In this document: positions 1-51,108 of the stretch, piece after piece
Layout: each line of letters opens with the position of its first letter
Numbering within the stretch: the first letter of the stretch is position 1
Origin: Actinomycetota bacterium
GTDB lineage: Bacteria > Actinomycetota > Aquicultoria > UBA3085 > Oleimmundimicrobiaceae
Assembly (NCBI GenBank): GCA_030017835.1
Contig: JASEGU010000008.1
Span: 1-51,108 of the forward strand
Length of the DNA stretch: 51,108 nt
Reading direction: 5' to 3'
Translations under genes and position numbers: made by a program
Notes under the pieces: generated by a model
The model's database searches: none
Told to the model about the DNA's origin: nothing
What the model saw: the letters and a program-made list of their open reading frames with translations, nothing else

Positions 1-36
1 AGAACCAATCTATTCTGTATCAACTTAGGGTGTCAA

Positions 37-327
37 CTAAAGCGGGTCAACTCCAAACAGTCTCAACGTCAATCCGTGTGCCACTGAGTTTCGAATACTC
101 ATATAGAAATTATCGTAATCGCTCTTTTCGTCAGACGTAAGAACATCGGCTTCTGCTAGTTTTTTCGTTATTTCTTTAAAAGAAAGCTTTTCAGTCTCTA
201 CAACCTCTATTTCCCGATTTAACAGGTTTTCGAGTTGTTCTTGGATATTGTCCTTCGAGACAACAAAGCCATCAGGTTTTGCCGTTTCTCTTACAAGCTT
301 CGTGGTAAAAATCTTTTCATACAACAT
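37..327 (-). CDS. HEPN-like small protein, probably a fragment
   Basis: This 96-residue acidic, helical protein contains R79-N-S-V-A-H84, which fits the Rx4-6H signature of HEPN-type RNases (toxin-antitoxin, abortive infection). The motif lies near the C-terminus, as in many small HEPN proteins. The start used is ATG at 327, but no convincing ribosome binding site precedes it. The frame stays open upstream to an in-frame TAA at 352-354, directly after another short coding-like stretch in the same frame. It may therefore be the 3' part of a longer gene interrupted by a stop. The C-terminus ends abruptly near the window edge in sequence that could be a foreign junction. The function is inferred from one motif only; an unrelated helical protein is possible. 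Confidence 0.45.
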   Translation of the reverse strand: MLYEKIFTTKLVRETAKPDGFVVSKDNIQEQLENLLNREIEVVETEKLSFKEITKKLAEADVLTSDEKSDYDNFYMSIRNSVAHGLTLRLFGVDPL

Positions 328-351
328 CGCACATAGACTAGCTGACGTTAA

Positions 352-468
352 TTATCGCTTCTCGAAGTATGCTCTAAGGGCATCTTCGAAAAGCTCTGAT
401 TCTTCTCGTTTGTGGAATTTGAGATTTCCTTTAGAAAATTCGTCCGCGATATCACGAATTGCGACCAC
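352..468 (-). CDS. 38-residue ORF upstream of the HEPN-like fragment
   Basis: A GTG start at 468 is preceded by AGGAG at six bases spacing, a good ribosome binding site. The peptide is highly charged and looks coding (IADEFSKGNLKFHKR, then EESELFEDALRAYFEKR). It ends in TAA at 352-354. It is in the same frame as the HEPN-like ORF, and 24 bases separate its stop from that ORF's ATG. Either it is the N-terminal half of one HEPN-type gene split by a nonsense mutation, or it is a small partner protein of a two-gene module. No family was recognised. Confidence 0.4.
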   Translation of the reverse strand: MVAIRDIADEFSKGNLKFHKREESELFEDALRAYFEKR

Positions 469-612
469 AGCCAGCTCCTAAGCAACATAATTTAAATATT
501 CAGTCTGTATAAATCGGCAAAGATAGCTAGCTCCTTTCGCATAAGGCCAACTTGCCTATCTGTCCATGTCCTTTCCCTAAGTGCTTGATTTTCATATTAT
601 CTCTTCTTAGCT

Positions 613-641
613 ATTATACATGTCTTAAACTGCCATATCAT
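613..641 (-). promoter_or_regulatory. Possible sigma-70 promoter for the HEPN-like locus
   Basis: On the minus strand, ATGATA (636-641) is followed after 17 bases by a perfect TATAAT (613-618). Transcription would start near 606 and run into the small ORFs beginning at 468, with a leader of about 140 bases. The -35 box matches four of six consensus positions. Confidence 0.4.
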
Positions 642-775
642 TTTTAGGCTTCAGATAGGGGGCTTGAGGAAATACGCCGAAGCTGTTTGAGGCCATTTTT
701 TGGCCGAGTTCTGCAGGCGCCTTAAGCACCCGTAATTTTGGAGCCGTCAAGAAAATGATCGGCCGTCCTTCTTTT

Positions 776-809
776 CCTACTTTTCTTGGGACTTACCAAG
801 AAAAGTAGG
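776..809. repeat. Perfect 14-bp inverted repeat
   Basis: CCTACTTTTCTTGG (776-789) and CCAAGAAAAGTAGG (796-809) are exact reverse complements around a six-base loop. There is no U-run on either side, so a simple intrinsic terminator is unlikely. The form resembles dispersed palindromic elements found between bacterial genes. Only one copy is visible here. Confidence 0.6.
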
Positions 810-857
810 AACGATAAAGATTTTTAGGTCTAAGATGCTTGGCTGCTACTTTGCAAA

Positions 858-1025
858 TCAGGCCGTCCTTCCGGCCATAGGCCAACTTTCTAAGTAGAGG
901 TAAAGTTTTGTGATGCCGCGTTCCACAAATACCGGGTGCTCAGGTGCTTTGCCCGGCGCAGTTTGAAAGCCTAGCTCTCTAAAGAATTCGGCCGAGGTGT
1001 TTCGCGCGATGGTGTAAAATCTCCT
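858..1025 (-). pseudogene. Decayed or start-less reading frame after the aminotransferase
   Basis: Directly after the aminotransferase stop, and in the same frame, the minus strand reads about 55 codons of coding-like protein, including NTSAEFFRELGFQTAPGK, PEHPVFVERGITKLYLYLE and a TGA at 858-860. An AGGAG lies right after the upstream stop, but no ATG, GTG or TTG follows it at a usable distance. The text has the look of a C-terminal domain (ELGF-type, as in some acetyltransferases), but the family cannot be named safely. It is most likely the remnant of a deleted downstream gene. Confidence 0.45.
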
Positions 1026-2216
1026 CTAGCCAAGCCCTTCTTTAACCCTTTCCGGCTCGCTCAAAGCCAGGCGGATTATCTCGCAGACCTTCTTTATATC
1101 ATCAGCGCTTACGGCTGAGCCGGTAGGCAGACAGATCACCATATTTGAAGCCAGCTCGGTCTCGGGCAGATTCTTTCCGGCCTCTGGGCAAAGCGTGCGA
1201 TAGGGCTCCATGTTGTGGCAGCTCGGATAGAAATAGCGGCGGGCGATGATGTTTTCGCCGTGAAGGACTTTGAGGAGCTGGTCGCGGGAGAGTCCGGCCT
1301 CCTCTTCATCGACCATGACCACCACGTACTGGTAATTGTTATTATTATTCTCCTCGTAAGGGCGGACGATAAGACCGCCAACTCCATCGAGCTCGCTTAG
1401 GTAGAGGTGGTAATGGCTCCGGTTTATCTCGATCAGCCTCTCCATTTCGGCGAGCATACAAAGGCCCATGGCGGCCGAGATCTCGTTCATTTTGCCGTTT
1501 GTGCCAAGATAGATCACATTATCCATGCCGGAAAAGCCGAAGTTCTTTATCAGGCGAATCCTTTTGGCCAGCTCATCATCGTTGGTGGTGATCGCCCCGC
1601 CCTCCAAAGTGTTGATGAACTTGGTAGCGTGAAAACTTAAGACCTCGGCGGCCCCAAAGGAGCCGACCATCTTGGCCCCGTGACTGCAGGCAAAGGAGTG
1701 AGCGGCATCGAAGAGCAGCTTTAAGCCGCGCTCTTTGGCGATCACCTCAAGGGCCTCTGCGTCGCAGGCCCGCCCCCAGAGGTGAACGCCGACGATTCCC
1801 GTCGTTCTTTCGGTGATGAGCTCTTCGATTTTTGCTGGATCGATGGTGAAATCATCGGATTTGATGTCGCAAAAGACCGGCTCAATCCCCTGCCATTTTA
1901 GGGAGTGGGCGATCGCCACGAAGGTGAAGGAAGGCACGATCACCTCGCCCTCCATCTTTAGAGCGCGGATCGCGATCTCTAGGGCGACCGTGCCATTGCA
2001 GATGGGAATGGCGTGCTTTACGCCAAGGAAGCGGGCTATCTCCTCTTCGAATTGGTTCACCAAGGGTCCGTTATTGGTGAGCCATCTTCTTTCAGGGACC
2101 CCTTTGACCATCTCCAAAAACGCCGTTTCATCAGGGATATTGGGCCGACCGACGTGGAGTTTTTCATCAAAGGCTGGCTTCTTGGAGAATATGGCAAGAT
2201 CAGAAACGGATTTCAA
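1026..2216 (-). CDS. DegT/DnrJ/EryC1/StrS-family sugar aminotransferase
   Basis: This 396-residue PLP-dependent enzyme of the DegT/StrS family transfers an amino group to a nucleotide-linked keto-sugar. The typical order is visible: an N-terminal GRPNIPDETAFLEMV segment, GTVALEIAIRAL, VPSFTFVAIAHSL, the GVHLWGRACD and LLFDAAHSFAC region with the PLP-contacting Asp, then SFHATKFINTLEGGAI with the Schiff-base lysine in HATK. Length is normal for the family. The start is TTG at 2216, with AAGGAG five bases upstream. It is the last intact gene of the minus-strand motility cluster, just after csrA, which suggests surface-sugar or flagellin glycan synthesis. That role is inference from context; the exact substrate cannot be read from sequence. 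Confidence 0.85.
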   Translation of the reverse strand: MKSVSDLAIFSKKPAFDEKLHVGRPNIPDETAFLEMVKGVPERRWLTNNGPLVNQFEEEIARFLGVKHAIPICNGTVALEIAIRALKMEGEVIVPSFTFVAIAHSLKWQGIEPVFCDIKSDDFTIDPAKIEELITERTTGIVGVHLWGRACDAEALEVIAKERGLKLLFDAAHSFACSHGAKMVGSFGAAEVLSFHATKFINTLEGGAITTNDDELAKRIRLIKNFGFSGMDNVIYLGTNGKMNEISAAMGLCMLAEMERLIEINRSHYHLYLSELDGVGGLIVRPYEENNNNNYQYVVVMVDEEEAGLSRDQLLKVLHGENIIARRYFYPSCHNMEPYRTLCPEAGKNLPETELASNMVICLPTGSAVSADDIKKVCEIIRLALSEPERVKEGLG

Positions 2217-2306
2217 ATGGACTCCTTAAAAAATTGGCGACCATCCTTTTGATCCTTTCAAGGAGGCCGCCGTGTTTAATATCCGATCAAATGAGCTTAA
2301 GGCCGT

Positions 2307-2564
2307 TCACTTGCTTTTTTTGGCCCTATCGTTCATCTTGGCCAGAGTCGCCGAACTGACATTGTCGAGCGCTCCGAGCGACGTCTTTAAGGCTTCCTTG
2401 TTGGCCGCCTCGATCTGATCATATATCTCTCTTCGATATACCGAGACGTCCTTTGGTGCGTTTATGCCGATCTTGACGGTCTCTCCCTCGACGGCAACGA
2501 TTACGATCTCCACGTCACTGCCGATTACTATGCTCTCATCTTTTTTGCGCGACAAGATCAGCAT
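2307..2564 (-). CDS. csrA: Translational regulator CsrA
   Basis: This 85-residue protein carries the CsrA core: [15 protein letters not shown], then a beta-strand pattern through [22 protein letters not shown]. It binds GGA-containing mRNA leaders, and in Firmicutes it represses flagellin translation. The C-terminal tail after residue 60 is variable and somewhat longer than in minimal CsrA proteins. It lies 36 bases downstream of fliW, the usual pairing in which FliW sequesters CsrA until flagellin is exported. The start ATG at 2564 gives the canonical N-terminus. Identity is secure; the regulatory circuit is known for the family and assumed here. Confidence 0.96.
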
Positions 2565-2600
2565 ATCTTCTCCAGGTCTATATCATTAACCCCCAAAATC

Positions 2601-3059
2601 TTAAGGGAGTATCTTTTGCCTTATCGAATATTTGCAGTCATCCAGGATGACCTGTTTCGCTAACTTGGTCTTGAGGTTGATGAGGATGGGAGCGACCAGG
2701 TTTACGGTCATCTCGCTGACGTCCTGAGGGATGGAGACCATCCCGAGCATCAGGGCATCCTCGTCGGGATAGCCGCCGAGTGATAGGGATTTCAGATCTT
2801 CCGCTTCGATGCTGGGGTTATACTCACCGACGCAGACGTAGGGATCGATCACGATGAAGGCGAGATTGGAAAGCTCGGTCGATTGAAACCACATGAACGG
2901 ACTATCCTCCTTGTGGGGTATCAGCACGAAACTTAAGCTCTCGGGAAGACCGGGCAGGCTCTCTAAGAACCTGATAATCTTACCGGCATCTATCTCGATC
3001 TCTCCAAAACGATCCGTCTTTATCTTTATAATGGAAGCCAATTCTTTTACCCGTTTCAT
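2601..3059 (-). CDS. fliW: Flagellar assembly factor FliW
   Basis: This 152-residue FliW-family protein binds flagellin and CsrA and couples flagellin level to CsrA release. Family features are the N-terminal IKIKTDRFGEIEID strand, the ESLPGLPESLSFVLIP segment, a MWFQSTELSNLAFIVIDP core, and NLVAPILINLKTKLAKQVIL towards the end. The annotated ATG at 3059 lacks a strong ribosome binding site, and the extra N-terminal dozen residues before IKIKT may be dispensable. It sits between the DUF6470-like gene and csrA, the conserved arrangement of Firmicutes motility loci. Confidence 0.95.
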   Translation of the reverse strand: MKRVKELASIIKIKTDRFGEIEIDAGKIIRFLESLPGLPESLSFVLIPHKEDSPFMWFQSTELSNLAFIVIDPYVCVGEYNPSIEAEDLKSLSLGGYPDEDALMLGMVSIPQDVSEMTVNLVAPILINLKTKLAKQVILDDCKYSIRQKILP

Positions 3060-3095
3060 AATATTAGTCTAGATGAGCCCTTTAGGCAACTATAT

Positions 3096-3395
3096 CTATG
3101 ACCACCCTTCCTTCCATTCTATGGCCGGCCAGCTCTTTGGAGTTTGGCCCATGTTGAATTTCTTCTTCTGATCGCTACTGCCCTTTACCATATCGGCCAC
3201 TCTAACTTCGGTAAATTTGGCCAAGATATCTCCCTTGACTGCCCTGTTAGACGCGCCCGCCTTGGCGGCCGCTACGCCCTCATCTGCCCCTTTCTTGCCA
3301 AGCTGAAGCGGGGTTGGAAGACCCATCTCGGCCCTGGGCTTGGATGAGTCGATCCTAACTATCGGGTACTCACTGCTTATCCTTATGGCATCCAT
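3096..3395 (-). CDS. Small conserved flagellar-locus protein, DUF6470-like
   Basis: This is a protein of about 99 residues between flgL and fliW, the position occupied by DUF6470 proteins in many Firmicutes. It starts with a strand-rich segment (IRISSEYPIVRIDSSKPRAEMGL) similar to the repeated motifs of that family, followed by an Ala/Gly-rich part and VADMVKGSSDQKKKFNMGQ. No catalytic motif is visible. The ATG at 3395 is preferred because GGAGG lies eight bases upstream; a TTG at 3410 would overlap that binding site. Family assignment rests mostly on position and the short N-terminal pattern. Confidence 0.6.
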   Translation of the reverse strand: MDAIRISSEYPIVRIDSSKPRAEMGLPTPLQLGKKGADEGVAAAKAGASNRAVKGDILAKFTEVRVADMVKGSSDQKKKFNMGQTPKSWPAIEWKEGWS

Positions 3396-3425
3396 TTCGG
3401 CTGCCTCCAACTAAAAAACCCTTCT

Positions 3426-4319
3426 TTACTTAAGATAATCGAGAAGGGACATCTGCATAACTCTCGAGCCGGCCGCCAGGGCGGCTTGGTAGACGTTCTC
3501 CTCCATCTTGAGGTTCATGATGACCTCGGCCATATCTATGTCTTCCGTCTTGGCCAGGAGCTTCTTTAGATTTATCATCCGGTCGGTCAATCTATTGTCG
3601 GCCGCTTCCAAGCGGTTGGCCCTGGCCCCAAAGATGGACCTCTTATCCTGAACCTGCTCGAGAGCCTGATCGATCAGACCGATGTCGGCTGTAAGGGCCG
3701 CCGTATTGCCGGCCAGGAGGTGATCTCTCAGATCGATCAGGGCATTGAACGAATTGTTTGGACCGCCGAAGATCTCCGAGCCGGGGATATTTACCGCAAC
3801 CTTTATGCCGCTCTCGGTCTCATAGAGAATCTCTCCACCGTCTCCGTTGTAGGCGACCGAGGTGATGGGATCGCCCACCTTGGCAAAGGGCTCTGCCGTG
3901 GTGCGAAAACCGGCGAAGATATACTTGCCCCCGTATGAGGTATTGGCCACGGTTACAAGGCCCTCCAAGAGTTGATCAACCTCTTTGGCCAGGGCCTCGC
4001 GATCATCGGCCGAAGCCGTGCCGCTCGCACCGGCCACTGCGATCTCTCTGCTCTTTTGGACGGTCGAGACGACATCGCTCATCGAAGTTTCGGCGATATC
4101 GATCCAGGCCGTAGCCGAGTTGATATTCTTCTGATACTGCTCGATATCTTTGATGATGCTCTTTATTGATAGAGATTGAGCGGCTGCGATGGGGTCTTCG
4201 GAAGGGCTAGAGAAGAGCTTGCCCGTCGAGAGCTGGTTCTGAAGCATGTTCAGCCGCCCCATGCTGCTGTTAAGGTTGGTAAGTATTCTCGCCTGAACCA
4301 TCTTGTTGGTGACTCTCAT
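3426..4319 (-). CDS. flgL: Flagellar hook-filament junction protein FlgL (HAP3)
   Basis: This 297-residue flagellin-like protein forms the second junction layer between hook and filament. The N-terminus (MRVTNKMVQARILTNLNSSMGRLNMLQNQLSTGKLFSSPSEDP) and the C-terminal helix (EDIDMAEVIMNLKMEENVYQAAL) are diagnostic of FlgL. The middle shows the YIFAGFRTTAEPF motif. It lies 25 bases downstream of flgK, so the two are probably cotranscribed. It is an export substrate with no cleaved signal peptide, secreted by the apparatus encoded on the other strand. Confidence 0.97.
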   Translation of the reverse strand: MRVTNKMVQARILTNLNSSMGRLNMLQNQLSTGKLFSSPSEDPIAAAQSLSIKSIIKDIEQYQKNINSATAWIDIAETSMSDVVSTVQKSREIAVAGASGTASADDREALAKEVDQLLEGLVTVANTSYGGKYIFAGFRTTAEPFAKVGDPITSVAYNGDGGEILYETESGIKVAVNIPGSEIFGGPNNSFNALIDLRDHLLAGNTAALTADIGLIDQALEQVQDKRSIFGARANRLEAADNRLTDRMINLKKLLAKTEDIDMAEVIMNLKMEENVYQAALAAGSRVMQMSLLDYLK

Positions 4320-4344
4320 CTTAAATCATCCCCTTAAAATTGGG

Positions 4345-5751
4345 CTATCTGCCGACCGAGCCGGTGCCGTTTATCAGTTTATCGAGCATTTCGTCCATTA
4401 CGGTGATCAACCTGGAGGCCGCCTCATAGGCCCGCTGATACTTGAGCAGGTTTACCACCTCTTCGTCGAGCGAGACGCCCGAGACCGACTCTTTGCGGTT
4501 GTTCAATTGTTCTATCAAAAGCCTTTCGTTTACGACCAGACGGTTCGCCTCCTGGATATCGACGCCAAGCGATGAGATGGTCGATTTGTAGAAATCGTCG
4601 AAGGTGGCCGTGGCTCCGTTCATGGTAAGCGTCCTCTTGAGTCCGGCGATAGCTAGAGCGTTCAAGCCATCTCCAGCTTCGCCGCTCATCGAGGCCGCTA
4701 TCAGGGAGAGATCGCTAAAGATCGAGTTGACCGCAATGTCGGCCGCCCCGGTCCCCGTGAAGAAGTCGAGCCCAGTCGTTACGCCATCAAGGGCAAAACC
4801 GTCCTCGTGAATGTCGTTAACCTGGGCGATTATCCCGGCTGTGAGCTGATCCAGCTCATCCATATAGAAATTTATGTAATCGTCCCTGGCCTCGATGAGA
4901 CCGTTTAAGCTGCCGTTTGTGATGCTGACATCGGAGAGATCGTCAGCCCAGATGACCTTCAAGAAACTGTCGTTCAAGGGACCTGGGGTGGTTGTCAGCT
5001 CCAGCATCTCGACGTCGCTGACCAGGGTCTTATTCTTGATATATATGAGGACCCCGCCGTTATCCGACTCAGTGACCGAGAAATTTATGACTTTGGAGAG
5101 CTCGTCCAAGAGGAGGTCGCGCTTGTCGCGAAGGTCGTTTGCGCTGTCGCCGGTCGATTCGAACTTGATTATCGACTCGTTGAGATCCCTGATCTGGCGG
5201 GCGATAGTGTTTATCTGATCCACCTTGATCTCGATGTCGCCGTCTAAGTTGTTCTTCAGCTCTTCCAGTTGAGCGTAGGCATGGTTGATGGCACCGGTTA
5301 AGGTGGTGCTCTGCTCCCTAAGGCTCACCCTGGCCACTTGACTGGAGGGATCTTTGGCCAGTTCCTGCCAGGCATTCCAGAAGTCGCTCATGACCTTGGA
5401 AAGGCCCGACTCACTCGGCTCATTGAAGATCACTTCTACCTGCTCTAAAGCCGTCTCGATCGACTGCCAACTGCCCAAAGAGAGAGATTCCTTGCGGATC
5501 TGGGTATCCAGGAAGGCATCCCTCACCCGCTGGATCGCCTCTATCTTGACACCCGTCCCGATCTGGCCGCCAACTAAGGGCCGGTTGAAAGCCGGAACGG
5601 GATACGGATCGGTCGTCGCCAGAACCGCCCTCTGCCGGCTGAAACCTGGCGTATTTGCGTTTGCGATGTTGTGGCCGGTAACTTCCATGCCCCTCTGTTG
5701 AGCCCTAAGGGACCTGGTAGCAATCTCTAAACCAAAAAAAGCGGATCCCAT
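4345..5751 (-). CDS. flgK: Flagellar hook-associated protein FlgK (HAP1)
   Basis: This 468-residue protein forms the first junction layer on the hook. The N-terminus has the rod/hook signature ALRAQQRGMEVTGHNIANANTPGFSRQRA-type sequence (around residues 14-42). The C-terminus ends in SLDEEVVNLLKYQRAYEAASRLI, typical of hook-family proteins. The central part carries the long coiled segment with INTIARQIRDLNE. It is followed closely by flgL and preceded by the FlgN-type chaperone, the usual order. Confidence 0.97.
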   Translation of the reverse strand: MGSAFFGLEIATRSLRAQQRGMEVTGHNIANANTPGFSRQRAVLATTDPYPVPAFNRPLVGGQIGTGVKIEAIQRVRDAFLDTQIRKESLSLGSWQSIETALEQVEVIFNEPSESGLSKVMSDFWNAWQELAKDPSSQVARVSLREQSTTLTGAINHAYAQLEELKNNLDGDIEIKVDQINTIARQIRDLNESIIKFESTGDSANDLRDKRDLLLDELSKVINFSVTESDNGGVLIYIKNKTLVSDVEMLELTTTPGPLNDSFLKVIWADDLSDVSITNGSLNGLIEARDDYINFYMDELDQLTAGIIAQVNDIHEDGFALDGVTTGLDFFTGTGAADIAVNSIFSDLSLIAASMSGEAGDGLNALAIAGLKRTLTMNGATATFDDFYKSTISSLGVDIQEANRLVVNERLLIEQLNNRKESVSGVSLDEEVVNLLKYQRAYEAASRLITVMDEMLDKLINGTGSVGR

Positions 5752-5772
5752 AATCGGTATCCTCCTTATATG

Positions 5773-6255
5773 CTAAGCTCTGGCATTGAATATTTTTGGA
5801 CCTGACGAATTCCTTTTGGAGGCATCCAACTGGTAGGTCTGATCGCCCGACAGGTTCTTTAAGAGGAATTCCACGTATCCCAAGTTCTTCTTGAGCAGCT
5901 CGGCGTTGGTCTTGCTCGCCTCGCTAAGTCTCTTTACCACCTTGCTCATCTCATCCTGGATCAACCTTATCTCTCTTGCCGCATCCCCTTCTATGTGGGC
6001 GGCAAGATCGCTAAGTGTTTTAGCTTCGCTAAGACCCCTCTTCTCTTTGAAGGTTTCGAAGGAGACGAGGCGATCCTTTTCGAGTCGGCTGGAGACGGCT
6101 AAAAGCTTTTCGATATCCTTGGTCACTGCCTCGATTTCGGCGGCCTTGCCCGAGACGATGATATCCCTTTCTCTCTCGGTGAGATCAAGAAGATCTTTAT
6201 AAACCCTGCTCTCTTCTTTGAGGATTTCTATGAGTTCAGAGATTTTTCCAGCCAA
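5773..6255 (-). CDS. flgN: FlgN-family export chaperone
   Basis: This 160-residue all-helical protein has the FlgN pattern: an N-terminal helix LIEILKEESRVYKDLLDLTERERDIIVSG, a long middle coil, then a C-terminal helix. FlgN chaperones FlgK and FlgL to the export gate in the cytoplasm. It lies 21 bases upstream of flgK, matching its expected clients. It is of typical length. Sequence conservation in this family is weak, so the call rests on helical pattern plus position. Confidence 0.88.
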   Translation of the reverse strand: MAGKISELIEILKEESRVYKDLLDLTERERDIIVSGKAAEIEAVTKDIEKLLAVSSRLEKDRLVSFETFKEKRGLSEAKTLSDLAAHIEGDAAREIRLIQDEMSKVVKRLSEASKTNAELLKKNLGYVEFLLKNLSGDQTYQLDASKRNSSGPKIFNARA

Positions 6256-6303
6256 AACTACTCCAGTCTATGCCTAAGTCCAAAAAACCTGTGGTGGCCA
6301 AGC

Positions 6304-6627
6304 TTAAACAAGCTTGTCTATGATGCTCCTATAGATCATCTTTTCGGCGATTTCGCTGCTCGAGACGTCATAGTTACCACTATCGATGAGGTCCTTGACC
6401 TCTTTTACCTTCTCTTCACGAACATTGGGCAACTTCTTGTAGGCATCCATGGCCTTGGCAAGCTCGCGGCTCTTTTCGGCGATGGTCACGGTATCGGCTG
6501 GCTCATTCTTTTTGCCCTCTGCCTCTTTTGGGCTGGCCTGAGACGAGGCCGCCTCCTTCTGGGCCTCTGCAAGCTGCTTGACGTAGCTCTGAAGAACCTT
6601 CTCGATCTGATTGTCTGAAATTTTCAT
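6304..6627 (-). CDS. flgM: Anti-sigma-28 factor FlgM
   Basis: This 107-residue protein has a disordered, Ala/Lys/Glu-rich N-terminal half and the conserved C-terminal sigma-binding region VREEKVKEVKDLIDSGNYDVSSSEIAEKMI. FlgM holds the motility sigma factor (encoded at 30608) until the hook is finished and FlgM is exported. It directly precedes flgN-flgK-flgL, as in Bacillus-type loci. A GTCGATAA box, close to a sigma-28 -10 element, lies upstream on the minus strand, but no matching -35 was found. Confidence 0.93.
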   Translation of the reverse strand: MKISDNQIEKVLQSYVKQLAEAQKEAASSQASPKEAEGKKNEPADTVTIAEKSRELAKAMDAYKKLPNVREEKVKEVKDLIDSGNYDVSSSEIAEKMIYRSIIDKLV

Positions 6628-6705
6628 CCTTCACCTCTGATGGGTTTTTGGATACACCGATATATATTATCGACATTTTCGGGCCGTTTCTCCACCTAAA
6701 CCCGA

Positions 6706-7107
6706 TTACTTACCCTGCCTGTTGATCAGATCGCGGCTTAACATCCCTTGACCGCTCGGCCTCTCATCTTCAAACTTAGCATCCTTAAAGGTGCTCTTCA
6801 AGCTATTTGCGCAGACGCTACAGAAGCGGCCACCCAGGATCGGTTTGCCGCAGCGCTCGCATTCCAGTTCGACGCCGGGTATCGGGCTTGTGACTACCAG
6901 TCGGTTATCCTTGACGAACTTGACGATCTTGGATTCATCCACCCCGGTTGCCTCGCTCACCTCGGCTATTCCGGCCAGACGATTATCCCTTAAGAAGGCC
7001 TTGACCCTATCGAGATCCTCGCCCTCCAAAACGACACAATCGGGACAGATATCGTCGCCGTTTGATTTAAAAATCTTGCCGCATTCACTGCAATTTGCCA
7101 GCTTCAA
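6706..7107 (-). CDS. YvyF-like (TIGR03826) flagellar-operon zinc-ribbon protein
   Basis: This 133-residue protein has two CxxC knuckles at the N-terminus (NCSEC and CPDC), a winged-helix-like middle with VKAFLRDNRLAGIAEVSEATGVDESKIVKFVKD, and a second zinc-ribbon (CERCGKPI and FCSVC). This is the architecture of the YvyF/TIGR03826 proteins found next to flgM in Firmicutes motility operons. Its biochemical role is not established; DNA or RNA binding is plausible from the fold pattern. It precedes flgM here, as in Bacillus. Confidence 0.85.
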   Translation of the reverse strand: MKLANCSECGKIFKSNGDDICPDCVVLEGEDLDRVKAFLRDNRLAGIAEVSEATGVDESKIVKFVKDNRLVVTSPIPGVELECERCGKPILGGRFCSVCANSLKSTFKDAKFEDERPSGQGMLSRDLINRQGK

Positions 7108-7133
7108 ATCGACCCGCCTCCTTTAAAAAGTCC

Positions 7134-7952
7134 TTATTTCGGTATCTGATTTGCGATCGAGAGCATATTGTCCGAATTCATGATTGCCTTGGAGTTTACC
7201 TGGTAAGCTTTAAGAGCAAGCATCATGTTAACCATCTCATCTGTCAAATTGACATTGGATCCCTCTAAGAACCCTTGCTTGGCTAATCCAAAACCAGCAG
7301 CCCCTGGTGCCCCAGTGGTAACCGCCCCCGAGACCTCCGTGGCAGCATATAGATTATTACCCAGCCTCAACAAGCCCTCGGGGTTGGGAAACTTGAATAG
7401 GTTTATCTGACCGACCTCCTCTTCGGTTGCACCCATAGGCTCTCCAGAACCCTCGGCCGTTTTGACCACGGTTGCGGTGACTTTGCCATCCTCGGATACC
7501 TTGAACGAAACGGTCCCCTGAGGTAAGATTATGGCTGGATCTAACATGTTGCCGCCGGGGGTTATGAGGTTACCGCTTGCCCCATCAATACTGAAAGTAC
7601 CATCTCTTGTGTGTGCAAAGGTACCATCGGCCAGCTTAACCTGAAAGAAACCATCCCCATCGATGGCCAGATCCAACTCCTGACCGGTTTCAGCCAAAGG
7701 CCCTTGGTCGAAGATCTGCCGTATTTGAGAGATAGCTACCCCTTTACCAATTTGAGATTGACTGGTCACGGCCGCTCCTGGCAGTAGTGGGGTGCCAAAG
7801 AGATCTGTTTTGGTATATAAGAGGTCTTTGAAGCCTACCGCTTGCCTTTTGTAGGCCGTAGTATTTATGTTGGCCAGATTGTTGGCTATCGCATCCATGT
7901 TGAACTGCTGAACCTGAAGACCCATAGTAGAAATATTGAGCGATCTTATCAT
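7134..7952 (-). CDS. flgG: Flagellar basal-body distal rod protein FlgG
   Basis: This 272-residue rod-family protein starts with the rod signature DAIANNLANINTTAYKRQ (about residues 20-37) followed by GFKDLLYTK, typical of FlgG. The centre has the LDLAIDGDGFFQVKLADG motif shared by FlgE/F/G, and the C-terminus ends in NLTDEMVNMMLALKAYQVNSKAI. FlgG builds the distal rod. It follows flgF on the same strand with 126 intervening bases. In Bacillus-type loci the paired genes are called flhO and flhP. Confidence 0.93.
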   Translation of the reverse strand: MIRSLNISTMGLQVQQFNMDAIANNLANINTTAYKRQAVGFKDLLYTKTDLFGTPLLPGAAVTSQSQIGKGVAISQIRQIFDQGPLAETGQELDLAIDGDGFFQVKLADGTFAHTRDGTFSIDGASGNLITPGGNMLDPAIILPQGTVSFKVSEDGKVTATVVKTAEGSGEPMGATEEEVGQINLFKFPNPEGLLRLGNNLYAATEVSGAVTTGAPGAAGFGLAKQGFLEGSNVNLTDEMVNMMLALKAYQVNSKAIMNSDNMLSIANQIPK

Positions 7953-8078
7953 TTGTTTCTCCTTTCAGATTTAAACTCCTGAGCAGAGAGCGGGATGGTT
8001 GGATAACACATCCCGTTTGAGCCACCTCTATCGGTCGGCGGCTCAGAAGGCCTCTTTCCGTCACAAAAGTCCGGCCCA

Positions 8079-8867
8079 TTATCTCAATCTGCCCACTTCA
8101 TTTACCGCTTTACCCAGCGTCTCATTGTGGCTCGATATAGCCTGCTGATTAGCCTCATAAGCTCGGAAGGTCGCTATCATTTCGGTCATCTCTCTGGCCA
8201 GATCGACATTGGAAGTTTCCACCGTACCTTGGACGACCTGGAAGCCCGTTGCGGCTGCTGGTTCGCTTGCCGCGCTGAAAAGCCCGTTCCCTTCCTTTTT
8301 GAAGACATCCTGCGTTTTTAGCGCCTTGGCCTGGCCCTCGCCTTCTGCTTTTTCTACCGCAACTATCTTGAAGGTATCTTTCTTGACCCCATCCACATAG
8401 ATGTTGCCCAATAAATCGGCGACCACCTCACTCCCCTCTATTTTGATCGGTCCGTCTTGCCCTAAAACCAGGTAGCCATTACCGTCAACGAGCTGCCCAG
8501 TGCTATCCAGACTAAACGAACCGTTTCTGGTATACATATTGCCGCTAGGCGTCTGAACGGTGAAGAAGGCTTCGCCCGAGATGGCAAAATCGAGTTCACC
8601 ACCAGTCTGCCGTAGGGCCCCTTGGGTTGGGTCAAAAACCGTCTTGCCCAGTCCAACGCCCATGCCAAGATAGCCAACAGAAGGTGTTTGCGCAGAAGGA
8701 GCGCTACCTTCTACCGATTTGATCGGGGCAAGTGAAAAGGATACGACCGAAGCGGCATCTCTCTTGTAACCATTTGTATTTACGTTGGCCAAGTTGTTGG
8801 CGATGACATCATTCTTATTCATCTGGGCGAGCATTCCAAGAGCCGAAGCATATAGACCCCGTATCAT
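8079..8867 (-). CDS. flgF: Flagellar basal-body rod protein FlgF/FlgG family
   Basis: This 262-residue rod protein is homologous to the downstream gene. It shows NDVIANNLANVNTNGYKRDA at the N-terminus, GELDFAISGEAFFTVQTPSG in the centre, and NVDLAREMTEMIATFRAYEANQQAI at the C-terminus. Divergence from the FlgG copy and its first position in the pair suggest FlgF. Its leader on the minus strand (8868-8926) contains a seven-base-pair inverted repeat (CCCCTCT/AGAGGGG) and a good AGGGAGGTG ribosome binding site before the ATG at 8867. Confidence 0.9.
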   Translation of the reverse strand: MIRGLYASALGMLAQMNKNDVIANNLANVNTNGYKRDAASVVSFSLAPIKSVEGSAPSAQTPSVGYLGMGVGLGKTVFDPTQGALRQTGGELDFAISGEAFFTVQTPSGNMYTRNGSFSLDSTGQLVDGNGYLVLGQDGPIKIEGSEVVADLLGNIYVDGVKKDTFKIVAVEKAEGEGQAKALKTQDVFKKEGNGLFSAASEPAAATGFQVVQGTVETSNVDLAREMTEMIATFRAYEANQQAISSHNETLGKAVNEVGRLR

Positions 8868-8926
8868 GTTAACACCTCCCTTCGGCCCCTCTGGGTCAAT
8901 CTATTCCAAGTTGAGAGGGGTTTTTA

Positions 8927-9229
8927 TCAGCCCTTTGGACGGGCTCTTCCCTCATATGATTTATCGGCCTGATAGACGAAAACTAAAATCTCGGCTATCG
9001 CCTTGTAGAGGAGGGCCGGTATCTCCTGATTCACTTCGAGCTTGGCCAGGACCTCGACTAAAGAGGGGTCGCTGTATATTGGGATGGCAAATTCCTCTGC
9101 GATCTCCTTTATCCTCTTTGCCAAATCCCCGGCTCCCTTGGCCATCACGACCGGAGCCCGGTCGATTTCTGGATTATAGGCGAGGGCTATGGCCCGCTCC
9201 CGCTTTGAGCCCCGCTTCTCATCCTTCAT
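8927..9229 (-). CDS. Stand-alone FlhB C-terminal-domain protein (YlqH-like)
   Basis: This 100-residue protein corresponds only to the cytoplasmic domain of FlhB/YscU export switch proteins: AIALAYNPEIDRAPVVMAKGAGDLAKRIKEIAEEFAIPIYSDPSLVEVLAKLE, then IPALLYKAIAEILVFVYQ. The self-cleavage tetrapeptide is NPEI instead of NPTH, so cleavage is not expected, as in other YlqH/FlhX-type proteins. It follows the FlikK-like gene, as ylqH follows ylqG in Firmicutes. Its role in export-gate modulation is known only from paralogues in some species. A full-length FlhB is encoded at 24426. Confidence 0.92.
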   Translation of the reverse strand: MKDEKRGSKRERAIALAYNPEIDRAPVVMAKGAGDLAKRIKEIAEEFAIPIYSDPSLVEVLAKLEVNQEIPALLYKAIAEILVFVYQADKSYEGRARPKG

Positions 9230-9250
9230 CGCTCAGACCTCGATATCCAC

Positions 9251-9298
9251 GGTCATCCTCGCTCTCTCTTTTTGCCTAAAGAGAGAGCGAGGATGACC
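9251..9298 (-). promoter_or_regulatory. 21-bp perfect hairpin across the FliK-like stop codon
   Basis: GGTCATCCTCGCTCTCTCTTT (9251-9271) is the exact reverse complement of 9278-9298, with a six-base loop. In the minus-strand mRNA the hairpin covers the last 14 codons or so and the TGA (9253-9255) of the FliK-like gene, and ends 22 bases before the next ATG. No U-run follows. It may control translational coupling or mRNA processing. Confidence 0.65.
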
Positions 9299-9873
9299 TC
9301 TCTGCTCAGTATCCTGGCAAGAGACTCTTTTAGTCGGCTTAAAAGAGGGAAGAGGTAATCTTTGGCCCCCTTGGCATCGACCTCGATGACGCAGGTGGTG
9401 GCGGCTTTTGACGATTCGAAGAAGATCTTAACCGACCCCAGGTTTTCCATATCCAGCGCGATGACTAGGCCGAAGGCGGCCTCTTCATCATCGCCCTCTT
9501 TGCCCTTGGCTTCCACCTTCTCTATCTCGACCCCAAAGCTCTGCCCCTCGCCCTTGGGAAGTGATAGGATGCTCTCCACCTTAAAGAGCTCTTTGCCCTT
9601 TAAGGAATCGCCCCTTTCGGCCTCCCCCTTCTCGACGAGCTTCAAGAGAACCTTATCCTTTTTGACCTCATCGACCCTTAGTTTTATGAACTGACCGGGC
9701 GTAAGCGAAAGCCCGGTCTCGGCCATGATGTTCTCTCCGGCCAGCCTGATTACAACGCTTTGGCCGAAGGTAGCCATCACCCTGGCCAGAACGATCTCGC
9801 CCAGCCTAAGCTGACCGCTTGAGGAGACGGAAGAGATGTGACCGATGAGTGGCAGTGAAGTGACGGGCTGCAA
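9253..9873 (-). CDS. FliK-like hook-length control protein (YlqG-type)
   Basis: This 206-residue protein has an N-terminal beta segment with LGEIVLARVMATFGQSVVIRLAGENIMAETGLSLTPGQFIKLRVDEV, and a C-terminal part (LVIALDMENLGSVKIFF...) matching the pattern of the FliK C-terminal domain that contacts FlhB. It lacks the long Pro/Gln-rich ruler seen in classical FliK. Position directly before the FlhB-like small protein matches Firmicutes ylqG-ylqH. It could act in substrate-specificity switching, but the short length leaves the ruler function open. Its last codons are folded into a perfect hairpin. Confidence 0.65.
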   Translation of the reverse strand: MQPVTSLPLIGHISSVSSSGQLRLGEIVLARVMATFGQSVVIRLAGENIMAETGLSLTPGQFIKLRVDEVKKDKVLLKLVEKGEAERGDSLKGKELFKVESILSLPKGEGQSFGVEIEKVEAKGKEGDDEEAAFGLVIALDMENLGSVKIFFESSKAATTCVIEVDAKGAKDYLFPLLSRLKESLARILSREVILALSLGKKRERG

Positions 9874-9908
9874 CCAAAAGCCCCCTTGACCAGGCCGATA
9901 TGGTCCTG

Positions 9909-10385
9909 TTAATTGCTCTTACTGCTCTCACGAAGGGCGATGCTGATTTCGATGTCGCCCAAATGAGACTTTACCACAAGGTAGATTCGCTGAGCATCCA
10001 GGGTGGAGATGATGACGTTCTTACCCTGGATGATCGTCGGCGGGGTTAAGGCCGACGGATAACCGGTCGCTTCCAGCTTGGTGCTGGCAAGACCGGTTAT
10101 CATGTTGCCAAGCTCGCCGATGGCGCTCTGGGCGAGCTCATCGAAGAGGGGCACCGGCTGACCTATCATCTCGCCGGCGATCTTTTTGGCCGTCTTCTCC
10201 TCCATGCCGTAGATGATCTGGCCACGGATGGAGCCCGTCACCCCGACCATGACATTGATATCTTGCGATGTTTGTGATGTGGTATGAACCGATAGATTGC
10301 CCTTCTCGATGGCCATGCCTACCTCGCTCTCGAATATCTCGAAAGCGGCCTCGATGAAAGGATTTATAAATTCAACTTTGAGCAT
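9909..10385 (-). CDS. cheX: Chemotaxis phosphatase CheX
   Basis: This 158-residue CheX-family protein has the ExxN catalytic helix in AIGELGNMITGLA, preceded by the fold pattern starting INPFIEAAFEIFESEVGM and GQIIYGMEEKTAKKIAGEMIG. CheX dephosphorylates CheY-P. The gene lies three bases downstream of the HDOD gene stop and is probably in the cheR-HDOD-cheX unit. A CheC is also encoded in the window, so two CheY-P phosphatase families coexist. Confidence 0.92.
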   Translation of the reverse strand: MLKVEFINPFIEAAFEIFESEVGMAIEKGNLSVHTTSQTSQDINVMVGVTGSIRGQIIYGMEEKTAKKIAGEMIGQPVPLFDELAQSAIGELGNMITGLASTKLEATGYPSALTPPTIIQGKNVIISTLDAQRIYLVVKSHLGDIEISIALRESSKSN

Positions 10386-10388
10386 CCC

Positions 10389-11384
10389 CTATTCCTCCTG
10401 TCCTTCACCGGGCATCGTGTTCGACCCCAGGATCGTATTTATCTCCGAAGCCGCTTCCATACTTTCGGAGACCAGGCTGTCTATCATGGAGTCACTTATG
10501 CCAAGCGTCTTTAACGCGCCCGATTCCAGGCTATAGAGCATACCCGAAACCCCTATACCTATGCCTAGAGTCAAGCAGATAAAGTCGGCCAGGTGGACTA
10601 TGGATGTCAGCGTCGGCTCCACTTTGGCCTCATGGGGACGATGATGGAAGCCGATCGCCTCGCCGATCTTGTCGGGCAGATTCCATTTTTCGGCAACCAT
10701 TTTGCCGATTTGCTGGTGATTGAAACCGAGGACCGACTCCTCGGCCTCAATGAATGTGACGTCGCTTGTGGCCAGGATGTTGAGTATCAGGTCATAGTCC
10801 TCTTTGACGTATTCGCTAAGGATCAGTTTGCCCACATCGTGCAGGAGTCCGGCCACGAAGGCCTCTTCGGGATCGATATAGCGGACCTTGCCGGCCACCA
10901 CCCTTGATGCCAAGGCGCAGGCGACCGAGTGCCTCCAGATTCCATCCTTATCCAGGCCGTAGCCCTCGACCGGCTGATTGAAGAACTTCTTCATGGCCAG
11001 AGCGAAGACGACGCTCTTTAGGGTGTTGTAGCCTAAGATGACGATGGCCTCGCCAATCGTTGTGACCTTGCGGGCGAACCCATAATAGGAGGAATTGGCC
11101 ATCTTGAGTATCTTGGCCGCCAAGGCCTGATCCAAGATGATGACGCGGCCGATATCCGCCGCCGACGAGGTTGGATCGTTGATCATGTTGAGAGCCCTGG
11201 AAGCTATCTGGTTGAAGGGGGGCAATTCCTCGACATCGGCCAGGATTCTCTTCACGGCCTCGTCCTTGTCGCCCTTTTTGTGGGCAGCCTTGGAGGATTC
11301 CTCCTTGGCCGATCCCTTGGCCTCCTTGGCGAGCTTCTTCTCTCTTAACTTTTCGAATAATTCCTTGTTTTTATCGGTTGCCAT
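10389..11384 (-). CDS. HDOD-domain signalling protein
   Basis: This 331-residue protein has a charged Lys/Glu-rich N-terminal tail (residues 1-45), then an HDOD domain: ADVEELPPFNQIASRALNMINDP, ILDQALAAKILKMANSSYYG, GYNTLKSVVFALAMKKFF, and an HD-like AFVAGLLHDVGKLIL segment. HDOD domains are non-catalytic or degenerate relatives of HD hydrolases common in signal transduction near chemotaxis genes. It lies between cheR and cheX with gaps of a few bases, so it is probably translated with them. Specific ligand or partner cannot be read. Confidence 0.9.
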   Translation of the reverse strand: MATDKNKELFEKLREKKLAKEAKGSAKEESSKAAHKKGDKDEAVKRILADVEELPPFNQIASRALNMINDPTSSAADIGRVIILDQALAAKILKMANSSYYGFARKVTTIGEAIVILGYNTLKSVVFALAMKKFFNQPVEGYGLDKDGIWRHSVACALASRVVAGKVRYIDPEEAFVAGLLHDVGKLILSEYVKEDYDLILNILATSDVTFIEAEESVLGFNHQQIGKMVAEKWNLPDKIGEAIGFHHRPHEAKVEPTLTSIVHLADFICLTLGIGIGVSGMLYSLESGALKTLGISDSMIDSLVSESMEAASEINTILGSNTMPGEGQEE

Positions 11385-11390
11385 TTAAGC

Positions 11391-12203
11391 TTACCCTTCT
11401 TGCTCCGGTCTCATATAGAAGAACGGCATAAATGATTTGAAACCCAAACTGCTTGCGTTCATGATGCTTTCGGAGACACCAGAAAAAAGTATCCCCCCAG
11501 GCTTCAGTGACTCTAAGAACTGTCTATATATCTTATCTTTCGCTACGTCATTGAAGTAAATGACCACATTTCTGCAGAGTATGAGGTCGAAGTCCTTATC
11601 AAAGGGGTCCTTCAAGAGATCGTGTTTCTTGAAGGTGACTTTGGCCTTTATCTCACCCTTTACCCTAAAAGAGTCATCGTCTTCATCGAAGTATTTCTTT
11701 AGGATATCTACAGGAGTCGACTGGACCTGTTTGGCCGAGTAGAAGCCATCTCTTGCGCTCTTTAATATGCGCTCGTCCAAGTCGGTCGCGATAATCTCGT
11801 GCTTGAGTCTTTGGTCGATCTCGCTCAAGATTATGGCGACCGTATAGGCCTCGGCTCCGATGGAACAACCGGCGCTCCAGATCTTTAAGGTTCGGCTCCT
11901 CTTCAAGAGGTGGGGCAGGACCTTCTCTTTAAGTTCATCAAATTTACGGATATCCCGATAGAATTCGGAGACGTTTATGGTTAGCCAATTTACGAACTTA
12001 TTCAGTTTAGCTTCATCGGAGGCGAGTATCTTTATATACTGGTAGTAGTCCTTGGCCCCGGTCGGATCCATGATGAAGGGGAGCCTCCTTCTAATCTGAT
12101 GCTCCTTATAAGCATTGAGATCTATGTTGGTCAGACTCAAGACGTGTTTCTTGAAATATTCGTATTCGGTATCTTTATTCAATACCTGCATGTAAAACCC
12201 CAC
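11391..12203 (-). CDS. cheR: Chemoreceptor methyltransferase CheR
   Basis: This 270-residue SAM-dependent glutamate methyltransferase acts on chemoreceptors. Its N-terminal helical domain includes HQIRRRLPFIMDPTGAKDYYQYI and NWLTINVSEFYRDIRKFDEL. The SAM-binding core shows LKIWSAGCSIGAEAYTVAIIL, EIIATDLDERIL, and FDLILCRNVVIYF. Length is typical. The start may be an ATG a few codons inside (MQVLNKDTEY) rather than the first residue. It is 12 bases downstream of cheB. Confidence 0.96.
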   Translation of the reverse strand: MGFYMQVLNKDTEYEYFKKHVLSLTNIDLNAYKEHQIRRRLPFIMDPTGAKDYYQYIKILASDEAKLNKFVNWLTINVSEFYRDIRKFDELKEKVLPHLLKRSRTLKIWSAGCSIGAEAYTVAIILSEIDQRLKHEIIATDLDERILKSARDGFYSAKQVQSTPVDILKKYFDEDDDSFRVKGEIKAKVTFKKHDLLKDPFDKDFDLILCRNVVIYFNDVAKDKIYRQFLESLKPGGILFSGVSESIMNASSLGFKSFMPFFYMRPEQEG

Positions 12204-12215
12204 CCATCTCTTAAT

Positions 12216-13256
12216 CTATTCTTTAAGCATGTTGATTATTTCGCTCGCCACATCATTCAAGGGAACCACCTTGTCGGCATTGCCCATCTCCACCACCGAT
12301 TTGGGCATGCCGTAGACAACGCAGCTAGCTTCGTCCTGAGCGACCGTTCGGCCGCCTTTGGCTTTTATCTGGGCCATGCCTTGAGCCCCGTCGCTGCCCA
12401 TGCCGGTCAAGATGACCCCGATGATGTTCTTTCCATAAACGGCGGCGGCCGAATTCATCATCACGTCGACGGCCGGCCTGACCCCGTTGACCAAGGGGCT
12501 CTTGTTCATCTTGACCTGGCCGCCCTTTTCAATCAGCATATGATAGCCGCCGGGAGCTACCAGGACCTGTCCGGCCCTCAAGAAATCGCTCCTCTCCGCC
12601 TCTTTGACCTTTATGGCCGAAATCATGTCAATCCGTTCGGCAAAGGACTTAGTGAAGGGTCCGTCCGGCATATGCTGGACCACCACCACCGGAGCCGGCA
12701 GATCGGCCGGCAGATCGGAGATGACACGGGAGAGGGCGTTCGGCCCACCGGTCGAGGCCCCGATCAAGACGACCTTGTTCTTCTTTAAAGCCTTGGTATC
12801 TATTCCTTTGAGCTTATCGCTCTTTATGCCAATCCGCTTATCCAGCTTATCCACTTTGGAGCCGGCTGCAGTCTTAATCTTCTCCATCAAATCATTCTTG
12901 ATAACGCTCATATTCAGGTGCGGCATGTTGGTCGGTTTGGCCACAAAATCGAGGGCTCCGAGCAGCAGAGCCTTGGCCGTGGCATCCGAGCCTTCCTGGG
13001 TCAAGGTGCTGACCATAATGACTGGGATGGGATTCTCCTTCATCAAAATCTCCAGAGCCGTCAGACCATCCATCTTGGGCATCTCGATATCCAAGGTGAC
13101 GACATCGGGCTTGAGCTCTTTCACCTTGTCGATGGCTTCGAGACCATTTGAAGCCACTCCGATCACCTCGATATCGGGGTCGGATTCTATCATATCGGTT
13201 AGCACTTTTCTCATGAACGTCGAGTCATCGACGATCAGAGTCTTTATCTTGGACAA
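12216..13256 (-). CDS. cheB: Chemotaxis response regulator-methylesterase CheB
   Basis: This 346-residue protein has an N-terminal receiver domain with acidic D10-D11 and phospho-acceptor D56 (VVTLDIEMPKMDG), then a methylesterase domain. The catalytic triad region is visible as IGASTGGPNAL (Ser), VVQHMPDGPFTKSFAERI (His) and VILTGMGSDGAQG (Asp). CheB removes methyl groups from, or deamidates, chemoreceptors once phosphorylated by CheA. It lies between cheY and cheR in the chemotaxis unit. Length and motifs are intact. Confidence 0.97.
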   Translation of the reverse strand: MSKIKTLIVDDSTFMRKVLTDMIESDPDIEVIGVASNGLEAIDKVKELKPDVVTLDIEMPKMDGLTALEILMKENPIPVIMVSTLTQEGSDATAKALLLGALDFVAKPTNMPHLNMSVIKNDLMEKIKTAAGSKVDKLDKRIGIKSDKLKGIDTKALKKNKVVLIGASTGGPNALSRVISDLPADLPAPVVVVQHMPDGPFTKSFAERIDMISAIKVKEAERSDFLRAGQVLVAPGGYHMLIEKGGQVKMNKSPLVNGVRPAVDVMMNSAAAVYGKNIIGVILTGMGSDGAQGMAQIKAKGGRTVAQDEASCVVYGMPKSVVEMGNADKVVPLNDVASEIINMLKE

Positions 13257-13280
13257 ATCTACTGTCTCCTTGAGGAAGTA

Positions 13281-13643
13281 TTATCCTATCTGTTTCTTAA
13301 CAGCGTCCAAAACCCGCTCCGGCTGGAAGGGTTTGAGGACGTAATCCTTGGCTCCCGCCTTCACAGCTTGGATGACCATATTTTGTTGTCCCATGGCGCT
13401 GCAGACGATCACCAGCGCATCCGGATTTGCCTTCTTGATTTCAGTTATGGCTTGGATGCCGTCCATTACCGGCATGGTTATATCGACTATCGTCAGATCA
13501 GGCGCGTGCTGTTGATACATGTCCACAGCTACCTTGCCGTTTTTGGCCTCTCCAACAACCGTATAACCGTTCTCAGCAAGCAGTTTGGAAAGCTTCATTC
13601 TCATAAAAGCCGCATCGTCCGCAATCAGCACGGTCTTACCCAT
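13281..13643 (-). CDS. cheY: Chemotaxis response regulator CheY
   Basis: This 120-residue single-domain receiver has acid pocket D9-D10, phospho-acceptor D54 (TIVDITMPVMDG), a conserved Ser in VCSAMG, and Lys in YVLKPF. It is the likely CheA-P acceptor that acts on the flagellar switch. It sits between cheD and cheB and starts with ATG at 13643 after an AAGGAGGGTGA-type binding site. The window also holds a second, frameshifted receiver gene at 18303. Confidence 0.95.
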   Translation of the reverse strand: MGKTVLIADDAAFMRMKLSKLLAENGYTVVGEAKNGKVAVDMYQQHAPDLTIVDITMPVMDGIQAITEIKKANPDALVIVCSAMGQQNMVIQAVKAGAKDYVLKPFQPERVLDAVKKQIG

Positions 13644-13661
13644 ATGAAGTCACCCTCCTTC

Positions 13662-14165
13662 CTATATTTCCGTGGCCTCTTTACCGACAGCCCTGACTGT
13701 AACTACTCCCGTGTCGGGGTAGAGCGTAACCGTCCGCCCATAATTTCCTCCGACATCCTCGGCCACGATCTTTAGTCCCAGATCGCCCAAGACCTTCTTT
13801 ACGCTCTCAATATTTCTGTCCCCAATGTCGAACTTGCCGTCCAAAGACTGGAGTTTGAGCATTCTGGCACCGCCGGCTATCTTGACCTCGAGGCGGTGTT
13901 TAAGGGCTCCGTTGCCCAATACCTCTTCCAACAGCTTGGATATGCCGGTATCAGCGAACTTGGCCGGCACGCTGGCATTCCCGCCGTTATCTTGGGGAAG
14001 CATGATGTGTGCCATCCCCCCGACCTTGGCCGTCTTATCATAAAGACAGACCCCGATGCAGGAGCCGAGGCCATGGGCGACCAGATAGATCTCGCCCTGG
14101 TTGGTTGCGGCCATCTCTCCGATGCCTGTGCTTATCATCGTCGTATACTTGGCTGTTTCGATCAC
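13662..14165 (-). CDS. cheD: Chemoreceptor glutamine deamidase CheD
   Basis: This 167-residue CheD-family protein has the catalytic Cys in HGLGSCIGVCLYD and His in GGMAHIMLPQ. It deamidates chemoreceptor glutamines and stimulates CheC. The gene overlaps cheC by four bases, the usual translational coupling for this interacting pair. An extended N-terminus of about ten residues precedes the conserved part. Confidence 0.95.
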   Translation of the reverse strand: MIETAKYTTMISTGIGEMAATNQGEIYLVAHGLGSCIGVCLYDKTAKVGGMAHIMLPQDNGGNASVPAKFADTGISKLLEEVLGNGALKHRLEVKIAGGARMLKLQSLDGKFDIGDRNIESVKKVLGDLGLKIVAEDVGGNYGRTVTLYPDTGVVTVRAVGKEATEI

Positions 14166-14770
14166 TGTTTTACCTCTAAGGTATCTATAATCTTCTTTAG
14201 GACCTCGGGTGAGGCAAAAAGAAACATGTTGCTTTCGATGTTGTGCTCCTCGGCCTTGAAGATCGCCCTGACGAAGAGAACCTCGTCAGGCTCCTCGCCG
14301 ATGGAGAGAACCATCGATGAGAGGATAGCCCCGGCCATATCGGTCAACACGTCGGGCACGGATGGAACAATGTTGAGCCAGGTGTGTTCGCCTAGAATCC
14401 TCAAGAAGTAGGTGACCACCACGTTGCCGACTTCGCCCAGGGCCGAGCGGCCCATATCGTCCATCTCGCTCGTTGTCCCAATCTCCTCACCCATCAGGGC
14501 ATCGATGAGCTTGTATGAGCTTTCGGTCGAAAGGACGATGGCGATCAAGCCAAAGACATCCCCTTCGAAAGCAAGATAGATACAATTTACCGGTTTATCG
14601 GCTCCACCCATCCTATTGATCAAGTTATTCAGGCTGACCAGATCGACCTCGGGCACCTCCAAAGTCACCTGATTGCTCGTCATCTCGGATAGGGCCGACG
14701 CCGCCTCCTCCGTGCTCAGCTTTATGATGAAGCTCAATATATCTTTTCTTTCGGAACTTAAAACGGTCAT
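14162..14770 (-). CDS. cheC: CheY-P phosphatase CheC
   Basis: This 202-residue CheC-family protein has one clear catalytic helix, MGRSALGEVGNVVVTYFL (E..N motif). The pseudo-symmetric second helix (DMAGAILSSMVLSIGEE) lacks the Glu and Asn pair. It hydrolyses CheY-P and binds CheD. The stop overlaps the cheD start by four bases. Compared with two-site CheC proteins it should have a single active site. Confidence 0.92.
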   Translation of the reverse strand: MTVLSSERKDILSFIIKLSTEEAASALSEMTSNQVTLEVPEVDLVSLNNLINRMGGADKPVNCIYLAFEGDVFGLIAIVLSTESSYKLIDALMGEEIGTTSEMDDMGRSALGEVGNVVVTYFLRILGEHTWLNIVPSVPDVLTDMAGAILSSMVLSIGEEPDEVLFVRAIFKAEEHNIESNMFLFASPEVLKKIIDTLEVKQ

Positions 14771-14787
14771 CTCTACTCCTTAGGAGA

Positions 14788-16923
14788 TCAGCCAGCCGTA
14801 GCTTGCTTAACTTTTTTATCGGTCCGAGATATCAAGTTGATTACATCGACGATGAGGGCGACCATGCCGTCGCCAAGGATGGTCGCGCCGCTTATCCCGT
14901 CCATTTCGCCAAGGAAGTTGCCGAGCGATTTTATGACTATCTCCTGCTTGCTCACCAGGCTATCGACTATGAGACCGACGTTGATGTCGCCGAAGCCGAC
15001 CACGACCACCTGGAGTTCCTCTTCCTCTTCGCAATCTTCCCCTTCGAATAATTGCCTCAGCTTTACCAGGGGTAAGACCCGGCCCCTAAGGAGGGCTTTC
15101 TCCTCGCCGGCTGCGAATCTGACCTCGCTCTTATCCATCCTAAAGACCTCTTTGACGCTGTTTAGTGGGATGGCGTAGGTTCTAGAGCCCAAGAGGACGA
15201 GAAGGGCATCGACTATGGCCAGAGTCAGGGGGATCTTTATCAAGAACTTGGTCCACTTGCCGAGCTTGGATTCTATATCGAGCCGTCCGTTTATCTTCTT
15301 GATATTATTCATGACCACATCCATGCCGACGCCGCGGCCAGAGATGTCGGTCACTGTCTTGGCGGTGCTTAAGCCCGAAAGAAAGATCAGCTTGTAGGCC
15401 TCCTTGTCGTCCATCCGGTCGGCCTCGGTCCTGTCGATGATGCCCTTCTCCACCGCTTTGTTCTTGAGTTTATCGGCGTCAATCCCTCGGCCATCGTCCT
15501 TTATCTCGATGACGATGTGACTCTCTTCGTGCCGGGCGGCCAGAAATACCCTTCCCTCGGCCGGTTTGCCCGCCTTCTCTCTCTCTTTGAGCTCCTCTAT
15601 GCCGTGATCGACGGCGTTCCTCAAGATGTGGATCAAGGGATCTCCGATCTCCTCGATGACAGTGCGATCGAGTTCGGTATCCTTGCCGCTCATGTCGAAA
15701 TTGACCTGTTTGCCGGCCTTGCGGGCCAAGTCTCTGACCAGACGCGGAAGCTTGTTGAAGATCTGATCTATGGGCAGCATGCGCGCCTTCATTATCTCCT
15801 CTTGAAGATCGTTGGTTATCTGACCGACCAGGGCGGTCGTGGCATTAAGATCGCTGCTCAGCTCGCCTAGCTCATAATTCTCCTGAAGCTCATAACCTAT
15901 ACGAAGGAGACGGGTCTTATTTATGACAAGTTCGCCAACCAGATTCATCAGATTATCCAAGCGCTCGATATCGACCCTGACCGTCTTGGTCGGGGCGGTC
16001 TTGGGAACGGCCGCCTCCTCCGGTGGGCCAGCCGAGCTTGCGGAGTCAACTTCTAGCGCAGCGCCGGTCTTGGGTGCCTGCTCTCCAGCGCTAATGGCGT
16101 CATCCTTGCTGCCCTCTGCCTCTTCCTCGGCCGTCTCCTTGGCCGCAACCTCAATCTTGATGACTTCCGAGATGAGCTTGAGCGCACTCTCTATCCTGTC
16201 GTGATCCCCTTCTGTCCCGAAGATGGCGTTAAATTCGAATATCTCCTTACCCTCTTCTAGCTCGGCGTCGGTCGGAGAAGACTTGATTATCTCACCAAGC
16301 GACCTTAGCTCCTCGACAACCTGAAAAAGACGCACGGCTGGCATGGGACAATCGCCTGAGAGGACGACCTTGACCATGAATATCTTCTCGCCCTTGATTT
16401 CGGCCTGGGCAATGGCGCCCTCATCCTCTTCGGTCGCAATGATGGAGGTCTTTGGCTTCTCCTCTTCGGCCTTGGCCTTTTTGGGCTCATCCTTCTTGGG
16501 ATTACCTTTGGCTTTGGTGGGGTCGGCTCCTCCGCCCATGAAGGCTTCTATCTTGACTACCAAGGAATCGACATCAACCCCGGACTCTTTCTTGGTCACA
16601 AGCTCGTTGTTTATTAGCTTGATGGCGTCGAGAGCCTCCAAGAGGAGATCGATCAGATCGACAGCAACAGCCATCTCGCCCTTCCTCAACTTATCGAAGA
16701 GGCTCTCCATCGTGTGGGTCAGCTTGGCCATCCGACTGTGACCGAGCATGCCGGAAGAGCCCTTTAAGGTATGGGCGGCCCGAAATATCTCTTGAAGGAG
16801 CTCAACTTCGGAGCCCTCCTTCTCCAGGCGGACTATGTCCTCATCAAGGGTCTGAATCAGTTCATCAGACTCCTGCAAGAATAGCTCTATCTCTTCTTGG
16901 CTTCCGTCAAATTCAAGGGTCAC
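14788..16923 (-). CDS. cheA: Chemotaxis histidine kinase CheA
   Basis: This 711-residue kinase has the CheA domain order. The P1 HPt domain carries H51 (FRAAHTLKGSSGM). A linker/P2-like region with an acidic Ala/Glu-rich stretch follows (about residues 135-310). P3 dimerisation includes MNLVGELVINKTRLLRI. The P4 ATPase shows HILRNAVDHGIEE, DDGRGID and GRGVGMDVV, and a C-terminal CheW-like P5 ends the protein. It phosphorylates CheY and CheB at the receptor arrays. It is first in the cheA-C-D-Y-B-R unit, with a sigma-28-like promoter upstream. Confidence 0.97.
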   Translation of the reverse strand: MTLEFDGSQEEIELFLQESDELIQTLDEDIVRLEKEGSEVELLQEIFRAAHTLKGSSGMLGHSRMAKLTHTMESLFDKLRKGEMAVAVDLIDLLLEALDAIKLINNELVTKKESGVDVDSLVVKIEAFMGGGADPTKAKGNPKKDEPKKAKAEEEKPKTSIIATEEDEGAIAQAEIKGEKIFMVKVVLSGDCPMPAVRLFQVVEELRSLGEIIKSSPTDAELEEGKEIFEFNAIFGTEGDHDRIESALKLISEVIKIEVAAKETAEEEAEGSKDDAISAGEQAPKTGAALEVDSASSAGPPEEAAVPKTAPTKTVRVDIERLDNLMNLVGELVINKTRLLRIGYELQENYELGELSSDLNATTALVGQITNDLQEEIMKARMLPIDQIFNKLPRLVRDLARKAGKQVNFDMSGKDTELDRTVIEEIGDPLIHILRNAVDHGIEELKEREKAGKPAEGRVFLAARHEESHIVIEIKDDGRGIDADKLKNKAVEKGIIDRTEADRMDDKEAYKLIFLSGLSTAKTVTDISGRGVGMDVVMNNIKKINGRLDIESKLGKWTKFLIKIPLTLAIVDALLVLLGSRTYAIPLNSVKEVFRMDKSEVRFAAGEEKALLRGRVLPLVKLRQLFEGEDCEEEEELQVVVVGFGDINVGLIVDSLVSKQEIVIKSLGNFLGEMDGISGATILGDGMVALIVDVINLISRTDKKVKQATAG

Positions 16924-16979
16924 GTCTACCTTCCTTTAAGGTCTTTTGTCAATTTGAGGTCAAAAGACATCTCAAATTA

Positions 16980-17006
16980 TTATCGGTTTCACCCATGCTT
17001 TTCTTA
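16980..17006 (-). promoter_or_regulatory. Sigma-28-like promoter for cheA
   Basis: On the minus strand TAAG (17003-17006) is followed after exactly 15 bases by ACCGATAA (16980-16987). The sigma-28/sigma-D consensus is TAAA-N15-GCCGATAA; matches are three of four and seven of eight. The start site would be near 16973, giving a leader of about 50 bases that contains an eight-base inverted repeat (GTCTTTTG at 16941-16948, CAAAAGAC at 16961-16968). Confidence 0.55.
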
Positions 17007-17062
17007 ATCGGCCTCGGCCCAAAAAATCTTTTTCTTGGCGGCAAAACAGGTTCTGCCGCCAT

Positions 17063-18212
17063 CTAAATTGTCATTTTCCCCGTCTCATGAGCTGAGATAA
17101 GGACGGCGACCACCTTGGGGTCCAAGAGGGTGGCCGACTTGCTCTTGATCTTCTCCACCGCCATGATAGTGGTCAGCTTCTTCTGGATCAGTTGATGGGC
17201 CGCCCTGTCGAATTCGTTTGCCACCGCGATGATCCTGGAGTGGATGGGGATATCCTCGCCCCTCTTGCCATCAGGATAACCAGTTCCATCGAAGGATTCG
17301 TGATGGTGGAGTATGCTCGCGCTTATGTGAGCTAAGCTCTTTATCGATTCAATCAATTCTACGCCGCGCACGGGATGCTCCATGAATTCAAACATCTTAT
17401 CGACGGGAAGCTGGTCGATGGGAACGCCGAGTATCTCCTTATCCAAGGAGATCTTTCCGATGTCATGCAGGATGGAGGCGACCTGAAGGTCCTCCATCTC
17501 TGCTGTCGGAAGACCCATCTCCTCGGCTATCAGCTTGGCATACATAGCCACCCTGATCGAATGGCCGGCCACGCTCGAGATGCGCTTCTCCATCACACCG
17601 ACCAGGACCTTGATGATGCCAAAGAGCATGTCGTGCATCTCTTTATGCGTAATCGAGTTGACCATACCGATGGCCGCTTGATTGCTTATCGCCTCGACCA
17701 ATTTGAGCTCCTTGGAATCGAACTCGGCCTCGCTGGCCTTTCGATAGACGCTGACGACTCCCATCATCTTCTCCTCCCGCCCGGATGGGAGCAGAGAGGA
17801 GCTTGACGGTCCCCTCGCCGTAAAAGATGTGGTCGGGTGAATCTGGTGAATTGATATCATTGAGAATGACCGCCCCGCTCTTCGCTTTCATATTCTGAGC
17901 AAGACCCATGGTAACCTTGTGATAGTTCTGGATATCCCGTTGCAACGACTCCCCGCTTGAGGTAGCCTTTATCTCTAGATTGCCCGTCTCCTCGTCGTTT
18001 ATCAGCACAATGACAAGCCCCGACTTTAGCTGGGCCGATATCTCCTTGGCCATCATCTTGGCTATCTCGCCACTATCCAAAGAGGAGGAGAATTCCCGGC
18101 TCAAACGAAAGAGCAGGGTAAGCTCCTCGTAGACACCGCTCAGTTCCTCCGCCATGGAGTTGATTTCAACTTCACTTGGGGCAAGTCTCTCGCTTGCACT
18201 CATGGTCACCAC
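17063..18212 (-). pseudogene. GAF plus HD-GYP protein, frameshifted
   Basis: Two overlapping reading frames together make one protein of about 380 residues. The 5' frame (from 18212) encodes a GAF domain (TLLFRLSREFSSSLDSGEIAKMM through GTVKLLSAPI). The 3' frame (from about 17790 down) continues the GAF domain with MMGVVSVYRKASEAEF, then an HD-GYP c-di-GMP phosphodiesterase with LHDIGKISLDKEIL and HHESFDGTGYPDGKRGEDIP. Catalytic residues are present. The shift lies near 17770-17790 in a G-rich run (CGGGCGGGAGGAG). Either the gene is inactivated or a base was lost in sequencing. It lies downstream of the receiver gene, which is also frameshifted. Confidence 0.85.
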
Positions 18213-18302
18213 TTCCTAGGGGCCGTTCTTACGGGCTTGGATCAAAAGCATGTTCGACCGGATCGCGCGGTTATTAAGATCGGGCGGCCAGATTTAATCG
18301 AA

Positions 18303-18687
18303 CTAGATCATGCCTTCGAATAGAATGCTCGATACCCTTTCGACTATAAGCTTGGGACTGAAGGGCTTGGTCTCATAGAAGTCGGCTCCAGCCGATATGC
18401 CCGCCTTCTCATCTTGGCCCTGGCCCCTTGCCGTCAGCATCACGATCGGTGTATCTTTTGATCTCGGATCATTTTTAATGATCTTACAAGCGTCCAGACC
18501 ACTCATTACGGGCATCGAGATATCTAGGAGTATGAGGTCGGGCGGCTCCTTAGAGAGGACCGCATCCACCGCTTCCTGACCATTTTCGGCCTCAATGACC
18601 GTAAAGCCGGCTCTCTCCAGGTTTAACCTTACTTAGTGTCCTTCGTATATGAAATTCATCGTCGGCAACGAGTATAGTATTTCCCAT
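18303..18687 (-). pseudogene. Single-domain response regulator, frameshifted
   Basis: The minus strand reads MGNTILVADDEFHIRRTLSKV from ATG at 18687, then the frame breaks near 18621-18630 (GGTTAAACC). It resumes as NLERAGFTVIEAENGQEAVDAV, LILLDISMPVMSGLDACKII and FYETKPFSPKLIVERV to the stop at 18303. Removing one A restores a full receiver domain of about 127 residues with acid pocket, phospho-Asp (LLDISMP) and Lys (TKPF). The total length of 385 bases is one more than a multiple of three. It would be a stand-alone receiver similar to PilH/CheY-like proteins. It is either a recent pseudogene or a sequencing error. Confidence 0.85.
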
Positions 18688-18768
18688 CTTTGGTACACCT
18701 TCCCAGCATGATTAGATCTTGAGCCCAGCCTCCGGCATCGAAAAAGGAAGGTTTTAAGGACCGGCTCA

Positions 18769-19257
18769 TTACTTTCTATCCGGTTCTTCCTTATATTCGC
18801 TCAAGTACTCCCGCTCGTTGTTGTTTAAGATCTTCTCCATGTTCAACAGGATGATTAAGCGTTCGTCCACCTTACCTATCCCCCTCAAATAGTCCGAACC
18901 GAGTCCTTCTACCACATGTGAGGGCGGCTCAATCGCTGTAAGGGGAACCCTGATGACCTCGGCCACCGCATCAACTATCATACCGGCCGTGTCGCTTCCG
19001 ACCTCGGCCACGACGATCCTGGTCGATTTGGTGTCCTCGCTCGCCTCGAAGCCGAATCTCTCGCGAAGGTCTATGACCGGTATCACCTTGCCCCGAAGGT
19101 TGATCACGCCCTTTACGAACTCCGGGGCTTTGGGAACCTCGGTTATCGGCTGCATCCTGATTATCTCTTGGACTTTCGATATATCTATCCCGCAAACCTC
19201 GTTCGCTATCTTGAAGACGACAATCTGTTCCTCTTCGACCTGCTTTATATCTTCCAA
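18769..19257 (-). CDS. cheW: Chemotaxis coupling protein CheW
   Basis: This 162-residue SH3-like coupling protein links receptors to CheA. Family motifs are EEQIVVFKIANEVCGIDISKVQEIIR, PEFVKGVINLRGKVIPVIDLRERFG, and VDAVAEVIRVPLTAIEPPS. An acidic/charged tail of about 15 residues follows the domain. It lies 92 bases downstream of the chemoreceptor gene, and the two are probably cotranscribed. The intergenic stretch has a GC-rich inverted repeat (GGCGGGGC/GCCCCGCC). Confidence 0.95.
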   Translation of the reverse strand: MEDIKQVEEEQIVVFKIANEVCGIDISKVQEIIRMQPITEVPKAPEFVKGVINLRGKVIPVIDLRERFGFEASEDTKSTRIVVAEVGSDTAGMIVDAVAEVIRVPLTAIEPPSHVVEGLGSDYLRGIGKVDERLIILLNMEKILNNNEREYLSEYKEEPDRK

Positions 19258-19349
19258 GTTTAAGCCCTCCTCCCTCTCGTGCGGCTTAAATCCGGGCGGG
19301 GCGGATGCTCTTTTTCGATTTCAAGGCGCGCCCCGCCGCTAACTGGATA

Positions 19350-21416
19350 TTAGACGGTAAACTGCTTCATCAGCTCATTTAAGTCTTCGGCGATCAGGGC
19401 CAAATCCTTGGCCGCACCGACTACCTGCTGAACCGAGGCGGCCTGCTCCTCAGAGGAGGCCGAGACCTGTTCGGCCGAGGCCGCGGTCTGCTGTGAGACG
19501 GCCGCGATATTATTGACCGCACCGACCACCTCTCCAGTCGAAGCAGCCACCTGTTCGGTCGAGGCCGAGTTCTCCTGGGTGACCGAGGCGATGGTATCTA
19601 TCGCTTTTACCACCTGTTCGGTCGAGGCGGCTACCTCTTCGGCCGCGGCAGTGTTCTCTTCGGAGATCGAGGCGATGGTATCTATCGCCTTTACCACCTG
19701 TTCGGTCGAGACGGCCATGCGGTCAGAGGCCTTAGAGACCTCGTCTATCTGATCAACCACCGCTTCTATCGCCCTCATCATCTCCTTGATAGCGCCGCCG
19801 GCCCTCTCGGCCAGGCTTGAGCCCTTCTCAACCTCAGCCGTGCCCTTCTCCATCGACTCGACGGCCTCTTCCACGCCGACCTGGATCCCCTTGATGAGGT
19901 TGGCTATCTCCTTGGTGGCCGCGGCCGACCTTTCGGCCAGCTTCCTGACCTCATCGGCCACGACGGCAAAGCCCTTGCCGTGCTCGCCGGCTCTGGCCGC
20001 CTCGATGGCCGCGTTTAGGGCGAGCAGATTGGTCTGCTCGGCTATATCGTTGATGACGTTGATTATCTCGCCTATCTGTTTAGACTGATCGCCCAGGGTC
20101 TGGATTTTGGTCGCCGCCTCCAGGACTACATCCTTGATGCGGTCCATCCCGCTGATCGTCTCATCGGTCGCGGTGCCGCCTTTTTGAGCCACCTCTTTGG
20201 TCTGAGCGACCACGCCGGCCACCTCTTTGGCCCGCTTGGTCACGCTGTCTATTACGTCAGATAGTTCGGTCATGTGACTCGTCGTCTCATTCACATTTTT
20301 GGACTGTTCTTGGGCGCCTTGGGCCACCTGATCGATGGCGGTCGAGATCTGGTTGACCAGATCGGCCGCTTGACCGACGCTCTGGGACTGCTCGGTCGCC
20401 CCCTTGGCCACCTGATCGATGGCGGATGATATCTCACCCATCAGCTCCGATGCCCTAGATGAACTATCCGACTGCTCGCTCGCCCCCTTGGCCACCTGGC
20501 CGATGGCTTGGGCCACCTGATCAGTCGCGGTCGAGATCTCGCCCGATACGTCGGAGAGTCCGTGGGAGGAGTCGTTGATCTTGTTGGCATCATCCTTGAC
20601 GCGGCTGATTACCTCCCTCAGATTCTTGGCCATATCGTGGAGGGCGTTGGCGAGCACGCCTATCCTGTCCTTGGAATGACTGATTATCTCCACAGTGAAG
20701 TCGCCGCCCGCTATCTTCTCGGCCCCATCGACCAGCTCCTGGATGGGGTTGACGATGGATGCCGTGATGGCCATCCCGAAGAAGGCTCCAAGAGCCAAGC
20801 TTAAAATGAGCAGGATTATCATGGTTACATTGGCCCGGCTCTGAGCGGTCTGGGCATCCGTTATGCTCTCATTGATGAACTCTTCGGCCAGCTTGTAGGT
20901 CTTTTCGATATCCTTTATCATGGCGGCCGAATTGTCGTCGATAGCCTTTATCTTGTGGGCTGAGACGACCAGATCGGTATGGGTGGAGATAACATCCTCA
21001 GCCTCGGTCTTCATCTTGGCCTTCTCGGCCATCGTCCCCTTGATGAGCTCCAACTCCTCTTTGCCCTCCTCGCCCACGGCTTTAAACATCTCCTCCATGT
21101 GGGCCAGAGCCGTATCCAATTCCTTGTCCTTCTCTTCGAATATGTCAAGATAGCTTAAGTCATGCTCGATGACGAGCATGCGGATGGGGGCAAGGTATCC
21201 TGAGATCATGGTCAAGGAGTCTCCGACCACCTCGAGCTCATCTGCCCTAATGGCGATCGTCTCGGTTTTTGTCCCCATGACCTCCAAGAAATATATGGAA
21301 GTGCACCCACAGATGACTATCAGGGCCACCATGAACATGAAAGCCGTTTTCAGGCGGGTGCTTATCTTCCAATGATTCATTGCAAAGAGAAACTTTTCGA
21401 TCTTAAACTTCTTCAA
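19350..21416 (-). CDS. Methyl-accepting chemotaxis protein
   Basis: This 688-residue receptor has a first membrane helix at about residues 22-46, a helical periplasmic/extracellular sensor (four-helix-bundle type, about 47-195), a second membrane helix (about 196-216), and a HAMP domain. A long cytoplasmic coiled coil follows, with the conserved hairpin tip [19 protein letters not shown] and [18 protein letters not shown]. The coil has several 28-residue (four-heptad) near-repeats such as [15 protein letters not shown]. No C-terminal CheR-tethering pentapeptide is visible. The start is TTG at 21416 after GGGAGG. It is the first gene of the minus-strand cluster. Confidence 0.95.
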
Positions 21417-21735
21417 TTTTTTATCCCTCCCTGGATTTTCTGCTTCGTGCAGACTATCGTCGTTATGATTCTTCTCTTTCCTCTTTAAGAGTTTGATAGG
21501 CCAACACCTCTTTCCCGCGGTCTTCCCTTTAAAAGCCGCATATTATGGATATTTAGCCCCTTTTTGCCACAAGCCTTCTTTGGCCAGAGCAGCATTCATT
21601 ATTTTCGACAAGATTGTCAAAAAGTTTAACCAGGCACAGAAAAAATCGGCCGGGCAAGGAACGAGCCATTTACCCCTCAAGGCCGAGCCGAGCCCGGCCG
21701 AAAAACACAATATGTTGTATTTTGACTCAAATTTC
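21417..21735. other. Divergent intergenic region between motility half-loci
   Basis: About 355 bases separate the chemoreceptor (minus) from fliO (plus). The plus-side promoter is at 21736-21763. For the minus side only a weak sigma-28-like match was seen (TAAA, 15 bases, then GCTTTTAA, five of eight). A short plus-strand ORF in this stretch looks non-coding. Confidence 0.4.
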
Positions 21736-21763
21736 TTGACATATTTTGTGTCTGGAGTATGAT
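21736..21763 (+). promoter_or_regulatory. Sigma-70 promoter abutting fliO
   Basis: TTGACA (21736-21741) is a perfect -35 box, followed after 16 bases by TATGAT (21758-21763), five of six matches to TATAAT. The predicted start site (about 21769-21772) coincides with the fliO ATG at 21772, so the transcript would be leaderless or nearly so. It would drive the whole export-apparatus operon. Confidence 0.65.
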
Positions 21764-21771
21764 GAATTTAA

Positions 21772-22539
21772 ATGATTCTCCTCAAGGGAGGGGTCGGCAT
21801 AACCCGCTTTTTTAGACGGGAAATATTTTTATTCTTTCTTATTTCACTCCTTATTTTTGGAGCTTTAACCTCCTCACCCCTAAGCCCGCCCCAAAATGAT
21901 GCAAGAAACCGCTTCACTCTTATCGGGCATGCCTACGCCGCGGGCGAAAATCCTGCGGGGGGCGAAGGGCCGCCCTCCGCTCAAGAAGAGACTGCCCAAG
22001 ATGAAGGGGGCTTCTTGCTAAGAGAGTACGAAGATCCGGCAGGGGCCGCTAAAGAGCCCTCCCTGTTTGCCGAGATCATCTCCCTCATCCTTACCGCCTT
22101 AAGATATCTCTTGAGCCTAGCCTTCGTCCTGGCCCTCGGCTATCTAATGGTAAAAGGCCTCAAGATCTTCCTTGGCCGGGGCGCTCCCTTTGCGAGCGAA
22201 GGAAACGATCTCATAAAGATAGCCGAGATAAAGTACTTAGCTCCCAATAAATCCCTAATGCTGGTTGAGGCGGGAGGAAAGACGGTCCTGCTTGGAGTCG
22301 GAGCAAGCGATATAGCCCTCCTCTTTGAGATAGATGATGAGAATGAAGTGGCCAAGATAAGATCGAAAAAGGCGGCCAGTCCGGCGGCCTCCTTCCAGGG
22401 CCAGCTCTTCGGTTTCGCAAAGAAGATGGGTGGGGGGGATAAGGGCTCCTTTGAGATCAGAAAAAGCGTGAAGGAGGCTGCCGCCTCCATCTCCAAGAGG
22501 GTCGATGAGTTCACCAGAGATGGCGGGGATAAGAGATGA
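21772..22539 (+). CDS. fliO: Flagellar biosynthesis protein FliO
   Basis: This 255-residue protein has an N-terminal hydrophobic segment (about residues 15-35), a linker, a membrane helix at about 104-127, and the FliO cytoplasmic motif [40 protein letters not shown]. FliO helps assemble the FliP ring of the export gate. It precedes fliP with a four-base overlap. The ATG at 21772 has no ribosome binding site upstream because the promoter abuts it. A rare ATA start after GGGAGGGG (giving ITRFFRRE) is an alternative. Confidence 0.85.
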
Positions 22540-23318
22540 GGGTCGCCGCTTTTAGGACTTTTTGGATCATATCACTCGGAGTGGCTCTCGCGCTCTCTGC
22601 CCTGACATTTGGGCCAAGGCCGGCCTTGGCCCAACCAGAGATCCCCATCCCAAGCATAAATCTTGGAGTCGGGGAGGCTGAGACGCCGCAGGACGTAGCC
22701 GTCAGCCTCCAGATCCTCTTTCTCATAACCATCCTCTCGCTCGCTCCGGCCATCCTCATCATGACGACCTCGTTCATGCGGATCGCCATCGTCCTCTCCT
22801 TTGTCCGCAACGCGCTCGGCACCCAGCAGGTTCCACCCTCTCAGGTCATCGTGGGACTCGCCCTCTTTTTAACCCTCTTCATCATGGCTCCGGTCTTCAA
22901 CCAGATAAATACCGAGGCCCTCGGACCCTACTTAAACGGAGAGGTAGATCAAGCTCAGGCCATCGAGACGGCGACGGGACCGCTTAGAACATTCATGTTC
23001 AAACAGACCAGGGAGAAGGATCTCGCCCTCTTTGTGAGCCTGGCCAAGATGGAGCGGCCCAAAGCCCCAAGCGACATCCCAACTCACGTGCTCATCCCCG
23101 CCTTCATAATCAGCGAACTTAAGACCGCCTTCATCATGGGTTTTCTTATATACATCCCGTTTCTGGTCATTGACATGATAATAGCGAGCATACTGATGTC
23201 CATGGGCATGATGATGCTGCCGCCCATCATGATATCCCTCCCCTTGAAGTTGCTTCTTTTTGTCATGGTGGACGGCTGGCATCTCATCACCCGCTCGCTG
23301 GTAATGGGTTTTCGCTAA
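22536..23318 (+). CDS. fliP: Flagellar export gate protein FliP
   Basis: This 260-residue integral membrane protein has a cleavable signal peptide (about residues 1-32, ending PALAQ). Conserved blocks follow: [23 protein letters not shown]-type sequence, [43 protein letters not shown], and [19 protein letters not shown]. It forms the pentameric core of the type III export channel. It overlaps fliO by four bases and starts the fliPQR gate set. Confidence 0.97.
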
Positions 23319-23352
23319 TGAAAAAGGGAGCGCAAGTAAAGGGGGGGTTTGA

Positions 23353-23622
23353 TTGACTGAAGGCATGGTTATGGAGATGGGCCGAAGGACGCTGATATTG
23401 GTCCTTCAGATAACATTGCCCATCTTGACCTTTACCTTGATAGCTGGACTTGCCATAAGCATCTTTCAGGCCGTAACCCAGGTTCACGAGTTCACCTTGA
23501 CCTTCATACCCAAGGTCTTTGCGGCCATTTCGGCCCTGGTCATCTTCGGCCCCTGGATGCTGGGGCTTCTCCTCAGCTTCACCTCAAGGATCCTGATAGA
23601 TCTGCCAAACTTCATCAAGTAG
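23353..23622 (+). CDS. fliQ: Flagellar export gate protein FliQ
   Basis: This 89-residue protein has two membrane helices: ILVLQITLPILTFTLIAGLAISIFQAVTQVHE, then the FIPKVFAAISALVIFGPWMLGLLLSF part. This is the FliQ hairpin that packs around FliP/FliR. The start used is TTG at 23353 after a GGGGGGG binding site; an in-frame ATG four codons later is also possible. It lies between fliP and fliR. Confidence 0.96.
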   Translation: MTEGMVMEMGRRTLILVLQITLPILTFTLIAGLAISIFQAVTQVHEFTLTFIPKVFAAISALVIFGPWMLGLLLSFTSRILIDLPNFIK

Positions 23623-23653
23623 CGCTCGGGCCTTACGCCCAAGGAGAGGGCCG

Positions 23654-24418
23654 ATGAATTATCTCTCGCCAACCAAAATGGAATTTATCTCCTTCATACT
23701 GATATTTGCCAGGGTGAGCGGCCTCTTCTTTGCCGCCCCCATCTTCTCGGCCCGCAACGTCCCCCAGAGGGTCAAACTGGGCCTGGCCTTCTTCTTGGCC
23801 ATCATAATCATGCCATTCATCGAGATCCCTCCCATTGATGAGCGCCTAGTCTATCTGACCATCTCTATTGGCAAAGAGCTTATGGTCGGCCTGATAATCG
23901 GCTACATTCCAAACCTCATCTTCAGCGGCATTCTGATTGCCGCCAAGACCATCGACTTCATGATGGGTTTTGGTATCGCCAACGTCATCGACCCCATCAC
24001 CAACATCCAAGTCTCGGTCATCGGCCAGTTCCAGTACATCTTGGCCCTCATCTTCTTTCTGGTCATAAATGGTCACCACCTTCTATTTACCGCCCTCTCC
24101 CAGAGCTTTACCATTCTGCCGCTCGGAGCCTTTACCGTCTCGGGAGCCCTGGTAGAGAACATAACCCGCTTCTTCTCAGACATCTTCGTCATCTCCGTAA
24201 AGATAGGCGCCCCGGCCATCGGAGCCCTCTTCATGGCCAACCTGGTCCTTGGCATCATCGCTCGAACGATGCCTCAAATGAACGTCTTCATAGTCGGCAT
24301 CCCTCTAAATATCGGGGTGGGCTTCGCCATTCTGGTGATAACCATGCCCTTCTTCTTCTACTATTTGAGCAGCGTGATACGCGGTATTCCCCTAGAGATA
24401 CTTGGCGCTTTGAGGTAG
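23654..24418 (+). CDS. fliR: Flagellar export gate protein FliR
   Basis: This 254-residue membrane protein of the FliR family completes the FliP5Q4R1 gate. Characteristic blocks are FILIFARVSGLFFAAPIFSARNVPQRVKLGLAF near the N-terminus and GMILGFTL-like text rendered here as GLIIGYIPNLIFSGILIAAKTIDFMMGFG. The C-terminal NLVLGIIARTMPQMNVFIVGIPLNIGVG is diagnostic. AGGAGAGGG lies upstream of the ATG at 23654. Eight bases separate its end from the flhB start. Confidence 0.95.
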   Translation: MNYLSPTKMEFISFILIFARVSGLFFAAPIFSARNVPQRVKLGLAFFLAIIIMPFIEIPPIDERLVYLTISIGKELMVGLIIGYIPNLIFSGILIAAKTIDFMMGFGIANVIDPITNIQVSVIGQFQYILALIFFLVINGHHLLFTALSQSFTILPLGAFTVSGALVENITRFFSDIFVISVKIGAPAIGALFMANLVLGIIARTMPQMNVFIVGIPLNIGVGFAILVITMPFFFYYLSSVIRGIPLEILGALR

Positions 24419-24425
24419 GTGAATT

Positions 24426-25487
24426 ATGGCCGATCCCAGTAAAACAGAGAGGGCGACTCCGAGACGCCGCCAGGAAACCAGGCAGAAGGGCCAGGTCTCA
24501 AAGAGCAATGAGATAAATTCGGCCGTCATCATTCTGGCCGTCTTCTTCGCCTTAAGGCTTTCTGGCCAATCGATCATCTACGAGATAGAGGCCCTCTTCA
24601 CTTCGATCTATTCCAATCTTGGCAGCACTTCGCTCACACCGGAGAGCCTCTCGGCCATCTTCGCTTCGGTCCTCATGGTCATGGTCAGGATCCTTGCTCC
24701 GATATTCCTGGTCGTCGTGGTGGTTAGCTTCATCGCGAGCATCGGTCAAGTCGGCTTCCTCCTCTCTTTGGAATCGCTCAAACCCAGCTTGAACAAGATC
24801 AATCCCATATCGGGAGCCAAGAACCTCTTCTCGCCAAGATCCCTCATGGAGTTGGTAAAATCGATGATAAAACTCTTGATATTCGGCTACATCGGCTACT
24901 CGGTGACCATGAAGAACCTGCCGATGATCATACAGCTCATCGATATGGATCTCGGTCAGATCCTGGTAACAATGGCCGAAGTAGCCTACGAGATCGGCGT
25001 CAAGATCGGTGTCGCCCTATTCGTCCTGGCCGCCTTCGACTATGCCTATCAGCGCTACGAGCATGAAAAGAGCATGAAGATGAGCAAGCAGGAGATCAAA
25101 GATGAGATCAAACAGGCCGAAGGCGATCCCAAGATCAAGGGGAAGATAAAGAGAAAACAGCTCCAGATGGCCATCTCCCGGATGATCCAGGAGGTCCCCA
25201 AGGCAGACGTCATCATCACCAATCCCATCCACCTGGCCGTGGCCCTACGCTATGAGCCCGATTCGATGGCCGCTCCAAGGGTGGTGGCCAAGGGAGCCCG
25301 CCTTATGGCCGAGAGAATAAAAGAGATAGCATCCATCCACAATATCCCTATAATAGAGGATAGGCTTCTCGCCCAATCCCTCTATAAGACGTGCGAGCCG
25401 GGCGAAGAGATTCCGGCCTCGCTCTTTAAGGCGGTGGCTGAAATCTTGGCCTACGTCTACCAGATAAGTCGCAAGAAGGCTATGTAA
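24426..25487 (+). CDS. flhB: Flagellar export switch protein FlhB
   Basis: This 353-residue protein has an N-terminal cytoplasmic start (KTERATPRRRQETRQKGQV), four membrane helices (about residues 30-210), a linker helix (SMKMSKQEIKDEIKQAEGD), and the C-terminal switch domain. The self-cleavage site reads NPIH (in IITNPIHLAVALRY) instead of the usual NPTH. Asn and Pro, the scissile pair, are kept, so cleavage may still occur, but Thr is replaced. FlhB switches export from hook to filament substrates. A second, non-cleavable C-terminal-domain paralogue lies at 8927. Confidence 0.95.
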   Translation: MADPSKTERATPRRRQETRQKGQVSKSNEINSAVIILAVFFALRLSGQSIIYEIEALFTSIYSNLGSTSLTPESLSAIFASVLMVMVRILAPIFLVVVVVSFIASIGQVGFLLSLESLKPSLNKINPISGAKNLFSPRSLMELVKSMIKLLIFGYIGYSVTMKNLPMIIQLIDMDLGQILVTMAEVAYEIGVKIGVALFVLAAFDYAYQRYEHEKSMKMSKQEIKDEIKQAEGDPKIKGKIKRKQLQMAISRMIQEVPKADVIITNPIHLAVALRYEPDSMAAPRVVAKGARLMAERIKEIASIHNIPIIEDRLLAQSLYKTCEPGEEIPASLFKAVAEILAYVYQISRKKAM

Positions 25488-25509
25488 TTTGGGGAGCATT
25501 CCATATAAG

Positions 25510-27573
25510 ATGGCAAACGGAACCGAAGCGGCCTCTGGGCTGAGAAAGGCCAGATATAACGATCTGACTGTCGCCATGATCCTTGCGATCATAGTGATGA
25601 TGCTCATCATCCCGATCCCCGCCCCCCTCTTGGATCTCCTCTTAAGCTTAAATCTCACCTTAAGCATCGTCGTCCTCCTTTTGACCATGTATATCGATAA
25701 GGCCCTGGAACTTTCGATCTTTCCAAGCCTTCTCCTCATCACAACGGTCTTTAGGCTGGCCCTCTACATCGGGGCGACCCGCCTAATCCTCTCGCAGGGC
25801 TCGGCCGGCGTCGTCATTCAGGCTTTTGGCTCGGCCATCATCGGCGGAAATTACGTCGTCGGCATCATCATCTTCATCATCCTTGTCATCATCCAGTTTC
25901 TGGTCGTCACCCAGGGAACGACGAGAATAAGCGAGGTCGCAGCGAGATTTACCTTGGACGCAATGCCCGGCAAGCAGATGTCGATAGACGCCGACTTGAA
26001 CGCCGGCATAATAACCGAAGAAGAGGCCAAGATGAGACGGCGCGAGGTCGAAGACGAGGCCGACTTCTTTGGAGCCATGGATGGTGCAAGTAAGTTCGTC
26101 AAGGGAGACGCCATCGCCGGCATAATAATTATGATAGTCAACCTGCTCGGCGGCTTCATAATCGGAGCCGTCCAGCTAGGCATGGACATAGTGACCTCGC
26201 TTCAGACCTTCGGAACGCTGGCCATTGGAGCCGGCCTGGTTATCCAGGTCTCCTCCCTCCTCTTTTCCACGGCGGCCGGCACCATCGTGACCCGGGCGGC
26301 TTCGGAGAAACCGTTCGGTGATGAGCTGACGACCCAGCTTCTGGCCCGTCCCAAAGCTCTGGCCATAGCGGCAATCCTTCTCATCCTCTTCGCTCTGGTC
26401 CCGGGCCTGCCCAAGCTCCCCTTCTTTCTGGTCGCAGCGGGAATCGGAGGCGCCTACTACCTCCTCAGTCAGCCGACCGAAGAGGCGGCCTTGGCCGAGC
26501 CCGAGATGAGAGAGGCTGAAGAGGATAGAATGCGAACGCCGGAAGGCATACTGGAGAACCTTCAGTACGATCCGATAGAGCTGGATATCGGCTACGGATT
26601 GATACCTCTCGTCGATCCCGACCAGGGCGGCGAGCTTTTGGATAGGATCACCTTGATGCGCAAGCAGATAGCTATGGACCTTGGCTACATCGTCTCGCCG
26701 ATCAGGATACGCGACAACATCCAACTCGGCTCGCATGATTACGTGATCAAGATACGAGGCGTGGAGATGACCCGATACTCAATCATGCTCGACCATTACA
26801 TGGCCATCGAGAGCGGCGGCGTAGAGGAGAAGGTGGAGGGCATACCGACCAAAGAGCCAGCCTTTTCTCTGGATGCACTCTGGATAACCGAAACCCAAAA
26901 GGAAGGGGCCGAACTCTTAGGTTACACCGTGGTCGATCCGGCTTCGGTCGTCATAACCCACCTCTCAGAATTGGTCAAGAAGAACTCCTACCAGCTTCTG
27001 GGCCGTCAAGAGGTCCAGGCCTTAATCGATAACACCAAACGGAATTTCCCGATCATCGTCGAAGAGCTGATTCCAGGCCAAATGACGGTGGGTGAAGTCC
27101 AGAAGGTGCTTCAGAACCTCTTGAGAGAGAAGGTCGCCATCCGCGATATGGTAACCATTCTAGAGACGCTCGGCGATCACGCGAGCCACATCAGAGATAT
27201 CGACTATCTGACCGACCGGGTAAGGCAAGCCTTGGCCAGAAATATCTGCAATCAATATAAGGAGAACGACCGCATCTACGTCCTAACCCTCTCGCCCGAA
27301 TTGGATAGCGAGATAGCCGAGGCCATCCAACAGACGGAGCAGGGCTCTCAAGTCGCCCTGGAACCGAGCCGGGTCAACAAGATAATATCGGATATCTCGG
27401 TCAAGCTTGAGATACTGCTCAAAGAAGGACACAGCCCCATCCTGCTCTGCTCGGGCAAGATCAGATCTCCCTTCAAACGCTTAACCGCCCGTTTCGTGCC
27501 CGACCTCATCGTCCTATCCTTCTTAGAGATCGTCCCCAATATCGAGCTCAAGATCGTCGGGATGGTGAGCTGA
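25510..27573 (+). CDS. flhA: Flagellar export gate protein FlhA
   Basis: This protein of about 687 residues forms the nonameric export ring and proton-driven gate. The N-terminal half has about eight membrane helices, beginning RYNDLTVAMILAIIVMMLIIPIPAPLLD. The cytoplasmic FHIPEP-type loop reads FTLDAMPGKQMSIDADLNAG, followed by RRREVEDEADFFGAMDGASKFVKGDAIAG-like sequence. The C-terminal cytoplasmic domain binds late substrates. The ATG at 25510 has GGGGAG 13 bases upstream; a TTG at 25489 is an alternative start adding seven residues. Its TGA overlaps the flhF ATG. Confidence 0.97.
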   Translation: MANGTEAASGLRKARYNDLTVAMILAIIVMMLIIPIPAPLLDLLLSLNLTLSIVVLLLTMYIDKALELSIFPSLLLITTVFRLALYIGATRLILSQGSAGVVIQAFGSAIIGGNYVVGIIIFIILVIIQFLVVTQGTTRISEVAARFTLDAMPGKQMSIDADLNAGIITEEEAKMRRREVEDEADFFGAMDGASKFVKGDAIAGIIIMIVNLLGGFIIGAVQLGMDIVTSLQTFGTLAIGAGLVIQVSSLLFSTAAGTIVTRAASEKPFGDELTTQLLARPKALAIAAILLILFALVPGLPKLPFFLVAAGIGGAYYLLSQPTEEAALAEPEMREAEEDRMRTPEGILENLQYDPIELDIGYGLIPLVDPDQGGELLDRITLMRKQIAMDLGYIVSPIRIRDNIQLGSHDYVIKIRGVEMTRYSIMLDHYMAIESGGVEEKVEGIPTKEPAFSLDALWITETQKEGAELLGYTVVDPASVVITHLSELVKKNSYQLLGRQEVQALIDNTKRNFPIIVEELIPGQMTVGEVQKVLQNLLREKVAIRDMVTILETLGDHASHIRDIDYLTDRVRQALARNICNQYKENDRIYVLTLSPELDSEIAEAIQQTEQGSQVALEPSRVNKIISDISVKLEILLKEGHSPILLCSGKIRSPFKRLTARFVPDLIVLSFLEIVPNIELKIVGMVS

Positions 27574-28700
27574 TGAGGGTAAAGAGATACGAGGGGGCAA
27601 CGATAGAGGAAGCCCTAGCCAAGGTCAAGGCCGACTTGGGCCGCGAGGCCATCATCCTTCATACCAAGCGGAGCCCCAAGAAGGGTCCCTTCAAATTCCT
27701 TTCAAAGGAGAGGGTTGAGATCACGGCCGCCCTCGACTTGAACCTGATGGGCGACCCGCCGATGAAGCGAGAAGGGTCGGACCCCAGGGCAAGCGATCTT
27801 GCACCCCGCCTCGAAGAGAAGCTCGGCATGCTAAGAGACGAGATGGACGAGATAAAGACGATGATCCGCTCCATATCACCAATTGAGAATGATCCCTTCA
27901 TGGCGGAGGCATCGGAGGCGATGATGGAGGCGCTAAAGAGTTTAACCCAGCAAGGAGTCGATGAGGAACTGGCCAAAAATATCATCGTCTCGGCCAAGCA
28001 GAACCTGGGTGAAGGCGCTTCTGGCCCCACCCAGCTCAAAGAGGCCCTCTTCTCTGAGATATCGGCAAGGGTCAGGGTTGAAGGAACCCTGGAGGAGCTG
28101 GGCGAAGGACGAAAGGTCATCGCCCTGGTCGGGCCGACCGGAAGCGGAAAAACGACCACCATAGCCAAGTTGGCCGCTCGAAGCAGCATATTCTCAGGCA
28201 AAAATGTCGCCTTGATTACGGCCGATACCTACCGCATAGCCGCAGTCGAACAGCTCAAAATCTATGCCGAGATCATCGGAGCACCGGTCGAAATAGTCTT
28301 CTGTCAGGATGATATGAGAACTACCTTGAGAAAACATGAGGATAAGGATCTCATCCTGATCGATACGGCCGGGCGAAGCCCCCACAATCAGGATCAGATC
28401 CTGGAGCTCGCTGACCTCATCTCCGCCTGCCAACCGGATCAGATCATCTTGGTCTTGAGCTTAACCACCAAACCGGCCGATCTCATCGATGCCGTCGAAA
28501 GGTTTTCCAAGGCCAATGTCTCCAACCTCCTCTTCACCAAGCTGGATGAGACCCGGAGCCCGGGAAGCATGCTCGGCCTCCTCAAGGAGACCGGGCTTCC
28601 TCTATCTTACATAACGGATGGCCAAAATGTTCCAGATGATATCGAGGCGGCAAGCCCCGCCCTGGTGGCTAAGATAATTTTAAGGATCGGAAATGATTGA
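27573..28700 (+). CDS. flhF: Flagellar SRP-like GTPase FlhF
   Basis: This 375-residue SRP-family GTPase sets flagellar site and number. The N-terminus has the FlhF motif VKRYEGATIEEALAKVKADLGREAIILHTK, then a charged B domain. The NG domain carries Walker A GPTGSGKTTT at about residues 187-196, the DTYRIAAVEQLK motif, DTAGRSPHN, and TKLDETRSPGS. The start ATG overlaps the flhA stop, and the end overlaps flhG by eight bases, indicating tight translational coupling. Confidence 0.96.
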   Translation: MRVKRYEGATIEEALAKVKADLGREAIILHTKRSPKKGPFKFLSKERVEITAALDLNLMGDPPMKREGSDPRASDLAPRLEEKLGMLRDEMDEIKTMIRSISPIENDPFMAEASEAMMEALKSLTQQGVDEELAKNIIVSAKQNLGEGASGPTQLKEALFSEISARVRVEGTLEELGEGRKVIALVGPTGSGKTTTIAKLAARSSIFSGKNVALITADTYRIAAVEQLKIYAEIIGAPVEIVFCQDDMRTTLRKHEDKDLILIDTAGRSPHNQDQILELADLISACQPDQIILVLSLTTKPADLIDAVERFSKANVSNLLFTKLDETRSPGSMLGLLKETGLPLSYITDGQNVPDDIEAASPALVAKIILRIGND

Positions 28701-29613
28701 AAAGAAGGATCAGGCAAAAAAACTTAGAGAGCTCGCAAAGGAGAAGGGGGTTCCAAAAACCAAGACCAAAAAGACAGCCTTTCCGGTCAGATCAAAGAGC
28801 CGGGTCATCGCCATAACCAGTGGTAAGGGCGGGGTCGGCAAGACCAATATAGCCATCAACCTTGCAATCGCCCTATCTGGGCGAGGCAAGAAAGTCCTTC
28901 TCTTAGATGCCGATCTGGGTCTTGCCAATATAGACGTCTTGCTAGATCTGACTCCAAAATATAATCTAAAGCACCTAGTGGCTTCGGAGAAGAGACTTGC
29001 CGATATCATACTCGAAGGACCGGGCGGGATAAGAATAATACCTGGAGCTTCGGGTATAATGGAACTGACAGAACTTTCCGATGAAGAGAGAGCTAAACTA
29101 ATTTTAAAATTCGTCGATATAGAGGATGAGTCGGATATCACCTTGATCGATACCGGAGCAGGCATATCCAAAAATGTCCTCGATTTCATAATGGCGGCCG
29201 GTGAGGCGGTGGTGGTGACCACCCCGGAGCCGACGGCCATAACGGACGCTTACGGGCTGATCAAGGTGGTCAGCGAGAGAGATTTTGATGTCGATGTCGG
29301 GCTCATCGTCAATATGGTGAGCGGAGAGGCCGAGGGCAAAGAGGTCTTCGACAGGATATCCCTGGTGGCCAAGCAGTTCTTGAATAAAAGAGTAGATAGT
29401 CTGGGCTATATATTTAAGGATGTGGCTGTGACCAAGGCTGTCAGAATGCAGAGGCCCTGGCTTATCGAATCGCCGACAAGCCACGCCTCAAGGTCACTTC
29501 TTAGGGTGGCCGATCTCTTTGCTCGGTCCGATTCTGCCCATCCGAAGGGGGAAGGGCTGATGAATTTCTTTATGCGGCTTTTTATTGGTGGTGAAGCTGA
29601 TGAACTTGGATAA
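28693..29613 (+). CDS. flhG: Flagellar site-determining ATPase FlhG (MinD-like)
   Basis: This 306-residue ParA/MinD-type ATPase has the deviant Walker A in TSGKGGVGKTNIAINLA, a switch I Asp in LLLDADLGLANIDVLL, and LIDTGAGISKNVLDF. The N-terminus contains DQAKKLRELA, matching the DQAxxLR activator motif that stimulates FlhF GTPase activity. Together FlhF and FlhG control flagellar placement. The end overlaps the next gene's ATG by 14 bases. Confidence 0.96.
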   Translation: MIEKKDQAKKLRELAKEKGVPKTKTKKTAFPVRSKSRVIAITSGKGGVGKTNIAINLAIALSGRGKKVLLLDADLGLANIDVLLDLTPKYNLKHLVASEKRLADIILEGPGGIRIIPGASGIMELTELSDEERAKLILKFVDIEDESDITLIDTGAGISKNVLDFIMAAGEAVVVTTPEPTAITDAYGLIKVVSERDFDVDVGLIVNMVSGEAEGKEVFDRISLVAKQFLNKRVDSLGYIFKDVAVTKAVRMQRPWLIESPTSHASRSLLRVADLFARSDSAHPKGEGLMNFFMRLFIGGEADELG

Positions 29614-30244
29614 AGTATTTCAGAGGGGCCTTGAGGTTGATATCTACTCCAAAGCTCTAGACCAATCCTGGAAGAGCGAGGTCTTCGGGGTGGATGAAGG
29701 TCTGATATTGGCCCAATTGCCTAGCGACGGCGCCGATATAGAAAGGCTCCGCCCCAATGTGCGCTTGAAGCTCTCTGCCCTGGCCGAGACGGGACGCTAT
29801 AATCTCGAGACCGAAGTCTTCGAGCTCAGAGGCGACATTTCGCTATTGGCTTTGAAACCTTTGAAGGAGGCTTCGGTGATCCAGAGACGCGAGTTTTACC
29901 GGCTTAGAAATCCGAACATCGGGCTGAAATACAGGCTCGTCGAAACGAGCCAGGATCTATACTCTTCCCGGCTCTACTTCGCCAGAGCCCTGGATATAAG
30001 CGGCGGCGGAGCCGCGATAGAGATCCCAAACGACCCAGATATCAAGGTGAAAAAGAGGATAAGGCTGCAGATACACCTTCCCAGCCTTGAAGAGAGCATA
30101 AATATCGTCGGGGAGATCTTGGGTGCTACCCTGGGCGACGACGGTTTCCTTACGGTCAGGGTCTATTTCAATACGATAAAGGAGAGTGACCGGGACAAGG
30201 TAATCGGGTTCCTCCTTAAAGAGCAGGCCATAAGGAGGGATTGA
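29600..30244 (+). CDS. YcgR-type c-di-GMP-binding PilZ protein
   Basis: This protein of about 214 residues has an N-terminal YcgR_N/flagellar brake domain (about 1-95) and a C-terminal PilZ domain. The c-di-GMP binding motifs are visible: RxxxR in QRREFYRLRNP, and DxSxxG in LDISGGGAAIE. Such proteins slow flagellar rotation when c-di-GMP is high. The start ATG at 29600 lies inside the end of flhG. It is the clearest c-di-GMP receptor in the window and may respond to the GGDEF protein encoded at 46162. Confidence 0.93.
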   Translation: MNLDKVFQRGLEVDIYSKALDQSWKSEVFGVDEGLILAQLPSDGADIERLRPNVRLKLSALAETGRYNLETEVFELRGDISLLALKPLKEASVIQRREFYRLRNPNIGLKYRLVETSQDLYSSRLYFARALDISGGGAAIEIPNDPDIKVKKRIRLQIHLPSLEESINIVGEILGATLGDDGFLTVRVYFNTIKESDRDKVIGFLLKEQAIRRD

Positions 30245-30507
30245 TGACCTCCTATCTCACCGATCAAAACAACATCGCAGCAATCAGGTTATTTTTGGGC
30301 ATCATCCTCGGCCTGGTATCCGGCCTGTTCGCCTTCATCTCGGGAGGCGATATAATAAACATCTTCTACAAAAGAGCCCTTCTCGCCTTCATCCTAGTCT
30401 CCATCCTGGTAAGAGCGGTCTCTTACGTGATAAGAAAGATCTTCTCCGAAGCGGCCATCGCCGATTGCGTCACAAGGAGACAAAGGGCAAATCCGGCATC
30501 CACGTAA
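30244..30507 (+). CDS. Small two-helix membrane protein in the motility operon
   Basis: This 87-residue protein has hydrophobic stretches at about residues 14-35 (IRLFLGIILGLVSGLFAFISGG) and 45-62 (LLAFILVSILVRAVSYVI), then a basic tail. Similar small membrane proteins occur between PilZ and sigma genes in Firmicutes-like operons, but no named family was recognised. The ATG at 30244 overlaps the PilZ stop (TGATG), with AGGAGG six bases upstream. A TTG three bases earlier is less likely. Confidence 0.7.
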   Translation: MTSYLTDQNNIAAIRLFLGIILGLVSGLFAFISGGDIINIFYKRALLAFILVSILVRAVSYVIRKIFSEAAIADCVTRRQRANPAST

Positions 30508-30607
30508 TAGATTCCTCAAAATCCTCAACTAACCCTCGATTGAATCCGATTAAATGAATATGTGAATTTTACCTTTAATATTACTTTGGAACCCGAGGTG
30601 AGTTAAG

Positions 30608-31378
30608 ATTAAGGGCAAGGATAATTGGACTCGTTATAAGATCAATGGAGATAAGAAGGCTCGCGAGGAACTGATAATCGAGTATCTACCGCTTGTCAAA
30701 TACATCGTCGAGCGGATGAAGGACAATCTCTCTCCCAAGCTCAAGATGGAGTCAAACGACCTGGTCAGCAACGGGATAATCGGTCTAATCGACGCCATCG
30801 AGAAGTTCGATCTCTCTAGGGGCTTAAAATTTGAGACCTACGCCATCCCCAGAATCAGAGGCTCCATTGTCGATGAGCTTCGCCTCTCGGACGACGCCCC
30901 CCGCTCTCTGCGCCAGAAGGCCAAGCGTCTGCTCGAGGCCCACGTCAAACTGGAGAAAGAGCTCGGCAGAGAGGCCAAGGACGTTGAGCTGGCTGAAGAG
31001 CTCGGCATGGATATGAGTAGCTATAACCTGATGCTGGCCGAGGTCAACAGGATGTCGCTAGTCTCTTTGGAGGATTTCATCGTAAGCGACTCCGATTCGA
31101 CCCTGACCTTCAGCGAAAGGCTGGATGATAAGCTAGCGGAAAACCCCCTCCAAGTGCTCGAGGCCAAGGACATCAAGGCCGCTTTGGCCCGAGGCATAGA
31201 GAGCCTTGCCAAACAGGAGCGGATAGTGATATCTCTCTATTACCATGACGGCCTGACTCTGAAAGAAGCAAGCCAGGTTCTGGGCCTTTCGGAATCTAGA
31301 GTCTCGCAGATACGGACCAAGGCGGTCTTGCGCTTGCGTGAGATGCTCAGCCACCTAGAGCAGGACGCTCTGGTCTAA
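30608..31378 (+). CDS. whiG: Motility sigma factor, WhiG/FliA (sigma-28) family
   Basis: This is a sigma-70 family factor with region 2 (ELIIEYLPLVKYIVERM, DLVSNGIIGLIDAIEKFDLSRGLKFETYAIPRIRGSIVDELR), region 3, and region 4 (ERIVISLYYHDGLTLKEASQVLGLSESRVSQI). The first ATG is at 30716, inside region 2, and would truncate it. The frame remains coding upstream to 30608, giving NWTRYKINGDKKARE, typical of the family. The only start in position is ATT at 30608, five bases after GAGGTGAG. Full length is about 256 residues, normal for the family. It is the likely FlgM target and transcribes late motility genes. Confidence 0.85.
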   Translation: MKGKDNWTRYKINGDKKAREELIIEYLPLVKYIVERMKDNLSPKLKMESNDLVSNGIIGLIDAIEKFDLSRGLKFETYAIPRIRGSIVDELRLSDDAPRSLRQKAKRLLEAHVKLEKELGREAKDVELAEELGMDMSSYNLMLAEVNRMSLVSLEDFIVSDSDSTLTFSERLDDKLAENPLQVLEAKDIKAALARGIESLAKQERIVISLYYHDGLTLKEASQVLGLSESRVSQIRTKAVLRLREMLSHLEQDALV

Positions 31379-31394
31379 TTCAAGAGGAAACCGG

Positions 31395-33239
31395 ATGGAA
31401 GATAAGGAATCGATAGAGGTAGAAGCGAAAATCAAAGAGGCGGCCATAAAGGCCGCCCTTAAGATACTCAAGGCTCACAGGAGTGAGGTCTCCTTGGAGT
31501 CATCGGATGGCGATGCGCCATCGAGCGCCGGAGCCTACCGCTTTAAAGCCGTCCATTCTGAGGAGATTAACCCGGGGGAAGAAAAGGAAAATTCTCAAAA
31601 GGAGATCTCCGCCGATCTTGATGGCTCTTTTAGCCTCCTTGCCAAGGGCGATGGCATCTTCCTTCGGGTCTATCCTCCGGAGGGACAGGGCCAGAGCGTC
31701 GGGCTTGAGCGGGTCATGGCAAGGATTAGGTACTGTGAGATCAAAGACTTCGATATGAAGAACGTAATGGAGGCTGTAAGCAAACAGGATAGCATCGATG
31801 TCTGGATAGCTCCCGTCCAGCCGATAACTCCCAAGGATGGCGAGATCACGATAACCGTATCCAGGGACAAGGTCACGGCAAACGCTCTCATCAGCGAGCC
31901 CTGGGGGGACGGCAAACCTGCAAGCAAAGAGGATATCGAGTCGGCCCTCATGATGAACAACGTAACCTACGGCGTCGAATGGGGCCTCATAGAAAGGATA
32001 GCCGCCGATAAGCGAGGTTTCTATTACGGCAAACCGGTCCTTTTAGCTCAAGGGGTCCCTCCCATCGACGGCGAGAATGCCAGCGTCGAGTACCTCTTTG
32101 AGAGGGGCCCCCACAAGAAGGAATTGATCGAAAACCCCGAAAACTTGCGGATAGACTTTCGTGAAATAAACGAGATAATAAACGTCACCAAGGACGAGCC
32201 CTTGGCAAAAAAGACCCCCCCTACCCCTGGAGTTCCGGGAGTCAGCGTCTTTGGCGAAGGGATCTTACAGAAGGCGGGCAAGGATAGAAGGATTCCTATC
32301 GGACAGAACGTCTACACGGTCGAAGATGAAGATGGGGAGACCGCCTTCGCCAAGATAGACGGAACTCCCCACATAAAGGACGGCAAGATAACCGTCCTGC
32401 CCATCTATCAAACCAGCGGCGACGTAGATTTTTCGGTCGGCAACATAGACTTCATCGGAAGCGTCGTCATCAGAGGTTGGGTCAGAGACGGCTTCTCCGT
32501 TAAAGCCAAGGGAAGTATCGAGGTTAGGGGGGGCGTGGAGGGCGCCACCCTGGAAGCGGAAGAGGCGATAATCATCGGGGCGGGCGTCCAGTCTCACAGC
32601 AAGGGAATAGTAAAAGCCGGCGGGGACGTAACGGCAAAATATATCAGCAACGCCATTATCCATTCCAGGGGAAATGTCATAGTCGGAGATGCCGTCCTGC
32701 ACAGCGAAATATTCGCCCATAAGAAGATCTTGGTCAAACGGGGCAAGGGGCTCATTTCAGGTGGAGTCATTAGGGCCGGAGAGGACGTCGATGCCAATAA
32801 CATCGGCTCCCACCTTGGGACCGAGACCGTGATAGAGGTCGGCATCATCCCGGAAGTTAGGGCAGAATATGACCTTGTCAAAAACGAGATAGAGGAGAAG
32901 TCACGAAAGATAGACGATACTGAAAAGGCGATACTGCTCCTGGAGAAGGAGCGGAAGGAGAAGGGCTTTCTAACCAAGGATCGGGTCGGTCTCTACGAGA
33001 GGCTCAAGACCAATATCTCCTTTTTTGAGGATGATAACACCCTCCTCAAAAAGAGATTGGACCAGCTCAAAGAGACACTATTCGCTTCGCGCTTCGCCAA
33101 AGTATCGGCTTCAAGAAAGATATTTTCACAAGTGAAGGTGACCATAAGAGGTGCTATAATAAACGTAACCGACGAGCTCGACTCCTGCTCGCTCTATGAA
33201 AAGAATGGAGAAATCCATATCGGAACGTATTCACCTTAA
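31395..33239 (+). CDS. fapA: FapA/DUF342 family polar-localisation protein
   Basis: This 614-residue DUF342 protein has an N-terminal region with a short helical segment (about 1-35), then the FapA core: VTANALISEPWGDGKPAS, VLLAQGVPPIDGENASVEYLFE, FREINEIINVTKDEPLAKKTPPTPGVPG. A right-handed beta-helix-like stretch follows (GSVVIRGWVRDGFSVKAKGSIEVRGGVEG...) and a C-terminal coiled coil. FapA proteins bear on polar flagellar assembly in Vibrio-type bacteria; their role in Firmicutes-like cells is not settled. It starts 16 bases after the sigma gene stop. Confidence 0.92.
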   Translation: MEDKESIEVEAKIKEAAIKAALKILKAHRSEVSLESSDGDAPSSAGAYRFKAVHSEEINPGEEKENSQKEISADLDGSFSLLAKGDGIFLRVYPPEGQGQSVGLERVMARIRYCEIKDFDMKNVMEAVSKQDSIDVWIAPVQPITPKDGEITITVSRDKVTANALISEPWGDGKPASKEDIESALMMNNVTYGVEWGLIERIAADKRGFYYGKPVLLAQGVPPIDGENASVEYLFERGPHKKELIENPENLRIDFREINEIINVTKDEPLAKKTPPTPGVPGVSVFGEGILQKAGKDRRIPIGQNVYTVEDEDGETAFAKIDGTPHIKDGKITVLPIYQTSGDVDFSVGNIDFIGSVVIRGWVRDGFSVKAKGSIEVRGGVEGATLEAEEAIIIGAGVQSHSKGIVKAGGDVTAKYISNAIIHSRGNVIVGDAVLHSEIFAHKKILVKRGKGLISGGVIRAGEDVDANNIGSHLGTETVIEVGIIPEVRAEYDLVKNEIEEKSRKIDDTEKAILLLEKERKEKGFLTKDRVGLYERLKTNISFFEDDNTLLKKRLDQLKETLFASRFAKVSASRKIFSQVKVTIRGAIINVTDELDSCSLYEKNGEIHIGTYSP

Positions 33240-33250
33240 TGAGGACGGGT

Positions 33251-33562
33251 ATGTCCATTCGCCCAAGTGACCTGCAGATAATAATACAAAAGACCCAGGA
33301 TGTAGAGAGAATCCAGCAGATACAACAACAACATTCCCGCATTCAACAGCAGCAATTTGCCCAAGAGATGAACAAGATCCACAAAAACAGAGAGAAGGAT
33401 GTAACCCAGACCCCAAAGCCACAAGAGGCAGAGATAAGAGAGGAAGAGCGAAGGAAAAAGGGTGGAGAGAAGAAGTCCGAGGAAGAGGCATACAACGAAC
33501 AGGGTGCCCACGATGAGGATGAGGAAGAAGAGACGGGTCAAAATTTGGATATAAAGATTTAG
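33251..33562 (+). CDS. Conserved Gln/Glu-rich protein after fapA
   Basis: This protein of about 103 residues begins SIRPSDLQIIIQKTQDVERIQQIQQQ, a Gln-rich helix also seen in proteins encoded after fapA in other motile Gram-positive-type genomes. The rest is highly charged (EEERRKKGGEKKSEEE) and probably disordered. No enzymatic motif is visible. ATG at 33251 is preferred (GAGG six bases upstream) over ATG at 33239, which overlaps the fapA stop. Confidence 0.65.
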   Translation: MSIRPSDLQIIIQKTQDVERIQQIQQQHSRIQQQQFAQEMNKIHKNREKDVTQTPKPQEAEIREEERRKKGGEKKSEEEAYNEQGAHDEDEEEETGQNLDIKI

Positions 33563-33570
33563 GGGGATTG

Positions 33571-34032
33571 TTGGAAATATTGATCTTCTTATTGCTGCTG
33601 ATCTTGGTACTCTTACCATTCCTACTAGCGAAAGGGATGAGAAAGAGCTCGCTATTTGCCGATGAAGCCGGAAAACACCTCGAGCTCAAAGAACTGGAAA
33701 ACTCTTTGAGCCACCTCCTCTCCGAAATCGAAACGGCCTCTGAAAGAGCTCTTGGTGAGGCTGACCGGGCAACGATCCGTTTGGAACTCGTCATCAAGAG
33801 GGCCGAAGAGTTGATTGATAATATGGCCCACGTGACCAGAGAGCAGAAAATTGAGATGAAGTCGCCGGATAAGGAAAGCTTAAGCATCAACGAGATAGCA
33901 AAAGGACTAAGCCTGGATGAGATGGTCTCTTTGGGTCTTAGCTCCAATCAGATCGCCCAGGTCTTGGGCATAGGGGCCGGTGAAGTCGAATTGATACTTA
34001 ACCTGAAGGCAAACAAAAGATTCGATAACTGA
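33571..34032 (+). CDS. Membrane-anchored coiled-coil protein, DUF6115-like
   Basis: This protein of about 153 residues has an N-terminal membrane helix (EILIFLLLLILVLLPFLLAKG), a coiled coil (about 33-85), and a C-terminal helix-turn-helix-like segment LSLDEMVSLGLSSNQIAQVLGIGAGEVELIL. This is the layout of DUF6115/DUF2802-type proteins that close fapA-associated motility operons. The start is TTG at 33571 (GGGGG five bases upstream) or TTG one codon earlier. It is the last plus-strand gene of the motility locus. Confidence 0.7.
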   Translation: MEILIFLLLLILVLLPFLLAKGMRKSSLFADEAGKHLELKELENSLSHLLSEIETASERALGEADRATIRLELVIKRAEELIDNMAHVTREQKIEMKSPDKESLSINEIAKGLSLDEMVSLGLSSNQIAQVLGIGAGEVELILNLKANKRFDN

Positions 34033-34057
34033 GCTGGCGCATTTTACCTGTCGAGCC

Positions 34058-34237
34058 CTATTTTGAACCATCCTCATCATTTACGTGCTTTGCGTAAATC
34101 GGACAGACCCTACATTCAAGACCAGCCTTACAAAGACAGCCATTCTTATTTACCCAGCAGCTTTCACCCTTCTTATAGGCCTCGCAGCTGAGATAGTGGC
34201 TGGCCGGACAGCCTTTGAGTTGCCAGCATCTCTTCAC
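34058..34237 (-). CDS. 59-residue cysteine-rich protein with eight Cys
   Basis: The minus strand encodes a short protein from GTG at 34237, with GGGAG seven bases upstream, to TAG at 34058. Cysteines lie at residues 4, 10, 18, 27, 34, 36, 42 and 45, in segments RCWQLKGCPASHYLSC, GESCWVN, GCLCKAGLECRVCPIY. The spacing and CW/CP context resemble small metal-binding or Fe-S-type proteins of anaerobes whose function is undefined. It lies downstream of the antiporter operon's last gene on the same strand, after a hairpin. It is too short for standard ORF cut-offs but has clear coding character. Confidence 0.75.
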   Translation of the reverse strand: MKRCWQLKGCPASHYLSCEAYKKGESCWVNKNGCLCKAGLECRVCPIYAKHVNDEDGSK

Positions 34238-34308
34238 TTCAAAACTCCCTTTTCTTAAAGATTAATTGATTTCAAATATGACCAATGGAGGCCATAAATG
34301 CCCTTTAG

Positions 34309-34369
34309 GAGCACCTATTCTTAAGCGGGCTATCGATTAGAATAGCCCGCTTAAGGAGTTTATGGTGCT
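34309..34369. terminator. Long hairpin, possible terminator at the end of the antiporter operon
   Basis: CTTAAGCGGGCTAT (34320-34333) pairs exactly with 34342-34355 around an eight-base loop, and AGCACC/GGTGCT (34310-34315, 34364-34369) can extend the stem. It lies just after the minus-strand antiporter stop and before the Cys-rich gene. No long U-run follows on either strand, so factor-independent termination is uncertain. Confidence 0.5.
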
Positions 34370-34399
34370 ATTTAATTATGACTAGAAATGACCTTGTCT

Positions 34400-37300
34400 C
34401 TAGAAGGCCCTTACGTAGAGCAAGGAGCCCGCAATAACCAGAAGGAGGCTTATCATTATCAGTATATTGGTACCGATATCCCTGGTGTATGAACGGATCG
34501 AATCCCTGGTCTCTTCGACGTCTATGGCAGCATAGAGCGCTTGCTCGGCCCCGGCGAATCTCTTTTCGGAGAGGAAGGTGAGACCAGCCAGGATCATCCT
34601 TCTAATCCAGTTCATCTCCTGATAGACGCCATAGGTCAGTATCTTGTAGGTCAATTGGGCCTTGCCGGCTTCAAAAAGCGCTCTCTGGAAGAGCTGCTCT
34701 ATCCTATCGGACTCGACGAAGTCCTCGGCTTTGGCCATGCTCTCCATGCCCATCTCACCAAATATGGTGAATTGGGCGCGGAGCTCTTCTAAGGTGGCCG
34801 GACCTTCGCCGGTTCCCAACATGCCCTCTCCGCCATACATCTTGCTGATCTCTTCCAGCTTGACGATGGTATCTTGCAGGCGATTCAGCTTATCCTTAAT
34901 AATCTTCTGATCCCTCTCCAGAGTCTTTTCGGCGCTGGTAAGCAGCCTGTTCAACCAATAGACATCCTCTTTGCTTAGGAGGTTCGGGTTGCTCTCGACG
35001 GCAGCTCCCATATATCTTAGGGCGCTGAGGTCGGCTCTGGAGAGATGCTCCTCGCGGATCAAGGGCTCCTCTATCTGGATTAAGACCTTTCTTAAGGCGT
35101 GGAGCTCCCTCTGGGAGAGATCGTCCAATCCCCTATTCAAGTTTGAGACGGCTTCTGCAATATCCCTGATAATCTCGCCTCTGATTTTCTGCTCTTCGAG
35201 CAGGGTTGCCACGCGCACGCTTATCTCTCTGCGCCTTTCGTGCTTGCCCTTGAAGAGATAGGTGTTGATCCTGCGCCTGATCCTATTGTTGAGTGAATCA
35301 ACATTTCTCGGCACGTTGACAAGACCCGCTTCCAATAAGAAGCTTCCGGCTTTCAGCCTGATCCTATCGAACGCACTAAGGGTCTTTGGCATCTTAGCAA
35401 GTACGGCTTCCAATAAGAAGCTTCCGGCTTTCAGCCTGATCCTATCGAACGCACTAAGGGTCTTTGGCATCTTAGCAAGTACGGCTTCCAATAAGAAGCT
35501 TCCGGCTTTCAGCCTGATCCTATCGAACGCACTAAGGCTCCGCTTGGGAAGGGTTAAAGCCCCCGACTCGACAAGCCCCGTCTCTATGTTCGACTTGACG
35601 CTATTCTTGGATTCGGCAACGAACTTATTGAAGAACAAGAAGGCGGCCGAGATCTTGAGATACCAGTACCTGACCGAGATCCATTCCGGCGGGTGAATGT
35701 GGAAGAGACCTATGCGATAACCTAAGACGAAATACATTCCGCCGCCCATAACCGCCATAGCCGAACCCAAGATGTTGTGAAGGGCGTCAGCGTTGCTGAA
35801 GACTGCCTTAGTAACCGGGTCAAACCAGAGAGGAATGATCGACTTTATCTCTCCCGCAGCCGCATGGGTATTGAACAGTATATGATAGGGATGGGAGGCC
35901 GGATTATAACCAAAGTAGGCCAGAGCCGGTCCAATGAAGCTCTCTATCATCCAGTTGGGCTTCATGCCGATGAAGATGATGACCGAAGCTAGAGTCACAA
36001 GCGCGATGGTCATGTAGATCGGCTCGCGCTCGACATCTTTGTACTTCTCCGGCCTCTTCCAGATGAAGACGAAGAGCCACATCTTGAAGTTGGAGCAGAA
36101 GGTTCCAAAGGCCGTCAGCATGAAGATTATTTCGGCTACCAGGAGCAAGATGTCCTTCTTGCCGACCGCCGAAAAGGCGGCCGAGTGATCAAACGCCTCG
36201 AAAATGGCATGGTGGAGAAGGGTCTTACTGGCAAAACCGTTGAAGAAGGGCACGCCCGCTATGCCGAAGACCGCAATCAAGCAGGCTATGGCCACAATCG
36301 GCATGTTCCGCCAGAGACCACCCAGTTTATACATGTCGAGCTCGTGCGTTCTAAAGTAGACCGCACCGATACTCATGAATAAGAGGGCCTTAAAGAGAGC
36401 GTGGTTGACGATATGATAGATACCGCCCGCAAAACCCATGGCCCCGTCTGCACCGAGGTAAGCCGCACAACCGAAACCGAAGACGATGTAGCCCATCTGA
36501 GAGACGCTGTGGTAAGCAAGCATCCTCTTGCAATTGGCCGTGAGCAAGGCGTTAACGACACCAAAGAACATTGTGATTATTCCGAGCCAGAGGAGAGCGT
36601 AACCCAAGGTAGTCTTGGTCGTCCATTCGGCCACGTGACCGGCAGCAGCCGAATGGGTCGCCGCTGCCTCGGCAAAGACCGGATGGGCCTCAGTGTAGAG
36701 GGTATTGATGGATCTGATGATACCGTAAGCGCCGGCCTTGATCATAACGCCAGAGAGAAGCATGCTGGCCGGAGTCGGAGCAACCGGGTGAGCTTCGGGC
36801 AGCCAGACATGGAGGAAGAAGACGCCGGCTTTGGCTCCAAAGCCGGCGACCATGCAGGCCGCTATTATATACCTCATATTAGTTGGGACCGTCTTCTGGA
36901 TCAATTCGGCCATCGGCATGATGTTTAGTTGACCGGTATAGGAGAAGAGAAGCAGAATACCGACCAGAAGGGCCAGACCGAAGATGATGCCGAACCAGAG
37001 ATAGAGCTTTCCGGCCGAGAAGGCCGCCTCGTTCTCTTCGTGAATTACCAGCATGACCGAGAAGAGACCGAGCATCTCAAAGAAGATGAAGAGAGAGAGA
37101 AAATCTCTGGACAAAAGGACACCGAGGTCCGCACTCAAGGTCAAAAGGACAAAGGTGGCATACCTTGTCCTAGCATGCTCGTGCGACATATAACTTACAG
37201 CATATATCGATGATAAGAGCCATAAGAACGATGTCGTGAGCGCTATCAGTAGCGCCGTCGGATCGACCTTGAATCCTAAATTTAAAAATCCATAAACGCG

Positions 37301-37549
37301 TTCAATGCCAAGATAGGTATGGCCTTTAATAGATACTCCCTTGACCACCGGATTATACATCATAAGAAGGACCAAGAAGGTAGCCAAGGTGGTAAGGACC
37401 GTGGCTGCATTTCTTAACTTCTCCCTCTTGTTGAGTAATCCGGCAACCAGGGCCCCCCCGGCCGGTACAAGACATGCTACCAGCGGAAGAGAAGCTGTAA
37501 GATTACTTACTCCGCCCGTTACGGGCCCAGCTACTGCTGCCGCACTCAT
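34400..37549 (-). CDS. Giant MrpA/MrpD/NuoL-type antiporter subunit with long helical tail
   Basis: This is a 1,049-residue protein. Residues about 15-620 form a proton-antiporter module of about 14 membrane helices with the Glu-bearing helix SLFIFFEMLGLFSVMLVIHEE, FGAKAGVFFLHVWLPEAHPVAPTPASMLLSGVMIKAG and KRMLAYHSVSQMGYIVFGF. Residues about 660-740 contain a 26-residue unit (LSAFDRIRLKAGSFLLEA) repeated nearly three times. Residues about 740-1020 are helical and highly charged, and a last membrane helix (TNILIMISLLLVIAGSLLYV) ends the chain. Usual family members are 450-800 residues. It is the promoter-distal gene of the antiporter operon. The tail is unlike any Mrp or Nuo subunit I know. 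Confidence 0.85.
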   Translation of the reverse strand: MSAAAVAGPVTGGVSNLTASLPLVACLVPAGGALVAGLLNKREKLRNAATVLTTLATFLVLLMMYNPVVKGVSIKGHTYLGIERVYGFLNLGFKVDPTALLIALTTSFLWLLSSIYAVSYMSHEHARTRYATFVLLTLSADLGVLLSRDFLSLFIFFEMLGLFSVMLVIHEENEAAFSAGKLYLWFGIIFGLALLVGILLLFSYTGQLNIMPMAELIQKTVPTNMRYIIAACMVAGFGAKAGVFFLHVWLPEAHPVAPTPASMLLSGVMIKAGAYGIIRSINTLYTEAHPVFAEAAATHSAAAGHVAEWTTKTTLGYALLWLGIITMFFGVVNALLTANCKRMLAYHSVSQMGYIVFGFGCAAYLGADGAMGFAGGIYHIVNHALFKALLFMSIGAVYFRTHELDMYKLGGLWRNMPIVAIACLIAVFGIAGVPFFNGFASKTLLHHAIFEAFDHSAAFSAVGKKDILLLVAEIIFMLTAFGTFCSNFKMWLFVFIWKRPEKYKDVEREPIYMTIALVTLASVIIFIGMKPNWMIESFIGPALAYFGYNPASHPYHILFNTHAAAGEIKSIIPLWFDPVTKAVFSNADALHNILGSAMAVMGGGMYFVLGYRIGLFHIHPPEWISVRYWYLKISAAFLFFNKFVAESKNSVKSNIETGLVESGALTLPKRSLSAFDRIRLKAGSFLLEAVLAKMPKTLSAFDRIRLKAGSFLLEAVLAKMPKTLSAFDRIRLKAGSFLLEAGLVNVPRNVDSLNNRIRRRINTYLFKGKHERRREISVRVATLLEEQKIRGEIIRDIAEAVSNLNRGLDDLSQRELHALRKVLIQIEEPLIREEHLSRADLSALRYMGAAVESNPNLLSKEDVYWLNRLLTSAEKTLERDQKIIKDKLNRLQDTIVKLEEISKMYGGEGMLGTGEGPATLEELRAQFTIFGEMGMESMAKAEDFVESDRIEQLFQRALFEAGKAQLTYKILTYGVYQEMNWIRRMILAGLTFLSEKRFAGAEQALYAAIDVEETRDSIRSYTRDIGTNILIMISLLLVIAGSLLYVRAF
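35328..35537 (-). repeat. 78-bp tandem repeat, 2.7 copies, inside the giant subunit
   Basis: The stretch beginning GCTTCCAATAAGAAGCTTCC recurs at 35328, 35406 and 35484 with spacing 78. The first two units are essentially identical, and the third diverges at 35538. It encodes the 26-residue repeat MPKTLSAFDRIRLKAGSFLL plus six residues. Near-identity at DNA level points to recent unequal crossing over. Confidence 0.9.
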
Positions 37550-37572
37550 ACACTTTCCTCCAATACTTTAAT

Positions 37573-38064
37573 TTAATGGTGCCCCGCGTCAGGGGCCGCG
37601 CCATGATCTTCTCCGTGACCCGATCCATGTCCGTGATCGGACCCGTGATCACCCGGCTCTTCGTCGTGACGACCGAGAACCCCGTAGAAGGTGATCAGGA
37701 AGGCCGCCACAAACATGACGAATATCCTAATCGTGCCGAGCTGCTGAGTCTCATGAAACGACCTTAGCATCAGGGGATAATCTAGTCCCTTGATGGCAAA
37801 GACCATGATGACGATGAGGAAGCCAAGGAGCATACCCTCGCTGTGGCCCTTGCCGCGCAGCTTGATCTTGAGGGCATAGAGCAGGCAGATGACGAAGGTT
37901 GCGATGGTGAGACCCCATTGGATCTGATAGTACTGCATCGCCACCTTATCGACCTCATGGCCGCCCTCCGCCGCCGCGCTGGCCAAGGCGATCCCCGAAG
38001 GGATCAGCCCTAGGACCAAGGTGACTATCGTTATATATAGCTTTCTGATTGAACCGCTTCTCAT
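37573..38064 (-). CDS. His-rich small membrane protein, copy A
   Basis: This protein of about 163 residues has a signal-like first helix (LYITIVTLVLGLIPSGIALA), three more membrane helices, and a soluble His/Asp/Glu-rich tail (HDEEPGDHGSDHGHGSGHGE) that could bind metal. No known family was recognised. ATG at 38064 is preferred, with AGGGG five bases upstream; GTG at 38070 lies too close to that site. It follows the MrpD-like gene by a few bases and is duplicated exactly at 39679. It is probably a novel accessory subunit of the antiporter complex. Confidence 0.7.
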   Translation of the reverse strand: MRSGSIRKLYITIVTLVLGLIPSGIALASAAAEGGHEVDKVAMQYYQIQWGLTIATFVICLLYALKIKLRGKGHSEGMLLGFLIVIMVFAIKGLDYPLMLRSFHETQQLGTIRIFVMFVAAFLITFYGVLGRHDEEPGDHGSDHGHGSGHGEDHGAAPDAGHH

Positions 38065-38072
38065 GAGCACCC

Positions 38073-39614
38073 CTACTTAAGCAAGATATTGGTGGCTGCT
38101 TTTATGATATCTAGTGGGAAACCTGGAGCCTTGGCGAATATGCCGACCACGATGACCCCGAGCGCACCGACGAGAACCGGGATGGTCATGACGGCCGGAG
38201 CCTCTATCGACTCGACCTTGGCGGCTTCGCCGTGGCCATGCTCGTCATGGCCGTGTCCGGCCGCTGCTTCACCCTCGGCCTTCTGGAAGAAGGCGGTGTA
38301 GATGATGGGCAGGAAGTAGGCGCCTCCAAGGAGCGAGCTTATGAGGAGGACTATGACGAAGAAGACTCCGCCCGCATCGAGCGCACCGATGGCCAAGTAC
38401 CACTTGCTGATGAAGCCGACAAAGGGCGGAAGACCGATCATGCCGAGGGCGGCTATCGTGAAGGCGATGAAGGTTAAGGGCATCTTGTTACCAAGACCGC
38501 GAAACTCGCTCACATTGGCCTTGCCCGATTGATGGATGATGTTACCGGCGCACATGAAGAGAGTTCCTTTCATGAGGGCGTGGTTAATGATGTGAACCAG
38601 GGCTCCCGCGATTGAGAACTCGGTCAAAAGGACGGTTCCAAGAACTATGTAGCCCATCTGACCGATGGTCGAATAGGCGAGCCTCCTCTTAAGGTTGTCC
38701 TGATTTAGGGCCAGTATCGAGGAGACGATGATGGTGAATGAGACTATGTAGGCCAGGGTGAAGGAGACGTTCAAGCTCTTGACCAAGGCCACGCCAAAGA
38801 CGTTGAGCACGGTTCTAACGATACCGAAGGCACCGACGGCGACCATGACGCCCGAAAGGATGGCACTAAAGGGAGCCGGAGCTACCGGGTGAGCCTGAGG
38901 GACCCAGCCGTGCAGTGGCATCATGGCGGCTTTGACACTGAAGCCGATCATGAAGCCCCAGAAGAGGACGAGAAGAGCTGCCCTATTCTGAGCCGCGAGC
39001 GCCGGTATACCGGCCATGGAGAGATCCAAGGTGCCGGCCAAGAAGTATGTATAGATGATCGAGAAGAGCACGAAGGAGGAACCGATCAATATGTAGACCA
39101 TGTATTTCTTACCGGCTGCCAGGGCTTCCGGGGTCTCCTCATGAACTATCAAGGGATAGGTCGAGAAGGAGAAGAGCTCGTAGAATATGAGATAGGTAAA
39201 GAGGTTGGCCGATATGGCAACACCGACCGTCCAGGATAGACATAGGGCCACGAAGCTGAAGTAGCGTCTCTTGGAGTGACCGTGAGACATATAGCCTATC
39301 GAGTGAATGGTGGCCAAGACCCAGATGAGGGCGGCCGTGAAGACCAGAAGAAGACCGAGTTGATCGACCCTTAGGGCAAAGTTTATGCCGGGAACGACCT
39401 CACCCAGACTCGCCTCATAGACCCCCCCGCCGATGACCGTTTTCATCATCGAGAGGGTGACGACGAAGGTTGCCACCGAGGCGATTACGCCCAGGAAGGA
39501 ACCCAAGCCGCTCCTCTTCTCGCCGAGCAAGAAGATGAGGACCGCAAAGACTAGTGGGATTAAGACAACTAAGAGTGCGGGATTCGAAAACATAGCTTGC
39601 GAACTACCGTTCAT
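38073..39614 (-). CDS. MrpD/NuoN-type antiporter subunit, copy A
   Basis: This 513-residue proton-antiporter-domain protein has about 14 membrane helices. Key segments are YLIFYELFSFSTYPLIVHEETPEAL (Glu helix), IGFSVKAAMMPLHGWVPQAHPVAPAPFSAILSGVMVAVGAFGI (Lys helix), LKRRLAYSTIGQMGYIVLG and LVHIINHALMKGTLFMCAGN. A His-rich loop (AAGHGHDEHGHGEA) lies near residue 450. GGAGG precedes the ATG at 39614. Encoded identically at 40179. It is related to but distinct from the MrpD of the same operon. Confidence 0.92.
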   Translation of the reverse strand: MNGSSQAMFSNPALLVVLIPLVFAVLIFLLGEKRSGLGSFLGVIASVATFVVTLSMMKTVIGGGVYEASLGEVVPGINFALRVDQLGLLLVFTAALIWVLATIHSIGYMSHGHSKRRYFSFVALCLSWTVGVAISANLFTYLIFYELFSFSTYPLIVHEETPEALAAGKKYMVYILIGSSFVLFSIIYTYFLAGTLDLSMAGIPALAAQNRAALLVLFWGFMIGFSVKAAMMPLHGWVPQAHPVAPAPFSAILSGVMVAVGAFGIVRTVLNVFGVALVKSLNVSFTLAYIVSFTIIVSSILALNQDNLKRRLAYSTIGQMGYIVLGTVLLTEFSIAGALVHIINHALMKGTLFMCAGNIIHQSGKANVSEFRGLGNKMPLTFIAFTIAALGMIGLPPFVGFISKWYLAIGALDAGGVFFVIVLLISSLLGGAYFLPIIYTAFFQKAEGEAAAGHGHDEHGHGEAAKVESIEAPAVMTIPVLVGALGVIVVGIFAKAPGFPLDIIKAATNILLK

Positions 39615-39678
39615 CTTTAAAACCTCCTTAAATAGTATTATGAAGCACGTCTAAAGCTTGAAAGCTGTGAAATAGGTA

Positions 39679-40170
39679 TTAATGGTGCCCCGCGTCAGGG
39701 GCCGCGCCATGATCTTCTCCGTGACCCGATCCATGTCCGTGATCGGACCCGTGATCACCCGGCTCTTCGTCGTGACGACCGAGAACCCCGTAGAAGGTGA
39801 TCAGGAAGGCCGCCACAAACATGACGAATATCCTAATCGTGCCGAGCTGCTGAGTCTCATGAAACGACCTTAGCATCAGGGGATAATCTAGTCCCTTGAT
39901 GGCAAAGACCATGATGACGATGAGGAAGCCAAGGAGCATACCCTCGCTGTGGCCCTTGCCGCGCAGCTTGATCTTGAGGGCATAGAGCAGGCAGATGACG
40001 AAGGTTGCGATGGTGAGACCCCATTGGATCTGATAGTACTGCATCGCCACCTTATCGACCTCATGGCCGCCCTCCGCCGCCGCGCTGGCCAAGGCGATCC
40101 CCGAAGGGATCAGCCCTAGGACCAAGGTGACTATCGTTATATATAGCTTTCTGATTGAACCGCTTCTCAT
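39679..40170 (-). CDS. His-rich small membrane protein, copy B
   Basis: The protein is identical to copy A at 37573: a signal-like N-terminal helix, three further membrane helices and a His/Asp-rich C-terminal tail. Its ATG is at 40170, by the same ribosome-binding-site argument. It sits between copy B of the MrpD-like gene (upstream) and copy A (downstream). Having two exact copies of this otherwise unrecognised protein, each paired with the same antiporter subunit, suggests the two proteins work as a unit. Assembly-level duplication cannot be excluded from sequence alone. Confidence 0.7.
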   Translation of the reverse strand: MRSGSIRKLYITIVTLVLGLIPSGIALASAAAEGGHEVDKVAMQYYQIQWGLTIATFVICLLYALKIKLRGKGHSEGMLLGFLIVIMVFAIKGLDYPLMLRSFHETQQLGTIRIFVMFVAAFLITFYGVLGRHDEEPGDHGSDHGHGSGHGEDHGAAPDAGHH

Positions 40171-40178
40171 GAGCACCC

Positions 40179-41720
40179 CTACTTAAGCAAGATATTGGTG
40201 GCTGCTTTTATGATATCTAGTGGGAAACCTGGAGCCTTGGCGAATATGCCGACCACGATGACCCCGAGCGCACCGACGAGAACCGGGATGGTCATGACGG
40301 CCGGAGCCTCTATCGACTCGACCTTGGCGGCTTCGCCGTGGCCATGCTCGTCATGGCCGTGTCCGGCCGCTGCTTCACCCTCGGCCTTCTGGAAGAAGGC
40401 GGTGTAGATGATGGGCAGGAAGTAGGCGCCTCCAAGGAGCGAGCTTATGAGGAGGACTATGACGAAGAAGACTCCGCCCGCATCGAGCGCACCGATGGCC
40501 AAGTACCACTTGCTGATGAAGCCGACAAAGGGCGGAAGACCGATCATGCCGAGGGCGGCTATCGTGAAGGCGATGAAGGTTAAGGGCATCTTGTTACCAA
40601 GACCGCGAAACTCGCTCACATTGGCCTTGCCCGATTGATGGATGATGTTACCGGCGCACATGAAGAGAGTTCCTTTCATGAGGGCGTGGTTAATGATGTG
40701 AACCAGGGCTCCCGCGATTGAGAACTCGGTCAAAAGGACGGTTCCAAGAACTATGTAGCCCATCTGACCGATGGTCGAATAGGCGAGCCTCCTCTTAAGG
40801 TTGTCCTGATTTAGGGCCAGTATCGAGGAGACGATGATGGTGAATGAGACTATGTAGGCCAGGGTGAAGGAGACGTTCAAGCTCTTGACCAAGGCCACGC
40901 CAAAGACGTTGAGCACGGTTCTAACGATACCGAAGGCACCGACGGCGACCATGACGCCCGAAAGGATGGCACTAAAGGGAGCCGGAGCTACCGGGTGAGC
41001 CTGAGGGACCCAGCCGTGCAGTGGCATCATGGCGGCTTTGACACTGAAGCCGATCATGAAGCCCCAGAAGAGGACGAGAAGAGCTGCCCTATTCTGAGCC
41101 GCGAGCGCCGGTATACCGGCCATGGAGAGATCCAAGGTGCCGGCCAAGAAGTATGTATAGATGATCGAGAAGAGCACGAAGGAGGAACCGATCAATATGT
41201 AGACCATGTATTTCTTACCGGCTGCCAGGGCTTCCGGGGTCTCCTCATGAACTATCAAGGGATAGGTCGAGAAGGAGAAGAGCTCGTAGAATATGAGATA
41301 GGTAAAGAGGTTGGCCGATATGGCAACACCGACCGTCCAGGATAGACATAGGGCCACGAAGCTGAAGTAGCGTCTCTTGGAGTGACCGTGAGACATATAG
41401 CCTATCGAGTGAATGGTGGCCAAGACCCAGATGAGGGCGGCCGTGAAGACCAGAAGAAGACCGAGTTGATCGACCCTTAGGGCAAAGTTTATGCCGGGAA
41501 CGACCTCACCCAGACTCGCCTCATAGACCCCCCCGCCGATGACCGTTTTCATCATCGAGAGGGTGACGACGAAGGTTGCCACCGAGGCGATTACGCCCAG
41601 GAAGGAACCCAAGCCGCTCCTCTTCTCGCCGAGCAAGAAGATGAGGACCGCAAAGACTAGTGGGATTAAGACAACTAAGAGTGCGGGATTCGAAAACATA
41701 GCTTGCGAACTACCGTTCAT
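40179..41720 (-). CDS. MrpD/NuoN-type antiporter subunit, copy B
   Basis: The 513-residue protein is identical to copy A. It directly follows the operon's own MrpD gene, from which it differs clearly in sequence, so the operon encodes MrpD plus two identical MrpD-like proteins plus the giant subunit. Each antiporter module in complex I relatives is a potential ion-translocating unit, so the copy number could change the stoichiometry of pumping or simply raise expression. Translation would start at ATG 41720 with GGAGG upstream. Confidence 0.92.
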   Translation of the reverse strand: MNGSSQAMFSNPALLVVLIPLVFAVLIFLLGEKRSGLGSFLGVIASVATFVVTLSMMKTVIGGGVYEASLGEVVPGINFALRVDQLGLLLVFTAALIWVLATIHSIGYMSHGHSKRRYFSFVALCLSWTVGVAISANLFTYLIFYELFSFSTYPLIVHEETPEALAAGKKYMVYILIGSSFVLFSIIYTYFLAGTLDLSMAGIPALAAQNRAALLVLFWGFMIGFSVKAAMMPLHGWVPQAHPVAPAPFSAILSGVMVAVGAFGIVRTVLNVFGVALVKSLNVSFTLAYIVSFTIIVSSILALNQDNLKRRLAYSTIGQMGYIVLGTVLLTEFSIAGALVHIINHALMKGTLFMCAGNIIHQSGKANVSEFRGLGNKMPLTFIAFTIAALGMIGLPPFVGFISKWYLAIGALDAGGVFFVIVLLISSLLGGAYFLPIIYTAFFQKAEGEAAAGHGHDEHGHGEAAKVESIEAPAVMTIPVLVGALGVIVVGIFAKAPGFPLDIIKAATNILLK

Positions 41721-41793
41721 CTTTAAAACCTCCTTAAATAGTATTATGAAGCACGTCTAAAGCTTGAAAGCTGTGAAACCTTAAAGCGGCCCC

Positions 41794-43314
41794 TTACATG
41801 GCAAGCCCCAGCAGCGATTTAGCGGCCGGCATGAAGTAATTGGTGATCATCGGATTGATATAGAAGAGGCCATAAACAAGACAGCTTGCAGCCAGTATGA
41901 CTATCGGGATCAGCATGCTAAGCGGGGCCTCGTCAACCTCGGCCGTGAGATTCTCGGGGATGCGGAAGAATATCACGTTTATTATCTTTATGTAGTAAGC
42001 AAAGACCATCAAGGCTCCAACGAGCATGGCTATGGCGAAGAATAATCGACCGGAATCAAAGGCCCCGTTGATGACATACCATTTGGCCCAGAAGCCGACG
42101 GTTCCGGGAACACCCGTAATAGAGAGAGCACCGATGACAAGGGCCATGCAGGTGATCGGCATCTTCTTCCCTATTCCCTTAAGATCGTTCAGCTTCCTAA
42201 GGCCGGTCTTGTAGATTATGGCACCGGCTGAAAGGAAGAGAAGGCTCTTGATGATGGCGTGGGCGGCCACATGGGTTAAGGCGCCGAGCATGGCGTTGAC
42301 GCTTCCAGCCGGATTAGATACCGAGATAAGACCAATACCCATAAGGATGTAGCCGATGTTGGAAACACTGGAATAGGCTAAGATGATCTTTAAATCATCC
42401 TGGAAAAAGGCGAAGAAGGCACCAAAGATTACGGTCGCCGTCGCAAACCAGGCCAGCACATCGAGCAGGTAGCTGAAGTTGATCGGTCCGGCGATCCTAT
42501 ATATCGAAAAGACAATCCTCAAGATTCCGACGATACCGATCTTGATGACCAGACCGGAAAGGAGCGCGCTGACCGGAGAGGGGGCAAGACCGTGGGCATC
42601 GGGTAGCCAGATGTGGACCGGGAACATGGCCGCCTTGACGGTAAAGCCGATTATCAGCGCGGCCACGGCCACATATGCCGTAGTAGATGCTCCATACTGC
42701 TGAAGCTTGAGTGAGATATCAGCCATATTGAGGCTGCCGGTAACGTTGTAGATGAAGGCGATGCCTACCAGAAGAAGCAGTGACGAGAGAGCACCCATCA
42801 CCAGATATTTGAAGCTGGCCATGGCGTTTAGCCTCTCCTCGGTTATGGCTATCAAAGAGTAACCGGCCAGAGATAGTATCTCCATAAAGACGAACATATT
42901 GAAGATGTCGCCGGTTATGGTAACGCCGACCATGCCTCCGACTAGAAGCAAGACCAAGGTATAGTAGATGGGGAGTTTATCCTCGCTTATCTCGTGCTCC
43001 ATATACTTCTTGGAATAGACCATGATGATGATGTTTAGGAGCAGGATCAGAAAGGCGAAGGCTCCCAAGTAATCGAACTTTATCTCGATACCGTAGGGCG
43101 GCCTCCAGCCGCCTAGATAGTAACTTAGGGGCCCGGACCGATAGAGCTCTGCCGCAGCAAGCATACAGAAGTAGAAGCCCAAAGTCGATACTATCAGAGC
43201 CCACCAAAATGCGAGTTTCTTTCTGATCAGGCTGATGATGGGAGTTAAGGCCGCTCCAGCCAGAAAGATTATTTCCATTAAGACTGGGCTATGAGATGTC
43301 AGATATGTCGTCAT
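41794..43314 (-). CDS. mrpD: Na+/H+ antiporter subunit MrpD
   Basis: This 506-residue antiporter subunit of the MrpD/MbhH type has FNMFVFMEILSLAGYSLIAITEE (Glu helix), IGFTVKAAMFPVHIWLPDAHGLAPSPVSALLSGLVIKIGI (Lys helix), and LKIILAYSSVSNIGYILMGIGL. Length and motifs are typical. It lies four bases downstream of mrpC. Together with the upstream genes it makes the conserved Mrp/Mbh antiporter core. Confidence 0.93.
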   Translation of the reverse strand: MTTYLTSHSPVLMEIIFLAGAALTPIISLIRKKLAFWWALIVSTLGFYFCMLAAAELYRSGPLSYYLGGWRPPYGIEIKFDYLGAFAFLILLLNIIIMVYSKKYMEHEISEDKLPIYYTLVLLLVGGMVGVTITGDIFNMFVFMEILSLAGYSLIAITEERLNAMASFKYLVMGALSSLLLLVGIAFIYNVTGSLNMADISLKLQQYGASTTAYVAVAALIIGFTVKAAMFPVHIWLPDAHGLAPSPVSALLSGLVIKIGIVGILRIVFSIYRIAGPINFSYLLDVLAWFATATVIFGAFFAFFQDDLKIILAYSSVSNIGYILMGIGLISVSNPAGSVNAMLGALTHVAAHAIIKSLLFLSAGAIIYKTGLRKLNDLKGIGKKMPITCMALVIGALSITGVPGTVGFWAKWYVINGAFDSGRLFFAIAMLVGALMVFAYYIKIINVIFFRIPENLTAEVDEAPLSMLIPIVILAASCLVYGLFYINPMITNYFMPAAKSLLGLAM

Positions 43315-43317
43315 AGT

Positions 43318-43692
43318 TTATCTTAACTCCTTTAACTTGTTTGCGTTCAAGGTACCGCACTGGTCATAGAGCTTTATCATCAGCGACAGCGCCAGAGCCG
43401 TCGTACTGACGGCAACGACGATGGCCGTAAGGATGAGGGCCTGGGGTATCGGGTTTACGAAGACCGGGTTTGCCGGCGTTGTCTTGGTATAAATGGGAGC
43501 GATACCGCCCTCAACCAGACCGCTCGAGATGATAAAGAGAAAGACCGATGTCTCGATGATATTAAGGCCCATGAATTTCTTGATTAGATTGGGCTTAATG
43601 ATCAGAGCGTATAGCCCAATGCAGAATAGGGTCACGGCCACCACATAATTTATGCTCGAATAAGCTTTGGCGATTATCTCGTTATTTATCAT
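43318..43692 (-). CDS. mrpC: Na+/H+ antiporter subunit MrpC (NuoK-like)
   Basis: This 124-residue protein has three membrane helices and is related to NuoK. Family blocks are VVAVTLFCIGLYALIIKPNLIKKFMGLNIIETSVFLFIIS and NPIPQALILTAIVVAVSTTALALSLMIKLY. The conserved Glu in NIIETSV lies in the second helix. The start overlaps the upstream gene by four bases (ATGA type), so the two are translationally coupled. It precedes mrpD by four bases, as in canonical operons. Confidence 0.94.
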   Translation of the reverse strand: MINNEIIAKAYSSINYVVAVTLFCIGLYALIIKPNLIKKFMGLNIIETSVFLFIISSGLVEGGIAPIYTKTTPANPVFVNPIPQALILTAIVVAVSTTALALSLMIKLYDQCGTLNANKLKELR

Positions 43693-44420
43693 TTCTCCAC
43701 CTTCTCCATGGCCAAGAATATCGAGGATATGACCGTTCCGCCCCCGATACCTATGCCTACTTCGATTATCTCGATCATTAGGCTGCGCATGGCCGTCTGA
43801 GTGACAGGATCGAGACCGGGAATGATATAGGTCAAGAAGTTCTGGTTGTAGAATAGAGCCACCACGCCGCAGGCGAAGAAGGCGATCGGTCCGGCCCCCT
43901 CCATCAGGGTCCTGACCTTCACAAAGAACTTGCTCAAGGCCAGCTCATAACTGAAGGTCATCGTATAGATGATTATGCTCGCGCCAAGGATCGCACCGGC
44001 CTGAAAGCCGCCGCCGGGAGATTCCTTGCCGTGAAGCATGATGTATACGGCAAAGAGCATGATGAATGGAGCTAGAAAACGGACGACGCTTTTTACGATG
44101 ACGCTCTCCTTGATGCCGACCAAGTCGACCTTGGATGTATGAAGCTTGGGATCTTCTCTGCCGACGACCGCCAAGACGGCGATCAGGGCGCAGAAGATGA
44201 CCGTCACCTCACCCATGGTGTCGTAACCACGGTAGTTCAAGATGACGCAGGTCACGATGTTTTCGGCTCCGGCCTCCTCTACCCCCTGTTCAAGATAACG
44301 AGGTATCACATGAGTGGTGACGGGAGTCGTCTCGCTGCCTATCGGGGGCAGGGCCAAGACGGCTGAGACCATCAAGAGCCACAATAAAAAGAGTATGAAA
44401 AAGGTCAGTATTCTTTTCAC
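43689..44420 (-). CDS. mrpB: MrpA C-terminal helix domain fused to MrpB
   Basis: This 243-residue protein joins an N-terminal MbhE/MrpA-tail part (ENIVTCVILNYRGYDTMGEVTVIFCALIAVLAV, about residues 50-90) to a MrpB domain (about 100-240) with FLAPFIMLFAVYIMLHGKESPGGGFQAGAILGASIII. In archaeal Mbh operons these are separate mbhE and mbhF genes. The fusion, and the DUF4040 gene directly upstream, mark this operon as Mbh-like rather than classical Mrp with one large MrpA. Confidence 0.88.
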   Translation of the reverse strand: MKRILTFFILFLLWLLMVSAVLALPPIGSETTPVTTHVIPRYLEQGVEEAGAENIVTCVILNYRGYDTMGEVTVIFCALIAVLAVVGREDPKLHTSKVDLVGIKESVIVKSVVRFLAPFIMLFAVYIMLHGKESPGGGFQAGAILGASIIIYTMTFSYELALSKFFVKVRTLMEGAGPIAFFACGVVALFYNQNFLTYIIPGLDPVTQTAMRSLMIEIIEVGIGIGGGTVISSIFLAMEKVEK

Positions 44421-44659
44421 TCGTCCTCCCTTCTGACGGTACGGCCGATGGTGATCAAGAAGAGGATGGTAGTAACACCGGCGCCGACGGCCGCTTCAGT
44501 CAGAGCGATGTCAGGAGCGCTTAAGCGTTGCCAAATAATGGCCATTATCAAGCTATAGGCCGAAAAGATGATCGAGGCTCCAAGAAGGTCCTTGGTCCGA
44601 ACCACGCCGAAAGCTGCGATTATCAGAAAGAGCAAGAGCAGTAAATCAAGACTCCGCAT
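44417..44659 (-). CDS. DUF4040 antiporter subunit (MbhD-type)
   Basis: This 80-residue protein has three membrane helices and the DUF4040 pattern, MRSLDLLLLLFLIIAAFGVVRTKDLLGASIIFSAYSLIMAIIWQ, then APDIALTEAAVGAGVTTILFLITI. It corresponds to part of the MrpA C-terminal region, separate here as MbhD in archaeal operons. The ATG at 44659 is chosen because GGGAGG lies nine bases upstream and the longer reading frame overlaps mrpG heavily. It overlaps mrpB by four bases at its end. Confidence 0.87.
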   Translation of the reverse strand: MRSLDLLLLLFLIIAAFGVVRTKDLLGASIIFSAYSLIMAIIWQRLSAPDIALTEAAVGAGVTTILFLITIGRTVRREDE

Positions 44660-45014
44660 CGGCAAAACCCTCCCTTGCATAGGTTGTCTGGTACTGCTTT
44701 CTCCAGGGCATGATGCCGACCCTGTAAGCGGCCCGGGAAATCGCATGTCCACAGACCGAGGTCAAAATCATGTTCAGAAAGATGAGGATGATCATCTTGA
44801 GGCCGTCTCCGGAGAAACCTTCGTATATCGCCAAGGCGAATAGGATTCCTCCAAGTCCTAAGGTGTCACACTTGGTTCCAGCATGAAGCCTGCAATAGAC
44901 ATCCGGCAAACGGACCAGGCCCAGGACTCCAACGAAGAAGAAGAAGAGGCCCATGGACGCAAAGATGTAGATCAGAATGTTGGTAATGATTCCTAAAATA
45001 TTTAGACTAGGCAC
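44646..45014 (-). CDS. mrpG: Antiporter subunit MrpG
   Basis: This protein of about 122 residues has three membrane helices and the MrpG signature FFFVGVLGLVRLPDVYCRLHAGTKCDTLGLGGILFALAIYEG. GTG at 45014 is chosen as start (GGGAGG eight bases upstream); the frame runs open to 45047 but that adds sequence overlapping mrpF. It overlaps mrpF by eight bases. Known role: an accessory subunit of multi-subunit cation/proton antiporters. Confidence 0.92.
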   Translation of the reverse strand: MPSLNILGIITNILIYIFASMGLFFFFVGVLGLVRLPDVYCRLHAGTKCDTLGLGGILFALAIYEGFSGDGLKMIILIFLNMILTSVCGHAISRAAYRVGIMPWRKQYQTTYAREGFADAES

Positions 45015-45276
45015 TTGGCAGACCTCCCGTCTCGAGATATCTGGCAACCGCTATGGTTACGATGAAGTTAAGAAGCGCGTAGACGATTGCCGTATCTATA
45101 TACATGCTTTGATCGAAGATGAAGGCGATGAGGGATAAGACCGCAACGGTCTTGGTGCCGATCAGATTGACCGCAACCAGCCGATCGGCCAGAGTCGGTC
45201 CGGCTATGGCCCTAAAGAGACAGACGAACATATAGAGAACCAGGATGGTGCATACCACGATAAAGAAATTATCCAC
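45007..45276 (-). CDS. mrpF: Antiporter subunit MrpF
   Basis: This 89-residue protein has three membrane helices and the MrpF motif LFRAIAGPTLADRLVAVNLIGTKTVAVLSLIAFIFDQSMYIDTAIVYALLNFIVTIAVARYLE. The Asp residues in the GPTLADR and IDTAIVYA segments are conserved in the family. Its ATG overlaps the mrpE stop by one base, so translational coupling is likely. It fits the E-F-G order. Confidence 0.94.
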   Translation of the reverse strand: MDNFFIVVCTILVLYMFVCLFRAIAGPTLADRLVAVNLIGTKTVAVLSLIAFIFDQSMYIDTAIVYALLNFIVTIAVARYLETGGLPSA

Positions 45277-45776
45277 TACTCCTTCACCCCTTCATATACC
45301 CATTTGACCATGTTCTCCAAGACTCTCTCTCCCATGCCGCGAGCGTGGGTATCGGCCAGACAGTGAATGTAGTAGTAACCTTCGTCATCGATATCGACCG
45401 TCAGAGTCCCTGGGGTCAGGGTTATGTAGTTGGCGTGGATGGTCTTGGCATCCTCTCCTTTGAGATGGCAGTCATACTTAAGTATCTGAGGATCGATCGG
45501 AAGGCGGGGATTCAAGACCCTCTCGGCCACATCTATGTTGGCCTTGATGATCTCAATCAAGAGAAGGAAGATGGAGTAGAGGAACCTGCCCAAAATGGCC
45601 GGCGATCCCTCCACGTCTCCAAGGTTCTCCTTCATCAAAACATAAGCTAAGACCGCTACCAGCAGGGAGACAACCACGCCCATGATGACGTTGGTAGAGC
45701 CCCAGTTACCGGATGTAAGTAACATCCAAAAACCGAACAAAAATAGTGTCATACTAAATACCTTTTTAGAAGGCAA
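45276..45776 (-). CDS. mrpE: Antiporter subunit MrpE
   Basis: This 166-residue MrpE-family protein has two N-terminal membrane helices (MTLFLFGFWMLLTSGNW, VIMGVVVSLLVAVLAYVL) and the soluble motif ANYITLTPGTLTVDIDDEGYYYIHCLADTHARG. It is the first gene of the operon. TTG at 45776 has GGGGGG about six bases upstream; ATG at 45752 (after AAAAAGG) is an alternative giving an eight-residue shorter protein. Confidence 0.92.
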   Translation of the reverse strand: MPSKKVFSMTLFLFGFWMLLTSGNWGSTNVIMGVVVSLLVAVLAYVLMKENLGDVEGSPAILGRFLYSIFLLLIEIIKANIDVAERVLNPRLPIDPQILKYDCHLKGEDAKTIHANYITLTPGTLTVDIDDEGYYYIHCLADTHARGMGERVLENMVKWVYEGVKE

Positions 45777-45845
45777 TCAAAACCCCCCTTTATCAGAGCT
45801 TTATTTATGATCTATGTAACAATGACACAAAACGCCTCAAAGCCG

Positions 45846-46091
45846 CTATCCATCGCCTGCTGGAAATGCCACAAGAATGGCATTGCGATGGACAGTCAGA
45901 TAATCCTTGGTGAATAAGACCTTGTCATCCAGAGCATTCATCACTTTGGCGTTCGTGAACGGGAAGAAATCGTGTGCCTTGACGTTGAGCATATCGGTGA
46001 TTCTGCTTCCCGGAATAATGTAGATATCCCCCTCTACCTTATAGAGCGAGGTGCACATCACCACCCTAACCTTTTCTTTTTCGGTATACAA
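45846..46091 (-). CDS. DUF6812-like small protein
   Basis: This protein of about 81 residues follows the pattern of DUF6812 proteins: EKVRVVMCTSLYKVEGDIYIIPGSRITDMLNVKAHDFFPFTNAKV, all beta-like. Start: TTG at 46091 with GGGAG eight bases upstream. The longer open frame to 46211 runs over the diguanylate cyclase 3' end and is Arg-rich, so it is probably not translated. It sits between the diguanylate cyclase and the antiporter operon. No function is known; proximity suggests a signalling or envelope role. Confidence 0.6.
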   Translation of the reverse strand: MYTEKEKVRVVMCTSLYKVEGDIYIIPGSRITDMLNVKAHDFFPFTNAKVMNALDDKVLFTKDYLTVHRNAILVAFPAGDG

Positions 46092-46161
46092 TATCACAGC
46101 TCCCAAAGAATTATTTCGCCTTGTACTTAAGGCGACGAGCGACCGCCAAAAGAAGATGAGA

Positions 46162-47040
46162 TTATTTTTTCGCCTTCTTTGTGCCCTCCTTCTTCTCGGT
46201 AAGGATGACAACCTTGTTTTTCCCGTCCGATTTGGCTTTGCGTAGGGCTTCGGTCGCCTTGATTATCATCTCGGTATCGGTGTCGGCACTCGTCGGATAT
46301 ATGGATATTCCCACGCTTATTGTGGCTTTGACGACCGGTTGCTCGATATCTCCTTCAAACTGTGCCGCTTCGATCATCTTACGAAGCTTTTCTGCGACCG
46401 TCTCAGCTCCTGAGTAATCGGTCTTGGGCAGAATGACGGCGAATTCCTCTCCGCCGTAACGGGCAACGATGTCTATCTCTCTAACCGTCTTCTTGATTAT
46501 CTCGGCTACCCTTTCCAGCATCCTATTGCCCTTATCGTAGCCGAAGGTGTCGTTGAACTTGTTGAAATCATCGATATCCAGCATCAATAGAGCAAAAGCA
46601 TCGCTATACCTCTTGGAGCGCTTGACCTCATCCGTTAAGCGAGCCATGAAGTAACCATAATTATATAGATGAGTCAGAGCATCCTTGTTGGAGAGCATTT
46701 CGGCTTCAGCTTGCTGCTTGCGCTGCTTGCCGGAGATATAGCCGACGACCAGCCCTCCCAATGTGAAGATTACCACTCCGAGCATCATCTGGTAATTCAA
46801 GCGCTCTGGATCGGCTATCATCAAGGAACTGTTTCCCATGGTCCAATAGATGGCCGCCCCACTCAGTACCCCAGCGATTATGCTTCCGGCAAACTCATAA
46901 GCGGCAGCCGCTATGAATATGGGAATGACATAAAGAAACCAATAGAACTCAAGTTGACCGGAAACATATACGAAGAGGGATACGAAGACAAAACTAACGA
47001 CAATCAAAAGCATCTTCTTTAAATGTTGACCTGCGCCCAA
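46162..47040 (-). CDS. Membrane diguanylate cyclase
   Basis: This protein of about 292 residues has five or so membrane helices in the first 115 residues, then a GGDEF domain. The active site reads ARYGGEEFAVILPKT, and the substrate-binding LTHLYNYGYFMARL and LMLDIDDFNKFNDTFGYDKGNRML segments are present. The product is c-di-GMP. No RxxD inhibitory site is evident before GGEEF. TTG at 47040 is preferred because AGGAGG lies nine bases upstream; the frame extends to 47049, but there AGGAGG abuts the codon. It is an enzymatic partner for the PilZ receptor at 29600. Confidence 0.92.
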   Translation of the reverse strand: MGAGQHLKKMLLIVVSFVFVSLFVYVSGQLEFYWFLYVIPIFIAAAAYEFAGSIIAGVLSGAAIYWTMGNSSLMIADPERLNYQMMLGVVIFTLGGLVVGYISGKQRKQQAEAEMLSNKDALTHLYNYGYFMARLTDEVKRSKRYSDAFALLMLDIDDFNKFNDTFGYDKGNRMLERVAEIIKKTVREIDIVARYGGEEFAVILPKTDYSGAETVAEKLRKMIEAAQFEGDIEQPVVKATISVGISIYPTSADTDTEMIIKATEALRKAKSDGKNKVVILTEKKEGTKKAKK

Positions 47041-47142
47041 AAATCTCAACCTCCTTTTCTGTTGTAGTTTATATTAATACCCAAAGGTATCGAGCTCTTG
47101 CCCATAAGACCACGCAAGATTACACCCAGCTAATCGTAGTAA

Positions 47143-47250
47143 TTACACAAAAGACCGAAATATCCTTCAAGAATTTGTAAAAAACTGGTAATCCTTACAA
47201 AGTGGTTTTACACAAAAAGAGCGATATTCCTTCAAAAATTTAAAAAAATT
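47143..47250. repeat. Two imperfect 44-bp direct repeats upstream of the diguanylate cyclase
   Basis: TTACACAAAAGACCGAAATA (from 47143) and TTACACAAAAAGAGCGATAT (from 47208) begin two similar segments that continue with CCTTCAA-AATTT-AAAAAA; spacing is 65. On the minus strand each reads TTGAAGGA.AT....TCTTTTGTGTAA. They lie between the galT stop and the diguanylate cyclase start and may be operator-like or dispersed intergenic elements. Confidence 0.55.
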
Positions 47251-48258
47251 TTAGATAGGCGCCAGAATTTTAACCGCCTTCTCGGGGGAGGCGATATTTA
47301 TCATCATCCCCGAACCCATCTCAAAACCGGCCAAATTGATCAGTCTCGGTATCATCTCAATGTGCCAGTGATAGTAACAGCCCGCCCCGTCATCGAAGCC
47401 GTCCGAGTGAATATAGAGATTATAAGATGGATCATTTAAACCAACTTGTATTTTGTAGGTCACCCTTTTGAGGAGGACGGCAAGATCTCCCTTCTCCTCC
47501 TCCGTCAACGATTCAAAATCCTTCGAGTGCCTTTTGGGCAAGATCCAAATCTCGAAGGGAAACCTAGAGGCGAAGGGAAGAAGGGAGAGAAAATGATCGC
47601 TTTCGAGAAGAACCCGCTCTTTGGCTTGGGCCTCCTCTTGAACGATATCGCAGTAGATGCAGCGCCCCTTGTCTTCAAAATATAACTTGGCTGTGGCCAT
47701 CTCGGTCTTGAGTAGCGGAATCTCGTTTGCCATGCTGAAGAGCTGAGAATGAGGATGCTCCATCGAAGCCCCTGCCCTCTGGCCGTGATTGATGATGACG
47801 ATCGAGGATTTTAAATGGGGGTAAGCCTTGAGGGAAGCCAAGCGGACAAGATATGTCGCAAGAACCATCTCTATCTCAGACGGTTCCATCAGAGAGAGAC
47901 CCCTTAGGTGGTCTGGGGTATTTATTATGACCTCGTGGATACCAACGGCCGGGGAGCTTTCGTGCAGCCCCTCTTTGACCCAACCACCTTCCCCTTCCAG
48001 GTCCTTTAGGGTAAAGGCGGGAAATTTATTTGGTATCACCCTGACCTGCCAGCCATCATCGTTTGGAGAGCGACCGGGCGGCCTTAAGGCAAAGACCTCT
48101 TGTGGCGTCATATCCTCATTGCCCGGACAGAAGGGGCAGTCCTTTGGGCTGGAAGAAAAATTCTCCTTTGCTAAGCAGAAGACCTCCGGCCTTGCGGCCC
48201 TCTCGGTCGCTATCACCGTCAAGCGGCCCGTGGTTGGATCCCTTCTTAGCTCCGGCAT
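47251..48258 (-). CDS. galT: Galactose-1-phosphate uridylyltransferase family protein
   Basis: This 335-residue HIT-superfamily nucleotidyltransferase has a zinc knuckle-like CPFCPGNEDMTP, the RVIPNKFPAF and IIINHGQRAGASMEHPHSQLFSM segments with the catalytic HPHxQ motif, a second CIYCD cluster, and the C-terminal YHWHIEMIPRL. It transfers UMP (or another NMP) between sugar-1-phosphates. Related ADP-sugar phosphorylases are similar in sequence, so GalT proper is likely but not certain. ATG at 48258 has GGGG upstream. Confidence 0.85.
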   Translation of the reverse strand: MPELRRDPTTGRLTVIATERAARPEVFCLAKENFSSSPKDCPFCPGNEDMTPQEVFALRPPGRSPNDDGWQVRVIPNKFPAFTLKDLEGEGGWVKEGLHESSPAVGIHEVIINTPDHLRGLSLMEPSEIEMVLATYLVRLASLKAYPHLKSSIVIINHGQRAGASMEHPHSQLFSMANEIPLLKTEMATAKLYFEDKGRCIYCDIVQEEAQAKERVLLESDHFLSLLPFASRFPFEIWILPKRHSKDFESLTEEEKGDLAVLLKRVTYKIQVGLNDPSYNLYIHSDGFDDGAGCYYHWHIEMIPRLINLAGFEMGSGMMINIASPEKAVKILAPI

Positions 48259-48336
48259 CTGACCCCTTTTCAAAATGATGATTTAAGATTTAATGCTTTG
48301 AGCTCACAAAGACCAATAATAGCCGACTTCGATCTT

Positions 48337-48365
48337 TAAGTAAACGAACTTATGATTTGTGTCAA
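48337..48365 (-). promoter_or_regulatory. Possible sigma-70 promoter for galT
   Basis: Minus-strand TTGACA (48360-48365) is a perfect -35 box, followed after 17 bases by TACTTA (48337-48342), four of six matches to TATAAT. It lies about 80 bases upstream of the ATG at 48258. The -35 box overlaps by one base the 55-bp repeat that starts at 48365. Confidence 0.45.
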
Positions 48366-48419
48366 GGCAAAAATAGGCTTACCTAAAGCTTTGCGCCTAT
48401 TTGATGTGATCTTAGCCAA
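48365..48419. repeat. 55-bp direct repeat, copy 1
   Basis: The segment AGGCAAAAATAGGC...TTAGCCAA is identical to the last 55 bases of the window (51054-51108). It contains an inverted repeat AAATAGGC (48371-48378) and GCCTATTT (48395-48402) with a 16-base loop. A terminator lies ten bases further on the plus strand. The element has no coding potential. Confidence 0.9.
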
Positions 48420-48428
48420 TCAAAGGAT

Positions 48429-48461
48429 AAAAAAAGGGACCCCGATCGGGGGTCCCTTTTT
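48429..48461. terminator. Bidirectional intrinsic terminator
   Basis: GGGACCCC (48436-48443) and GGGGTCCC (48449-48456) form a strong GC stem, with an A-run on one side and T-run on the other, so it can act on both strands. No gene ends near it on the plus strand. It follows the 55-bp element, so together they could form an attenuator or end a short RNA. Confidence 0.85.
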
Positions 48462-48731
48462 GCTTCTCACTTCTCCAGCGTGAGCTTGCTAGCGGCGGCA
48501 GGGAAAGGTGGTTTTGCATAAATATTAGTTGTGACAAATTAAAAATATAATTTGAAAAAAACTATTGACAAACGGGGGGGGTCCAATGATATCTTCTTCA
48601 CAAGATAAGTCAAAATGAAATTGCAATTAGAATTTTATTACGAAGAGAAGGCGGTGATTATTTAGGACAATCGAAAAAAGAACGTTATTTATTCAAGCTA
48701 GACTTGCTGACAAACTGGAGGTGAAATTGGA
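48462..48731 (+). other. Leader region upstream of the envelope cassette
   Basis: This stretch of 270 bases holds a possible promoter: TTGACA (48565-48570) and GATATC (48588-48593) at 17 bases spacing, the -10 box matching only three of six positions. A G8 run lies in the spacer. The leader would be about 130 bases and AT-rich. GGAGGTG lies eight bases before the TTG start at 48732. No riboswitch fold was recognised. Confidence 0.4.
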
Positions 48732-49787
48732 TTGAAAAGAATAATTGTCACGTTTTTATTGGCCATGCTGGTTTTACCGATGTTAACTCCAGCGACGGGC
48801 TATGCCTTAGATGGGGTCGATACCGAACCCAATAATACAGCGGCCAAGGCGGTCTCAATGTCGTTTGGCGGTACGAATTTTGAATATAGGGTGAGCTGTG
48901 CGACGGGTGCGATAAGCTATAATGGAGATGAAGACTGGTTTAAAATCTGGCTCACTCCCGGCTACCATTCCGTTACTTTGACAAACAACACCAAGACCAC
49001 GAGCAGTATTTACGGAAGCTTGCCGGCCGATTATGATATCGAGGTCAGGGGACCGGAGCCAGCGACCACCGTCCTAGCCGCTTCGCGAAGCAGAGGAACA
49101 ACGACGGAGCAGGCGCATTTTTCAATTGCTAAACAAGGGACCTATTTTATCCGGATCGATGGTTATTCAAGCGCCTATAGCTCCACAAAGTACAGGATGC
49201 AGATAGTCAAGGGGGATGCCGCCTTCTATATGGAAGGATTAAGGTATGTGGACTATCCCTTCGCTTTTTACGGCCGACTTTTCTCAGGGACGGAGTATCA
49301 TACTAAAGGGGTTGCCTATGGCTACGGATCCAAGGATGCGATAAGTGATTATAGGGTGAAGATGACCGAGGCAAACGCAAACAAAACTGTTCCCCAGGAC
49401 AACTGGAATGATTATAGTTCAAGCTATTATAGGCCCGGACGTTATGACGGTGAAACGGGAAAATGGACGGGGATTGATTGCAGCGGGCTCATCTGGCGAG
49501 CGGCTAATGCCTCTACGATTACTTATGCTATTGAAGGCAAAGGGATCGATTACGTAGGGACGGACTATATCTATAGCAACTCGACTCATATCTCGGATTG
49601 GCGCAATGTTGAGATCGGAGATGTCTACGTCAAGAGCGGCAGTCATGTCTGCTTTGCTTCCAGACTATCGGCTTCAGGAGAGAATCTTTTTAAGGTCATG
49701 CATGCCGCAAGCCGGGATGAGTCCAGAAAATGCCAAGAGACGGCGATAACGGACTATCTCAGCTACTCAAGGCGGGCCTTAAGGTAA
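48732..49787 (+). CDS. Secreted PPC-domain plus NlpC/P60-like hydrolase
   Basis: This 351-residue protein has a signal peptide (about residues 1-25, ending GYA), a bacterial pre-peptidase C-terminal (PPC-like) domain (about 30-160: DTEPNNTAAKAV, DEDWFKIWLTPGYHSV, GTYFIRIDGYS), and a C-terminal domain with Cys250 in GIDCSGLIWRAAN and His305 in KSGSHVCFASR. That Cys-His pair and spacing match NlpC/P60-type cell-wall amidases. The protein is probably exported and may cut peptidoglycan or another amide bond. TTG start with GGAGGTG upstream. It is the first of two genes bracketed by 55-bp direct repeats. Confidence 0.75.
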   Translation: MKRIIVTFLLAMLVLPMLTPATGYALDGVDTEPNNTAAKAVSMSFGGTNFEYRVSCATGAISYNGDEDWFKIWLTPGYHSVTLTNNTKTTSSIYGSLPADYDIEVRGPEPATTVLAASRSRGTTTEQAHFSIAKQGTYFIRIDGYSSAYSSTKYRMQIVKGDAAFYMEGLRYVDYPFAFYGRLFSGTEYHTKGVAYGYGSKDAISDYRVKMTEANANKTVPQDNWNDYSSSYYRPGRYDGETGKWTGIDCSGLIWRAANASTITYAIEGKGIDYVGTDYIYSNSTHISDWRNVEIGDVYVKSGSHVCFASRLSASGENLFKVMHAASRDESRKCQETAITDYLSYSRRALR

Positions 49788-49807
49788 CGATGAGAGGAGG
49801 AATGGAT

Positions 49808-51055
49808 ATGAATAAGAAGAGATGGCTAGCGATTTCCACCGCAACCATTTTGGTCATCTTGATCTTTGGCGGCCTTCATTTGAGCGCCGCGCCTTTTTTG
49901 GATTTTGGCAAGAAGAACATGCCTCTGCCCGAAGAGGAGCTGGATGATGACTTCGAGAAGGGAAGAGCAAAGTTCGTAAGCGAGGGCGAGGATGAGACGG
50001 ATAGCTATTCAAGCGAGGTCATCTTGGATGTCGCCTACGGCGCGGCCGATGAGGAGTTTGGTTTTAGAGAATTTCCGGGTGGCAATGAGCTTGCCGGATC
50101 GATCAGGGCTCCTTCGGGCATAGCCCTCGGCGAAGACGGAGTCATCTTTGTGGCCGACAGGGCAAGCGGGGAGTATGGACTTGTCAAAGAAACCGATCCG
50201 ATAGCTATGACCCCGGCCATCAAGGTCTTCTCCGAGAGCGGCGAGTTCATCAAGAAGATAGAGGTCGATCACGATCTTCGTTGGACCGGCGAATTTGGGG
50301 TGGATGATGAGAACAACCTCTTCATCTTGACGCAAACCAGGGTGTATAAGATGCAAGTTGATCTGAAAGAAGAAGATGATGATGACGAGAAAGCTAAGAC
50401 TGGCTTTAAGCCGATAGGGCCCAAGTTTAAGCCGATAGGGCCCAAACTGGAAGAGGCCGACGAGCTCAGGGTCTTTCCCAGCGGCAACTACAACGTGATC
50501 GATAAGACCCCAACGCCCGAATACAATTTGAGGGGTCGAAAGTTCAACAAGAATGGCAAATTCTTGAAAAAGCCAGGCGAACAGCACGATTATAATTTCA
50601 ACCTCGTTGAGTTCGAGGATAGAGAGGGAGATCGGGTCAACTTCACCCTTCTTGGCGGCGGCCTTGAAGGAGCCCAGTACGTGGTCAATCGAACGGGGGC
50701 CAGGGGAGAGGAGGACGAACTGATCTACGAGCCCTATCTCTCACCCGGTTTTTATTATCTTGGGGGTGGACCATCGGAATTCGATAATGAAGGGAACCTC
50801 TACTACCTGCGGGTCAATGCGCCCACCATCCCCCTTGAGACCGAGGAGGATTTTGAGGAGTACCGGAGGAAGATAGAGACCTGGATGGACATAATAGATC
50901 TTGACGAAGGCAATATTGTTACTCTTCGGCTTGAGGATGATAAATCCATTTCAGGACTTTCGCGCTATCACCATGCAGTCGACGGAGACGGCAATATTTT
51001 TCAATTGCAGGCCGATCGGGATGGCGTTAGGGTGATAAAGTACTCCAGGGATTAG
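49808..51055 (+). CDS. Exported NHL/beta-propeller-like protein
   Basis: This protein of about 415 residues has an N-terminal membrane or signal helix (WLAISTATILVILIFGGLHLSA) and an acidic linker. Repeats typical of NHL/six-bladed propellers follow, such as IRAPSGIALGEDGVIFVADR, KVFSESGEFIKKIEVD and FGVDDENNLFILTQTRVYKM. An internal short repeat GFKPIGPKFKPIGPK lies near residue 200. ATG at 49808 (AGGAGG seven bases upstream) is preferred; the open frame reaches 49730 inside the previous gene. It probably works with the upstream amidase-like protein at the cell surface. No specific function was recognised. Confidence 0.6.
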   Translation: MNKKRWLAISTATILVILIFGGLHLSAAPFLDFGKKNMPLPEEELDDDFEKGRAKFVSEGEDETDSYSSEVILDVAYGAADEEFGFREFPGGNELAGSIRAPSGIALGEDGVIFVADRASGEYGLVKETDPIAMTPAIKVFSESGEFIKKIEVDHDLRWTGEFGVDDENNLFILTQTRVYKMQVDLKEEDDDDEKAKTGFKPIGPKFKPIGPKLEEADELRVFPSGNYNVIDKTPTPEYNLRGRKFNKNGKFLKKPGEQHDYNFNLVEFEDREGDRVNFTLLGGGLEGAQYVVNRTGARGEEDELIYEPYLSPGFYYLGGGPSEFDNEGNLYYLRVNAPTIPLETEEDFEEYRRKIETWMDIIDLDEGNIVTLRLEDDKSISGLSRYHHAVDGDGNIFQLQADRDGVRVIKYSRD

Positions 51056-51108
51056 GCAAAAATAGGCTTACCTAAAGCTTTGCGCCTATTTGATGTGATC
51101 TTAGCCAA
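51054..51108. repeat. 55-bp direct repeat, copy 2, at window end
   Basis: This is identical to 48365-48419 over all 55 bases up to the last base of the window. It begins within the stop codon of the propeller-like gene. Whether identity extends further is not visible. Confidence 0.9.

Follow-up and report, generated by a model that had tools for sequence, protein, structure and literature searches.

Within the analysed window, a 51,108-nucleotide stretch of DNA from a little-known, deep-branching actinobacterium, an operon on the minus strand running from 45776 to 34400 probably encodes a stand-alone group-3-type Mrp Na+ (or K+)/H+ antiporter, in which four antiporter modules would be gathered in one complex. 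We infer this assembly, together with the ion, the direction and stoichiometry of exchange, and the roles of protein H and of the arm of the giant subunit (Giant). The gene set itself is real, the order being mrpE-F-G, MbhD/DUF4040, a MbhE-MrpB fusion, mrpC, D1, two successive D2-H units and Giant (Table 1). Pfam matches were obtained to MNHE, MrpF_PhaF, PhaG_MnhG, MbhD, MbhE and MnhB (in a single protein) and Oxidored_q2 (MrpC), and Proton_antipo_M was present in Giant as well as in D1 and D2. The coordinates and order (E-F-G, DUF4040, MrpA-tail/MrpB fusion, C, D) proposed by a sequence-only reading are correct, and its "up to four antiporter modules" correspond to four in this operon, against two in an ordinary Mrp exchanger, and to five in one related family. 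As in group 3 Mrp systems, the MrpB, C, D, E, F and G types occur in one operon in an irregular order (Pfam and NCBIfam), and there is no full-length MrpA: the matches to PF13244 and PF20501 fall in two different small proteins, and Giant, the sole MrpA-N/NuoL-type gene of the operon, is of the N-terminal antiporter type only.

Table 1. Features of the multi-module Mrp operon and evidence for their assignment
Feature	Position	Strand	Description	Evidence
mrpE	45276..45776	-	MNHE, 166 aa; first gene of operon	PF01899 E=1.8e-33
mrpF	45007..45276	-	89 aa	PF04066; aligned to 6cfw_B, 7qru_F, 6u8y_B; clade alignment
mrpG	44646..45047	-	~112-133 aa, start uncertain	PF03334 E=1.7e-24; TIGR01300 above cut-off
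mbhD/DUF4040	44417..44752	-	C-terminal part of MrpA; probable start near 44659	PF13244 E=3.5e-22; aligned to 6cfw_D, 6u8y_D
mbhE-mrpB fusion	43689..44420	-	243 aa	PF20501 + PF04039; aligned to 6u8y_E, 6cfw_E, 6cfw_F
mrpC	43318..43692	-	124 aa, MBS-like (GLNIIETSVF)	PF00420; top solved match MBS subunit 6u8y_G, E=6.5e-27
D1	41794..43314	-	MrpD/MbhH-type antiporter subunit, 506 aa	PF00361; top solved match MbhH 6cfw_H, E=3.8e-83
D2b-H duplication	37573..41778	-	exact 2,100-bp tandem duplication	37573-39672 = 39679-41778
D2b copy 1	40179..41720	-	MrpD-like antiporter subunit, 513 aa	PF00361, residue table, tree
H copy 1	39679..40176	-	165 aa, signal peptide + ~3 TM, His-rich, orphan family	
D2b copy 2	38073..39614	-	identical to copy 1	
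H copy 2	37573..38070	-	identical to copy 1	
Giant	34400..37549	-	1,049 aa	PF00361, AF2 model, Foldseek, hydropathy
Tandem repeats	35310..35543	-	three 78-bp (26-aa) repeats, start of Giant arm	repeat search; 26-residue periodicity
Inverted repeat	34318..34357	.	16 pairs, just past Giant stop; possibly the operon terminator, such sites being no more numerous in the region than in shuffles	pattern scan

The two 513-aa MrpD-like proteins are identical, as the sequence-only reading had stated, since the segment 39679-41778 repeats 37573-39672 exactly over its 2,100 bp; the His-rich protein H is therefore also present twice, and a 6-bp spacer separates the two copies. However, this pair is peculiar to the present genome. 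Relatives carry two diverged D2 genes, D2a and D2b, so that the identical pair is a local oddity rather than the rule. An assembly error might have generated the two D2b-H copies at the expense of D2a, the real locus being D1-D2a-D2b-H-Giant as in the relatives; the exactness of the repeat over its whole length, the presence of D2a in that slot in relatives and the draft state of the genome (74 contigs) all speak for it. We nevertheless hold such an error to be rather unlikely: the spacer joining the copies is absent from both outer edges, and the junction thus probably came from reads; besides, D2a was found nowhere else in the assembly, and the window holds no second exact repeat of such size. 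The true copy number of D2b-H could differ from two.

Neither the operon nor its checked neighbours (a diguanylate cyclase and a GalT-like gene, with an acetyltransferase in relatives) yielded a hydrogenase or a Nuo peripheral gene, in agreement with what had been read from the window. Genome-wide, PF00346 and PF00146 gave no match, and PF01058 and PF00374 gave one match each, corresponding to the small and the large subunit, respectively, of a NiFeSe hydrogenase that is exported by the Tat route and encoded on another contig. This enzyme is the only NiFe hydrogenase of the genome. Judged by these matches, the operon does not qualify as a group 4 NiFe hydrogenase (Mbh/Ech) or MBS, since PF00346 and PF00146 have no match in the genome and the sole PF00374 match is the NiFeSe enzyme, nor as respiratory complex I, since NuoD and NuoH are absent and the only PF01058 match is the hydrogenase small subunit; profile searches of this genome found no complex I or Ech. 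Furthermore, none of the nine genomes carrying the gene block has the NuoH/MbhM type (PF00146), and none of the eight block-bearing genomes checked for it has the NuoD/Ech type (PF00346), which supports the "stand-alone multi-antiporter" put forward earlier.

Pump modules of one type are common to complex I, Mbh and Mrp. The operon had also been read as the membrane arm of a new respiratory complex, i.e., of a redox-driven pump whose peripheral arm would be encoded elsewhere or be of unknown type. D2a/D2b-like subunits do occur in a same-class complex I-like operon of genome G026 (with PF00346 and PF00146), and likewise in G019, so that such modules can join redox arms, and the nearest relatives of solved structure include MbhH and subunits of MBS. 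We consider this reading highly unlikely, given that the searches of the genome found no NuoD/Ech large subunit, no NuoH/MbhM and no NuoB other than the NiFeSe small subunit, that the hydrogenase is exported and encoded on another contig, and that no redox gene lies among the checked neighbours. The genome does carry Rnf CDGEAB, a V-type ATPase and a membrane PPase, the latter two presumably Na+-dependent according to their motifs. This equipment, with no complex I or Ech found by the searches, fits a cell needing coupling between Na+ and H+ gradients.

The core set forms a conserved block in nine related genomes, counting the present one, which belong to three families. G001-G004 and G012 keep the order E F G MbhD EB C D1 D2a D2b H Giant, the same E-to-Giant block with a fifth module occurs in G006, and the D1-D2-D2-H-D2-L part was also read in G017 and G021. 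G002 has, in a second operon, a form with three modules. Beyond these relatives, the order D1-D2-D2-L is found in Gammaproteobacteria and one further lineage, and a four-module Mrp without H occurs in Wenzhouxiangella, the search around which covered three genomes. Another reading would take the extra genes for unrelated neighbours, with an ordinary Mrp (E-F-G-B-B'-C-D1) and, behind it, a second transporter built from D2, H and Giant: E-F-G-B-B'-C-D alone suffices for the P. furiosus Mrp (PMC8415708), and neither H nor the Giant arm has a match in a known complex. This seems very improbable, since at least three families keep the order and, for D1-D2-D2-L, so do the two other lineages, and since most studied Mrp systems require a MrpA-N/NuoL-type module, for which Giant is the only gene here.

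H had been announced as a new His-rich partner of 163 aa; counted from its GTG start it has 165 aa, and it is encoded twice, but its novelty stands. No match was found in Pfam, NCBIfam or PDB, and within the searched genomes H occurs only in related Actinomycetota. Its AF2 model is of low confidence (pLDDT 58), and a fold search gave no significant match; weak matches to MARVEL or other Pfam families were scattered over single members and judged due to chance. H is thus a previously undescribed, conserved small partner protein. According to the AF2 model and hydropathy, Giant comprises a NuoL/MrpA-N-type antiporter domain (~20-550), an all-helical arm (~620-1025) and a C-terminal TM (~1028-1046). 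Its fold is that of MrpA/NuoL, the top Foldseek match being MrpA 7qru_A, and the model of the arm itself is of low confidence, too weak to read. The idea of a "ruler", in which the number of modules sets the arm length, was rejected: the 26-aa tandem repeats seen here are missing from four-module relatives within the family, and of two genomes of one genus, G006 has several exact tandem repeats at this place and G017 none. The splitting of Giant into two genes in G006 is only apparent and due to a run of N within the repeat.

Glu(TM5), Lys(TM7) and Lys(TM12) are present in every antiporter module of the window, and D2b is devoid of the TM8 Lys. In the cation path, the MbhD Glu in APDIALTEAAVG and the MbhE Asp/Glu are kept. 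MrpF D31 and the NYRGYDTMGE motif of the MbhE-MrpB fusion are retained as well. MrpF D35 has been called "invariably conserved" (PMC7419157); here, N37 stands where the cation-path Asp sits (MrpF D35/MbhB D35), and in the clade alignment Asn occupies this position in most multi-module members. In MrpC, both His are replaced and an acidic residue is retained as in MBS. With this Asn and the two replaced MrpC His, the cation site would be altered; these changes and the missing TM8 Lys of D2b speak against the proposed antiporter.

The resemblance to the antiporter half of archaeal Mbh/Mbs noticed earlier holds for the membrane half: MrpC aligns best to MBS, D1 to MbhH, the MbhD and MbhE-B parts to both, and Giant compares with MbsH' (6u8y_X) of Pyrococcus MBS. 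However, J-K-L-M-N type catalytic subunits were not found in this genome, and the operon is nearer to the stand-alone group 3 Mrp of P. furiosus, mrpEFGBB'CD (PMC8415708), with which it shares the subunit types, the order up to D1 and the lack of a redox module. The latter has one antiporter subunit and no MrpA-N, whereas three more antiporter subunits and H are found here. In the stand-alone group 3 Mrp of Ca. Nitrospira alkalitolerans, NuoM/NuoL-like genes also follow mrpD (PMC7784846), two extra antiporter-type genes being described against three here, in addition to H and an L-type subunit of 1,049 aa. Cyanobacterial and Microbacterium group 3 Mrp also have a duplicated mrpD (mrpCD1D2EFGAB and mrpFGBCDDAE; PMC5703873), but in another gene order, with two D and one A and without H. 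Extra pump modules are known from 2M complex I (Nitrospira) and Complex_I_3 (Ca. Manganitrophaceae) (PMC9040806), where the lateral helix of the distal subunit carries an insert of 26 aa, recalling the 26-aa repeated unit of the Giant arm; these are complex I forms with a peripheral arm, which is lacking here. Because group 3 Mrp operons with additional mrpD/NuoL-like genes have already been described (PMC8415708, PMC7784846, PMC5703873), the present one is not a new kind of complex, although the described forms differ from it and H has no match among known families.

In the proposed multi-module antiporter, D1, the two D2 subunits and Giant would form a row of proton half-channel modules, with the MrpE-F-G/MbhD/MbhE-MrpB/MrpC part providing a cation path adjoining D1. 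Giant would cap the far end of the row, its putative long helical arm and C-terminal membrane anchor holding the modules in line much as the NuoL/MrpA lateral helix does, and H would be an accessory subunit between D2 and Giant. The membrane potential would drive proton uptake through the modules and thereby pay for the extrusion of cations. With a larger number of modules, more protons would be taken up for each cation, and we propose that cations could therefore be expelled even with a weak or reversed proton gradient, under alkaline or low-energy conditions. A bolder and unlikely extension is that the module number acts as an adjustable "gear", lineages adding or duplicating D2-H units and lengthening the Giant arm in 26-residue steps to shift the protons per cation, with H as a new structural subunit of the long forms; if so, the four modules here and the five of the sister family would reflect different proton/cation exchange. 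A redox-free family with three, four or five modules would make the effect of module count on ion stoichiometry measurable without a redox arm; it also brings a conserved, hitherto undescribed subunit and a distal pump whose arm varies naturally.

The operon probably encodes a stand-alone group 3-type Mrp antiporter with four modules, and its first seven genes are the same as in P. furiosus. Each Mrp subunit type was assigned by Pfam, with consistent NCBIfam assignments, and Proton_antipo_M was found in D1 (506 aa), D2 (513 aa) and Giant, the 1,049-aa distal subunit; the small His-rich protein H has 165 aa. Multi-module Mrp operons are a kind already known, because additional NuoM/NuoL-like genes lie behind mrpD in Candidatus Nitrospira alkalitolerans (PMC7784846) and four-module operons, in which H was not detected, occur in Wenzhouxiangella limi and its relatives. 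One uncultured bacterium also has four antiporter genes in a row. No description was found of this module count together with a relative of five modules, nor of the orphan subunit H, the oversized Giant arm or the altered cation-path residue.

Each antiporter module of the window retains the Glu of TM5 and the Lys of TM7 and of TM12, the TM8 Lys being missing in D2b-type members; the MbhD Glu is retained, as is the MbhE YDTxGE motif. At the position of MrpF Asp35, described as invariably conserved (PMC7419157), the window and most of the multi-module set have Asn; G010 has Asp, and the second G002 operon has Ser. MrpC is without both His of the Bacillus type and retains the acidic residue that MBS has.

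Among relatives, the order E F G MbhD EB C D1 D2a D2b H Giant (EB, the mbhE-mrpB fusion) is found in G001-G004 of the same family and in G012 of another. In G006, from a third family, an additional antiporter gene between H and Giant yields five modules; its D1-D2-D2-H-D2-Giant stretch was also read in G017 and G021. Family relatives in a named collection, among them Candidatus Oleimmundimicrobium americanum UBA3085, branch deeply within the Actinomycetota. A second, three-module Mrp operon (E F G D EB C D1 D2 L) occurs in relatives (L061, G002:C38; L062, G012:C8; L071) and is absent from the window genome. Against 397 Actinomycetota genomes, the H profile gave strong hits in nine of the nearest, a good one in a more distant genome (G005) and a weak one in G026, all further hits being marginal. 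H, with a predicted signal peptide, about three TM segments and conserved QW, YHE and GxLxR positions, had no Pfam match above cut-off and matched nothing in NCBIfam or PDB. Its gene separates D2b from the antiporter gene that follows; in G005 it adjoins the distal antiporter gene. The slot holds small membrane proteins of sequence unlike H in G008 (rich in acidic residues and His) and G019 (similar, without the long acidic stretch).

The second D2-H unit is an exact tandem copy of the first. Window D2 shares 65-67% identity with D2b and 47-48% with D2a of the same family; the maximum-likelihood tree places it within the D2b group (support 100/98), so D2a was apparently lost from this genome and the D2b-H unit duplicated. 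Searches for antiporter-type genes across the genome found four, all in this operon and including both copies of D2. The unique 6-bp spacer argues that the tandem junction exists; copy number and D2a loss are provisional, since the assembly is a draft (1.31 Mb, 74 contigs, rated 100% complete; the window is contig C8). The list of long direct repeats in the window has one further entry, inside Giant. Near the D2b C-terminus (residues about 447-470) a loop is His-rich (GHGHDEHGHGE), as is the tail of H.

Giant has a confidently predicted antiporter fold (residues about 20-550), nearest to MrpA, NdhF, FHL subunit 3 and MbhH among solved folds, then an all-helical arm predicted with low confidence (about 620-1025) and one C-terminal TM. 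The top self-similarity lag of the arm is 26 residues in the window, G012, G006 and G010 and 25 in loci L072 and L073, each exceeding the 95% shuffle level, by a small margin in G006 and G012; other relatives have different top lags (e.g., 47 in G001-G003). The lateral-helix insert accompanying extra pumps has 26 residues in Complex_I_3 and is about as long in Nitrospira 2M complex I (PMC9040806). The agreement with the former is suggestive only, because repeat number differs between relatives of equal module number.

The sequence-only reading had also considered a respiratory membrane arm. PF00346 had no match in eight checked operon-carrying genomes (G021 not among them), and PF00146 had none in any of the nine. 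The window genome's single PF01058 and PF00374 matches form one NiFeSe hydrogenase, whose small subunit carries a twin-arginine signal; maturation genes lie alongside, and its in-frame TGA is likely selenocysteine. In G026, of the same class, a complex I-like operon (L058) has five antiporter-type subunits (NuoM-like, NuoN-like, two D2-like, one L-like) adjoining NuoD, NuoH and a flavoprotein; L057 (G019) is alike, its L-like gene cut by the contig end, and L056 (G008) and L065 (G014) are similar partial sets. Five-pump complex I has been called unique to Candidatus Manganitrophaceae (PMC9040806).

Coordinates of the operon, its repeats and associated loci
Feature	Location	Strand	Remarks
Multi-module Mrp operon	34400-45776	minus	mrpE, mrpF, mrpG, mbhD (DUF4040), mbhE-mrpB fusion, mrpC, D1, D2, H, D2, H, Giant
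D2-H units	37573-39672; 39679-41778		2,100 bp each
D2b with His-rich loop	38073-39614; 40179-41720		
Direct repeat	35310-35543		three 78-bp units
Inverted repeat	34318-34357		16 pairs, directly past Giant; pattern scan
Diguanylate cyclase (GGDEF)	46162-47049		immediately upstream of operon
PilZ-like, sigma-factor, FapA-like genes	29585-34032		beside operon
NiFeSe hydrogenase	L063 (G000:C7) 9307-12464		maturation protease-like ORF next
Complex I-like operon	L058 (G026:C41) 2815-16124		

The inverted repeat may be the operon terminator, although the region holds no more matches to this pattern than shuffles do. Checked neighbours are the diguanylate cyclase gene, placed likewise in three families, and a GalT-like gene, with an acetyltransferase or deacetylase-like gene in relatives. 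Judged by eye, the genes beside the operon suggest the end of a flagellar cluster.

A complete Rnf set (CDGEAB, from gene order and Pfam of C, D and B) is present in the window genome, together with a V-type ATPase and a membrane pyrophosphatase. The ATPase K subunit reads LPGTQGIYGF..YQG..VETYAVLS and the pyrophosphatase DLFESYVG/GNTTAA, which we take to be Na+-type patterns. Rnf and V-type ATPase have been proposed as a Na+ circuit in another deep-branching actinobacterium (PMC7325909). In the antiporter, four proton modules in a row would be coupled to one cation path, and the membrane potential may drive proton uptake and expulsion of Na+ or K+. The proton cost per cation would then exceed that of an ordinary Mrp; if true, this would suit alkaline or low-energy settings.
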